A program made the position numbers and the translations under genes. This document shows positions 1 through 64,000 of a stretch of 64,000 nucleotides of DNA, piece after piece. Source of the DNA: Acholoe squamosa (Eukaryota; Annelida; Polychaeta; Phyllodocida; Polynoidae); NCBI GenBank assembly GCA_949317995.1, contig OX439037.1:55648080-55712079 (forward strand), written 5' to 3'. The first letter of the stretch is position 1; each line of letters opens with the position of its first letter. Below the pieces are notes generated by a model. That model was not told where the DNA came from, did no database searches, and saw nothing but the letters and a program-made list of their open reading frames with translations.

Positions 1-939
1 TCCCCTTGTAGATGCCGGTAGCAGTGTCCGAGCACACCATGACACATCCCGAGCAAATGGAGAGATATTGTCGTCCTTCAGGTGGTGAAAGTATTGCCAG
101 GCTTCTTTGCAATGCGCCGATCGGTCTGCCGAATCAATGTCCTCAGTGGAGGATGCCCTGAGGGTGACCTGAAGAGGAGCCCGGTGGGATGAATAATGTA
201 TCCCGGCACTAGGCGGACCTAATCCCCACCTAGTCCTGGTACAGACAGGTGTCTCCACCTACCGGTTGTCAGGACATTGCTTTCATAGCACAGGAGGACT
301 GAAAGCTGAGGGCAGGGTGGAGGAGGACAGGGGAGGAAAACATAGGGGTGCTAGAGTGTTCAGACAAAAAAAAAAAAGAGATAAGGAACGCCAATGCTGG
401 ATCAGTCGGAAGGTCAATGGAAATGGACAAACATAGAGAGGGGTAGGCAACTGATGGACTTTAGGAGGTACTAAGGTCAGTGTAAGCATTAATTGGTAAG
501 ATGGTAATGGAGGGAGTAGTGGCCATGGAGCGGAGCTATAAAGGACGTGAGTCCCACGCCTAATCACCAGCATCCCCCTCTTACACACATATACACCAGC
601 ATACATCCTCTTACAAGAACCCTTAATATTCCCAAAAGCCATCCTTACCGATGGAGCAGAAGGGGTGGAGATGGGTTAAGAGAACAGAGCTGCCTATTCA
701 CATTAGCCTCATCTCATAAGCCGACCTTGCGGTGTCACCCCAACACGTTGGCAGACATCAACTCGGCTACATGAGGCATTAAGATTTATCAGAGTCCGCA
801 CTAAATTAGCCTGACGTCGGTGCTCGCCTTGTGCCCTGAATAAAGTCCATATGGAAGATAGGTGGCAGACCACCCCTGCTTTTTCACATATGAAATTCAG
901 ATGGAGTTCACTTCGTATTACCTACTCTAGTCACTTGGC
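1..939. other. Non-coding stretch, no gene seen
   Basis: No recognisable gene. The longest open frame (minus strand, 283-642) runs through an A12 tract at 366-377 and has no protein-like features. I see no repeat structure beyond that tract. Confidence 0.6.
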
Positions 940-1129
940 TTAGGGCCGTTTTCCACCATCCGACAGGGTACCTCTTTCGGCCGACAGCTGCCACACTCAA
1001 CCACCTCGGCCGACAGGGCTGCCATAGGGTTCAATGATGGGGCATGGTCTCTGTCAGCCGAAAATAGCATCTACTATGGGTCTAGCGGCCGACAGAGGGG
1101 ACATATCGGGTGGTGGAAAATGGCCCTAA
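940..1129 (+). mobile_element. MITE family A, copy 1 (190 bp)
   Basis: A short non-autonomous DNA transposon. The ends are inverted: TTAGGGCCGTTTTCCACC on the left and the complement of GGGCCATTTTCCACC followed by TAA on the right. The interior repeats the motif TCGGCCGACAG, exact or near-exact, about five times in both orientations, as transposase-binding subterminal repeats often are. A second copy at 2932-3121 reads as identical over the whole interior in opposite orientation, and a worn third copy lies at 36833-37068. The trinucleotide TTA/TAA at the ends fits a PIF/Harbinger-type 3-bp target duplication, which is inference. There is no coding capacity. Confidence 0.85.
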
Positions 1130-1348
1130 CCCGTGGCACCACACCTTTATGGTAGGTGAGAGTACCAATGTGATTAATGGGTGGGAGTATGCTCGCTACT
1201 CGGAGATTGGATGCAGATACTAAGTATGAGACTCTCATTCGGCCAACATCGCCATCTCTCGTGGACGATATTGCATTTTTACCATATCGGTCTTACGGCT
1301 CTCGACAAATGCGATGGAAGGTGTAGCAAATATCAATATGAGGGAGTT

Positions 1349-1420
1349 AGAGAGAGAGAGAGGGGGAGACAGAAGGAGATGGACAGACAGACAGATTGAC
1401 AGATACAGACAGATATATAC
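1349..1420. repeat. (GA)n / (GACA)n low-complexity tract
   Basis: A purine-rich simple repeat: GA dinucleotides grading into GACA tetranucleotides. It explains the serine/leucine-rich open frames on the opposite strand. The rest of 1130-2027 shows nothing recognisable. Confidence 0.85.
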
Positions 1421-2027
1421 ACAGCCATTTAAAGACAAAGAGACATGTCGATACAGTCGGAGACAGAGGAAGAACGAGAGGGGGCATTGGTGAGAGAGGG
1501 ACAGAGAGAAGGAGAAAGACTGACTTCGTGGAGCTATTCCTCTGAATAAGAAATAACAATTTCGATAAGACTTTGGCCTGTCAGCGGTCTCATTCGCAAC
1601 AGTTGGTACTTGGCGCACTTCTTGGGGCGTGGCACGCACCAACTGTCATAACATGAGATGGAGTGGGCCCATTTCGCCGGACCCCGTCCCGCCTACAAGT
1701 GTGAAGCGTAGGGAATGAAATCTTAACCATTTAAGGATGGCAGCATATCTAAGATGGCAGGTACGCTGTTGCTATGTATCAGTGCAGTCCTGATGAAAAA
1801 AGTACAGGCAGTGCTACCCCATTTGGAGATATGGCGCAAATATTTAGATCCGGCATGTAAATGGGTCAAATTTTAATACATGCATCCAAAGGAGATGGTG
1901 CATTAAAGTGTCATTCATATCTACAATGAGCGCCTGGAAGCTCATACCGATATTACAGACCGGCATGGGGGCAGGGAAGTAGAGGCGTACAGTGGTGGAT
2001 AACTTAGGGAAGAGCAGTTAAAGAGAA

Positions 2028-2340
2028 CCAGGAGGCTGTTGCGAAAAGAAATGGAAATAAATTCTCACTGTAGCTATTTGATTTTCCAATTCTTGGCTCT
2101 TCCCCACCATGAGAATCGACTTCCCCAGAGAATTGGTTCCTACTTGAGAATTACACCCTGACTCTGGACCCCTCCTATACCACTCCTCTGACCGATTCCT
2201 TTTTTGCAACACACAAGGGAATCAATTCCTTGAGGTGAGTGAGTTCCATTTTGGGAATAGCACCTCCTACAGAATCAATTCCAAATCTTTTCGCAATGGC
2301 CTCCAGAGGGGGCAATTCAGAAAAGAAGCAACTGGTCAAT
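2028..2340. mobile_element. Fragment of the AGGCTGTTGC TIR family (family D)
   Basis: The left edge CCAGGAGGCTGTTGCGAAAAG closely resembles the ends of the elements at 40614-40992 and 54539-54922. No matching inverted end is found downstream, so the right limit is approximate and this may be a solo or truncated copy. The interior has repeated GAATTGGTTCC/GAATCAATTCC-type short palindromes. No gene is present. Confidence 0.4.
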
Positions 2341-2931
2341 GTTTGCCAAGGAAAGGTGTGCATGGTGATGACTCGAGCCTACAAGAGTGCACCTGATAGT
2401 CATGGTGCACAGATAGGGCCCTGAGAAGTTACTTACAAGGGCTACAATCCAGCATCACTCTGAAGGTCACTTCTTAATGTACTATACTGCGATCGCACGC
2501 AGCACTTCCAGTGCTCTTCCGACGGAAATCTAAATACGATTCGCAGGGAGCAGTCGTAGTATGTTAAGAAAAGAATCTACGCTTCATAATTCAATGTATC
2601 ATGCCACCCAAAGGTTTCGTGTGATACGTCTATGCAGCAAAATGTGGCAGCATGGTGAAAAATGTCCATGAAATTAGAAGTATGCACTGTGTAAATCTCT
2701 TTTTTTTTTATGAATGCAGCCCTGTTGTTTAAACGGAAAGGTTAGTAGAAAGTAGAGCAGACTGAACAGTTTACTAGGAGTGTGCAAAATATAGACAGGG
2801 TGGTCTTGGCCATGGACAGAAAGGCTGTGAGTAGCTGGGAAGTATAGACACTGTTCAAAGTGGACAGGACAGCGGCACGCACACGTGTACTTAACGGGTG
2901 GGGCGCGTGACGCAGGCTCTAAGAAACGCGT
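2341..2931. other. Non-coding stretch
   Basis: No gene or clear repeat is recognised. There is a T10 run around 2700. Confidence 0.5.
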
Positions 2932-3121
2932 TTAGGGCCATTTTCCACCACCCGATATGTCCCCTCTGTCGGCCGCTAGACCCATAGTAGATGCTATTTT
3001 CGGCTGACAGAGACCATGCCCCATCATTGAACCCTATGGCAGCCCTGTCGGCCGAGGTGGTTGAGTGTGGCAGCTGTCGGCCGAAAGAGGTACCCTGTCG
3101 GATGGTGGAAAACGGCCCTTA
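2932..3121 (-). mobile_element. MITE family A, copy 2 (190 bp, inverted)
   Basis: The same element as at 940-1129, in reverse orientation. Read base by base, the interiors match without a visible difference. GGGCC...GGCCC is flanked here by TTA on both sides, the expected duplication for a TWA target. The near-identity implies recent movement or gene conversion, and the inverted pair 1.8 kb apart could form a hairpin in a transcript. Confidence 0.85.
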
Positions 3122-4882
3122 GATGGGTGGGGTGTCTGCCTGATGTTATGTCGGTAGATATGGCTCCCCAAGGTTACAGGAGCAAGGGAGGCAGTAGATA
3201 GGGAGCAAGTAGTGATGGAGGTGAGTGGGCAAGAGGTAATATGCGGTTGGAAAAAGAAAGAGCCCGGAGCCAAGGCTGCATGTAGGAAAGAAGTTAGAAT
3301 TAAGTCGGAAATCTGTGGGCGTTGATAAGAAAGATTATATGTTACCTTGTCGCTTTTTGTGTATAATTATATAGGGAGAAAAATATGAAATTGGGTTAAG
3401 TCAGACGGATCCTTTGATTAGATACATAATTCTCATGACATCTATACACGTTTCAAGTAGACAGCAGGGAGTTATTTCAATATCGCATAGCAAAAACAAC
3501 ATGCTGTGTCAATGAATAGGCATACTGTTGCACTCTCAATGTAACAGAGGCCAATGGTACTAAATGTTAACACAACCCCACTTTTCCTGCAGAGCACAGA
3601 CCAAAAAAGCCTGTTCTAGCAGCTGTAGGTAGGTAACAGTGGTTGGTACTTTTCGGGTGCTAACATTGCTACCTAAAGAGTATACTAACATTGCTCCCTA
3701 TAGATGCCTAAAGCCAGCCCAACACTAACTTTGCAGAGAGTGTGATGTTAGGCTAAATTGAATATAGCATCGGAGAGAAGTGAATCAATTTAGATACAGG
3801 TTGATATGAGCGGCTGTTAGCTGTGGTGGACAAGAGAGGAGAGAGCAAGAAAGGCAATGAGCTGTATTTCTGAGACATAATCACTTCCAGTTCCGATTAA
3901 TCAAGATGTAGATCGTCTTTTACGCATTGGAGTCTTGACATGTTGCCACCCCTAGATCCCATTAGGATAAGTCATCCCACCTGAGACTAGTATTTAGCGC
4001 AAATGGAAGCTCCTAGTATATAATCATTTTGCTCCTATTCTTAGTGTGGTGAACAAAAGAAAATGGGTTGGATCGCTACCCAGCAGAGAGGTTCTTTTAT
4101 TACCTGTTTATGAGAGAATATGCAGTGTCTGCGAAGCCATGGCTATGTCTTTTCTTATAAATTGTATTCTTTACAGAAAGAACCAAAGTAGCAGTACATG
4201 TATTGAATTTAGTACCCCTGATGCTTATGCATATATTCAAATAAAAATATAGAGTTGAAGGGGCCCCCTCTTATCACGGGTAACTCCCTCATGCCCAGCA
4301 TTTCCTATTATAGCGTTTGTGGGGAATGCAGATACCGCCGGGGTATAATGTTTTAGGAGTTTGAATAACGTACACCCCTGTACTTTACAAGAATTATGCT
4401 TGTTCAAAGGGTAGTCTACTAGTTTCTGACTGTTGAACTGCATGTATATAAATAAATATAGACCCTTCACCTCCACAACTCACATAGGAAGTATTGTTAT
4501 GCTGCCCCTGCCTTGCCGCCACCACCCCATTTAAGACCACCCATGAGACAAACCCCAAGTTGACCACCAATCAAACGGCTTAAACTTTATGTCAATGCTA
4601 TCCCACTCTCAGACGGAGATAACATCCTACCCCCCCTCCCATACTAAAAAATCACATTGATGGACCCCCCTCCCCCGTTCTCTCCTGAGGCTGAGTGGCT
4701 GCCCGTGCCGGGGAGGGCTTTTGAAGTGTGATATTCCCGGGGAGGTGGCTGGCCGGCCGTGTGATGGAGCACCTAAACGACCACTTAACGCGATGAGCTA
4801 GAGTCCGTGTCTGGCCAACACTCCAGCCTACTTCTCCTCCTTACTTCACCCCTGCACCCCTACTGCTTCCCCTCGCAAACAC
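3122..4882. other. Non-coding stretch
   Basis: No recognisable gene. Short open frames at 4046-4252 (+) and 4237-4476 (-) have no protein features. No repeat structure is clear. Confidence 0.5.
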
Positions 4883-4933
4883 CTCTCTCTCTGTCTCTCT
4901 CTCTCTGTCTCTCTGTCTCTCTCTGTCTCTCTG

Positions 4934-4998
<65 letters not shown>

Positions 4999-5011
4999 CT
5001 CTCTCTCTCTC
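4883..5011. repeat. (TC)n microsatellite
   Basis: About 130 bases of CT dinucleotides with TGTC interruptions in the first half and two TTTC interruptions near the end. It accounts for the 83-codon Ser/Leu-rich open frame over it. Confidence 0.95.
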
Positions 5012-8000
5012 GTCTTTCAGACCCTCTCCCTTGTCAGAGCCATGTATATCTAGACTGACTATTTTTCAGTCAATATCAGTCTGTCCACTCTGATGCCTAG
5101 ATCTGTATCTCTCATGTATCCCTGATCCCGTCAATTAGTGGAGTTCAACGAATTTCCTCACCCCGCCTAGCCATAGCCAGCCCTGCTACCTAGAATAGTC
5201 CATTTCCATGCCCTGCCGCTGTCTATAGACCATACTAATGATAGCGAGGTGTCGGTGCCCTAGTAGTATATACAACGGGGGATTTGCTGAAGGCAGTCTG
5301 ACGCGCCGGTCTCTCAAACAACGTCACCCCTGACCTATCGTGTCAGCTCAGGGTGCTGCAAGTAAATACCCTGATATGCCTAGGGAGCCCCTTCCCCGTC
5401 TCCATCATACTCTGGTCTGGTTTAGGTTTGCTTCAGGCCCACATCTAATCTACCAATGCTGAGGCCAGAAATAAATTCGCTTGCACTGCCAGTGGCACCG
5501 TAATGTTTGTCTTTTATATGCCCTAAGCTAAGAGCTGGTTCAACAAAGTGATAATGACCATTCATGGATGCGTCAACCCTGCAGTGTTAGAATGGTGCAT
5601 GAAGCGCTGGCGAATCACTCAATCACAATGAAGTCAGCAACATTCACATGTTGAGAATGATTACCCCATTGCCGCCTTCAGATGAAGCTGATAGCTTGAT
5701 GGCATTATCATCAAATGTCGTTTGCGACAGCCAAATGATATTTCGACTTGGAGCGTGATTGCGTCCCGTTTAGCGACCCTGCCAACCAATCACATAGTGC
5801 CTTTACTGAATGCGCCGCGCGTAAGGCGGGAAAGGTTCTCCTCATTGCATACGACAAGATCTGACGATGCGACACCCAACGTCGCATTGCGAGCAGCACC
5901 AGTAAGCGACCGACGTATTGGACTGTCAACATCAATATGGACTTGATCAGGGAAGTGGGGTATTTGCAGATGGGCCAACTGTCAAACAAGCACAAGTAGC
6001 TGACACTGCTTGATTGCAAGAACAGACTTACACACAATTCTCTATATGCTACGTCCCCGCTTCTCCTACAAATGTAAATCGAGAAAGGATGGGAGGGGTT
6101 TCATCTCCCACTCATTGATAAGTGATGATCCCTCCACCTCGATCCTTTGTATGAAAGTATAACTGTAATAAGTGCACATCTAGCATCACCGCTATGTTGC
6201 AACATAGAGCGGTTTTTGGAAATTGCAGAAAAATCAAACCCAAACCATGGCCGGATTTGAGGGATGCAGTACGGGGATTCCAAAGGAATCCGAATTAAGT
6301 CAATGACTGTGGAGCTCAGGAAATCTAACGTTGGCTGAGCTCAATTCATTCCAGGCAAAACTACTTTCAACCCTACAAAGCCTTGAGTGAGACCGATTCT
6401 TATCACATGGCTCATTATGTTAATGATAGCAGAGATACACACACTGACTGTTTTGTAATCTCAAAAAGAAAATGATTATCACTGATATTGCCATCTGTTT
6501 CGGTGGAATACCTACTTAGATATACAGACTCTATTATTTGCGTGGGCAGTATACCAAAGTAAACTGGACATCTCAGGATGCTTCAGCAGACAACGTTGTC
6601 ATACCCCTGCTGCAATTCCTTCCCCTATGGCTTCCGTGTCTGAAAGCACAAATCAGCCTCAGGAAATTGCACCCTCTGTCAAGTAGTATTTGTGCTGGAG
6701 GTCAGAGAAGTGGCCAGGCCTCTTGTGTCTGACATTCAGGGAGAATGACATTTCAGTCGTGACCATGCTGGGATGTCCAGATTTTGACATCGACCTTGTC
6801 GGTGTGACACTCAGTGTGGAGGTCAACATGACAGTGACTGGGCTAGTGTGACAGTCGGCTGTGACAGTTAATAGGACAGCAAATATGACACTATAATATT
6901 ATTGCCACATTGCTGATTGTTATATTTTCCGCTTTGAGACTTGATCTTTGCCTTAACAAATTTCAACGAAGCCCAACATAGTTGTTATCAGACTAAGATG
7001 TCTATATGAATAATAAAATATCCTTTCTGCTGGTATAACCATTGTATATATATTCAAAGAAACTTCATCATTGTCCACTAAGACCCAGACATAGCGAGGC
7101 AAGAGTAAAAGTCTTATCTGTAAACAGCATCTGATGGGCCTCATTCTAACTTCTAAGTACCAAGTGCAAGCATAAAGTCATTTAATGTTGAATTATCATT
7201 GGCAATTGGTTGTTAACGTTACCAATCCCATTGTCAATTTTGGATAAACATTGACCTAAGTTCTGTGCAAATTGGGATACAAAACCGTCTGTTCTAATGA
7301 AGGTCCACGACTTTGTATGCAATTGGTTAACGGCGCTACTACTTGTAACAAAGTGTAATACGAGGGTAAGGGACACCCATGTGCTGCTGTAGAATTAATG
7401 TTTAACCCCTTATCATCAAGCTAAAACCTGCCCTCAGGCTGGCTATCAGCCCCTCTGAGGATAGAGGATGTTGAGATGCTACAAGAGGTGGCTCCAGCAG
7501 CAGGAGACTGTGTAACCAGTGGTATATTGCCAGTCTCAACGTAACGGCCAATCAAAGGCTCCTTATAGGCATACACCCTACAGGAGCAGTGGCCCTTTAC
7601 ATTAGTCTGTCTCTACCCTGGAGGAAATGTACACAAATTGATGTGTGGAGGAGGTGCACTTATCCCAACTGTGTAACCTCAAGTACTTAGCCCCCCCCCC
7701 TTTGGGTGGTATATAGTACCTCAAAGGCGGAAAACCTTTCAGCAGCACCCATGGGTACAGCCTTGGCCAGTAAATGCATCATGCCGACCCTACAGGACTG
7801 ATACACTCCTGACAGTTTGGCATGATGCGCCAAAGCACTGTTGGCAAGGTACTTCTAGGCGCGGCAATGGTGCATTATGACATCAAATGAATATCTGATG
7901 CACACTGTGGCCATTAAAGTGTTATGGCAGGCTGCGCTACTCTATACCACAAGCACCGGCTCCACGCTGAGAGCCCTGCATTATTCATGACCAAAGTTGC

Positions 8001-8229
8001 TAAGGTCAGATAAAAAATTCAAGTCTCCCCATCGGTAGTAATAGCTTATAATGCCCCACCCTCCTGCGTCAGGGGTGGGACTCGTGTAAAGAAAGGCCTT
8101 TTACGTGAACTGGTGGTTAATAAGGTAATGGAATGGGTTGGCAACAAATTAATGCTGACCAAGTTGAATTTCCCCAGTATCCCATGAGTCTGAACGTGGG
8201 AGGAGCTGTTGGATAGTTTCGAGCAACTC
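5012..8229. other. Non-coding stretch
   Basis: No gene is recognised. Overlapping open frames on both strands at 5711-6037 share the same DNA and look like chance frames. A C10 run lies at 7691-7700. From about 7399 the sequence contains TTAACCCCTT and several GCATCATG/CATGATGC words of the dispersed family described in Part 2. Confidence 0.5.
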
Positions 8230-8560
8230 AAATTGCTTGAAATTCGGCGAGCAGCTCGCACTTCTCGTTGTGGACTGATGGGTGTCGTCGCGCCCCCTAT
8301 CGGGTGTGGGCGGCTCTAGGCGATCCCGTGTTTTACAGACGCGGGATGCTATTTGTCCTGGCACAGGCGGCGTCAAACTGCCGACCAAACCGCCCTCAGG
8401 AGCCGTATTGGAACCGGGCTTCTCTAAGGACGCCGTCTTAAAACGCAAGCTGCCTTACTCCCTTATCAAATTTCTGCCTCTGGTCTGTTTAAACTACCCT
8501 TGGCCCTGCACAGGACCAGCCAATCCTCCAGGTATAAGGGCAACAGTATAGAGTGGAAGG
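8230..8560. other. GC- and CpG-rich island with open frames on both strands
   Basis: Locally rich in CpG compared with its surroundings, and open for about 90-100 codons on both strands (8282-8551 plus, 8149-8448 minus). It holds one copy of GAGCAGCTC (8249-8257) and a CTCF-like word (8290-8303). It could be a small CpG island, an old exon or a repeat fragment; the sequence does not decide. Confidence 0.35.
8290..8303 (-). promoter_or_regulatory. CTCF-like motif, weak
   Basis: On the minus strand this reads CCGATAGGGGGCGC. The known CTCF core is CCASYAGRKGGCRS; this matches except at positions 3 and 4. It is a sequence match only. Confidence 0.3.
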
Positions 8561-10301
8561 GCCTAGCTCCCGTAAGCCCAGCTGCCTATGCTTAGAGCCC
8601 ATAGGCTGGGCTGACGGGCCCAATCTAATTCAACTTCTTGTGGTGTTTTGAGGGTCGGGGTAAGTTGAGGGATTGCCGTGGCTTGGGACAGTGTAATGTG
8701 GGCATGTGGCACGAGCTAACCGACCAGGGTCGTTGGTTGGGTGGTGGGCGGCATGGGGTCGGTGGTGGCGCATCTCAGAGGAATGTCTATACTTTAGAGT
8801 CTCACAGGAACGAGCTCAGCCGGCCAACAGGCCATCCAGGTCATATACTCAGGTGACCTAGGCTAGAGGAAAGCTGCTCGGAGCATAAGGGCACACCTGG
8901 GCATGTCCCTGTGAGCTGCTCACACCATTCTCAGGCCCAAACTAAGCGGCCCTCAGGGAGGGTTCACTGCCGGGTCTGGAATCCAAATGAACGAAGTAAA
9001 CTTAATTCTGCTTTGGCTAATGATAGTTTGCAGTGTACGGCGTATTGCATTTTTATCAAGTATTACAAGGTTATTGCGGACAGTCATTGCCCCCAGGGTG
9101 ATGTAGGGTGGGAGATTAGTCCTCTGGCCGGATACACACTATGGGATTATATCTATAAGGCTACGTGGGACAATGTATTGACGTCCACAAACATGCTTTC
9201 CATCTGCTTGATTGATACCGGCTAGTGAGAAATCATCAATTCTAAACTACTATTTGTCTTTTACACATCAACAATATTCCTTTGCAATTTATTAAAAGAA
9301 GAAAGCATTTACCATAGTCCCCCTATTTGAATTGAAATATCCATCTTTTTGTGACATAGTTAACGAAATACCATAACTAAAGTATTACTATTTATAAGTG
9401 ATATAAAAATGTTCAACTAAATACTGTTTCTCAACTTTATGATCCGATCAAGGACCTGTTAGTCCATCTCTGGTTGGGGACCCAACGCCAAGCCTCCCTC
9501 CCAGAGGAGTCCAGCAGAAGACACCAGCACTTCCGGGTTCAAAGGTCAATGGTTGATGACGCATGTGGCCTTGGCAGAGGGATTATCAATGATGCATGCG
9601 GCCAGCTCGCATCCAGGCCTGATGGCCGGATCTGCCGTGTCAAAGTGCTTCTAAGGGAATGTTGGTTGGAGAGGTGAAGAATGGGTAACAGTTCAGTGTA
9701 CTCCCCCGGTATTGGACCTACATGCAGTCTTTTAACCTGCCACCTCACTGTGTCCTCAGTCTCCCTCACACCCAGAGATCTACATGCACCTGTGACCCTG
9801 AGCGTGGTTGTGGTGAAGAAGTAGGGAGACTAGAAAATGGTGAGATAGGGCTTTGCCTATAACTATAAGGGCCTTTATTAACTTTAGTGGTGCCTTTCGT
9901 ATGCCTATAACGTCTCGTCGCCGATGGCGTCATCGGAGCCGACGGCCCTAAAAGCCACCCGATTAAAGAGTAATCCGGGATCAGGATCAGATGGCTTGGT
10001 GGGCCGAGGTAAGTACGGGTCTGGCGTTTAGAGCAAACTTCAACACAATCCATTAAGCACCACTCCTTGCTCCTGCGGCCGTTTATACCATAGGGAGCAC
10101 ATGTTGGATGGGGGGGGGGGGCGGCTACATGGCTTTTAAAACATGACTGGCATTCTGACGACTATTTATAGTGGTCTGTTAAATTGATTGGGTATTCTGA
10201 GGGTAAGACGTGTCCAGGATATTCGACGGGAACTAATCACTGTTCAACTGGATGGGAAGACACATGCAATTGTTAAGGGGCAGTTTTGATCATCACAGGT
10301 A
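8561..10301. other. Non-coding stretch
   Basis: No gene is recognised. It contains one exact GAGCTGCTC (8913-8921), a near match at 8871-8880 and a G12 run at 10110-10121. Confidence 0.5.
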
Positions 10302-10650
10302 CAGGGGCGTAGGAAAAGGGTGGGGGCCCAGGGGGGCTCAGCCCCCCCCCCCCAATCACAGAGGAGGTGGGGCCTGAATATGTCTGCCCCCCCCCCCAAA
10401 AAAAAAAATTCAAGCCTCAACATAAATGTACAAGATTCTCCCAGCTCACCACTCATATTGGCAAAATATATCATTAAGATAGGGAAAATGGCAGCATTGG
10501 ATAAAGATAAGGCATCAAGGAATACTCTTTTATATAAATCCCATTAAACCATGCATCAGCACCAGGCCATTCAATCCGATAATTCATGGTGGCTGGGGTG
10601 GAGGCCCCCTGCCCCCCCCCCTAAATGAAGATTTGTTTCCTACGCCTCTG
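10302..10650. mobile_element. hAT-like MITE with CAGGGGCGTAGG ends
   Basis: The left end CAGGGGCGTAGGAAA is mirrored by TTTCCTACGCCTCTG on the right. CAGNGGCG-type termini with internal poly-C/poly-G are typical of short hAT-superfamily derivatives in invertebrates (established pattern). The interior holds C12, C11, A11 and C10 runs. A clear 8-bp target duplication is not visible; CAGGT occurs next to both ends. A right-end fragment of the same family lies at 29371-29408, and a related shorter element at 50486-50648. Confidence 0.7.
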
Positions 10651-11600
10651 CAGGTCAATCCATACATGTATCTACTTCTTTATCTTTCATCAAAAATGCT
10701 GTTGTAGAGGAAGTGATTAAGCGGCCTACATATAGGCTCATATGATAACATATCAACTGCATCTGCTCCCCAACAATAGCATCTCTGGAAAAACAAGTAA
10801 ATTCTCCTTTGTTTTTTGCCATGTTCTTGTTTCAGGCTATCTAGACGATGCATGGCCCCTCCTCTGTGTTGCCAGTGTGAACTGCAGTTCCTGAAAAAGA
10901 CGAACGTGGAATGCCATGACCAATGCTGAGCTCTGAGCTCTTTGACCCACTGTAGAAATACGTCACTAAACATGCAGTAAGGGCCCGCCCTTTTATATTA
11001 CTACCCACTCGAGTGTGTTCAGCATGAGAAGATGGCACTACAGACCTTTTTAACAATCCACTGACTTTCATCTGACCCTGCGATAAGTGAAGACTAATGA
11101 CCCAAACATTGGCTACGTCCAAAGACACATCATACGTGCAGCTGGAGCCAGGAGTATATACTTGGCCATCCATATAATCCGATATACAGCTATCTACTCA
11201 TGGGCATGCAGCAGAGAAAATCTCCAACCAAGATGGAAATCAATGCCAAGCAGAAACTGGTCCATCCTTGACAGGGCCGTGCTACAACCCCTCCCCATAA
11301 CATCCCTGCCTCCCATACTCCTTCCACAGCACCACCAGATGACTGATATGTTCCAAATCCATAGTCATATCGACTTGTAGCCATGACTTCTATAGCCTGC
11401 AAGATATATCTGAGAACAAGTGAGCAGGATTTAGTATAGGCTCTACAGATAGATCCTGTGATCCACTCTTATAGCTGCCCTGCCCTGGAGGAGACCGATG
11501 GTTGAGGGTCGAGTACTGTCTGCATAGCGGCAGCTACAGTTACTGTTACCCTGATTAAAATGCACAGGAGAGGGCTTGGTGAATCCAACCCTAATGGTAC
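10651..11600. other. Non-coding stretch
   Basis: No gene or repeat is recognised. Overlapping short open frames occur on both strands at 10680-11402, none with protein features. Confidence 0.5.
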
Positions 11601-11806
11601 ATTCCTTGTCACTGTCCTGAGCGGGAACGATGAGCATTTCTAACATTAACCCTTCAAATGACGGCTCTCTGTCAATGTGTCCCTTTGTCGTAATTATGCA
11701 TAACATTCCTTGTCACTGTCCTGAGCGGGAACGATGAGCATTTCTAACATTAACCCTTCAAATGACGGCTCTCTGTCGATGTGTCCATTTGTTGTAATAA
11801 GACATA
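11601..11806. repeat. 103-bp tandem duplication
   Basis: Two adjacent copies (11601-11703 and 11704-11806), nearly identical. Each contains CATTAACCCTTCAAATGACGG, so the duplicated piece includes an end of the dispersed TTAACCCTT family. Confidence 0.85.
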
Positions 11807-14800
11807 ACTGCAGCCCTGGTAAATAATTCGGCAGTATTGTATTGAAACACCACGTTGTCCATTCTGGATCTTCTGTATGCATCAATGATGCACTTTAAGG
11901 GATGCATTCATCTTCTTGTTGTGTGCGATGTTAAAAAACAAACATTTGTAAATCACAGCCGCTGGATTGAACAATAAAGGACCTGAACATTTTATAGATT
12001 AATGACTGTCTACGTGCATTTCTTGGAGGGTTAATGGGAGGTGAAGGGTTAACTCCTCGCCCCTAACAACGATGGGCTTAAGTAGGTCCAACGCAAGTTT
12101 CTCTGGAGTTGTTCAGGGATGCCATACATGTCCCTCTGGCGGTAATGGCGGGCACGAGTAGCGTTTGACAAGGCGCCTTAGCGCTTTCTTTCCTCCAGGA
12201 CCCAGTCTCCTCCAGCTACCTTGCGGTTATAATTCTGATATACTGTAAAGGCGACGAGCTGCTCTTCACAACAGATGCTGGTTCCTATAGGAGCAGCTAA
12301 CCTACTGTGACATAGCTGCGCAGTCGGCTCCTCGCTCTGATTTGCCCTTCTCCAAATTGTGCTTTCTTGTAGTGTGTAAAGAAAGCAGATTGTTCACTGT
12401 GGTGAGAAGATGGCTCAGTTTTAGAAGCCAATTCTCTAATGTAATTGGCTGCCTAGGCTCTGAAGTGCCATACACTCACTCTTATGCTGGGTGGTAGGTA
12501 ACTGATGCTGATGCAAGTAATGTTTTATGTCTTATATCATATACCATTTACGGTAACCTTTTTGTTATCTAGTGCATTGTGCCCTTTGGTCGTAGGATGA
12601 TTGAGTGCAACACCATTGAGTTGTTCGCTAGATAGCTCGATTTATATGCATCACCTTGAACTTACACGGATGATACTCTCGGCCCAATGGAACAATGCTG
12701 CACTGATACTGCATTTTGGCATTATAGAAAGCTAAAGAATTCAGAACCTCCAAACACCCATCACCATAAAGTGTTAAGCAGTAGCCAACATCCGTTCAGC
12801 CAGGCAGGAAATAAAGCTCTCAGGTCTGTCATATCTCATAGCCCCGAAGGACACCCCAACCGGTGGATGGAAGCTCATTAACTGTATTTTCCAAGCTGGT
12901 ATCAGGATACTTATTACCATTGGTACTACGTTCCACGATAAGTGAGCCATATACCTCATCAAATTTGTGATTGAATAGGATCATGATTGGATCAGCTTGA
13001 TGTAAGCCTAAGGCTGTAAATACCATAACGTGTGCAGATGGCCATGTGGTATATGTTTGTGGAGTAGCAGCAGGTCTTTAAGTATATATCATACATCATA
13101 TGAATAGCCAATTGTTACAAACACCACGCTACAGCATAAGGTAATTCCCAGTCAATTGCATCAAGTAGTTTCAGAAATATCACATTTGTGGAGTGGCATA
13201 GCCAGTATGGTTCTGACCAAAGTCTGCCATTTGTCTAACTGAGTTATTCAACAAATCAGAATTCCACATACCCTGCCTATACCAATCAGAATTGGCGTTG
13301 TACACTGCCAACTGTTATGCCGTTTTCCATTGGGGATCTTTAAGGAATGCAAAGTAGCGAGGAATGTCACACCCTCATGCATACCATGCCTACTTCCCTA
13401 TATCGGGCCATACAGTATCGGAAGTGTGCTTGATATATGTCTTAATAAAACGTCCCAGCGAATCCCTCGACCAGGACGAAAGCTTCTCCTCCCAAGGGAC
13501 ATGCTAGCTCCGAGCCACTATTCTCTGTGCCGCCTTGCAACAGTCATAGGGGAGTTTTGCTTATCACATCTGACAAGTTGTCTACATATTCAAGACGCCA
13601 GGACGGGGGTAGGCTTGCTGCAGCTGCGCCTTCTGTCAAATAGCTATCTTCAAAATATAATGTCAATGCCTTTGCCATTATGTGCACGCTTTCTGTAGAC
13701 TCCAAATATAAATACTCTAAAAATTGTTGCAGGCTTACGTTTGCCTACTTGAGGGTGTACACCGCAGAAGCTATGACTACCGACCCCATCACACTTGCAT
13801 AGGACAAGGAGTTTCTCAACATTTCGACAGAAAGTAGTATGATGCAATTTAAAGGTCATGTTTTAGCACTGGCCACAAATATGGGCTTCTAATTCAACAA
13901 ACCAGTTCTGTCTTCTATACTAACTGATGTCCTCCTTGCCATTTGTTGAACTAGGCTTATCAATTGGTAGGCCTTTGAGCGCATATTCCATACTGATTTG
14001 CACCAAAATATAGCGCTGGCGAGTAACTCGCGAGCATACACTGCAACTGTGTATCATGTATACTTTCAGGACTGTTCAACATGATGATGAGTTACTTGCT
14101 AGAGCTCCAATATTCAAACTCGCTTGCCTCCACCCTGTGGTTAGTAGCATTGCAGAGAACATCTGTAAATGGTAATGGAATGGCGATGATGTTGGGGGGG
14201 GGAGGCAGCGAGCAGAACGCGTGCCACCGGTTGATCCATCATCAGTGGATGGGTGAGCCGTTAGTCATTGAAGGCGCCCCTAAATGTCATTTAAATTGCG
14301 TGTTGACTCCCTGTCCAGGCCGCCCTAAGCAGCTCAGCGATAGAAGGTTGTGGCTGTCGACGCCCGTCCAAAAGTGGAGAAGGCTAGTTTGTGTAAGGCA
14401 GTGGGAGTGGGAGTAGCCGGGCTCCTTAGTGTGCACTGATGACATGCAAGGCTCCGTGACATGGCACTTTAAACCTTTAATGACGACATGACATGACATG
14501 TATTGCTTTTCCTCATAAGGTGAGATCAACTTTTGGGCCCTTGAAGGGCGCATCAAACTCATATAGGGTTGGGATGATGAATTGATGTAATAATATACTT
14601 AAAGTGGGCTTCTTTATCTTGAATCATTCATCATGCCGGTAAAATCATGGTATCCTAAAGCTTTCAGCGTCCACTAAAGAATTGAAATAGGAAAGCCCCA
14701 GCAAACATATTAATGGGCTTTCCATTTAGTAGCTGAGCGATTGGCCTGGACATGTGCATGTCCAGTGATAATTACACACACCTTTTGTGTGCAGGACCAT

Positions 14801-15485
14801 TCGGCTGTGGTTAATTCTGAAATGCAATGGTGTCTTCACTGAAACATGTAATAATGCCTTTCAATGGAATCACATCAACTCCCTAAAATAGAAGTTTTCA
14901 CTTAATTACTAGTGATGATTTGTCATTGTCAGCTCAATGTTAAAACGGTTTCGATTTTGGAAACACCAACAGGGTTTTATGATTGTTCCAAATCTTTCCA
15001 TTTCATCTTTTCATTACTTTAGTCCAATGTTGCAAGCAACCTCACAACCTTTGACTAGAATGTGAAGATGGACCTTGCAATTTCGGGGGAAGCTGTGCAA
15101 TTTTAGGCAACAGCATGGGCGGTTTGTGAGGGAGGGGCTTGGTGTGTGCACACATTATCATATACTAGTCGCCACCTTGGTATTAGCAACATTAATAACA
15201 AGGTTCGTCCCATCAACCTTCAAGCTAGATTATAACTCTTAAGTGGTATATGTACATAAAAAGGAATATATTGAAAAAAGGGGAATTACTATTTTAGCGG
15301 TTATTTTTGTTGGTGGCGGTAATTATTTCAAACTATAACATGGTAGAAACCCCTAGCAACCATCTCCAGAAATCGCGCGAATGGCTTCGACACAACGATC
15401 CAGCCGCCTCCACAACACAAGTGGGTTTAGGTCACGGCTTATCTAGAGGCATAACTATGCTAAAAATTAGGTAGACACTGATAAG
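11807..15485. other. Non-coding stretch
   Basis: No gene is recognised. The 122-codon frame at 13330-13698 shows no family features. It holds one GAGCTGCTC (12256-12264) and a G9 run at 14194-14202. Confidence 0.5.
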
Positions 15486-16062
15486 TGGTGGCTCCACTAG
15501 GCGATTTTTTGGCACATTCTCACTAACTGCTATCCCTATAGTGCCTAAGCTATAGGGTGTTAACATTCCTATATTGTAAACATGAGATTCAAAATTGTAA
15601 ACATGAGATTTCAGGTGTTATTTCATGAGTGATCTCTCTCCTTGTGTGTTATATTTACAAACTAACCTGCACCTGCATAGACTCTGTGATTGGTTGGGAG
15701 TTCAATATATAAACAACAACACAACAAAATATAAATAACAACACAGCAGTCACACAGATCGCAGGGTCTTGTACTGTAAAAATCAAACCTGTCTGATATT
15801 GAGTTGCAGAGACTCCCCAATGTGAAAGTCTGCAATGTTTACATAACATCAGCTTGATTTAGTAAACAAAAACATCTTTCTGACAACACAGGCATGCTTG
15901 AGAGTGCACACAATCACATCCCCAGATAAACAAATAGCTCCCTCAACATACACATTCTACCTTGTAATGGTAACAAATACTACTGTTTAACCCATGTTTG
16001 TCTCCCATTTTCTGAGAATTTGCTACGATTCTCTGCAAAAATCGCGTAGTGGAGCCTCACCT
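15486..16062. mobile_element. TIR element, about 580 bp, GGCTCCACTA ends
   Basis: The left end GGTGGCTCCACTAGGCGATT is matched, inverted, by the right end, whose complement begins AGGTGAGGCTCCACTACGCG. The match continues with gaps through the TTTTTG and ATTCTC segments. The interior includes an 18-bp direct repeat (ATTGTAAACATGAGATT, 15576-15612) and CAA/ACA-rich sequence, with no coding capacity. It is probably an old MITE. Confidence 0.6.
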
Positions 16063-16229
16063 AATGACATATTCCCATCTGGGTGCCCAAGGGGCATAAT
16101 CAAAAGTATGTAAGTCACCCAAGGGAATTTACATGCAGAGCAAACAGTGTAACATCAAATAAGGGGGAACTCTTCCACCACAGCAAAGCAGACGACTTTT
16201 CCTGGAATAATCAAACCCCATGCCGCTTG

Positions 16230-16605
16230 GGCCAAAAAATAAAGTTTGTTTCCAGTTACTCGACCGACCCTAGACCAACAGGGCCGACCCTAATTTATTT
16301 ATTTTTATTTTTTTAATTTTGAGAATTTTAAGGCTTTTTAAAGCTATTTTTGTATTTTTCATAATTTTTCTTCCGTTCTTCATGAAAATCATCTATGGGT
16401 CTACAGTTATTAGCTTTAAAAAGCACAAATCTTTTTCACATGTCACGTTTGTCATAAATCTGAATCTCAAACCATGAATGTGATGGCATCAGCCCAATAC
16501 ATTTCTATACAAAATCCCAAAAAAATCTTTTTTTAAAAAAATCCGACCTACCGACCCTAGGTCTTGGAGGCATGTAACTGGAAACACATGATATTTTTTT
16601 TGGCC
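16230..16605. mobile_element. TIR element, about 376 bp, TTTCCAGTTAC ends
   Basis: Inverted ends of about 30 bp: GGCCAAAAAATAAAG followed by TGTTTCCAGTTAC on the left, and the complement of GGCCAAAAAAAATATC plus TGTTTCCAGTTAC on the right. Just inside each end is the word CCGACCCTAG. The interior is A/T-rich and non-coding. It lies only about 170 bp from the preceding TIR element. Confidence 0.7.
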
Positions 16606-17999
16606 TTGTCATTATGCAGCGTCTCCCACTAAAGTAAAATAGTGATTACCCCTGATGTAGGGCGGCTGTAGATATCACAGTATGCCCCCACTCACTGCAG
16701 TTCCTGCTATGGTAGCAAGACGCGCCTCATAGAACCTATGGGCAATTAGAAAAGCAGGCAGACAATGATTTGCTAGGGAAGGGGTCTGGGGAAGCCATAT
16801 GGGATGTGCCTGCTGTGTTACTTGAATGTATGGGACAGGGCTATATAGTGGTCTAAGAAGGCTTCGTATATATTATTCTGTGGTTCAGTGCACGTCTTTT
16901 CGGCATAACAATGCGATATTTATAGGGTCTAAGGGAACAATGGGGAAACTGTGGTCCCATGAATTACCTTCCGATTATTCAAACCTATTGGTTGGATGAC
17001 TATCATTTTATATCAAAGAACTCGGTTACAGCTAGAGCAGTTCCTTCTTTTACCAAACTGCTCATTCCTGTCAACCTGTCATATCTCCCCGTGTCTGCTC
17101 ACAGCCGCACACCCCCACCCACTCCTCCCCACACACACACCAAACACCTATACCCTAAACAAATCAGATCTGGTAGCGACCAGTCCGGTCGAGTATACAA
17201 CGAGATGGAATTGCTGATGATCCACAAGGAGAGAGTGTTCATCTCAGTGCAGTGACTGCAATAGTTTCAGCCTGTCTCTGGTGAGATTTATTAGCCACGT
17301 CTGATTGGCAACTGACAGCTGTAAAGTGGTCGCTACCTTCTTTAACCCTTCAAGGGCAGCATGCTACTTCCAGGGCCATGTAGCTTTGACATCCTGCTGC
17401 GGGTCTCCTTGCACTGGTGCACAATTCCGAGCGGTGTATGAAAACTAGTCGACTGTGCATGATGCATGTATATAGACTTCAATGGTTACTCCCCATGGCT
17501 GCCTTTATAGGGCATATCAACTGAAGGGCAAAGCACATTGAAGCACCATACCTGTATACTGCTCTTAAAGAATTACGATAAGAGGATTACCTAGGGACGC
17601 TTGGGTAGACAGAGTAGAATGCCTGCCTCTCATTGAGACGGATATCTTATCTACTTCTTAACATCCATGCTGTTATCTTGATAACATATTTCTGTGAGAC
17701 CGAGAGCGAGACAGTGGCTTTTTGAAGTAATTAATGTTCCGACTGGTTTCAATGTCAGAGTGGATTCATTGTCTTCTCCGTTGATAGCTGTTTTTTTTTA
17801 TCTGCTACTGATGTGCTCTGTGGAAAAGAATCAAAACTAAATTAGTATCAGTAGATATTTTAATAAATCACGACATTTACTATTCCTTTTGGCAGGAAAG
17901 TTTACAGTCAAATTCATTTAAAGTAGCTACACAACATCTCTTTGAAGACCGCATAATATCTAACAATTCATCTTGACTTGCTGTTATAATTCACTTAAG
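16606..17999. other. Non-coding stretch with a dispersed-repeat fragment
   Basis: No gene. At 17340-17535 a segment starts TTTAACCCTTCAAGGGCAGCATG and ends near AACTGAAGGGC, with GTGCATGATGCATG inside. It looks like a worn copy of the TTAACCCTT family. Confidence 0.4.
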
Positions 18000-18337
18000 C
18001 ATCTCTGCTGAGTGGGGGCTGGCGCTGAATTGGTGCATCATGCCAACCCTCATCTCTGCTGAGTGGGGGCTGGCACTGAATTGGTGCATCATGCCAACCC
18101 TCATCTCTGCTGAGTGGGGGCTGGCGCTGAATTGGTGCATCATGCCAACCCTCATCTCTGCTGAGTGGGGGCTGGCGCTGAATTGGTGCATCATGCCAAC
18201 CCTTATCTCTGCTGAGTGGGGGCTGGTGCTGAATTGGTGCATCATGCCAACCTTCATCTCTGCTGAGTGGGGGCTGGTGCTGAATTGGTGCATCATGCCA
18301 ACCCTTATCTCTGCTGAGTGGGGGCTGGCCAACCCTT
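18000..18337. repeat. 51-bp minisatellite, 6 full copies plus a partial
   Basis: The unit begins CATCTCTGCTGAGTGGGGGC and contains GAATTGGTGCATCATGCC. Copies start at 18000, 18051, 18102, 18153, 18204 and 18255, with a shortened last unit from 18306. Copies differ at only a few C/T positions. Because 51 is divisible by three, both strands stay open for about 100 codons, so the apparent repetitive proteins are artefacts. The array is bracketed by TTAAGCATC-type words (17996 and 18336), suggesting expansion inside an older repeat. Confidence 0.95.
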
Positions 18338-21300
18338 AAGCATCATTAAGGAAAAAGTGCCTTAATGCAATATATGCGTTTCTAAATGAATTGATATATA
18401 GATAAAGCAAGCTCCGTGCACAGCAGTAATCAGCTTCATTATTTGTTTTTATTTACACCCATGCGACTGCCTATTGGTAGTGTGGCATGAACTACCAACC
18501 ATGAGGAAAAGCCAAGCTAGTGCTGTCAGATTTAATCACAGCTACAGTAATATTGGGCGAGCAGCTCACTGGACTGCGGCGGACCAAAGACAGCTAGTCT
18601 GCGATCCACATAGATGTCTTCATCCAGCTAGAAGCCTGAGGGGCCTGCCCATGATTGCAGTACATCACATTGTGGCTATATATAAAAACATGGGTGGTAT
18701 ATGGTCCTCTTGTAAAGAAAAGAATAAACGTGGGAAAAGATTCTTCAGTAGGTCTTCTTTTTCTTCTGCAATAGCTCTTCTTTTGGGAAGCTAATCTAGA
18801 TATGGTAAATCTCCTAATGTTTGTTATATATGCACTTTGTCATTGGCTCCTTCTTCTCTAGACTGAAAGCGGTACGGTTGATATATCCTTGTAAAAAATG
18901 AAACACGCTACCTAGCAGTTTTTAGGGAGATGTAACTCCTGATATAGGATGGCTCCTAGCGTATGTTGTACCATGCGATTTATTACGGTCTGTTTCTACA
19001 CTGAGCTGTATTGAATCATTGAGATTATCTTTCTTTTCACTTTTTACATGAGGTGTAGCTCGCCTGGAAGGCCTGACAATCCAAGCTACCAGGGTGTGAC
19101 CGCGGCCGAGAGGTCCGGCCTCAGCCAGTGTAATCTCATCAATGTGGACTACTGTTGGTAAAGAGTTTCACGCCGAAGCCCCAAGCTCTAATTGATGGAG
19201 CGGCGGCTGGTGGAATCGAAAGGCAACAAGTCAGTGATGTATTGCCTCTTGTGGAATTACCTCCAGTTCCCGGTAGGGTCTGCAGTTTGTGCGGGAAACC
19301 AGGGGAGCCTCTTTCCCACTGCCTTCCTCTCCGTCCGCAGCACTCGCCATCTAACACCACAGGGCCTTAAATACAACCCCACCGTGCCCAATGTGATTGA
19401 TTTAAGTAATAAAACTGTGAAACAATGCATCACTTCTGGCTTTAGTCGCCCTTACATGATTAAGCAATTTGCAACGTCTTCATTGTGGCCGGGAAGAATG
19501 CTCATCGCATACAAATCCACTTTATTCGTTTTAGACGTTGACAAAAAGAAGAAGTATTATTAAAATGGCCTCCTTCATTGTCTCCTGTGATCAATTTCAA
19601 CAAAGTTGTAGTATCGATCTGCATACTTTGTTTCCACTGGAATAAAAGTCAACTCCATTCTTAATTCCAATAAAGAAATGAAGGGTAATTTAGTCTTGTT
19701 TTGAAGCTGCAGTGAAATGAGAAGGGGTGGTAATTAAAAACGATGAGGAACCGGATGTGTCACAATTTGTAAAGCATGAAATCCACATGTAGTTGTTTTT
19801 TCTTTGTTTTGTTGTGTTTTTGTTTTGTTGTTTTTCAGGGCGGGGGTAATTTCAGATATTTTTGTACTATGTGGCTTCATAGACCCCAATATCAAAATGA
19901 ATCGACATAGAAATAGGGTAGAGAAGATATGTTTCATGTGGAAGACCCCTTTTAGGAAGCAGTTCTTTCCAAACGTTTATATTTTCTATAAAAATTGACC
20001 AACCTTCCACTGGGATGTGATAAGGAGAATATGACCATTGAAATGAACCGCGTTGACCGATGAAGCAATAAATAATAACTATTTCTACGTCTCAAGAGAT
20101 TACACATTCTTAACTTCCGATCCACATCACACAATGAAATGCAACCACCTCTGTGTGTATCGATAACCACCAGTGACATTAGCTGTGTCAGCGTTTTACT
20201 TTAACTTTACTTCTGGTCACTGATCGACCTGATTAGAACTTCCTCCAGCCTCCACGCTCAGTGGAATTCAGACACATTTTGAATGACCTTGTGAAATGGT
20301 GATGGATGAAAGGCCCCATGTGGGTTGGAAAGCCGGGAGAGGAGGGCAAACCCTCCAGGGCCTGGGTGGGACATTACGGTAGACAGGCTTTATTTGATGT
20401 GAGCAGTTCTGACGCACTCAGAGCTGCTCAATAGCTGGTGCACCACCATGGAGGAGTAATCCTGCAAGTGATGCAGGCTTCCAGACTGATTTTTTTTTAT
20501 CACCTTAGTGGGAGAGGCTTTTGCCTAGCAGAAGAAGTACGTATCCTTCCCAGCTTTCCCAAAATGTCACATGGGCATCTTTAGTCTTTAGTAGAGCGAA
20601 GCAGAAGGCCGCTACCTACTACATATATATGCCTCTGGCTAAAGATGTTTTATGGCCATGAGCTGTTAATTTACTCCACTAACTGTCCTGTGAAGACCTG
20701 AATTCTAAATATTGCTTTCTGTAGAGTCTTTGACAGAATTCAACATCTCCTTTCCTTTATAGTCTTGGAAAACGCGCGAGGTTCGACCCTGTAGAACCAT
20801 ATATGTCGGAGGAGGGTGGGGGGGGGGTAGTTTCAATGCGTTCATGTATAGTACTACATGGGGACAGGGTCAGCTTTTCCTTTGCCAAAATGTGCGTACA
20901 TATTTAACAGATGGTCCCTATGTCACCCATGTGATCATGTGACGTTGACCACCGCCCCACCCCCTATCGTCCAGGGTGCTCCCTCCCAGTCCTATGTCCG
21001 GCCTGGTGTTAAGTCGGCACCTATCAGGTCCCTACCATACTCTGGTGTACATCCTGAAGAGAGCAATTTGATCTGGGGCTTGTGGCATCATGGTTCACTG
21101 CTTTGCCAAGGTGGTTATCTCTAATACAAACAGGCCTTCTCAAGTCAGAGTAGGATGTGAAAATATTGTGATGTACGCTACAATAATAAAATAAGGATAT
21201 AATTTACCTGATCAGTTTGTGTCAGTCTAAGGACAATAAGGGTGCAAGTCCGTCATATTGAATAACACGTGTTTGAATAGATGGCTACATTGGTGATGTA

Positions 21301-23635
21301 CCATTTTAGATACATCTATTCAAGCTCAATGCCCGTCAATGTCTGCCAGACGTGAACTTCTCCGCCTTATCTTGGTCCACAGCGTCAAGGGGAGACCGTT
21401 CTACAACAGGAGAGGATGAAGCACCTGCAGATCCATGTCCTACCAGCGTACCTAGAGCAGCAGGATTATAAGCCTCCTGATCCCAGTCTATTGATCCCTG
21501 CCTGACCTTCTGTAATTGTTACATATTTTTGTATGTAATTGCTACTTAGAAGTTGCCTTTTTAAATTGTGAAAAGTAGAGTGATTACAAAAATTAAAATA
21601 TGAGTGCAATGAGGAACAGATGGAGGTCTACTTGTCCACTTACCCTAGTTGTTTTCTTTTCGAATGCTTAATGCTTTTGGGTAACGTGAGGGGGGGGGCT
21701 TTGCCTGTGATCATGGAGAGGATTCTGGGATGGGGTCTAGGGGTAGATGCAGAGAATCTCAATAGTGATTTGGGACACATCGGATATCATCGGGAAAGTA
21801 AATGAGATTCTGTGTACCGAGTAGAGGCACTGAGTCGTTATGAGGGGTTAGTTGGAAGCAGGTCATGTTCTTAGATAAGGGCTTGACCAGTACCTCCTCA
21901 GCCCAAGATCCCGTGGAGAGCAGCTCCCCTACCGTCCTTACCCCATCAGCTGCTCGCCTCCAGAGGAGACCAGGCAACTCGTTCAATAAGCGGTGAGATT
22001 GGGAAGTTGCAGTGGGACCAGGGAGGGGGATTGCTGACAGATGATGGTTTAGCAGCAGCCACTGGTTTAGAACCTTTAAGGCAGCATGATACACTTAGTT
22101 TGGCTGTGCTGCACCAATGTGCATGCGGGTATTCTGCTGACTATCCAATTTGCACCAATCCCAGAGAGTCAACATGAGCAAGATAAGATGCATGAGCCCT
22201 GGCGTGTTCCTTGCAAGGACTGGATCCTTGCATCATGGCGACAAAAGGGCAGGACGCACTACATTGTTTTTAAAGAGTTATATGCAGGAACTAGTTGATG
22301 CAGGAGGCACACAGAGCGCTTCGCATGGACGAGGGCGATTGCAGCATCGGCCTGACAGGCCCCGAATGAGCTTTCCGCCGATGTGAACATGGTACTTGGC
22401 GCCGACGCAACTCCTACCCTGGAGGTGGAGGTGAGGCCAGGGCCAGATGAGACTGTTAACCTCCAGGATATAGCGACGGGGTGGGGTGGGGGTAGAGGAG
22501 TTTGGTTGAACCTAGATGATTCCATCAAGGGCCATTCTCACAAACACACCTAGATTTGTTGGTTATAAATGTCTCCAAACACGTTTTTACCTCCCCGCCC
22601 TTGACCCTTGATCGTGTTTATAATGTTATTAACTCGAAAAGCGAGTTTTAAGGAGACACCCTGGGGCCTTGCATTTTCAGTCATTTTGGTGGTGCGAATA
22701 AATTTAAAAAAAGATGGAAACTTTGTATATAAGAGGCAGAATTACTTAATGAATTTGTAGTGCCATTAAAGGAGGAGATGTAGGGGTCTTGCAGATAAAG
22801 GTATTTCATTACAAAGTTTTGTAAATTTTGAGAAATTGTCAATATTGGTTGGCAGCCATAAAATCCTTTTTGCCTCCAATGGTGAAGGTATATGATGTTG
22901 ATCCATGTATCAACTTTCCCGCCTTTTTTGGCAATGTGGTGCAAATAGCACAGTTTGGCAGGAGTTATGTGAATACTAGATTGGTGGTGCGAATAACCTG
23001 GGCGAGGGAGTGCTGATCACAACTCATGGGAGCCAATCACAGGCTTTTCACTTTTTGAGTTATCAGCAATTTACATTGCTGTATTATATTTTCTAATGGT
23101 ACAGTGTTAAAGCACCGCTGGGAACAGCCAATCATTAATGGTAAATTGCTAACTTTGTTGGATCAGCTGATAGTATATAAAAAACAACTTTAAATTGTAA
23201 AGAAAGTCACATGAGACTATAAACGACTAGATAAGTGTGGTTGCGCAAATTAGCCGTCCTGTGTCCCTCTATAGGTTTTTTTTGAAGCATGTTTTTGAAA
23301 GAACGACGTCTCCAACATAGGTAGAACTTGATTGATACGATTAATTAGAAAAAAACGCCTTTAGTCTGAAATGGAATGCTATTGACCCTACAGAGCTTCT
23401 GAAAACCAGCCATTGGCGGAATTCTATTGGCTTACTCTGTTATTCAGAATACCATATCATTATTATGTGTACCGTGTTGGCATTGGTCGTAACGTTATAA
23501 AAACAATATGTAGACTACTTAAACATTTTCTACGAGATAATTCTTCTGGATCATGATGTGTACATTAGTACTATAATTTATATTGCGTTGGTAAGTGTAT
23601 TAGTAGTTTTAGCTGTCTTGATAGGTTTGTATATT
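18338..23635. other. Non-coding stretch
   Basis: No gene could be established. A GC-rich patch at 19080-19370 is open on both strands, and a 123-codon frame ends at 19563 followed by AATAAA-type words; neither has recognisable domains. Exact GAGCWGCTC words lie at 18559, 20421 and 21918. G10 and G9 runs lie at 20818-20827 and 21690-21698. Confidence 0.45.
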
Positions 23636-23800
23636 CTCAGCCCCGGTTGTAAATGGGCAGAACCTTGCCATGTACTGGGCACGGGGCAAGCTATTGTAGG
23701 GCCATTAGATTTGTACTAACAGCAGCTCCTATTGTTTCCCAGAAATAGAAGCAATGTACTGTAAATAGCTTGACACAGTATGACAGTGTAGTCCCTTGTG
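23636..23800 (+). repeat. Interspersed repeat family E, copy 1 (SINE-like)
   Basis: Shares an ordered set of words with 53556-53720: TCAGCCCC, TTGTAAATGGGC, then GTTTCCCAGAAATAGAAGCAA and CTACTGTAAA-type sequence, then TGACARTGTAG. Similarity is interrupted by a variable middle. The length and GTTGTAAATGGG word are reminiscent of SINE bodies (inference); no promoter boxes were found. Confidence 0.6.
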
Positions 23801-24327
23801 ATTAACCGTTATAGTGGAGCCTGGTGATTTATTACATTACAGTCTCCCAAAGGTCAGCACATCAATTTGCAACTTGCTGCTGTATGATTGAAAAACGATT
23901 TCTAAATATCGGATTGGTACACTCTGCATTCATGGCGAGCAAATCAGAAACTCACTAGTGTTTCATCAGGGCATCATAGTGGTAAACATCTACTGCCACC
24001 GTAAAAGGGCTTACAGAGCCTTAAAAGGCACCAGGTCATCCCACGCAAATGCCAGCACAATTAGTGCAGAGGGAAAGCCAGCCTTTTCTAGTCGATGAAC
24101 CTCTATAGGACCCTAATAATTACATCACAAAGCCTATTCCAGCGGCCGCTTCTGAATCTGCGACCAGGAAATGCAATTGGACCGTGGCACTGGGCTCACT
24201 GATTACCACTGCTGGACGGTGGTGATGAAGGCAAAAGGTGACGCAAGAGGGGGGATAAAGGGGAGGGGAGGGGGTAACAAGACCGGTGTGTTCTTTTCTC
24301 AACTAGTGACAATGTTTCATCCTGTTG
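23801..24327. other. Non-coding stretch
   Basis: No gene or repeat is recognised. Confidence 0.4.
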
Positions 24328-25650
24328 ACATTCACAAAGTCAATTCACATTGTCAAACGCAAAGTCAATAGTCAATGAAAAATGAAAACTCAATCACCAT
24401 TTGGTTGCTGTCAACTGTAAACTGTCAATTCTCATATCCCAATTTGTGACAGGTATCTTTTAACAGTGGGGAGTGGGTAAGTATGGGAATGAGGGAAGTG
24501 AAAGAGCAGGAGGATGAGGGATGGGTGTTGGGGCATGGGAGAATGGGGGAGTAGGAAGATAGGAGTGGGGGTAGGGGAGTAGGGGGATGGGGGTGAGGGA
24601 GGGGGAATAGGGGAATGGGGGAAGTGGGGATGGGGGTGAGGGAGGGGGAATAGGGGAATGTGGGCAGTGGGGGAGGGGGTTGAGGGAGGGGGGAATAGAG
24701 GGAGGGGAGAATAGAGGAATGTGGGCAGTGGGGGATGGGGTGATGAGGGGGGGTAGGGGAATGGGGGCAATGGGGGATGGGGGTGAGAGAGGGGGTAGAG
24801 GAATGGGGGCAGTGGCGGATGGGAGAAGTAGGGGGATGGGGGAGTAAGGTGAGTAGGGGGATCAGGGACTGGGTGAGTAGGGGAATGAGGGGAATAGGTG
24901 AGTAGGGGAGTGAGGGGACTGGGTGAGTAGGGGAATGAGGGAGGGGTGAGTAGGGGGATGGGGTGAGTATGTTAGTAGGGAAATGAGGGGAGGGAGTGAG
25001 TCCCCTCATTCCCCTACGGACACTCTCCCCTCATTCCCCTATGGACACACTCCCCTCACTCCCCTACTCACCCATTCACCTGATTCCCCTACTCACCCAT
25101 TCCCTGATCCCCCTACTCACCTTACTCCCTCATCCCCCTACTTCCCCCATCCCTCACTGCCCCCATTCCCCTATTCCCCCCTTCCTCAACCCCATTCCCC
25201 ACCTCCCCCATTCTACTATTCCCCCCTCCCTCACCCCCATCCCCCACCTCCCCCATTCCCCTATCCCCCCTGCCTTAACCCCCCTCCTATCCCCCACTGC
25301 CCCAATTCACCTACCCCCCCCCCCTCCCTCAACCCCTATCCCCCTACTCCCCCCCCCCCATTTTCCCATGCCCCAACTCACCCCTACCTCATCCCCCCTG
25401 CATTTTCACTTACCTAATTCCATTCTCACCCACTCCGCAATGTTAAAAGATACCTGTCACAAGTTGGGACATGAGAATTGACAGTTGACAGCAACCAGAT
25501 GGTGATTGAGTTTTCATTTTTCATTGACTAATGACTAGGAGTTTGACAATGTGAATTGACAGTTGACAGTAACCAGAAGGTGATTGAGTTTTCATTTTTC
25601 ATTGACTATTGACTTTTTGTTGGACAATGTGAATTGACTTTATGAATGGT
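24328..25650. mobile_element. 1.3-kb fold-back element with G-rich and C-rich arms
   Basis: The two halves are inverted copies around a centre near 24996. The outer stems contain AATTGACAGTTGACAG and GTTAAAAGATACCTGTCAC-type sequence: left 24330-24464, right 25442-25647. The inner arms are GGGGGATGGGGGTGAGGG-type purine repeats (about 24465-24995) facing CCCCTCATTCCCC-type repeats (about 25001-25430). The right outer stem is duplicated in tandem (25478-25535 and 25553-25613), and the left outer sequence pairs with the second copy. Proline/serine-rich open frames over the arms are repeat artefacts. It may be a fold-back transposon or an inverted duplication of a minisatellite; no transposase is present. 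Confidence 0.8.
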
Positions 25651-25830
25651 ATATGATTTCTGATTTTCATTTCATTTTAGATTTTTTGTTTTTCATTCTT
25701 CATTGAATTTGTGAATGGTATATGATTTTTAATTTTCATTGCATTTTTAAAAAAACTGTTTTTCATTCTTCATTGAGTTTGCAATTTTCTTTTTCTTTTT
25801 CATTACACTTTCATTTTGTTTTTCATTTCT
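25647..25830. repeat. AT-rich tandem repeat, unit about 70 bp
   Basis: Two imperfect units each start GAATGGTATATGATTT and contain TTTTTCATTCTTCATTGA. They directly follow the fold-back element and share its TTTTCATTTTTCATTGA word, so they may be part of the same locus expansion. Confidence 0.6.
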
Positions 25831-26725
25831 AAATGTTGGCCTTCCTGGGCCACTGTAGTAGGCATCCACCAAAATTCTGTGTGTCTGGTTAAAACGCACG
25901 ATCACTCCCTCTCCCATGACTTCCATTGTTATTTATTGCCCCACTAAAACTTGAATCGTGTTTTTACACCGATGACAATCGAATTTTGCCTGACGTTTAT
26001 TAGCACATATCGACTTGCCAGGCACGGGAAAAATGTGATTAGAAAGTTTCCCCGTCCGCATTAGCCCCAATTTAAGCCCCCCCCCCCCTTAGCATTATCT
26101 ATATACAGTTTGTCACCTGTGTGGCCACAATTTGACCAAAAGAAAAAGTATGTCGCCATGCCTAGGCATACGAAGAATTTGCATTCTAAAGAAGCTTAAG
26201 AAAATTTGCAATATTATAACTACTTGATTTATTTTTCCCCCAGAGACGGTGGCAATGCCCAATATTGATGCCTGAATTGTACCCAGAGTCTTGAGAGTCA
26301 CCCAGAGGTGTAGTGGGTGGGTGGGAGGGCAGTAATGTAATTTCTGTTCTGTGAGCACTAACCACCTGGACCTGACTCCCTTTTTCTTAGGCCTACCAGG
26401 ACCTGCATGGTTACATTAGTGGCTTGTTGTGAAATGTGAGTCTGAATTATTAATGCATAAATAAGAACACAGTAATTGCCTCATGATAAAAACATAGTCA
26501 CAGAGGCAGATGGGGTGTTGTGGGGGTTTGATTCTAGACTTGTTGTGTATTTACTTAAAGTGTGTGACAGTGGTGAGGTGATGTACGTACACACATCCTG
26601 AGTTTACACAATCATAATTATTTCAATGTGCAGGTAATTCTTATGCAAACGTAAATGCTAGTAGACTTCAATGTGACATGAATATAATACTTCTCTGGCA
26701 TTCTGTGCTTATCTCATAAAGCACT
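25831..26725. other. Non-coding stretch
   Basis: No gene. A C12 run lies at 26077-26088. Confidence 0.45.
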
Positions 26726-26803
26726 TAGTCCACTTGGCCTCTGTCGCGCACTTGAGTCATACATATCCCATATAAATTTCTGCGACAAAGGTCCAGTGGA
26801 CTA
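26726..26803 (+). mobile_element. 78-bp mini-MITE (TAGTCCACT family), copy 1
   Basis: TAGTCCACTTGGCCTCTGTC at the left is answered by the inverted right end (complement TAGTCCACTGGACCTTTGTC). Removing TA from each side leaves GTCCACT...AGTGGAC, which fits a TA target duplication of Tc1/mariner type (inference). The same length and layout recur at 36944-37021 and 43948-44025. It is too short to code for anything. Confidence 0.8.
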
Positions 26804-27235
26804 TGCAGAGTTCTCCAGAAACGCCATGATTATACCGCGTATACTCGCGGCTTGTACACGAGGACCATTCATAACTCTAGCTCTAGCTCTAGAATGTCCC
26901 TAAACTCAGGATGCATCTTAGAGGTGTTAATATCTTGATATATAGAACATCATTAAATCCTCAAAATCCAGCCCCTAGCTATGCCTTATACCCGTTTCTT
27001 CAGCTGAGGGTGCGCCTTAAACACGAGGTATTATGCTACTTACATCGGTAAATATGATGGTGTAAAATGCAATGGATTTAACATAGGTTTGATAAATCGC
27101 CCTTTGTCTACCACTTACAATTACATGAGGATATCAATATAGTACTGAAATGACGTAGGCTTAGTAAGTGTGCTCCGCAACCTTCTGAGAACACTGGAGA
27201 AGGTATTTTGGGCGGAGGAATCTTTCCGTTGCCAG
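26804..27235. other. Non-coding stretch
   Basis: Nothing recognised. Confidence 0.4.
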
Positions 27236-27724
27236 TGTGCATGTGATGTTTCCATATACTACTAACATCAGTATTGTCAATGTGCACGTGATGTTTTCAT
27301 ATACTACTAACATCAGTATTGTCAATGTGCATGTGATGTTTCCATATACTACTAACATCAGTATTGTCAATGTGCACGTGATGTTTTCATATACTACTAA
27401 CATCAGTATTGTCAATGTGCATGTGATGTTTCCATGTACTACTAACATCAGTATTGTCAATGTGCATGTGATGTTTCCATGTACTACTAACATCAGTATT
27501 GTCAATGTGCATGTGATGTTTTCATGTACTACTAACATCAGTATTGTCAATGTGCATGTGATGTTTCCATATACTACTAACATCAGTATTGTCAATGTGC
27601 ATGTGATGTTTTCATATACTACTAACATCAGTATTGTCAATGTGCATGTGATGTTTCCATATACTACTAACATCAGTATTGTTAATGTGCATGTGATGTT
27701 TTCATATACTACTAACATCAGTAT
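27236..27724. repeat. 45-bp minisatellite, 11 copies
   Basis: The unit begins TGTGCATGTGATGTTTCCAT and ends CATCAGTATTGTCAA. Ten complete units and a 39-bp last one are in perfect register. Units differ mainly at TTTCC versus TTTTC, which alternate almost strictly (C T C T C C T C T C T), and less often CAT/CAC and ATAC/GTAC. This points to growth in 90-bp dimers. The period divides by three, so both strands are open for about 190 codons; these are not genes. Confidence 0.97.
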
Positions 27725-28284
27725 AGCCATCGGCCAGCGAGTTATGCTAAATAGACCTTGCTTTCAAACACATTCAATGTACTCCCGAATTGATTGATTT
27801 TGAGAAGAGGTCATAAGTTGGTCACATTTGACAATACTCTCCGTATGTAAGAAAATATGCAGTAGTTGCAATATGCATTATGTGAAGAGTATTCACGGCT
27901 AACACTCCATACAAACGCTCCATTAAAATAGATCTCATACACAATTTTGATCACAAATAAGTAACAAACATAAAAGTCTAAATAGGGGATATTCTGGATT
28001 GGTGAGGTAAGTAGGGTGGTGTCTAAGTCACCGGATGAATGCCATACTCATCAAAATTAACACCTATATGAGGGAAGGGGCAGGTGTCGGGCCTCCTGTC
28101 TCTGCCACCCTCACTCCCAGCCCTAGCCCCACCCAGGCTATGTTTAATAGATACCTGAAGCATAAGATGGTGGGCGGTGATGGGCAGGTTGGTGGGCAGC
28201 AGGAGACGGGTAGGCAGGATATAGTAGGGCTACTGGAAGAGGGGGAGAATGGTACAGAGATATTGACCGGATGGATGAAGACGG
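27725..28284. other. Non-coding stretch
   Basis: No gene. From about 28180 degenerate GGGCAGG/GGATGGATGAAG words grade into the following minisatellite. Confidence 0.4.
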
Positions 28285-28405
28285 GCTATGGACGAGAGGG
28301 AGTTATTAGGTGGATGAAGGACTTCAAGCTGTGGGAGGGAGGGAGTTATTGGGTGAATGGAGGATGGCGTGCTGTGAGTGGTGGCAGGTGGTATATATAA
28401 ATATA

Positions 28406-28457
<52 letters not shown>

Positions 28458-28492
28458 TATATATATATACATACATACATACATACATACAT

Positions 28493-28549
<57 letters not shown>

Positions 28550-28550
28550 T

Positions 28551-28625
<75 letters not shown>

Positions 28626-28834
28626 AGTGTGAGTGTGTGTGTGGGTGGATGGGGGGGTGACAAGCTGTTGGTGGGAGAGAGTCATGGAATGGATGGAGGA
28701 CTGCAGGCTGGGGTGGGAGGGAGTCATAGGATATATGGATAACCGCAGGCTGTGTGTGGGAGGGAGTCATAGAATGGATGGATAACCGCAGGCTGTGGGC
28801 GGGAGGGAGTCATAGGATGGGTGAAGGATTGCAG
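28285..28834. repeat. 43-bp minisatellite interrupted by an (AT)n block
   Basis: Unit of the type GCTGTGGGAGGGAGTCATAG...GGATGGATAACCGCAG. Units start at 28285, 28328 and 28371 (cut), then 28664, 28707 (42 bp), 28749 and 28792. The array is split by the simple-sequence block 28391-28645. Confidence 0.85.
28391..28645. repeat. (AT)n-(ACAT)n-(AT)n-(GT)n compound microsatellite
   Basis: About 255 bases: TA dinucleotides, then CATA tetranucleotides (about 28469-28503), more TA, then GT (about 28602-28643). It accounts for all the Tyr/Ile-rich open frames here. Confidence 0.97.
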
Positions 28835-30059
28835 GCTACGGTAGTGAGGGTGACCTAATGAGGTACTGTAGACTGTGAGTGGATGAGGGAAGACCTTTGA
28901 CGGGGAGAAGAGAACCCTAACCTCTTAGCACTGCCGCGAGTTCATAATTATCTGAATATAGTGAAAATTTGTGTAATTTTGCTTGTCCTTGTTGATAGGG
29001 GATCTATGAGAGGGCATGGGGATCTAGCCGTTGAAATCCCATGTTCTTACATAAATAACATTATGAGCTGCTCGGGCTTTCCTAGAATTAATCTGAGCTG
29101 CACTTTGTTTTGCTCTACAGTAATGGTGCTCAAGAGGTAGCCTCCCTCACCTGTGAGTGGTATCGTTCACACCGAGAACCATGTAGCAACGTTCAGAATT
29201 AATGGTTCTAGACGGCTTCCCACTTGAAATCCCTTCCCCTGGATATCTCCAGCATCACATCTATACATATACCATGTACAAACAGAAAATATCAATTTAT
29301 TGTGGAATAACACTTCTCCCAAAAGAGGGGTTTACCTATGTAAGAAAGAAGCTGTCCACTAACCGAGACCTCCCCCCCCCCCACAATGATATGCTTCCTA
29401 TGCCTCTGAAAATGAAACATGCTAAATGGTACTGTTAGATATGTGCGACACTTATCTCTTTCATCAAACACATCTTGATGCGAGTTCAACGACAGGACTC
29501 TGGAAGAAGGCGACGCTTGTACCAATGGGGTATAAGGGAAAGGGGAAAGAGTAGCATTTGAGACACGATGGAAATATTTTCTCATTACGAGTTGGTCTGG
29601 CCTCTGGTCTGGCCCGACATCTTCACACTTGGCGATTTCCTTTTGTCAGAGGCAGGAAGAACCCAAAGTCTCTAAACTCCCAAGCGACACCTCTATCCAA
29701 TCCCGTCTATATATATGCCCTTGTAGTTTGCACTATAGAAAAACACGCCCATCCAATATCGACCATAGGTGCGGCCTGTAATAGCCGGCACAGGCCTGCT
29801 TTGCTGATGGATGGCACAATGACCTTAGGACGGGCTATGGATTCATACCCGGGGCGACATGTTATTAAATCATTTGGCGACTGGGGTGTCCTACTGGCTG
29901 ATGGTCTTTGAGCGGAACAAAGTATGCTTTATTACACAGGTCAGTGAGGATGATTACATTGCTGGGGAGGGAGATAGTATTTGAACAGTGAACCAGCATC
30001 ACATACAATGTGTTTTAGGTGGGAGGTGGGGGATGGAATCTGAAAGGGCCTAGTACCTC
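28835..30059. other. Non-coding stretch with an hAT-like end fragment
   Basis: No gene. C11 followed by CTTCCTATGCCTCTG (29371-29408) is the right end of the element family at 10302-10650. One GAGCTGCTC at 29065-29073. Confidence 0.45.
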
Positions 30060-31811
30060 CCAGTAACGCTAGGGCCCGTTAGTGAGCTGCTCATCTTGGG
30101 CTGCTCAGACCTGACCATAGACTCAGGCACAGACCCGATCGCTCGTTGCAGTGCCCAATTGCCCCCAAACAGAGAGGCAGGCCTGCTGGAAAGGCTGCCG
30201 TCGGCTTGGTCTATAAGGACGGGGCTGGGGACAGACAAGACCGGCAAAGCCTTGTATGCCATCCTACTTACCATACAGCCGACCTGGGTTTTCTCTGTCT
30301 CTAAGCCAGGCTTGGAGCAGCTCACGCCTGAAGGGGAGCAGGGAATATTAAAGAGAGGTATATATGAGCTGTTCGCTTCTGTGCAATTGTAAGAGCCGCT
30401 CCAGTAACAGAGCAGTTGGAGCAGCAGCAGGAGCTGGAGCGGGAGGGGTGGCGCCACCTGGCGCGGAGACATGAATGGTAGACTCAACTGAGGCTTCAAC
30501 TGGATAGTCACCAGGCACAAGAGCAGCAGTCGGTACAGCAGCAGCAGGAGTGAGGGCAACAGCAGAAGCAGATCCCGACTCCTGCAGCGGCCCGCCCCTC
30601 CAACGTCCTCTGTTGATCGCTAGGCCCCCGGCAAATTCAGCAGCACCAGGAGAGACAAGGCGCCACTGTGCGCCGCATAGAAGGAGCAGCTGCGAGCAGA
30701 TCCATGTCTCCTCACGGGTCCTCCTCCCCACCCCCCTCCTTCTTCCCTCTCAATACTCACATTGCTCCACTGTAGACCCCCGGCTCGGCCCATCTCAGTG
30801 GATGTGTGACTGAGGAAGACTGAGGTCTTGCCTCCTACATTGGGGAGTCGGTTGTGAGCAGATCTACACGAAGCCGGCTGCCGGCTGCGAGCTACTCGGG
30901 CCTTCCCCGGGCCGATACTGCAGCTAGGCGGCTGCCACTGCGAGCAGCAGACCACCACAGCCATCCAACCTTACCAGCTGCTTGATGGCTGTACAGGAGG
31001 CGCCGTGGCCTCTGTTACGGTGACGTTAGCGGTTTAGGACGGACGGTTGCTGTCACAGTCTACCCTTGGCTTGACACTGCCGCAGTCACTGCTTACCATT
31101 GCCGCCCCACAGAACAGAAGGCCATACAGTAGAATTCTCCTTATTACCGCCACCTACTTTTCAGGACACAAGGGCCTCAGCGTTAAGCAGGATACCAGAC
31201 AGCCCGGGGCCATATTGTAGTGGAAGAGGGAGACGGTGATTAGAGACTGCAGTGTAGGACCCTAACGTTCATACGTGTGACAGTTGACCATACCGATGGT
31301 GCCCTTCACCGGGCGTTCTAACCATACGAGCCGTCCTCCATAAGTGTCCTACGGCCTAACATACTTCAACCCCTCCCTTGCTTCACTGCCCCCCCCCCCT
31401 TCCCGCCATATATACACGCCCACACCAACTACCTATAGCTCCTATCAACCCACACCCACACACACTGCCTGTACCGTTAGTGTATGAGAAGTGCATCCAT
31501 GGCGCTGTACCACGGCGAGTTACTGTGAACTGCTCACCGGCTGTCACCCACTGCAATGAGCTGCTCCCAATTGTCCAACGACCTGTGGACAAAGTCAGAG
31601 TGACCCCTACTGCCGCCACCACCACCAGCTCCTTCAGTATCATCACTACCAGCACCAGCGGCCAGCACCCCTCCAGCACCAGTCGTATTCTGCACCTCCC
31701 CTTCCAGCACACCCAGCACCCACCCACCCCTACACCCTCTCCGCCTCATCCCTCCAGTAGCCTTCCTCCACGGTCCCATATTAAGCCCGCCTACTATTGC
31801 ATATACATATG
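30060..31811 (+). promoter_or_regulatory. CpG-rich region upstream of the gene start
   Basis: GC- and CpG-rich compared with the flanks, and rich in CAG/CAC/CCA trinucleotides. It contains three exact GAGCWGCTC words (30084, 30315, 31558) and many near matches. A glutamine-rich frame (30366-30780) is broken by in-frame stops. It sits directly before the ATG-free leader, so it is the likely promoter or CpG island of the gene starting at 32765. No TATA box or initiator can be fixed, and the start of transcription is unknown. Confidence 0.45.
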
Positions 31812-32764
31812 TACACGTCTTCCACCACAACAGTAGGCGGACGGACAGGAGGCCTGTGTTTTAGTACAGCAATAGTCAGTTTAGGGCTGGCATCCAGGAC
31901 GGAACGGGGAGCGCCCTATTGATAGTAGTAGCATCATCACCCACCCACCCCACTCCCACCATCGACACAACCTATCACCACCACCGCAGTCACCACCACT
32001 GCCACCCGACACGCTCTCGCCCGGAGCGGCCACCACCATTCCCGCCTCCACAACCTCTGTGCCGGGTGTCCGTCCGTCCGCCGGCCTGTACGCACATATC
32101 GCAACCCAGCAATAAGGATAGCCAGAGCCCCTGCGCGGCCTGACGTGTCAGTGTAGGCTACTGTATACGTCACCAAGGTGTGCTTGACGTATAAGAACCG
32201 TCCAATCTGTTAACAAGCTGAATAATATCGACGTCTTCCATACGTCGTCTTGGCCTTCTTGTCGTCGCTCTTACATCCACGTAGCTGCACTGTGAGGTTT
32301 TAAGTGAGCTGCTCGTTGTACTGCCCGTCTATATACTACTCACTATTATACGCCACCAGCCTGTCCACTGAGGGAACTACTCACTACTACTCAGCCTTGT
32401 GCCCGACCAACACGGAGCCCTGCTTACTACCTCCGAGTGTCGCTGCCTCCAATATTAAAACCCGCTGTATTGACGCTGTGATTATACTACTATCGCACTG
32501 GACGTCTTCCACCACCCTGGAGGAGGAACATCCCTGGAGGAGCTCATCATACGAACACATCAGCGCTACTACCGCAGCACTTAAACACCCATAAACCAAA
32601 AACATAGTCTGACCCTAGACAATACAGAGCCTTTCAAGCCATTACCACATTGAAACATACACAGTTGTGAAAAAGTGAGCTTGCTCACATTATCCCCACA
32701 TACTCACCACCACTAACTGCTTTATTATCATCATCACCTCAGCACCTAACACTCATAACTCACC
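31812..32764 (+). other. Probable 5' leader (5' UTR), free of ATG
   Basis: Between the ATG at 31809 and the start codon at 32765 there is not one ATG on the + strand, although about 20 CAT occur in the same 953 bases. About 15 ATG would be expected by chance. Such strand-specific loss of ATG is what selection against upstream start codons leaves in a transcribed leader. The sequence is pyrimidine/adenine-rich with many CAC/CCT words. One GAGCTGCTC lies at 32306. It may be a single exon or contain an intron; no clear splice pair was found. Confidence 0.6.
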
Positions 32765-32852
32765 ATGGCTTACACTACTTTCAACCTTCTTCCCACACTT
32801 TTTGTTTTTATCTGCTATATCGTCACATCAACATTCGCCCAGAACGACCTAG
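32765..32852 (+). CDS. First coding exon of a secreted or membrane protein gene (5' partial)
   Basis: The start lies in a strong context (CTCACCATGG) and is the first ATG after a 953-base ATG-free stretch. The exon encodes 29 codons plus one base. Residues 1-7 (MAYTTFN) form a short n-region, residues 8-20 (LLPTLFVFICYIV) a hydrophobic core, and TSTFA|QND a good signal-peptidase site after residue 25. The exon ends AG|GTGAGT, a near-perfect donor, leaving phase 1, the phase usual for introns between extracellular modules such as EGF, Ig or LDL-A domains (established knowledge). The product therefore probably enters the secretory pathway; its family cannot be told from this exon. The open frame does not continue usefully past the donor, and downstream exons were not found with confidence. 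It could alternatively be a single-pass or GPI-anchored protein. Confidence 0.7.
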
Positions 32853-34028
32853 GTGAGTGCACAACTCCAAATGGCATGCCGTGTGAAAACAATGATAATA
32901 TCATCTGCCCCACTCCAGGTTATCACTGAATATTGCTGCTCTATTTCCTTCCAGCTTCCTCCAGGCATGATGTTCCATGATAGACTCTATTTAACCTTCT
33001 TTTTTTCAACGTTGCAAGCTTTCTTTATTAAAGCCGTTCAAGGTACCATTCTTTCCTCCTCAATTAAATGGTGAAGAATTTGTAGGTAAGCGAGGAAGTG
33101 ATTTCTACAAAGGTAAAGTATTCTCCCTAGAGCCTTTGAATTACCTAGTACAATGAGTGAAAGTATTCGTCCAGGGCAGAGGAAAGCTCTAGCAACCCCT
33201 TTGAGTAATGTGATGTCGGCTTAATCTTGTTACTATGGTAATGAAGCAGTAAATCCAATCAGGAGTAGAGGGACAGTGCCAGCTTCCACAGGCCTGTCAA
33301 TTACTACACAAAATACCATTGGTCGGCGGGTCATTTATTACACATTACTGGGTCAGCATGTTGTATAGCAGCCCTCTGGACCCAGTCCATGTTGGGACAA
33401 TAGTGTAAACAGTGTCCCTCCCTTAAACCCTTTGGGACTGGACAGTGCTTAAAGGCTCTTTGCCTTTTGTCAGCAGGAATCATCCCCGGGAAACATCAAA
33501 GCAGCATGTGGAAACATCTAATCGATGTTGTATTTATGCACCATGCTGCCATTTCACAGCATCTGATCCCCATGGCCTATTTAGATACATTATTAGAATG
33601 GTGCACTAACATTTAAGCATTTATTTTGGGTGTAACCACCGATAAGAGGTCCAGATAAGCTAAAGGTAACTGTAGCCAAAAAGAATCGTCATCATGATAC
33701 ACCGATACAGAGCTGGCGAGCCACTCACTGATGCAGCATTGGTATATCATGGTGGGTCATCATGGTGAAGTAGTCCTATAAGGGCTCAATGCATCATGCG
33801 GTCCTTAAAGGGTCAAAGGGATCCCATACCACATCCCTTGAGTTCCTAGGCGACGACGCTCAGGGAAAATATTGATTAGAGGACTAATTTGCGGAAGGGG
33901 AGAAGTTTATATGCTCCATAAAAGAAGTAATTAATTGTGTAAAGACTTTGGATGGTCTCTCATCAAAGGCTGCTCTCCTTGCTGTTGAATTAATGTTTTC
34001 GGCCGACAGAAGCCTGTCCCTGCCTCAG

Positions 34029-34032
<4 letters not shown>
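32853..34032 (+). other. Start of a probable first intron
   Basis: Begins with GTGAGT. Near-tandem acceptor-like words (TTCCTTCCAG, CTTCCTCCAG) occur at about 32940-32955, but reading on in phase 1 meets a stop within a few codons. Words of the TTAACCCTT/GCATCATG dispersed family lie at 33427-33820. Confidence 0.4.

Positions 34033-34116
<84 letters not shown>
34033..34116. repeat. (AT)n microsatellite, about 84 bp
   Basis: Uninterrupted TA dinucleotides, self-complementary. Confidence 0.97.
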
Positions 34117-34119
<3 letters not shown>

Positions 34120-34867
34120 TTCTTTGTTTTGTGAATAGGCAGAAGGTCTTTTTGAAGATAGTGATGGCCAATATTTTATGCATATATTTTATGACAGAAC
34201 TATAAATCCCCTTTGAAAGTCCGCCAAGTATAACATTCTTCTTATGTGTAAGGGTGAAAATTAGATTTCGATTTAGGTCGGTATCTATATGTAAGTGATA
34301 CATCTTATAGTATACTTTTCATAGATCTACTTCAGGGTACCGGCCTTGCTCATCTTATGCTAGAATTAATAAAGATGCACTAGGTAATAATCCGTAATGG
34401 TATAATTAAATATTGAAATTACCACAAACCATATGTATGATAATGATATCCAAAGTCTGTACCTTACCAAGGCCGATCCCTTTTCCGCATCACATGGCCT
34501 TGTAACGCAATACCCTTCCAAGGTGTGATCATATATCCATCAAGCATTGCCACCTGTAGATCTTATGATGATAGCTTATCAAAAGAATGCTTTGACCAGG
34601 ATAAAAGTGCAGAGTGGTAGAGATACACGAACGTAGTAGTATATGACTTTGTATGTTTGTAGAAGGTCTATCTGCCTGTCTGTAGCCTACTGTATTGTAT
34701 GTCATCAACTGGTGAGCATTTATAGAGGTCATAATAGTTTAGTTCATAGGGTTGCTCAAAGACTGTATTCCAATATAATTATCTGCAGTGACACACTATG
34801 CAACATGATATAGAGCACATGTGCCACTGCCTCCATTGGGACTGCTCTGGATGTATCCACCTAAGCC
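34117..34867. other. Non-coding stretch
   Basis: No gene or repeat is recognised. Confidence 0.4.
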
Positions 34868-35074
34868 ATGGGAGATCCTAGTGCTCTCAGAACCCCGATC
34901 CCCCATGCCTGGCGCGTAACCCATGACCAGGTAATAAACAATAGATCATGTCAGCCGGCCTATCTGATCATCGCCCGGCCTAGTCGTCTTGAGATGCCGC
35001 ACTTATCGGCTGACGACGACTTGGAGGCCTCGCCTGCGCCCATAAACGCCTCCCCCGGCTTTTGCTACTACTAG
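34868..35074 (+). CDS. Possible short coding frame or exon, unknown
   Basis: A 68-codon frame with a strong start context (GCCATGG), GC-rich in an AT-richer setting, ending TAG. Its second half (SADDDLEASPAPINASPG) has the look of a disordered coding segment. An in-frame CAG|GTAATA at 34930 could be a donor, and AG just before 34866 could be an acceptor that would join in phase with the exon ending at 32852. A stop codon lies immediately upstream, so it needs either its own ATG or that acceptor. I recognise no family; chance cannot be excluded. Confidence 0.2.
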   Translation: MGDPSALRTPIPHAWRVTHDQVINNRSCQPAYLIIARPSRLEMPHLSADDDLEASPAPINASPGFCYY

Positions 35075-35339
35075 AGCGATATTCTCTGGCTTCTTCTTCT
35101 TGTTGGACAGGACGGCCCGAGCTGCGGCTACCTGATAGTCTATCACTGCTAGGCCTTCATTTTACGTACAGCAATACAGACACTGCCTCTTACAAAAGGC
35201 AGTGGGATGGGGAGGGGAGCCTGAAAGGAGGCAACTTTCCACGCAAGCAGGCTTTAGATCTATTACTGAAAGCAAATGTGCATTTAAATTTGCAGTAGAA
35301 AAATATTAACATAATCATTGCCTTATAGAAAGTACTTCA

Positions 35340-35949
35340 GAGACCCGTTTCACAAGGGCCATATACTAGTGATATAGACTTAAGAGCAAGATACTCATAA
35401 GGTGGTGTTAAGATCAATCATTGGATTCATTGGTCATATCTCTATAGCTCACTCTTAGTAGGAGGTGTTTCAAAAGGAAATTGGGATTGAAGCTTACTAG
35501 TAAAGAGTCAATGTAAGAGTGACATATGACCAACAGAAAGTAGCTGATTTATGTGAAAGGTTGAGGGTACACATAAATGGGAAAAATCATATCAATTAGT
35601 GGAATCCCACATATCTTTTTAATCCATGATGTCAGGAATATATCAAAATGAAATACCCTTTTATAATACCTTTTTATATTGTGAAATAACAAAGTAGAGG
35701 CACGTTCTGCACCTGGGTGATTGATCTTACTAGCTGAATGATTGGTCTACGAGTGACCTAAGGACTGATCTTGATTACTGCCCCTATGTCCAATGGACAG
35801 CTGTTTCTAAAGGACCAGTCTTAAGTTCCAATACTAGTGACAGCTTGTTCCGAAACACTAGTAGTCATTCCCAAATGACTGATCTTAAGTTGTCACTAGT
35901 AGAGTGGAAAGATCGATCTTAAATAAGGAATGCTTATGAAACAGGTCTC
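35340..35949. mobile_element. TIR element, about 610 bp, GAGACCYGTTTCA ends
   Basis: The left end GAGACCCGTTTCACAAG is mirrored by the right end (complement GAGACCTGTTTCATAAG). CAGA occurs at both borders and may be a target duplication. The interior repeats ACTAGTGAC and TCTTAAG words in both orientations. It is non-coding. Confidence 0.6.
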
Positions 35950-36832
35950 AGATTGTATAATTGTGGGCGTTGCTTGTGATCTTGGTAGAACGTACTTATA
36001 AATGGTGCACAGGGCCACTGTGGAAGTTTTCTGCAACATCACAGAAGCTGTTTTGCAGCATTAGAATTAAGGTTGTAAGATAGAAGGTAGCTGATGCACA
36101 ACATCATATAGCAATGGTTTGAATATCAATGTTGAATCCATAAACCACAAAGGATACACAGTTATTTTAATGGGGAACTCTACAAAATGGAGGTTCTAGT
36201 GGAGGCGACTGGAGGGATAGGAATGCGGTCAGGAGCCCAGCGGGGTAGTAAACTATATATAGACGGTGAATATGCTATGTATGCAGACCACTCGGGGGAC
36301 ATCAATTCCCACGCCCTGCCTGCTTCCTGATATAATAAATGGTTGCAGTATTAAAAAGGAAGACCATGGAGAAAGTGAGGTAGACCTGATATATGAACAC
36401 CAACGGAGCGTTTGAAGAGACAAAATGCTTAGTTATACTATGCTACATTACTACTCATTTTTATATTTAAATGTCATAGATATGGTAGCATGGAAAGATG
36501 GATTGACAAGCAAGAAATTGTAATCTTGGCACTTAACATGTCTATCAGTGATAAGTGCTAATTTCAACCAAGAGCCCTGACCCTGCAGAAAACTGTGGTA
36601 ATACAATAAACCTAACCCAGCGTTTGCTACATTTAGTAACCATATCAGCTTGTGAGTCTAGTATTGTGTTGCACAGCTACTGGAGGAGGTCAACTGTCAG
36701 ATATCCATTCTGAGCCACATCATTATGTATTAATGGATGGGTCTTGCTGTTAGACGTATGCTTCTCCCGCGGGTATCCGCTCGGCGCATGTTAATGACTA
36801 ACCACCCCCAAACAGACATTGAGATAAGGGTC
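35950..36832. other. Non-coding stretch
   Basis: No gene or repeat is recognised. Confidence 0.4.
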
Positions 36833-37068
36833 TTAGGGCCGTTTTCCACCGTCCAATACAGTGCCTCTATCGGCGATAGGCCCACAGTAGAGACTACCTT
36901 CCGCAACAGATAGTCATGCCTCAATACTAAACCCTAATACTAAAAGTCCACTGGGCCTCTTCGGCTCACTTTTGTGTAGGAAATATATGGCCAAAATCGA
37001 TAGAAGGGACCCAGTGGACTATTGGTCTATAGTTAACCAAATCGGGTGGTGGTGAAAATCGGGCCTAA
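36833..37068. mobile_element. MITE family A, copy 3, worn and interrupted
   Basis: The left TTAGGGCCGTTTTCCACC and right GGTGGTGAAAATCGGGCCTAA ends are recognisable, but the interior is strongly diverged from the copies at 940 and 2932. Most of its middle is replaced by a 78-bp mini-MITE at 36944-37021, a nested insertion. It is older than the other two copies. Confidence 0.75.
36944..37021 (-). mobile_element. 78-bp mini-MITE (TAGTCCACT family), copy 3, nested
   Basis: Ends AGTCCACTGGGCCTCT and AGAAGGGACCCAGTGGACTA. It is opposite in orientation to the copies at 26726 and 43948, judged by the internal TAGGAAATATATGGCC word. It lies inside MITE family A copy 3, so family A was present first at this place. 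Confidence 0.75.
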
Positions 37069-39360
37069 GTGGGCTGGAGCCCGTGGTGGGCGGAGGCTGG
37101 TCGTCTCACAATGCCACAGAAAGGAAGGAAGGAGATCTGGGGCTTCACGGAAGTCATATAAATTCACCAGTGACTCTGGGGCGTTGATCTTTTCTATGCA
37201 AGTATGCAGCTCGTGTTGGGTAATAATTCCTCCTTTGCCACCCCTAGGGGGCGGTAGGTGGTTAGTATGTACATAAATCCGCACCCACCCCCTCCTCCAC
37301 CCTATGTTAACTTCATATCAGAGTTACCTCAGGGGGATGAGGTCAGAGTATGGAGATGATGTCATGATGGTACTGGTACTTCTTTGTGTTAATGCCATCA
37401 ATATGATTGTAGTGCTGAGACATATCTGGCTGAGCTGATGCCATACAAAGGAGGAAGCGTTAGCTCCTCACAGATTCTACAGGCTGAATGGGATAGAATG
37501 TCATGGGGCTATAAAAAGTGGAGATTTGATCTCTGTTTTTATTTGATCATGAGCAGGGACTAACTGCCCTGATGCATGACAATGTTGGGGGTGGAATCGT
37601 TGCCCAGATAACCCACATCTAAAACTAGCGAGCAGTATTGACTATATAGGGGTTATATGCTGCGTATGGGGGTACATGGATGTGGCGTGGGCCATGGCAT
37701 CCACAGTCATGTCTCTATACACCGGCCACATTCGTTTGAGGTGAAATTTGGCTGGTTCCTGAAACGGCTGGTTCTGTGAATTATTTACAATAGAATTTCA
37801 TGGTTATCATTAAATCTGTTTGGTGGTATAAGTGGCTGGTAAGTAAATCAACCGACTTATTGAAGACCAATATATCGAAACTTGACTGTATAGATTTATT
37901 TATTAAAGTGATGTGTGTGTTTCTGTATGGGAATTGAACGCAGGTTTGGTCAGAAATGAAGTCTATGTCCAGTGTTCATTCTACAAATACAGTCGATAAT
38001 ACAGATTGAGCGTAGAATGACTCTTCATACTTGGGTCTGAGCATGACTTTGCCATTTAAAAATGTTCCAATTATGTTGTGCCTTTTTTGTAGTCGATGAA
38101 AGTAGTCTATATGAATATTATCGATATCAGTAAATGCAATCTCTAAGGCTGCTCCCTACGACTTATAACATATACAAAAGTAAGACACTGTACAACACTG
38201 AGGTCACCGTGTGCAACGAGGTGAACTATGGTGAAGGGGTCTAGACACCAGCGGCTTATATTAGTTATGAGAAGTGGAGCCCTTCTATATGATCAATATT
38301 GGAGATAAGAGGGCGGGGGGGGGGAGAGAATTGCGTTGGCTAGGGTGGTTTAGTGGATGTCTTGTCCGCGTCTGGCACCATGAACTCCAGCCCATACTGT
38401 AGACAACATCAGAGAGAGGGACTCCATCCCAGCCCGCCCACGGACTCTAGCCTTTTGTCATGGAGGCTTGGTCAGGATTGGTTTTCAGTGTAGACAGTTG
38501 GATGGGAAGAGGGGGTTTGCTGGAGAGAACAGATAATGTCCTATTCCTCAGAAAACCTTTAAAGTCTCCTCCTGAGGTCAAAGAGACATGAAGGGGGTGG
38601 GGCGCCTGGAGGAAATCTCCAGTCCATGACGACCAGATTTCCCGGCCGCCTGTCACCAAGCTTCTACGGAAAGGGCCATAGAGCCTATTCAGTGCAAAGG
38701 GTCATAAAACCGCCTTGTCGGACGTGTGTGGAAGACAAAGAAGGGAGCAAGGCGTAGAATGAAAGAAAACTGTATCTACTTTGGTTTTTGCCCATGGTAT
38801 ATAGCTGAAATGCTGGTTGCCCTCTGTCCTGGTTAGGTCATATGATTATTTCCCACCCCCACGGTCGCTGGCCTTGTTCAAATACAATCATCTACATTCA
38901 TTTGTGGAGAACCAGTGGCCTCTTCTTAGAGAACCTCCTATCATGTTGCCTGAGGTGCTGAAATGGTGAAGTATTTCTTATGGCTCCAATATTGCTGACG
39001 GTCGACTAATGACCTGCTCCCCTTTCCCCCGACCTCCACAGCTCCACTATACCGGTACTCAGTGGTGCCCACGCCCTATAGTAGTTATTCCTTCATCTAC
39101 TACCCCAACCTTTGTTTTTTATTCTACCCGTGAGGCTGTCCCCATGTCTTGAGCACAGTCGTGATTGGCAGGGACCTGAAGGGTGGCCTGCCTAATATTG
39201 ACAGACTACATGTTTCTACTCTCTGCTCCAGTCTTCAGCCATCCAAACAAACATGGCGTTCTTGGGAAAAGATGCCAGATTCAACAAGCCGACTGCCCAA
39301 TATCCAATGTTGGGGTACATTTGGTGTATTCATTTGTCAGCATCCAACTAGGCCTTCCAG
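37069..39360. other. Non-coding stretch
   Basis: No gene. Contains a CTCF-like word (37241-37254) and a G10 run at 38315-38324. Confidence 0.45.
37241..37254 (+). promoter_or_regulatory. CTCF-like motif
   Basis: Reads CCCCTAGGGGGCGG, matching the CTCF core CCASYAGRKGGCRS except at position 3. A sequence match only. Confidence 0.3.
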
Positions 39361-39604
39361 AAGGTCGAATCCCACATGGCGAAAAATGGCTGAAATATCT
39401 CTGCGATTTTGTCCCTTGCGTTGTATGGCCCTTGTTGAGGCCATAAAACGCAAGTACTACTGCAAACTTGTCCCTAAACCACTGTGGGATTCAGAATGAG
39501 ATGGTCAATCCTTGCGTTTTATGGCCCTTGTGGGGGCCATAAAGCGCAAGGGACAAAATCGCAGAGATATTTCAGCCATTTTTCGCCATGTGGGATTCGA
39601 CCTT
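39361..39604. mobile_element. Fold-back element, 244 bp, with a second hairpin in each arm
   Basis: Arms 39361-39453 and 39512-39604 are inverted copies, starting AAGGTCGAATCCCACATGG on the left. Within each arm CTTGCGTTTTATGGCCC-type sequence faces its own complement GGGCCATAAARCGCAAG, so each arm can fold by itself as well as with the other. The 58-bp spacer carries another GTGGGATTC word. No coding capacity. It resembles a palindromic MITE; the superfamily is not identified. Confidence 0.85.
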
Positions 39605-39843
39605 AACCACTGGAGGCTATAGCACAGGACCCCCCGGCACAGGAGCCTTCTTTCCGCCTTTCTATATATATAAACCGAGCTGACTGGCTGTTGTCAAGAG
39701 CTTGTGTAGGTGAAGTTGTACTAACGTAGACGTTCTGCCCTCTTCACAATGTTAAATTTAACACATTTTTAAGGCGGTGTCAGTGACGGCTGTATCAGCT
39801 ATATATTAAGTGCATACTTCCCCGTATGTCCGACTGTGGTAAC

Positions 39844-39908
<65 letters not shown>

Positions 39909-40613
39909 TTTAATTGATATGGTCCACAGATTTACAGGACCAGTATGTGACCAGTATGTGTTAGTTAGTAATATTGTTAGGAGGACATTCCATACGGATG
40001 ATACTTAGCATTTTGGGAACTAACTTCCACAGTGAGGGGATATAATTATATTCTTCCTTGGCTTACTCGTTTTGATCCTATGATGGTTATTCTATAATGG
40101 TCAAGTGGCGTTATGCCATGTTAGACTGAAATGAGATAGCCGGCAGTGACTTCATACTTTTATTTGGGGTACCGTCTTTCAATGATGGAAAATAAAGTTC
40201 AAAATTTCAGGAGTTGGGGGTCATTTTAACAGTTGCTTATATTAATCTGCAATATTAGTTGCCTAATCTTCTAGCCACTTTCTCCGTAAAAGTTAACCTT
40301 CTTCTACAATTTAGTGATCCTATTCTAGACCAGCCAAATAGCCTTTAGAAAATTGGTTATTGACGTTTTCCCAATTGGAAAAGTTTAGATATTGACATTT
40401 AGGCGGCAGAAAAATGTGTATGGAAAGATTACACTAGGCCAGAGTACATCCTTTACGTGGAGCAATGGCAGATACTATTAGCGTCAACATAAGTCACCCC
40501 TAGCGTTAAAAGGGTAACTTTGCCAAGAAAAAAATCATGCCAAGAGATATTACATTAATATCAAATCGCCGTTGAAATTGCCCCTTGCTAAATTGAATCT
40601 ATCATCTGAGAGC
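39605..40613. other. Non-coding stretch with (AT)n tract
   Basis: Contains the (AT)n tract at 39848-39906 and nothing else recognisable. Confidence 0.45.
39848..39906. repeat. (AT)n microsatellite, about 59 bp
   Basis: Uninterrupted TA dinucleotides. Confidence 0.97.
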
Positions 40614-40992
40614 ACTGTAGGCTGTTGCTCCTATTGTAAAAAGAGCTGTGAGTATATGCCCTCTTTTCTAAACAAGTCGTGCACTGCTTCACCTAAGTAC
40701 TTGCACTCACCACATTAGTCTGAAAAGTCAACTGCCTTGTTTAAAATAGATAGAGCTGCACTACCAGGTACCTACTCATGTCACACGCTCTATAGTTTAT
40801 TTATAGTTTATAGTACTGACTGACTTCTCCCAACTAGGCACCTACTCAAATCCCCCTTTTTGAGCACCGTACTTGAATGACCACTTGTGAGCAACAAAAG
40901 GGACAAGTTATAGCTACATGAAAAGAAAGGACTGGAAATGAGGGCATTTTTAGCCAGCTCTTCCTTTTACTATAGGAGCAACAGCCTCCTGG
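40614..40992. mobile_element. TIR element family D, about 380 bp
   Basis: Left AGGCTGTTGCTCCTATTGTA and right (complement AGGCTGTTGCTCCTATAGTA) ends match; the match extends with small gaps through AAGAGCTG to TATGCCCTC/AATGCCCTC. The end word CCAGGAGGCTGTTGC is shared with 2028 and 54539. Non-coding. Confidence 0.7.
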
Positions 40993-43947
40993 GTCCCTTT
41001 GGTCTATAGTTGTGCCCACTAGCAATTCTCACGTACCCCTACGGAGGCAATCATTGAGTCTGAATATGCTGAATTCTGCACAGCGTCTACATAACCAAGT
41101 TAAATGGGCATATAAATAGGCTTCCAACAAGCTGAACAAGGTTTTTGGTGATAATATTTAACTGTTTGCGATTACCTCATTTCTCCTTACCCCATGGGCT
41201 CTCAGCGGAGACAAGCGATCGGGAGATAATTTTCTAAATTACAATGTGATTAGCGGTTGATTGACCTCTTCGTCATTGTTATTGGTAATTGCTTTAGGTT
41301 CAACTAATGGGCAATTGATAACGATTTCCAATAGCCTGGAGTGCCATTTATCTACATCCTGAATGGGAAGTTCCCAATTGCTTAAGACAGGCATATTGCT
41401 GTTCACCCAGTGTATCAGGAATATCACTCTAACTAGAATTCTGGGGTTGGAGCGTTATTAGAATACCGAATTGTTGGATATGAAACTGATAAAAGACTAA
41501 ATGGACCTACATCATCATGCAGACCTTACCCTAAGGTGGATATTTTAAAGGTATGTGATGATCTAATTTGGAAACGATTTATCTAGCTCTAAACATGCTA
41601 CATCCACCTAAACGTAAAAAATACCTTTAGAACTTACACAACATTGATAGCCATACATTCATTGTGTATCCCTTAACCTTCTTGGTTTTGTGTCTTGACA
41701 AGTTTAAAATAAGCTATTTACCCTACTGTAGTTCATTCACCTCCCATCCCCTACCCCACCCAACCCTAAAACACACACAAAAAAGTTGTTATCTGACCTT
41801 TAGCCTATCTATATGCCCCAGACATTACAATTACAGTGATAATGGTTTTACTACATCGTCATATACAATTCTCTTGTTATTTACTATTCTCAATATTTAT
41901 CTCGAAGTATTCAGTTCTATATTATTATAAATAAATGTTTTCCAACACAGGTGGTCTGCCTCCTTATAAATTACCTATGGCTGGACTGGGGTGCCCCACC
42001 CCCTCCTCCATCATGCCTTCATTTCACAGCCTCTGCAGATCGCTCACACCCTCTACCAGTCAAGCTAGCTCTAACCACCTTCCTCAGTACATAGCAAGGC
42101 TGTGGGAATGGACAGAGGCGCCTTTGCCATCTAGGACAGGAGGCAGGGACCACTGGTGGTTAATAAGAGCAAATTGCAAATCGGAACACGCCTTTTCTGT
42201 GTTATGGGGGCAAGGTTGAATAATTTGATTTGATATCGGCTTGCTGGCTCATGCATACAAATGCAGTTTGCCGGCCTTGGGTCCAGCTGCACAACGGTGC
42301 GCAATGTGAGGAGTTCTAGGCCTGTTGGTGTAGTTAGAGGCATTTGCAGAGCTGAGCTCTATTACTCAAATTCTCATGTTCCTCCACGCAAAATGCATTT
42401 AGAGCCGGTGGGCTGGTGTTTACAGCTACTCTGTAATTTCTCATCATGCATATAACATATTATAAAACGGCTGGCAGTGCTCTGCTGCACGATAGAAGTG
42501 ACCTTGAATGCACTATAGGAGTGTAGTGCACACCAGAGCAAGGTCACCATAGCTGTAAACAAGTCAAGGGCCATTAATTGGTCTAGACATACCTTAATTG
42601 GGTACATAAGTGCTTGGAATGAAATGTACAACGTTTTATAAAGATAATAGACCGATGCATTCGTGCATCATAGGACAACAGACAGTCTCGATGTGAAGAA
42701 GATCGTTGTCTATTCTCTAAATAAGATCATAAATGGGATCAAGAACTGAACAGTTGTGGTGAATGTGATCAGCAATACGTTAAGTCGTTTTCTAACCACC
42801 ATGCAAACATACAGGCTTCACTATGAACATATGCCCGAACATCTTAAGTGCTCCTAAAATCCTCTCAGATTGCTTCCTCACGTTCTTATCATTTACCCTT
42901 GACTGACCTTGAACTGATGGTCGCGACTGACATGTGACGTAGATTTCACATGGTGCATCTTTTCTGCTTGACTCTCTTTACTCATGTGCATGCGCTAATG
43001 CTCTACTGTCACTGCTCCACAATCTATTCTGAATCCGGATTTAAATTTTGTCTTGAACAGACTGAATTGGCCATTACAAAATCGGATTACCGTAGGCTGT
43101 ATGTGTATAATGGGTGGAATAATACAGTACGCCTGTACGCGCCAGTCCTCGTTTGTCATCCCTTATTTCAGCAGTCTAGGCCTTAAGCTTCTCAAAAACT
43201 ATTTTCAGTGGATGATTGATGATATAAAACGGCGCTACCTCACAAGCAGCCCGGGTGGGACAAGGATGCCCCGCTAATGGCAGTACATGTTGTAAAAAGA
43301 ATCAGCCTGGTGTGTACGCCGTTACGCCGGTACCACTGACTATAGTGGGGCATCTGTCTGTATTATCGCTCATTGCTGAACCACCTGCCCGTATAGAAGG
43401 TCGGGCAACAAAAATTATAAGAGGGACTCAAATGGTCATTACTGGTTGGAATGATGGAGTAACATTTGTACACGGGACGACTGCCATCCCTGTGTCTGAT
43501 ATTAACCTTCCATACCTAGTACTCTTGAGTTGTTGAATGCTGCAACAGGGAGATAAGGGGTTAACACACAATGTGTGCACAATGTGCACCAGACAATGGC
43601 TTCTAAGGGAGATGGTAGGGAGGCAAGGCTTGGTGACAGGACAGCATGTGTTAAAGGTGATGAAAGGAGGTTGAATGTGTAAGTATGGTTGTATAGTAGG
43701 GTTCTGGGCGGATGATAATGGGCCATGTACATAATTGATACCAGTGGTAGGAGCTGGCTCAAATTCTCATGATCCATGGCTTTTCAGATTCAACGCAGAC
43801 GGTTAGTCATTATGGTAATAGCATTATGATTTAATCCACATAATAACATACATCCGCTAGTCAGAAAGAAAGAAAACTAACGGGTGTTGTGTCCATGCAA
43901 ATAGGCAGGCCTACAGTTCTAGTGGGTACTATCATCCATAAAAACCA
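40993..43947. other. Non-coding stretch
   Basis: No gene or clear repeat is recognised in about 3 kb. Short open frames (for example 41664-41930, 43255-43536) have no family features. Confidence 0.45.
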
Positions 43948-44025
43948 TAGTCCACTTGGCCTCTGTTGCATGATTGAGCAATACATTTCCTATATAAATT
44001 TCTGCGTCAGAGGCCTAGTGGACTA
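43948..44025 (+). mobile_element. 78-bp mini-MITE (TAGTCCACT family), copy 2
   Basis: TAGTCCACTTGGCCTCTGTT at the left is answered by GCGTCAGAGGCCTAGTGGACTA at the right. Same length and internal TATATAAATTTCTGCG as the copy at 26726. Confidence 0.8.
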
Positions 44026-46149
44026 TGGGTGTAAGGAGTGGTCTTAGAGTGTGACATGATTCAATCTAAGGACCACAGATACCTGCACTGCATATGTACC
44101 TGTGCCCTCTCACATAATGAGAGGTGAGCGTGTACACAATGAGCAGCCCGTGGAGCAGCTCAGCCCACATTCTCAATTCCCATCGGGGAAAACCCATCAT
44201 CACAGCCCCAGGCTTTTCCATTTAAGTTAGGGATATTACATGGTGGGACCTGCGAGTTGTTCTTGTTTATGAGTGACTGAAAAATCAAAAGAAGAGATGG
44301 ATGTTTTCAGAGGAGGGTTCAATACAGAATCAAAAGGAAAATCCGAAGGCGTGAGACTATTGTGTATCACCGGCTTCCTATTGAAGGGTGCAACACCAAC
44401 TGGCTTGCAAGAACAATGTGAGCTTTTGGAACGAAATTTCTTTCCCCGGCCTTTGTCTCTCCGTCAAAATGCCCATTGTCCCTCTTTCAGAATGCCCAAC
44501 AAAAAGATACGCGTGAAGTGTCATGAAGAAGGGAAAGTGTTCAATGGGAATTCCGTTTTCTTGTGGGATCCCAGGCTAGGTCACATCACTTAACCTTAAT
44601 ATTCTTAAATGAAGAATAGGATACTTATACATGTATTCCTCATGATGTTACAGTCAGGGGGAACTCGCTGGTACTCTGAACACAAAACACTAATTAATAA
44701 CCAGAGACGTTTGTTGTAAGACGGTGTACTCGGCTTTTCTATGCCAATGCCAAAAACTAAAGAGGAGAACGTGTAATTGTATAAGAGTTCATAATAGCTA
44801 CTAAAACTGTTCAATGTGTCCTTTAAATCGCAATTTCTCAAACAGTACCTAAAGCAATGTACCCAGCAGAGAGATCCATAACTAAACCTCTATTGGCTAA
44901 TGTAAGTCTAGCTTAAAACCCCGCAGTCAACCCTTTTGCTACAAGGCAAACGACGTATAGACGGAGCCTAATACCTAGGCCTACAAGGCAAACACACAGC
45001 TCTCAATCACAAAACCCTCGAGCTCAGGTCCAACTGTGTTGACCTGCATTTAATGTGCCCCTATATACAATGCGGGCTCGGGGCGGCATTAATTCCCCTG
45101 AGCCGTGCTCTAAACGGGTTGAGGTAGGTCAGCCGCTCAGTGTAAGCCATGCCCTTATGTGTTCAAGGGGACATGGGAATGTGATGATTCCATGTGGACT
45201 ACTAGATCAGGAGGGCTTTTCTCAATAATGTTATTTAGCACAGTTGGAAAACGCCATCCTTGTCCCCAGTGGTCCCATAGGAAGAAGTACCTCAAAGCCT
45301 GAAAGGTCAGCGTTATTCTGCTTCCCTAATGCATGAATACTGTGCTGTGCTCATACCGTCATCCCTATTTTGAATTTGAGATGGCACAGGCCGGTTATTC
45401 TTCAGGCGAGTTACTCCCCATGAACGCTAGACTAACCCTTGTGTCATCAGACCATTGGCAATGGTTTGACCTTTCATGGCTTATATATATATATTACATT
45501 CAATTATATTAATTCGTTATCATAGCAAAATATCAGTAAGTGACTCAGCAGCTTTGCATTAGTGCATTGTGCACCGGTCCATATAGCATCGGCATGATGC
45601 GGCATTGATGATACCCACAAGAGTTGCTATCATGCATCATGATGACAAAGGGGAATGATATGGTAAAGAACTATCAAGCTCTTTAAGGGTTTGTAACCAG
45701 TGTGTCCTATATCCTTGCACCTGCAGGCAGGGTCACAAGCTTCATACGTACTGTGGTCCTTTGCACTGACGGTGAGGTATCTTCACTAAAGATAGGTATA
45801 AATAAAGATAACACTGAAGATAGCTCTGTGGATATCTTTTATTTCTATGATGCTGGCATAATTTGTCATATATTTGTAATAATATCCTTGAAATGATAGG
45901 TTGGAGATAACTATTCTCAATGTATTTTTAAATTCTCAAAAATATCTTCAGTTTCCTTTGGAAATGGCATTGACTTATCTTTACCATCTGAAGTTATCGG
46001 CACCGTCTGTGCAAAAGACCACTCGTGTATGAGCAGACAAACTGCGCTATCTTTATCAATTCGCTGTATTAACTTCCTCTCCCCTTTTTTATAAACCATT
46101 TCAGTAAGCAGCTCAAAGAGAGGATGCTACACATGGTGTAAGAACTGAG

Positions 46150-46151
<2 letters not shown>
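44026..46151. other. Non-coding stretch with two weak exon candidates
   Basis: No secure gene. Two 45-base segments (44079-44123 and 45727-45771) are flanked by AG and GTGAG and are open in phase 1; they are discussed in Part 2. One GAGCAGCTC at 44153-44161. Words of the GCATCATG family at 45545-45690. Confidence 0.35.

Positions 46152-46222
<71 letters not shown>
46152..46222. repeat. (AT)n microsatellite, about 71 bp
   Basis: Uninterrupted TA dinucleotides. Confidence 0.97.
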
Positions 46223-46223
<1 letters not shown>

Positions 46224-49200
46224 GTTCACGGAGCGGGGAGGACCGCCACCGGGACAGCTGGCTCTTCTTATAATCCTCCCCCCGCCATTCTTTTTTATTG
46301 ATGGGCACAGATTTGTCGCGTCAGCATTTTCCGCTCGTCGCCCGAGTGAATAGCATCTTCCCGTTTATGAGGATTCGCCGTGTGATAACAGGCATAATTC
46401 TGTCGTTTCCTGTGCGGCCTAAGTGGACATTCCTGCAGTCGATAAGGAGGGAATTACTACATTAAGTCCATTTATAGGTGTCTATTCTCCTGCACCTTTC
46501 ACCGGTATCTCGATTCACGCTCACATGGAGATATTGGCTCACATTCAATATCTGAGTGGCTCAGAATCTGTGATAAAGGTTTGATGTTATTCTTATGGAG
46601 TGGTTCTAAGTGTCTACAATTTGCCTTTCGTGTTTAAACCAGACATCCAGAAGCGTGGTTTGATGGCTGTAGATATTCAATTATGGAGAATGAGCCACAT
46701 CCCCCAATAATGGCAAACACAAAGGAGGTCATTTATAACCGCTCTAGCCTGCAGATTCCTATTTACCCGGTATAGAATCTAAAGGTGTACATCCAGACTT
46801 AGACGTGACATTAGTGGTATGTTTGGGAAGGGCCTATGCCTATATACATTGTGATTCATTTAGGTGACAGTTTTTCGGGTTCGGATGTTTAGCTGTGGAA
46901 TAAAAAGGGTCTAAGAACCAACATCTTAAGTTCATAAATCCAGTTGTATAAGCCTAAAAACTGCTCTATATTCGGTCGACCTTCACCAATTCCCTTTATT
47001 AACTTCCAACCGTTTTTAAATGCTCTTCGTTTTTCTGTACTGGAGTGCATGTGACAAAACTGTTGTTGCACTGTACATTTTGTATTATTGATAATAATTA
47101 TCTTTGCCTTACACTTACTTCCCTTTGTCAAGCTTCCCATCATGAGATTTTCATCCCTCATGTTTAGCTTTTACTTGTTCTCAGTGCAGCCGCCTTTTGA
47201 GGCCGGTCCTATTTCCCAGCCCTTTTCTCTTCAACAGTATAGAGTAATGTGATCCGCACTTTCAGATGCTTCATCTCCTTGAAATCAGACCTTGCTAAAG
47301 GCGACAGAAGAGAACCTGCCACCCTTTAGCTTAATGCCCTAGCCCTGTGGAGGCAGGATACCCTGGAGGAGGACCTATGGCATTGTAGCACCAGGCATGC
47401 TCTTCTATCCAAATCAGCACCCCACTCACTTTACCCCCCCCCCTCCCAATACACAGACTGTCCTCAAACAAACCCATCACTGTGCGGTATGAGAAATGTC
47501 CATAGGCTAACATGAAGCTTGGGTTCTTATACCATCTGGATATCCGATGGGTATGACTCCCACTCCCACCCTCCATTTCCTACACCTACAACCGCCCGGG
47601 GCCCTGCTTCTTGTTGATAAGCCGCTTAGTCAAGGCTGATAAATCGCCTATCGCAAAGGATGCTGCTAAATCCCAGCCCCATGGCGCTGATGAGCCCATA
47701 AATGGGGCATTCCTTAAATCAGGACAAATTTTGATTAATTATCTAGAGGAGAATTCTCTCCTTGACATCCATAGTGATACTGGCGTGTATATATTGATGT
47801 GTTATGAGTGGGTCTATGTCGGGCCTATATAAGAAGATCACAGCAATAAGTGCGATATCATGACTGAACAAATCACCCAGCAGAGATTAGTAGCTTGCAG
47901 GTTTAGCTTATGGCTAGGTTTTTATTGCTATCTTGGATTGCTATTAGGATAGCACATAGGGTTGCACTCGTCGTGGGGATGTTTATTTTTCGATAAGGTG
48001 GAGCTTGATTAGTTCAGTGGCCGGGTGTTTACAAATACCTTATTGTACAAACGAGTTTCGTATTTTGTGCAGCGATCTCTCCTCGTTTCAATATCAACAA
48101 AACAAATTGAATAACAGAAATGAAGTAAATCTGAGTCGACACGACTTTATTGCAAAAGTCATACTGAACTGGAACATCAGTGAAATAGAGATGACTATTT
48201 CATGACTATTTTGAAAAGCGCCAAAGTAAGATTATAAAATTTCAACTACTTGTAAAACTTGTCAAATGCTGACAAAATCACTTTCATTGATATTTACCAC
48301 TAGAATGTTTTTGTAGTCAGAATGGGTCACGGGCTGGAAAGTGTTGTGACACGATGTGGCATTATTCTATGTGGAGTAAATTGTCAACTGTCAAGGTAGA
48401 CGACATACATGGACTTGATTTAAAGTTCACTAAATCAACTTCAACACCATATTCACTATATAGGCTGGAGGAAGGATTGGAGATTGTTTATTTTACTGAC
48501 AGATTGCGCTATGTGCTGTCTGATAAGGTCATGTGGTGCCAGGCAAGACCATATGCTGTCATCCCGATCATGTATGGTGTCATATGCTCCTGGTACAACC
48601 TTCAAACTGCCGGTGTGGAATGGTTGTAGAAACTTTTGCCCAGTGTCACTATGCGCAGTGCACTGCCAGCGTTGCCATCCACAGGTCGTCGGTAAGGGTG
48701 TTACAGAGAGCAGCTCGGCATTGTAGCACATAGCAAAGGACGTCATGGGAGCAGCTCAGCTGGAGGGGAAATCTGGCCCCTCAAATCCCAAATTCCATTT
48801 GAGATTGTCGGTATGATAACGTGGCCGGCGATGTTGTGCCTCAAACGGGCTAGGAATTGGCAATGAGTCGTTGGGAGTTGGTGGAGAGCAGGTCACCTAG
48901 CGGCAAAGGTCCGAGTCACTGAAGCTTTGTCTGCGCATGCCTAGACCATCCCACTTCTGCTCAAGCGCGTAGAGGAGAGATGGCAGGCTGCAGTGAGCAC
49001 CGCTCCAATCCACCCTTGATTTTCAGCCTGACAACTGACAAATTGAAAACACTCTAGAAAAGAATAATGTAATAAATTGCTTGTTCTCCATCCGCTGGAG
49101 GAGAGGGGTCAGTATCGAGGCATCCATTATACCCCAGTCCTATGAAGATGTCCTGTGTGTCCCATACCACCCAGCAGTCTGCCACACGGCAGCCCTCATG

Positions 49201-49788
49201 TGGAGTTTTATCCAGCCCGACAGCTACACGATTTGATTACTCTTAATATTTGATACGGCCTCTGTCAGCGTATTGCCGACTGCTCAAAGAAGCTTTTATC
49301 CTGTATTGCTTCTAATGTCTTACGGAAAGCTAGTTACAGCTATGGTAGCAGCACGCATCACCAGGTTATTATAGGATATTAACCATGACAATGGAAATTC
49401 TGCAGTGAAAGTCCCCTTGAGAAATGCCTCAACGCATAATTACTTGTGGAACTAGCCGATAAACATTATCTCAAGCAACCCCTTCCTGATACATGCCGCG
49501 AACATGTGATTTTCCTGGAGGGTATTTCAAAATGCCGCTATTGATTATTAGCATTATTTTGAAATAACCTCCAGATCCAATACATCTATGACAGTGGATT
49601 GATCAATGTAAAATGCATGGTAGATATAGGGGACAAAAGGGTCACAAATTGCATTTCCAAATAGACCAGAAATGAAAACAATGGCAATGAAACACCAATG
49701 AATAAGTACAAAAAGGCCAGAACAGAAACTGTCATTAACAACATAATCACACGGTTTTTCCTTGCAAGTTCCCAACAAAACAAAAATT
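46223..49788. other. Non-coding stretch
   Basis: No gene is recognised. C10 run at 47434-47443. Two exact GAGCAGCTC words lie close together (48708 and 48749). Confidence 0.45.
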
Positions 49789-49850
49789 CCCAGTAGCTCA
49801 ATTGGTAGAGAGCATCGGGCTATTCAGTCCAAAGCTAGCTCAGGTGGGAC
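49789..49850 (+). repeat. tRNA-like half (A box only)
   Basis: CCCAGTAGCTCAATTGGTAGAG matches the D-arm/A-box region of tRNAs. The second half of a tRNA and a B box are missing, so this is a broken SINE head or tRNA pseudogene. Confidence 0.45.
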
Positions 49851-50485
49851 ACACACCCTTAAGTTAAAGTATACAGCTTTAATTCCTAACGGTGGATAAT
49901 CGAATAATCTACCAGGTGGCAGTACTGAGCTTAAGGATACTATAAGCACACACCACTAGGTTGCTCAGGTTGGCAGGTGTGAATTGCCTTAAAGTCACCC
50001 AAAATCTCCTCCCAGATAAGTTGGATAGGAAGTTGTTCCTCTCACACAATTCCCCCTAACTTCCACTTGTAATGTATAGTCCAACCAACGACTCACAAAA
50101 ATACTATGAGGCCAGAAAGGCTGTGGCTGGGCATTTTTACTGACGGCAATAAACTGAGAAGACTGATTAGATGTAATACTTCCTATTTGGAGTTGGTTTT
50201 TCTATTGATTCCTGAATCAGACTAATTCGATTACTGCCAAAGAAAAGTCTATTACAACATTCGTTCCCACAGGCGTATGGGTAATGGAAACGTGAACGGC
50301 CGCCGCCCAAACCAATCTGGGTGGAGCCGTGGTGTGCATATCGCGTGGGACCGGTGGCAAAACCCTCCTTTGGACTGTTCTGCTTCGTATTTTTGTACTT
50401 TCTCTATTACAGAATTTGTCCCTGATTTGCTGTCACGCTTGGCACGATTCCCGCTCCATAAAGGGAAGGCGCTTGGGATGAATTG
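49851..50485. other. Non-coding stretch
   Basis: Nothing recognised. Confidence 0.4.
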
Positions 50486-50648
50486 CAGGGGCGTGGGAAG
50501 CAGCTTCAGAGTGGGTGGGACCAGGGGGGTTTTCTGCAATTTTTGACCTCCCTTTGCTTGACCTTTTAGATGTGACCTTTTGAGGAGTTGGCCAAAAGTG
50601 GGAGGGACATGTCCCCCCTGTCCCCCCCCCCTGCTTTCCACGCCCATG
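50486..50648. mobile_element. hAT-like MITE, about 160 bp
   Basis: CAGGGGCGTGGGAAGC at the left is mirrored by GCTTTCCACGCCCATG at the right. The 8-mer ATGAATTG precedes the left end and also follows CGCCC on the right, the size expected for a hAT target duplication; it overlaps the last three bases of the palindromic end, so the exact right border is uncertain. Contains a C10 run. Confidence 0.7.
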
Positions 50649-51924
50649 AATTGGCATTTTACTAAATAACAATCTCTCCCAGCTGTCTCCCTCTCCCAGA
50701 TCTTAAGCCACTTCTATTTAGTGGCATGCACGTCAGACATGCCATCCTGCTCTTGCATATAGCTAGTATTCCACTGCAGGTTAGCCACTTTAAAGTGAAG
50801 AGAGAATTGCCTCAATAAATAGTGTCTTAGTACTATCATAATTATCATCAAAACCATCAAAGTGATGTTCATATATGACACACCTATACGGGTGTAAGAA
50901 CTGATGTTGGCGAGGAGAGTCATCCCAGGTAGCAAGGATTATATTGGGCCAATGTCGGCTTTTATTGGGCCAAGCATGGAAAAGCATGGCCCAATGATTC
51001 ATTGCTGATTGGGATAGGGCTATGATCCCTGAAGCAATGTCAATGACAAGTCGGTCAATTGCTGATCGGCGTTGCTGTCAATGGAAGTGTGCAATATTCC
51101 CCTAGGTCCTCCAGGTTATATCTATGCCTCGAAATTACCCTTTTTGCCACTGGCCCAATCCTGAGAATAGAACCCTCAAGTATGGCCTTGTGGAAGACAG
51201 GGATCCTTAGCCAAGTCACGACACAAGATGCTTCAATAATACACTATCTATCGTTAAGGAGCTTGATTGATGGATATTTTGGGTAAGAAGCTGAAATGTG
51301 GTTATCGGGTGAGAGTGAATGGAATAAGGCAACTAGGCCTATTGATGTTCCCTGCCACACCATTTGTTAGGTACGTCAGTAGAATCAATCCTGAGTGAAT
51401 ATCAGCACAACCACCTGTCAGAATGGCCACAATGAATGTTGGCCCCCATCGGTAGTCCTATAAAAATGTGTCATAGATATGTGGTTAGCAGGGTTAGAGG
51501 AAATGGTGATTGGGGCCAGTTATGCGGGGAAAGTTTCATTCGGTTGTTTCATGACTGACCCTCTGTATCATCCGGTCCGTCCTCGTATATTCATTAATTA
51601 TTTACTGACGTAGCCGCAGGCATTTCTGCTCTCAAAGATAGGTATACGGAATTGGTAACCCTTTGTCGTTGGGATCGATAGATTACTGCAAAGTGACTGG
51701 GTCAATGCCCACACATGACAAGCAATGGGAATTGATTTTTGTTGGGAAAGTCATCGCACTCTATTACAAAAGAAACAAAAATGCTTGATAAGAAAATATA
51801 AAGCATAAATAACGTTCCGATCCCGGTTAAGCGAGAAGAAGATATGGTAAATATTGACCTGCCCGCCTCCTTCTGGTCCTATTGGAGCTCCTGGTTGGTG
51901 CTGGTGAATTGCACGTGGTGCTGT
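50649..51924. other. Non-coding stretch with small TTGGGCCAA hairpins
   Basis: No gene. At 50938-51000 the word ATTGGGCCAA occurs twice and its complement once, giving a small hairpin. Confidence 0.4.
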
Positions 51925-52090
51925 GAGCAGCTCTTGGTGTTGGGAAGCTGCTCTGATGGATGTGGCTTTGGCTACGATTATAATGTCATCTATCATACAC
52001 ACGGCCCACGCAGCCTGCTCAGCAAAGCAGGCCGTGTCTGACCTGCTCACCAACGGTCAATGAGCAGCTCGGGCGGTCAGTGAGCAGCTC
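51925..52090. repeat. Cluster of the dispersed 9-mer GAGCAGCTC
   Basis: Exact copies at 51925, 52062 and 52082, with near matches AAGCTGCTC (51955) and CCTGCTCA (52013, 52042). This is the densest group of a 9-mer found about 20 times in the window. Function unknown; see Part 2. Confidence 0.6.
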
Positions 52091-52627
52091 ACCCGGCGGG
52101 AAAACAACACAGAGGGATTTGTGCTCTTACTGTACCTTTTATATGCTGGGCCAATGTTCTGCGACATTTACTGCATCATACACCGTTGTAAATACAATTT
52201 ATATCGGCAGAAGCTGGCTGCCGTCTGACTGTCATAGTGGGATTGGGTTTTGTGCTGGTCTCATGTGGTAATGGGTCTGTGCTGCAGAGACATGGGCTTT
52301 GCTGATGGCAAGTGATGTTCACTTTATTATGAGGACAATGTGCATATGCAGGCCTTGCTACATTAATGTGGCACGACATACAAACTGAGCAATGTCCTAT
52401 TCTTGTTCCCTTTCTTGTAGGATATTGGCCATACAGCAAGCGCATAAGTATTGCATTCACCCATAATAATATCCACTGGACAGGACAGACCAATGGGAAG
52501 CTACCTTTAACCCTTTAAGGGCAGAGCAAAATTTGTTGCCCTGGCCATGGGGACAGCCTCTGAAAAAGTATAGTTCCTAGAGGACGAGCCTATTTTCAAT
52601 TCCTATACTAATCCTGTATAATGGGCA

Positions 52628-52712
52628 TCGACTATAGTCGACGCTAGGCCTGCCATGGTGTCGACTATAGTCGATGCTAGGCCTGCCATGGTGTCGACTA
52701 TAGTCGATGCTA
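52628..52712. repeat. 33-bp minisatellite with a 14-bp palindrome, 2.6 copies
   Basis: TCGACTATAGTCGA, a perfect palindrome, starts at 52628, 52661 and 52694, joined by YGCTAGGCCTGCCATGGTG. It lies just after a TTTAACCCTTTAAGGGCAG word at 52505. Confidence 0.93.
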
Positions 52713-53555
52713 GCCCTCAATAGGCTAAGCTGTCTACCGTCAGCAAAGTAGTCCTCCATGTGTAGAGAATGATAGTCAAATTAAGCCTATATCATAGACA
52801 AAGTTAATTCATTTTTTTAGATTTTAAGTCATGGTCCTCCTCTACAAGGTCCTGGCAAATCTATTCAACGTTAAAGTATTAGAGACTATTCTCAAAAGTA
52901 AGAATTTCTGAAGGTGAGGTATATTTTTAGTGGTTTACCGACGAGGTACACTAGTCCTCGTTTCCATACTGATCTTTTTGGTACTTATCAACATTTTATA
53001 TACTCAAACGATTAGTTTATCCCACGAAAAAGAAAATGAGATGACACTGTGATATAATTCGTTTTTTTTATTGAGGTAGCAATGGCGTTTAGTTACTTTT
53101 CCATTTAAATGAAATTCCCATGTTCTAGACATAGTGCATGTATGCAGAAAAATAAGCTATTATTATCCAAATGGACCAATATGCAAAAAGTTAGCCCATC
53201 ATTGCAATATGACAAGGTCTGAAAGCTCATCTTGCCATCCTTCCGGTCCCATACTATGCAGTTAGACCCATTCCAGACAGGGAATATCCGTTATATCATT
53301 TACCAAAATAGGCTCCCCAATTATGTACGTCAAGTGGAACAGAAAATAATAGATAATCATCTGTATTCGCTCTGGATGACAAGCCCAATTGTGTTTTGTT
53401 GAGTTTATTGTGTCTATCATCTTTGTGATATTCACGAAAACATGACGATAGAGCGATTACATTCATTGCCTGCTACCCTCATAGACTAGTTAACATTATT
53501 GAGGGTACTCCCATTGACCTTGGATAATGGGTTGCCGAAAGCAATAATAGCCTAC
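52713..53555. other. Non-coding stretch
   Basis: AT-rich; nothing recognised. Confidence 0.4.
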
Positions 53556-53720
53556 ACTCTCAGCCCCAATTGTAAATGGGCTATAACGACCACTGTAGTA
53601 GGTAGAGTACAACCATCTGTTGGGTCATTGGATTTGACAGCACCTACCACTGTTTCCCAGAAATAGAAGCAATCTACTGTAAAAACGTGGGCGCAGTCTG
53701 ACAATGTAGACGACCTCTGG
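53556..53720 (+). repeat. Interspersed repeat family E, copy 2 (SINE-like)
   Basis: The same ordered words as at 23636-23800: TCAGCCCCAATTGTAAATGG, GTTTCCCAGAAATAGAAGCAA, CTACTGTAAA and TGACAATGTAG. Confidence 0.6.
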
Positions 53721-54538
53721 TGAAGAGTAAATGATCTTCAAACTCTGTATTTTGACAAGACACTAACAGGAACTGGAACAAAGATAAATATTAACAGGAA
53801 CTGGAACACTGCCAGGAACTGGAACAAAGGTCAAAACTAAAACTACATGTTATAGAAAACCGCTCGACGCTTGGTGAGAAAAAAATAAGGGCATATGATC
53901 AATTTGACAACGACAGTCCAGGATGCCCATGCCAAAGAATACAGGGGGAATCGGGAGGTCGTAAAGATCGATTTTCTCCAGCGCAAATTGGACACATGAC
54001 TCGGGGAACTGGGTCGTGGTGAGGAGCAGGAGGAGCAGCAGGCGAGCAATTCGTCACAATTAGAGAGCAGCTCATTGGATCACTGCCTAACCCCGCGTGT
54101 TCTGCACTGGTACGGATACCTTGTCCTTGGAACACCCTTCCCTCCATGTTTTACAGTCCATGTGGTTCAAACTGTGTCATTGTTTTTGTTCGACCGGTTT
54201 GTGTATTTTGGCCCATGTGATTATTTATGCGTCTTCAATTCAGGAACTAGAAGTCTATTCCGTATCTCCAGATGTTTGGTCGGTTATTAAACATATATAA
54301 TGCGTGTAAATTCATATTGCTCTTATACTCTTCTTTCTTAAACTGCTGTACTCTCCCCCAACAAATGAATTAACTATTCATGAATGACCTACACCTACCC
54401 CCCTGCCTGCCAATGTTCTTAGGTCGTGTAAGTCCTTTGACGTCTGCATGGTAACTCCAGTTTCAAGGTATTCATGAAGCACATATGCATCTGGGAGTGC
54501 ATCGACCCTGTATGGCCAGCATGATGCACGAATCTAGC
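53721..54538. other. Non-coding stretch
   Basis: Contains a short repeat of AACAGGAACTGGAACA-type words (about 53765-53825) and one GAGCAGCTC (54065). No gene. Confidence 0.4.
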
Positions 54539-54922
54539 CCTGGAGGCTGTTGCAAAAAGATTGAGTTGTTGCTTTCCAGGGTAGGTACCTCATTTCCCAC
54601 ATCCCTCTTCTACTTAACCACTCTGGATCACTTCCAACACTGTAGTACAGAAGTAGTCACTTTCCCACAAATCAAACTGTGTTGCGAAAAGTGGTCACAC
54701 CTGAGTGCTTCCCAGACTGCCCACACCTACATACTTATGCGACAGAGTGGAGGAAGCAACTTCCAGTTGAGGGGTTGTTACTAACCACTTCTGGACCACT
54801 TCTGTTTGGAAGTGCCATTTGGCAATGCAATAGAGAAGAGACTACCAAAGATGAGTGCCTTCCATTTTTGGAAGTACACCTCCGACAGAAGTGACTTCCA
54901 AGGGTTTAGCAACAGCCACCTG
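54539..54922. mobile_element. TIR element family D, about 385 bp
   Basis: CCTGGAGGCTGTTGCAAAA at the left is mirrored by TTTAGCAACAGCCACCTGG at the right. The interior repeats ACTTCC/GGAAGT and CCACTTCTG words in both orientations. Non-coding. Confidence 0.7.
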
Positions 54923-57900
54923 GCGACCTGCTCGCCAGGACTACAGCCATCTTGACGATGACTATGGATGCCCCATGTGCCCATTAAATGGTATACTGGC
55001 ACCGTGATACTGGCGGTAGTAGCGGGCGGAGTCTAGATTATACCCACAGGAAGGGGGGAGGCTGTCAGCTGACAGACCACGATGAACTGTTTCCTGCAAC
55101 ATGTTGTGAGCAGCTCAGTCCAGCCTGAGCTGGTTGTAGCCGCTCGGCAGCTGCTCAGCTGGTATCTGGTTGGATGCCCTTCGGTTTGGGTGGGAAGCTC
55201 AAACAGGGCTAGTAGGATAGTGTTTAACTTTGAAGGGCAGAAAAAAGCTTAAATGTGCAATAACCTCCGGTCGTCATGGTGCAGGAGGGCATCCCTGGTA
55301 ACTCGCAATGTACAGTCATGTATGCTGATCATGATGAATAGAGGGCATATGGCGTTGGCGCACTTTGTTACCCTAAAAGGGGTTTCAGGATGTGAGTAGG
55401 TAGGTTGTGTATGAGACTGAGGGTGGTGGTAGTCCTGATTGTCTCACTGTAAAGTGCTGGAACGGGATAGATGTGAGTGTGCGGGCGGGGGGGGTGCTTG
55501 TTGGCTGTGTAAACCAGCTACCCACAAGGATAAGAGACTGCCTTTGGTACATCGGCATGGGCCTTGGGTACACTGAATTATGACTGCCCAGCCCGTCTGT
55601 CCGTCCAGCGTGATCTACGACTACTCCGTCGGCCAGTGTCGGCTGCTGATCTCCCTGGTTCCAAAGACATAATGCCCTTCCGGCTCCACCCTCTTCTGTC
55701 TTTTTAAGTTGATAGTCCATTGAGCTCTGTCCGATATGCTTGTTTATGGCACCGAGGAGGGCCTTCTGATCAGAAACACACAGCAAAGAAAAACAACGGT
55801 TTTCCTTTTTTTGCAAAATATATTCATCCATTCATAAATGAATTTAGTTCATGTAATGTTCATGTAATTTTAGGCCGATATCAAACAAGAGGGATTTTCA
55901 CTTTTAGGCCTATCCGTTTTAATAAGTTCCCCAAGAACAAGATTTAAAGATATAGGGTTAGTTTAAAATACATGGGATTTACGTATGAAGTGACCCGGCG
56001 GAAACACTGAAATGCTCTTGGTACGTTTGTAGTATCAGTCCATATTGTTTGTTAGCTTATGAAATAAAAGTTGACTCTCACCCCAGATAACCTCGAGCTA
56101 AAGCCAAGGTTCATTCTAATTGAGTTCCCTCAATTCCCAGGAATAGGCTCTTAAATGCTTGTCATCATCTGTATCTATACAGGCAAGGCGTCTGTATTCC
56201 AAGCCTGCCTGCCATCTACAATGGACTCAATTAGACTAAGCAGCTGCTACACATTTAATAAGCTCTGGCCGCCCAAGTTAGAATCTGAATACTCATGTCA
56301 AATTAGACTATTAAAGCATTTTGCAATCCTATCGTCGGCACAGGTCCTTGGGACCATAAGGGGAGAAGAAAAAAACACTGCTTCTCAAAGGCCTAGGCAT
56401 ATTGCAATTCTATATGGACTAGATTGTAAAGGGGTAAAAAAATGTCTTCTCTGTCGGTGCAACATTCATGCCTCCCCAGGGATCTAGTCTGCTTAAGTTT
56501 CCTAATTATTGCCGCAACACCCCTAAAGGGGACAATTTATGGAGCAGACTTAAATGTCGGCGTTGTTCTGAAAGCAACTGCTCAGTGTGTACTAATTCTA
56601 TTATATCCTGTATTTAGTGTTCAGAATTCCAGAGTATCTTGAATGTCCATAATTTGAAGACATACTATAATGGCTGACACTTAGAGTGTTATCAGCGGAA
56701 AATTTAGGAGGAGGCTTCTACCCCCCCCCCTACCTCTCTCACTATTGGGAAACTCTATAATAGTTTTTTTCCTAATGATATATCCATCCACCGAAACCTA
56801 TATAATGCACTTTGCATGCCTTTAGCGTTCGGTAGACCCCTTTTGAAATGCTTAGGTGGCCAATGGTTAAGCTAAACGGAGTTTTGATAATCTTAGGGTT
56901 TAGACAAGGTGCAGCGATTAAAGAGATTAATGTTGTAATGGGAGCTTGGTGCTTGTGCTGAGAGAAACTCCCCACTGCTTCACAAATAAGGGAATCTGTT
57001 CATAGACTGTTTAAGGCACACGCTCAAGGCAGCATTAAAACCATTTGCATATATTCATGATCTCGAACAATGTCACTGTGTTCAGTCTTCTGATGCAGAG
57101 AATGGGGAGGAATTAGCCGAATGGACTAGCGGAGTAATTGCGCCCTAACACTCTGCCATTTGGAGCACACCATTTGGAATAATGGGTCTTGTGCTCTCGA
57201 TTTTGTTAACCTTTTCACCCCACTTTGCAGAGTATTGTATATTGTCACGGTAGAATGTCTGGCTAATCACAAATTACTACTGTTCCTCATTATGTAGACA
57301 TAATTCTCCTTATCACCAACGATCCTGTATATTACAGTGCATATCATCTACTGTTCTTGCTCTCGTTATTATTGGAACACACCGAAATGGGCTTTTTCAT
57401 CTCCCTAATTCTCCCTTACAGAAAATCCCCCCAGTATGTCCTAATCAGACGGCACTCTAAAGTGGGAAGTGGAAATGTTTTCATGTTCAAAGGGAGTAAT
57501 CCATTAGCCTTTAGACCTATTACGACTAGCGGGTTACACACATACCTAGTATAGGTCACTTAGTATATCTTGAAGGCTGCATATCTGTTCCTTATCCTTC
57601 CTTTAGATGAATGCAGCATGGCAGTCCTCAGCATCCTTTCATGTAGAAAGTGCTGCTGATTGGAACCCTGGCGCCAATTATCTCTGGAGCGCAGATCAAT
57701 CTAAATCACTCATTAGTATAAAGAGTCTCCCGTGACTGCTTTTGTGTACGTCTGTGGACGTGGGCCGTGGGCCTGGCTTTCCCCCCTTCATGCGCCCCCT
57801 CCTTTTGCCTCATTGAGCCATAGGGATGGGGTTATGTGTTTGGCGATGTATATATGTGAAGGGTAGGGGGTTTGGCACCACACGGGAGGCCCTTTGTATT

Positions 57901-60900
57901 GGCAGACCAGTGGGGCCAGATGAAAAAGGCATCGACACACTGGCCTTTTAATATGTCAGTGCCAAAGTTACCTCTGCATTTGCCGCTGTTACAGGAGTAG
58001 CAGTGACAGGAAGGATGTCTCGGCTTGTCAAGTAGTCATGAGCAGTCGATCAATTCTGACAAGTTTGGCCAACCTTGCACTGAAAGTAGAAGTTTTTATT
58101 ATCTTTGTCTTACTGATATTCTATAGTCTATAGGCCTAGACAGACTCTACCAACACTAACTAGTTTAAGTCCCTTTCCCTAAATCTGATGGTGACGTAAC
58201 TAGGTTAATGATTTTGATGACCCCTGCTTGTAACTAGAACTGGTCATGATGTCAATTCTGAACACTTTCTTTGAAAGATTCAAGCATATAACTCTAAACC
58301 TGTATTACCTATCAGATTAGAGTCAGACTAGTGAGAATCGACTGACGAGCAGCTCACACTGGATATTGAACTTTCCCCAGATGAATGTGACCTCATCCTA
58401 ACCTGCAGTTCATCATGAGGACTCTGACTTCCTTCATGTCCCCTCAACCCAATCTCCTGTCTCTCAGGTTCTCCAAGCTCACACAGCCTTACAGAAAGAT
58501 CAAAAGAGTCCTTTGTATCGCCAGAAAAAGGAGATTGTCCCTCCCCTCAGTAAGCATGTATCATGTGACTTGCTGGTCACCAATATAGAGAGAATATAGA
58601 GTTGCTTGTACATGTAGGCCTATTTTACAGATTTTGTAAGATCAATGTCATCCACTGTTTTACCCTTTAACCTTTGAAATTAGGGGAGGATTGAAGAGTT
58701 GATTGTCGGATAGTTGACACTTGCAATTGCTAATACATCATCATACCAAGGTGATTAGAATTTGGTACGTGGTTGTATATCCACTAAAGAAAGGTTTCCA
58801 CACGGTCACATGTGCCTTCACTATCAACTATAGATCGAGTTGTCATGCCAGCCTTTGTGCCGCATTCACGAATCACAATTTGCATAAACTACAGCTTCAG
58901 TAAAAGTACTGTTAGCTCACTGTTACCACTGTTACACTGAGGGGATCGTGAAAAACGCAGTCCTAGTAGGTGACCTCAAGCTAGAACTGAAGTTAGGGTT
59001 ATTGAGCTAACCTTTTAATATACATAGATTCCACAAGTATCACACAGCCTATATACTGTATAGATAGATGTGTTAGCTGATAGAGTATGTAGCCCTTACC
59101 ACGCGAGCTGTTTTACTCACGGGACAAGATGAGTTTATCCCATGGGAGAAAGAGCAAGCGAAGAGCAAGACAGATCAGCCAATGCCCCCTCCCGCTGAGC
59201 ATTCTACCCATCCAGCTCACCTACCCTCCCAACTACCCTATAGGTGCATACCAGCCGCTGCATGGTCCCAGGACGGCAACCAAACCAAATCAGCTCCCTC
59301 TGCCATCAATGTCTTCTCACAAAGCTTTTCCTCAAGGAGAATACCAGCGCTCGCCGGTAACCAGCAGAGGAAGGCCCCATAGGTATCTCCTGCCAGCTGG
59401 GGCACTGGCTTGATGGGTACCAGTGGATACACATGAAGATTTCTCACCAGGAGGAGCCGCGAAAGGGGTGTCTCTGGAGATGTGGAGTGTCTGAGGGGAT
59501 GTTGACTGAGAATGACCTCTATCACTGTTAAACATCTAACCACAGCATGTCAACGAAAGGGTGTCCCTTAAATACAACAGATCTCGGGTGCCCTTAGGCT
59601 ATCAGAATTCGATCTCCTCCTTACCAGTTCTTATATTGATCCAAAGCCCTAGGGGATTCTTCTTGGACAGTAGTCTTGTCACCAGTGATAAAGAACAGGC
59701 AGCAAACCTTAGTAAACCATAACAGATATATATGTCAAGGCAGACATTCTGCAGGAACCAAGGCTTCCAGAATCCTTACATGATTAAAATTTTGTTAGGT
59801 CTCACTGTCTCAGTCTCCTTCCTTAAAACGTGACCCAGATTTAAGTAAAGGATAATATTGATTGTTTTAATGCACTTTCTACCATTTCGCCTACCCAATC
59901 TTTCCCAAGATCTGAGAACAATGATCAAACACATCCTAATGTAGGTCAGGCAACTCTATACTGTAATTGCCTATGGAAGTACAAAAGCCAACTGAAAATG
60001 TTGGCCAAGCAGTTTAAAAGTTGTTCATCACGTAGCTGATCCATTATTGATTTCTTAATTCCAAGATAGACCTCCCTTAAAGTGGCTTATCTTCCTTTGA
60101 AGGCGCAACCTCCCCCCCCCCCCCCGTTTCCTTGATGGAGGAAATAAACTTGTACTGCTTGTGACTGCTTCAGAGAATGGCAGAACAGGACAAGCTAATA
60201 TTTGATTTAAAGCGATGTGCTTATCCCCGTTTAAGCCCTCAGGGGTTACAATGCGTTCTGATGCATTGGAGATCTTGATGCATGAATGTAGCACTGGGGG
60301 GTAACCCGCCAGGACTGCCTTCATGCATCATGCTGATGCCAGATTGGTGTATCACTGCATTGCTAGAGTGTAGACTCGTCAGCTTTGCTGTAGTTCACAA
60401 TGACAACCAAGGCACACGATCCTGTAGCCATCATGGGGCACTGAAGGGTTAGTCTTAGAAAAGGAAGTCCAGAGAAGCTTACCCTTCTGATTCTATCTGG
60501 TAGCCTGACACTAAGTAGCAGATCCCGTTTTCTGGATTAGGGTGAAGGCCACGGGCAGCACGAAGACATGGCCTTATACTCTAACTAAAAGACATCTCAC
60601 ATATTCTTGGTGTTAGAGTCAGTGCCGGTGCTACATTCTTCTCGTCACCCAGCTCTCAACAAGATTTATGATTTAAACCTTTAAAGGGGAGCATAACGCA
60701 CGTTAACGAGTAATCATGATACACGACTGGAGCCTTGATCTGTGTCTTTACATCAGATTCTGACCCTACAGGGTTAATATACTTATTGGGAGACAGCTAC
60801 AGGGTCGGCAGGATACATTAGTGTAGTCTTTGATGAGCTTGAGCATCATGACGATAAATCAACATGAAGGCTACAAATTTAAAAGGGTTGATGGTCATAG

Positions 60901-61109
60901 TCATAAAGATATGGCAAGCCTTGACATGCACCTGACTAAGTAAATTTAACTCTGAAGACAGACCGTTTAAACTATGCTAATCATAGCCTCAGCTTTCACT
61001 GTAAGCTCCTATGTGAAGTTGTCATGCCTTCTGGCTAATATGCCAACAGTTTTGACAACATATAACATTATAGGTGCTTTACCGTTGCCGTTGATTTGTA
61101 ACATGCGCC
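54923..61109. other. Non-coding stretch
   Basis: About 6 kb without a recognisable gene. Open frames of 148 codons (minus, 55385-55831) and 94 codons (plus, 59129-59413) have no family features. C10 at 56721-56730 and C14 at 60112-60125. GAGCAGCTC at 55108 and 58347. Two segments of the GCATCATG/AAGGGTTA family at about 60230-60460 and 60670-60900. Confidence 0.45.
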
Positions 61110-61123
61110 GCGCCCCCTACTGG
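61110..61123 (-). promoter_or_regulatory. CTCF-like motif, full consensus match
   Basis: On the minus strand this reads CCAGTAGGGGGCGC, which fits CCASYAGRKGGCRS at every position. TATATAAG follows at about 61125-61132. Binding cannot be judged from sequence. Confidence 0.45.
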
Positions 61124-61189
61124 TACTATATAAGTAGGCGCTCGTAGATTTATTCTAAATTTTGTTAGTACTGGGGCCCAGTAAGCTAA

Positions 61190-61302
61190 TAGATGATGCA
61201 TATCGGGGCCCTAGGGCTGTATATGCTGTATATACCTGAGCCGCGAAGCGGCGAGGGTATATACAGCATATACAGCCCGTGGGCCCCGATATGCATCAAC
61301 TA
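61190..61302. repeat. Near-perfect 113-bp palindrome
   Basis: Arms of about 50 bases (ATGCATATCGGGGCCC, GGGCTGTATATGCTGTATATACC) face each other across CCGCGAAGCGG, which itself forms a short stem. It opens the inverted-repeat complex that follows and may be one end of a mobile element. Confidence 0.85.
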
Positions 61303-61400
61303 ATAGGTTTATACCACAATTTCCTCCATTTTGTATTAATTTCTTACCTGAAATCCAAAGAATATAGCCAGGCGAAGACATTTTGTAAGTGCAAGCGATC

Positions 61401-62090
61401 CGGCCCGGATCAGCCCTCTGCGCGAAGCCATTGTTTTGGTTCCTTGCCGAGAGATGAACCGCCGTGTTCACACTCACTTTTCGTATGGAATCCAACCATG
61501 ACATGTTATAATGTTGAACTCCCAAGAAGTTTTCGATCCATAGAAGAGGAATGCGTGCTAATTTTCTCCATTTTCTTCTATATAAATAAGAATCCATTGA
61601 TTTTCCCAACGTACGCGAGTCGCGGTCCGGCCATTCCCACCCGCCTCCTTGTCCGGCGAAAGTGTGTCAGGGTCCCGGATGTGGATATAGGTCATCCGCT
61701 CGCTGTACGAGGAAGACGGCGAAAATTTCGGACCGTGTTGGAAAATCAATGGATTCTTATTTATTTCGAATATATCGGACATATCAAGCATGGAGTACTC
61801 ATCTAGAATGTCTAAGGATATGTATGTTTTAATTTGAAGACTTGTCATGGTTGGATTCGATACGAAAAGTGAGTGTGAACACGACGGTACCTCTCCCCGC
61901 AAGGAACAAAAACAATGGCTTCGCACAGAGCGAACCGGGCCGCGACTCGTGTACGATCGAAAAATCAATGGATTCTTATTTATATCGAAGAAAATGGAGA
62001 AAATTAGCACGCATTCCTCTTCTATGGATCGAAAACTTCTTGGGATTTCAATATTATAACATGTCATGGTTGGATTCCATACGAAAACTG
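61401..62090. mobile_element. Composite inverted-repeat element
   Basis: Module A (61401-61502, containing GTGTTCACACTCACTTTTCG) and module B (61503-61604, containing GATCCATAGAAGAGGAATGC) reappear inverted on the right as A' (61843-61942) and B' (61957-62062). A scrap of B' lies before A' (61741-61765) and a scrap of A' after B' (62061-62090). The layout is A B - spacer - (b')A' B'(a'), that is, an inverted copy that has also been duplicated in tandem. Frames of 130-175 codons exist on both strands with shared peptides, as inverted repeats must produce; there is no transposase or polymerase signature. CpG-rich compared with neighbours. Probably a non-autonomous element of unknown family. Confidence 0.7.
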
Positions 62091-62149
62091 ACTGGAAACA
62101 TAGCAGGTTAGAACTTATTTATTTTCGCATTGGATTTCATCACCGTTCA

Positions 62150-62400
62150 GTGTGGCGCTATGGCTAAGGCCTTCGCCTACCACCACTGCGGCCGGGGTTC
62201 AATTCTCATACGAGTTGGCACGATTTTTCAATATGGAAAATGGCTAGATTAACTTTGTATAGCTGCCATAATTTCCAAAAATATTCTAAGTCCAACTTGA
62301 CCCCGAAAAAGTATATACCAAAAATTCTAAAAACGCACAAGGGTGGTATATGCAGAATATACCACGTATATATCGCATATAAAACCACCGGAAGTGGCAG
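62150..62400 (+). repeat. tRNA-derived SINE-like sequence
   Basis: Positions 62150-62212 read as a tRNA-like head: CGCTATGGCTAAGGCC (A-box region) followed about 30 bases later by GGGGTTCAATTCTC (B box GGTTCRANYCC). The remainder, to about 62400, is A/T-rich with a GGTATATGCAGAATATACC palindrome. The 3' limit is a guess. Confidence 0.6.
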
Positions 62401-62746
62401 AATAGTGGTATAATCAGTAGTAACCTACAGACAGGTGTAACCAACCATATTGGAGTGACATCCGGGCAGCAGTGAACCAGAAACGTGCACCAGTTTGATA
62501 ATTATTACAGATTATATAATGCCACTACAGCCCCATACCTTAGTCAGTGATTCTAGTTCACTGAACTAGGGTCAGTGATACATGGATGGGATATGATAGG
62601 GCCTGTATTGGGTAGAAATAAAATCAGTGATCTGGTTCACTGTTGCCCAGATTGGTGACCTGGCAGCTGGGACAGACTTGGACATGGGTGTGGACTGGTT
62701 GCCAGGTTGAGTCTACATATATGTGTTATCTATATACTATAATATA

Positions 62747-62939
62747 AGGGTGAGACAGTAAAGCACTTTTGCTGCCCTCTGTTGTTGGTTCTATTTGCTA
62801 TGCATAGACCTTGATTACGGAGGTGAAGTGGGACTTTGGCAAAGTCCCTACTCACCTCTGTAATCAAGGTCTATGTATAGGAAATAGTTCACAGGGCATC
62901 TGACAGAGGGCAGCAAAAGTCCTTTACTGTCTCACCCTT
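62747..62939. mobile_element. Fold-back MITE, 193 bp
   Basis: AGGGTGAGACAGTAAAGCAC at the left is answered by the inverted right end, and the palindrome continues through CATAGACCTTGATTACRGAGGTG to a centre at about 62843. Near-perfect arms, no loop to speak of, no coding capacity. Flanked by TAATATA and TCTTATTA. Confidence 0.85.
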
Positions 62940-63081
62940 CTTATTACATATGGAAAACACCTTTACAGACTCAGACAGGTAACCAGTCGACGCCCATGGA
63001 CTTAGACAACAGGTACACTGAAAGGCCCAGAGCATAAAATGGGAGTGATCTGATGGGGGACAGGCTCTCTGCTGACAGCTA

Positions 63082-63155
63082 GCCCCAATAGCTCAGGTGG
63101 GAGGGCACTGGACTTTATTATATCTCAGGATGACACGATCAAATCCCTTAGTGAC
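63082..63155 (+). repeat. tRNA-like sequence (SINE head or pseudogene)
   Basis: GCCCCAATAGCTCAGGTGGG matches a tRNA D-arm/A box; CGATCAAATCCC sits where a B box should be. The stems do not close well. Shares end words (GCCCYAATAG, CAATCCCTTAG-like) with 63419-63490. Confidence 0.5.
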
Positions 63156-63418
63156 CATGTGTTTTGAGAAACTAATTACTACAAATCCTATTGCTTTTAG
63201 CAAACAGGTAATCAAAATGTTTTACATAAGTATTGAAAACCTTTATTGTTTTATTCTTTTGGATATATTAAGTTTTTATGTTTTCCTATCATGTAAAGGC
63301 TTCCATATTTAACAATACACTTAAATTAATGATAAACGGAAATAATGTTCACTTGGAAAAGAGGGACATACTTATGGAGTCCAAAATATAATGCTGCTAG
63401 TTACCTAAGATTGTCAAT

Positions 63419-63490
63419 CGGCCCTAATAGTCAAGCGGATATGTTCCTTGTCTTTAACTTCATAGGCCCGGGTTCAATCCCTTAGCCGGT
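63419..63490 (+). repeat. tRNA-like sequence (SINE head or pseudogene)
   Basis: CGGCCCTAATAGTCAAGCGG followed by CCCGGGTTCAATCCC (close to the B box) and ending in TAGCCGG, which can pair in part with the start. About tRNA length, but the anticodon stem is poor. Confidence 0.5.
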
Positions 63491-64000
63491 GTAGGATTTT
63501 CACAAGTGTTAGGTTGGCTGCATTTTTATGTATCATTAGTTGTTGGTCACATGAACGTATTTAGGGTAAAATTATATGCAAATGAGCAGTAAAACCAGTT
63601 GCAACCAGGGTTCAAGGCCAGGTCAAATTGGGTTATCCCTGGCCATTCCAGTCTAAAATCTTGTGTCCAGAGCACTGATTCCACCTTACTCGGTCATCCA
63701 CAATTTGTGAATCTGAAACGATCGGGAACCATGGAATTCAGCCTTCTAATGTCATGAAGTGAAAAGATATGACTGAAATTCTGTGTTTTATCGGGACACT
63801 AATATCGCACCTCAACGCTCCCCAGTTTCTCTTTTACGGTCATTCAAAAGGAGGCCAATAGCAGGCCCAGAGCTATTGTCTCTGCTGTAATGCCATATCA
63901 ATTGTCATCGAACAAATCAAATGTCCAATTGTCTCTAAGATTCACTCAACATTGGAGGCTGGTGGAATGACTCCTTTAGTGAAGTACCGTTATTCCATAA
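63491..64000. other. Non-coding stretch at the right edge
   Basis: Nothing recognised. Confidence 0.4.

What the first reader, a model, noticed from the sequence alone, without database searches (positions are those of the whole stretch)
31812..32852. Strand-specific ATG desert leading into a signal-peptide exon
For 953 bases before the start at 32765 there is no ATG on the + strand, against about 15 expected, while CAT (ATG on the other strand) occurs about 20 times. The first ATG opens a classical signal peptide with a cleavage site and ends at AG|GTGAGT. Together these give independent support for a real secreted-protein gene with an unusually long leader that has been kept free of upstream starts.
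Basis: partly seen in the sequence, partly recalled or inferred. Interest (0 to 1): 0.75.

Follow-up and report, generated by a model that had tools for sequence, protein, structure and literature searches.

The report
Start of a CUB-domain secreted-protein gene
The ATG-free stretch is real and is most likely the untranslated front end of an ordinary animal gene for a secreted or cell-surface CUB-domain protein whose next exons lie about 99 kilobases downstream; only its length is unusual.

Summary
Window 31812-32764 has no ATG on the + strand (11.4 expected from its own dinucleotides; 0 of 20,000 shuffles had none). The 955-base gap is the longest ATG or CAT gap in 264 kb; the next is 472. 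CAT is not enriched (22 against 19.5). The ATG at 32765 (CACCATGG, in-frame stop 9 bases upstream) opens a signal-peptide-like exon ending in a phase-1 AG|GTGAGT donor after 32852.

I looked for the rest of the gene. On the same strand, 98.7 kb downstream, four exons encode two CUB domains. The first starts in the phase the donor needs. Joined in silico, the five exons read in frame: signal peptide, CUB, CUB (286 aa; Pfam CUB 7.6e-36). By my criteria the 32765 exon is the only candidate among 2,894 ATGs upstream; looser settings admit others, and some pass by chance elsewhere.

Best reading: the 5' end of a CUB-CUB gene, resembling SOL-1/Neto/Loaf-type synaptic proteins but not assigned to them, with a long AUG-free leader as a strong case of known upstream-AUG avoidance. 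No transcript, related species or 3' end was available, so leader length, the splice and selection are inferred.

The parts
31812..32764 (+). ATG-free stretch, proposed 5' untranslated leader (upper limit of its length; true transcription start unknown)
   Evidence: 0 ATG against 11.4 expected, 0 of 20,000 shuffles empty; longest ATG or CAT gap in 264 kb
31751..32500 (.). CpG-rich core, possible promoter region
   Evidence: CpG observed/expected 0.89 and 1.03 in the 500-base windows at 31751 and 32001; 0.14-0.68 in the other windows shown between 28 and 36 kb
32756..32758 (+). in-frame stop TAA, 9 bases before the start codon
32765..32852 (+). first coding exon, MAYTTFNLLPTLFVFICYIVTSTFAQNDL plus one base of the next codon (phase 1); signal-peptide-like, cleavage probably after A25 by eye
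   Evidence: translation; only candidate among 2,894 ATGs at strict settings; phase; no signal-peptide predictor was available
32853..32858 (+). splice donor GTGAGT, start of the proposed 98.7-kb first intron. The CUB exons lie outside the window at genome C3 55779599-55779794, 55790061-55790248, 55803617-55803788 and 55806478-55806692 (L008:7520-7715, L009:7982-8169, L011:1538-1709, L011:4399-4613)
   Evidence: donor score 6.8; exon joins and phases

Best explanation
The stretch is the 5' end of an ordinary spliced animal gene on the + strand. A CpG-rich promoter or leader region of up to about 950 bases without AUG leads to the start codon at 32765 in a strong context. The first coding exon carries a signal peptide and is spliced at AG|GTGAGT over a 98.7-kb intron to exons for two CUB domains, giving a secreted or membrane-anchored protein (signal peptide, CUB, CUB, remainder unknown). 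Because the scanning ribosome starts at the first good AUG, an AUG-free leader lets it reach the signal-peptide start unhindered; selection against upstream AUGs is the likely reason for the desert. Shown: the ATG absence and its strand asymmetry, the exon features, the CUB exons, the agreement of phase and frame. Inferred: transcription start, the splice of exon 1 to the CUB exons, secretion, and selection.
For: ATG absence. CpG-rich core. Strong start context and nearby in-frame stop. Signal-like exon with a strong phase-1 donor, the only strict candidate of 2,894 ATGs upstream of the CUB exons and first under looser settings. Four CUB exon pieces on the same strand with Pfam support and AG/GT borders; the first needs a phase-1 partner. 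The five-exon join is in frame and scores 7.6e-36 for CUB with two stretches. The first CUB domain begins soon after the signal peptide, as in a typical extracellular protein. No Pfam domain of another gene was found on the + strand between 32850 and 62701 or in L002-L006.
Against: No transcript, no related genome and no signal-peptide predictor. A first intron of 98.7 kb is much longer than the others found (10.3, 13.4, 2.7 kb). Phase agreement alone has a one-in-three chance. Signal-like phase-1 exons also pass the strict test by chance: 1 of 2,883 ATGs further along the + strand and 8 of 5,799 on the - strand. The CUB1a donor is weak (1.4). The high CUB score tests the joins among CUB exons, not exon 1. 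The 3' end was not found. The distal third of the desert is not significant (P 0.054) and mild ATG shortage extends upstream (5 against 9.3, P 0.046).
Confidence: 0.78

Rival explanations
1. Exon 1 belongs to a different + strand secreted-protein gene, for instance a small peptide precursor without a Pfam domain, whose other exons lie between 33 and 131 kb; the CUB gene has its own, undetected first exon. The leader reading would be unchanged.
For: A 98.7-kb intron is needed otherwise; Pfam cannot see short or unknown exons; looser settings admit other first-exon candidates for the CUB gene (6 or 9 candidate ATGs, this one included).
Against: None of the looser candidates matches exon 1 in signal core, donor or ATG-free run. 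No Pfam domain on the + strand in 32850-62701 and L002-L006.
Confidence: 0.13
2. The gene is as described but the mRNA leader is much shorter: transcription starts inside the stretch, or an intron lies in it, and the distal ATG absence is chance or promoter composition. This overlaps the best explanation and competes only with the long-leader part of it.
For: The distal third is not significant (P 0.054). A TATATA at 32330 and TCAGT motifs at 31876 and 32148 are possible start elements, and an acceptor-like site ends at 32742. Two donors scoring 3 or more lie inside.
Against: 31812-32250 as a whole still gives P 0.0027 for no ATG, and the total run is far outside the local range.
Confidence: 0.35
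3. No gene starts here: the desert is a chance result of C-rich, G-poor sequence.
For: Composition is skewed (C 316, G 180) and lowers the expected ATG number.
Against: Shuffles with the same dinucleotides never gave zero (0 of 20,000), and the ATG that ends the run opens a well-formed signal exon.
Confidence: 0.03
4. The exon does not end at AG|GTGAGT but reads on to the stop at 32927, making a 54-residue peptide with three cysteines near its end.
For: The frame is open over the donor; a weak own-genome match covers part of it (E 1.19).
Against: No Pfam match, only a meaningless PDB match (E 8.8); the donor is strong (6.8).
Confidence: 0.04

Closest known systems
SOL-1 (C. elegans) and dSol-1 (Drosophila), CUB proteins that modulate GLR-1-type glutamate receptors
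   Same: Extracellular protein built of CUB domains (PMC9083331, passages). Similarity of the second CUB to insect 'suppressor of lurcher' entries is recalled, from no call.
   Different: They have four CUB domains and a transmembrane segment; here two CUB domains and no further CUB in the + frames scanned to 264 kb.
Neto (Drosophila), SOL-2 (C. elegans), NETO1/2
   Same: Two extracellular CUB domains; Neto2 is among 40 PDB sequences matched (1.2e-9).
   Different: They add an LDLa domain and a transmembrane segment; neither was found here, but the 3' end is missing.
Lost and found (Loaf), Drosophila CUB-LDL protein
   Same: CUB-containing extracellular part (PMC8205486, passages).
   Different: Loaf also has LDLa and transmembrane domains; not found here.
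Cubilin, neuropilin-2 and procollagen C-endopeptidase enhancer 1 (best PDB matches)
   Same: CUB tandem; E 5.7e-38, 3.2e-18 and 2.2e-16.
   Different: Architectures differ (many CUB in cubilin; other domains in neuropilin and the enhancer; recalled). Matches reflect the shared CUB fold.
Upstream-AUG depletion in 5' leaders
   Same: AUG is significantly depleted in mammalian 5'UTRs, read by the authors as purifying selection (PMC2674463, passages).
   Different: There the depletion is partial (human alternative regions 10.2 observed, 12.9 expected); here it is complete over up to 953 bases.

Membership tests
CUB-domain protein (PF00431) | CUB domain above the curated Pfam cut-off | tested here: met
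   Joined protein 123.2 bits against cut-off 21.4, two stretches
Secreted or type I membrane protein | N-terminal signal peptide | tested here: inconclusive
   Meets my mechanical criteria; no dedicated predictor, and chance candidates exist
SOL-1 / dSol-1 | Four extracellular CUB domains | tested here: not met
   Exons for two CUB domains; no further CUB match in the + frames of L012-L021 at E up to 0.1. A more distant 3' part cannot be excluded
Neto / SOL-2 / Loaf | LDLa domain after the CUB domain(s) | tested here: inconclusive
   No LDLa match in the + frames of L007-L021, but the 3' end of the gene was not found
SOL-1, Neto, SOL-2, Loaf | Transmembrane segment | tested here: inconclusive
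   No convincing phase-1 transmembrane exon in 158.7-200 kb
Glutamate-receptor auxiliary subunit | Modulates receptor currents | not testable with these tools
   Needs experiment
Leader under upstream-AUG avoidance | Fewer AUG than dinucleotides predict, on the sense strand only | tested here: met
   0 against 11.4; CAT 22 against 19.5
Leader under upstream-AUG avoidance | The stretch lies in the mature mRNA | not testable with these tools
   No transcript data
Leader under upstream-AUG avoidance | AUG absence kept in related species | not testable with these tools
   The genome tool states that this genome has no relatives here

The most novel reading that the evidence does not exclude
The whole 953-base leader is present, unspliced, in the mature mRNA of a synaptic-type CUB protein and is held free of every AUG by selection, because this message must be translated by uninterrupted long-range scanning or because the leader holds a regulatory element. 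It would be an extreme natural case of upstream-AUG avoidance.
Probability: 0.3. Interest if true: 0.4.

Novelty: new member of a known kind. Interest (0 to 1): 0.28.

Why it matters
It shows that a strand-specific ATG gap, measured against shuffles and against CAT, can point to a gene start in raw genomic DNA when the rest of the gene appears to lie 100 kb away. The gene itself looks like a normal animal CUB-domain gene. If the leader is real at full length, it is a clean natural test of how strongly upstream AUGs are selected against.

Tried and rejected
Rejected: reading the frame past the donor as a clip-domain-like or three-cysteine peptide (54 aa). No Pfam, PDB only E 8.8, own genome beyond itself only E 1.19.

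Rejected: a trypsin-type protease downstream.

Tried without result: Pfam over + frames of the window and L002-L006, Rfam, tRNA, folding of the leader (z -0.80), search for the 3' end of the CUB gene, literature for 'suppressor of lurcher protein' with 'mollus' (0 papers).

Not covered: Pfam was not run on the minus strand, on window 1-17799, on two of the three + frames of 17800-32799, or on about 62700-64000. The ATG-gap control covers 264 kb, not the genome. The paralogue search for CUB exons in the own genome did not complete.

Papers: PMC4194045, PMC7202007, PMC8205486, PMC9083331 and PMC2674463 were seen as passages; other titles only in listings.

The NADAR frame is in L015, not L016 as first written.

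Full report
WHAT WAS CLAIMED.

ATGs stand at 31809 and 32765 and nowhere between. From the stretch's own dinucleotides 11.4 are expected; none of 20,000 shuffles had zero (minimum 2). CAT occurs 22 times against 19.5 expected (806 of 3,000 shuffles reach 22), which is normal. Over 264 kb (window plus 200 kb downstream) the 955-base gap is the longest of all ATG and CAT gaps; next come 472 and 468 (CAT) and 455 (ATG). The lowest ATG count per 953-base window in the 26 other ten-kb blocks is 6 to 16.

LIMITS OF THE OBSERVATION. In thirds the stretch gives P = 0.054, 0.013 and 0.001 from distal to proximal, so the distal third alone proves nothing. Upstream of the desert, 30986-31811 has 5 ATG against 9.3 expected (P 0.046), so part of the shortage is not specific to the leader.

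LEADER ANATOMY. CpG observed/expected is 0.89 and 1.03 in the 500-base windows at 31751 and 32001, and 0.14-0.68 in the other windows shown between 28 and 36 kb. No donor scoring 4 or more lies in 30501-32764, but in the 953 bases only 0.39 are expected by shuffle, and two scoring 3 or more are present, so this hardly argues against a leader intron; an acceptor-like site ends at 32742. The predicted RNA fold is unremarkable (z -0.80). A DNA search with 31800-32900 found only itself in the genome (that search skips very common words), and Rfam has no match in the window.

THE CODING EXON. The start context is CTCACCATGG and an in-frame TAA lies 9 bases upstream, so an extension to an upstream in-frame start is excluded for an unspliced leader. 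Translation to the donor gives MAYTTFNLLPTLFVFICYIVTSTFAQNDL. I judge cleavage to fall after A25 by eye; my script's simple rule put it three residues earlier. The frame stays open to a stop at 32927, so the donor had to be tested by finding a partner.

THE REST OF THE GENE. Pfam over the three + frames of 32850-62701 and of L002-L006 found nothing. In L007-L011, 4 of 15 frames matched CUB, and a reverse transcriptase match showed that the method works. Exons were placed by motif, Pfam and sequence: genome C3 55779599-55779794, 55790061-55790248, 55803617-55803788 and 55806478-55806692. In order, they start and end in phases 1 and 2, 2 and 1, 1 and 2, 2 and 1; the signal exon ends in phase 1, so all five join in frame. 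The CUB1a donor is weak (1.4).

DOES THE SIGNAL EXON BELONG TO THEM? Joined, the five exons give 286 residues: signal peptide, a CUB domain almost at once, then a second CUB. Pfam CUB scores 7.6e-36 with two stretches; three of the pieces alone scored 5.7e-6, 7.6e-6 and 0.008. That gain comes from joining CUB exons to each other and does not test exon 1. In the PDB, 40 sequences match, best cubilin (5.7e-38), then neuropilin-2 (3.2e-18), procollagen C-endopeptidase enhancer 1 (2.2e-16) and, lower, Neto2 (1.2e-9). For exon 1: of 2,894 ATGs in the 131.5 kb before the first CUB exon, one passes a strict signal-plus-phase-1-donor test, this one. Looser donor settings admit 6 or 9 ATGs, this one ranked first. 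As controls, 8 of 5,799 ATGs on the - strand of the 264 kb and 1 of 2,883 further along the + strand pass the strict test, so passing is not very rare. None of those has so strong a donor or so long an ATG-free run, and one equals it in signal core. I put the join at about 0.8 and a real secreted-protein start at about 0.95.

HOW IT WORKS. By the scanning model (established knowledge), an AUG-free leader lets the ribosome reach the signal-peptide start without starting early. AUG is depleted in mammalian 5'UTRs as a class, which the authors read as purifying selection (PMC2674463, passages). The desert would be a strong case of that known effect. [quoted passage not shown] Whether it is secreted or anchored is open because the 3' end was not found.

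COMPARISON WITH KNOWN FAMILIES. It is a CUB-domain protein by test. SOL-1 and dSol-1 have four CUB domains; Neto and SOL-2 have two CUB and an LDLa; all have a transmembrane segment (PMC9083331, passages). Loaf has CUB, LDLa and transmembrane domains (PMC8205486, passages). Here two CUB domains were found, and no LDLa or further CUB in the scanned + frames of L007-L021. I therefore do not file it as SOL-1 and leave Neto and Loaf open. The likeness of the second CUB to insect 'suppressor of lurcher' entries is from memory only.

VERDICT. Observation confirmed. Interpretation partly supported: the gene is well supported, while the leader's length and its protection by selection are inferred. A new member of a known kind with an unusually clean leader; interest is modest.

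Noticed in passing
window 24425-25480: A long G-rich array (units like GGGGGAGTAGGGGGAT) on the + strand runs at about 25001 straight into a C-rich mirror array, so the two halves form an imperfect inverted repeat.
   Followed up: no
window 27229-27724 and 18000-18329: Tandem repeats of 45 bp (11 copies) and 51 bp (6.5 copies); both units are multiples of three and stay open in several frames on both strands.
   Followed up: no
extended 166421-167955, minus strand (L012): Two open frames that look like a serine/threonine kinase of Mos or RIPK type; the label is recalled, no family search was run on that strand.
   Followed up: no
extended about 174-193 kb, + strand (L013-L014): Two P450-like genes with large exons lie downstream on the same strand (frames; Pfam p450 7e-84 in 4 of 15 frames of L012-L016).
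   Followed up: partly
L002:2628-3097 (extended 66628-67097): A 468-base stretch without CAT, CpG observed/expected 0.80: a possible leader of a minus-strand gene.
   Followed up: no
L015:8811-9998 (extended 202811-203998), + strand: An open frame that probably carries the NADAR domain found in one of 15 frames of L012-L016 (6.9e-19; assignment to this frame is mine), followed by reverse-transcriptase-like frames, so it may ride on a mobile element.
   Followed up: no
L017-L021, + strand: One frame each with weak matches to HYDIN/CFAP65-like Ig, Cep192 and MSP domains (best 0.00034): perhaps a ciliary-protein gene further downstream.
   Followed up: no
L023 (C6:21129192-21129302): Weak match (E 1.19, 50% identity) to the read-through peptide after the donor; taken as chance.
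   Followed up: partly
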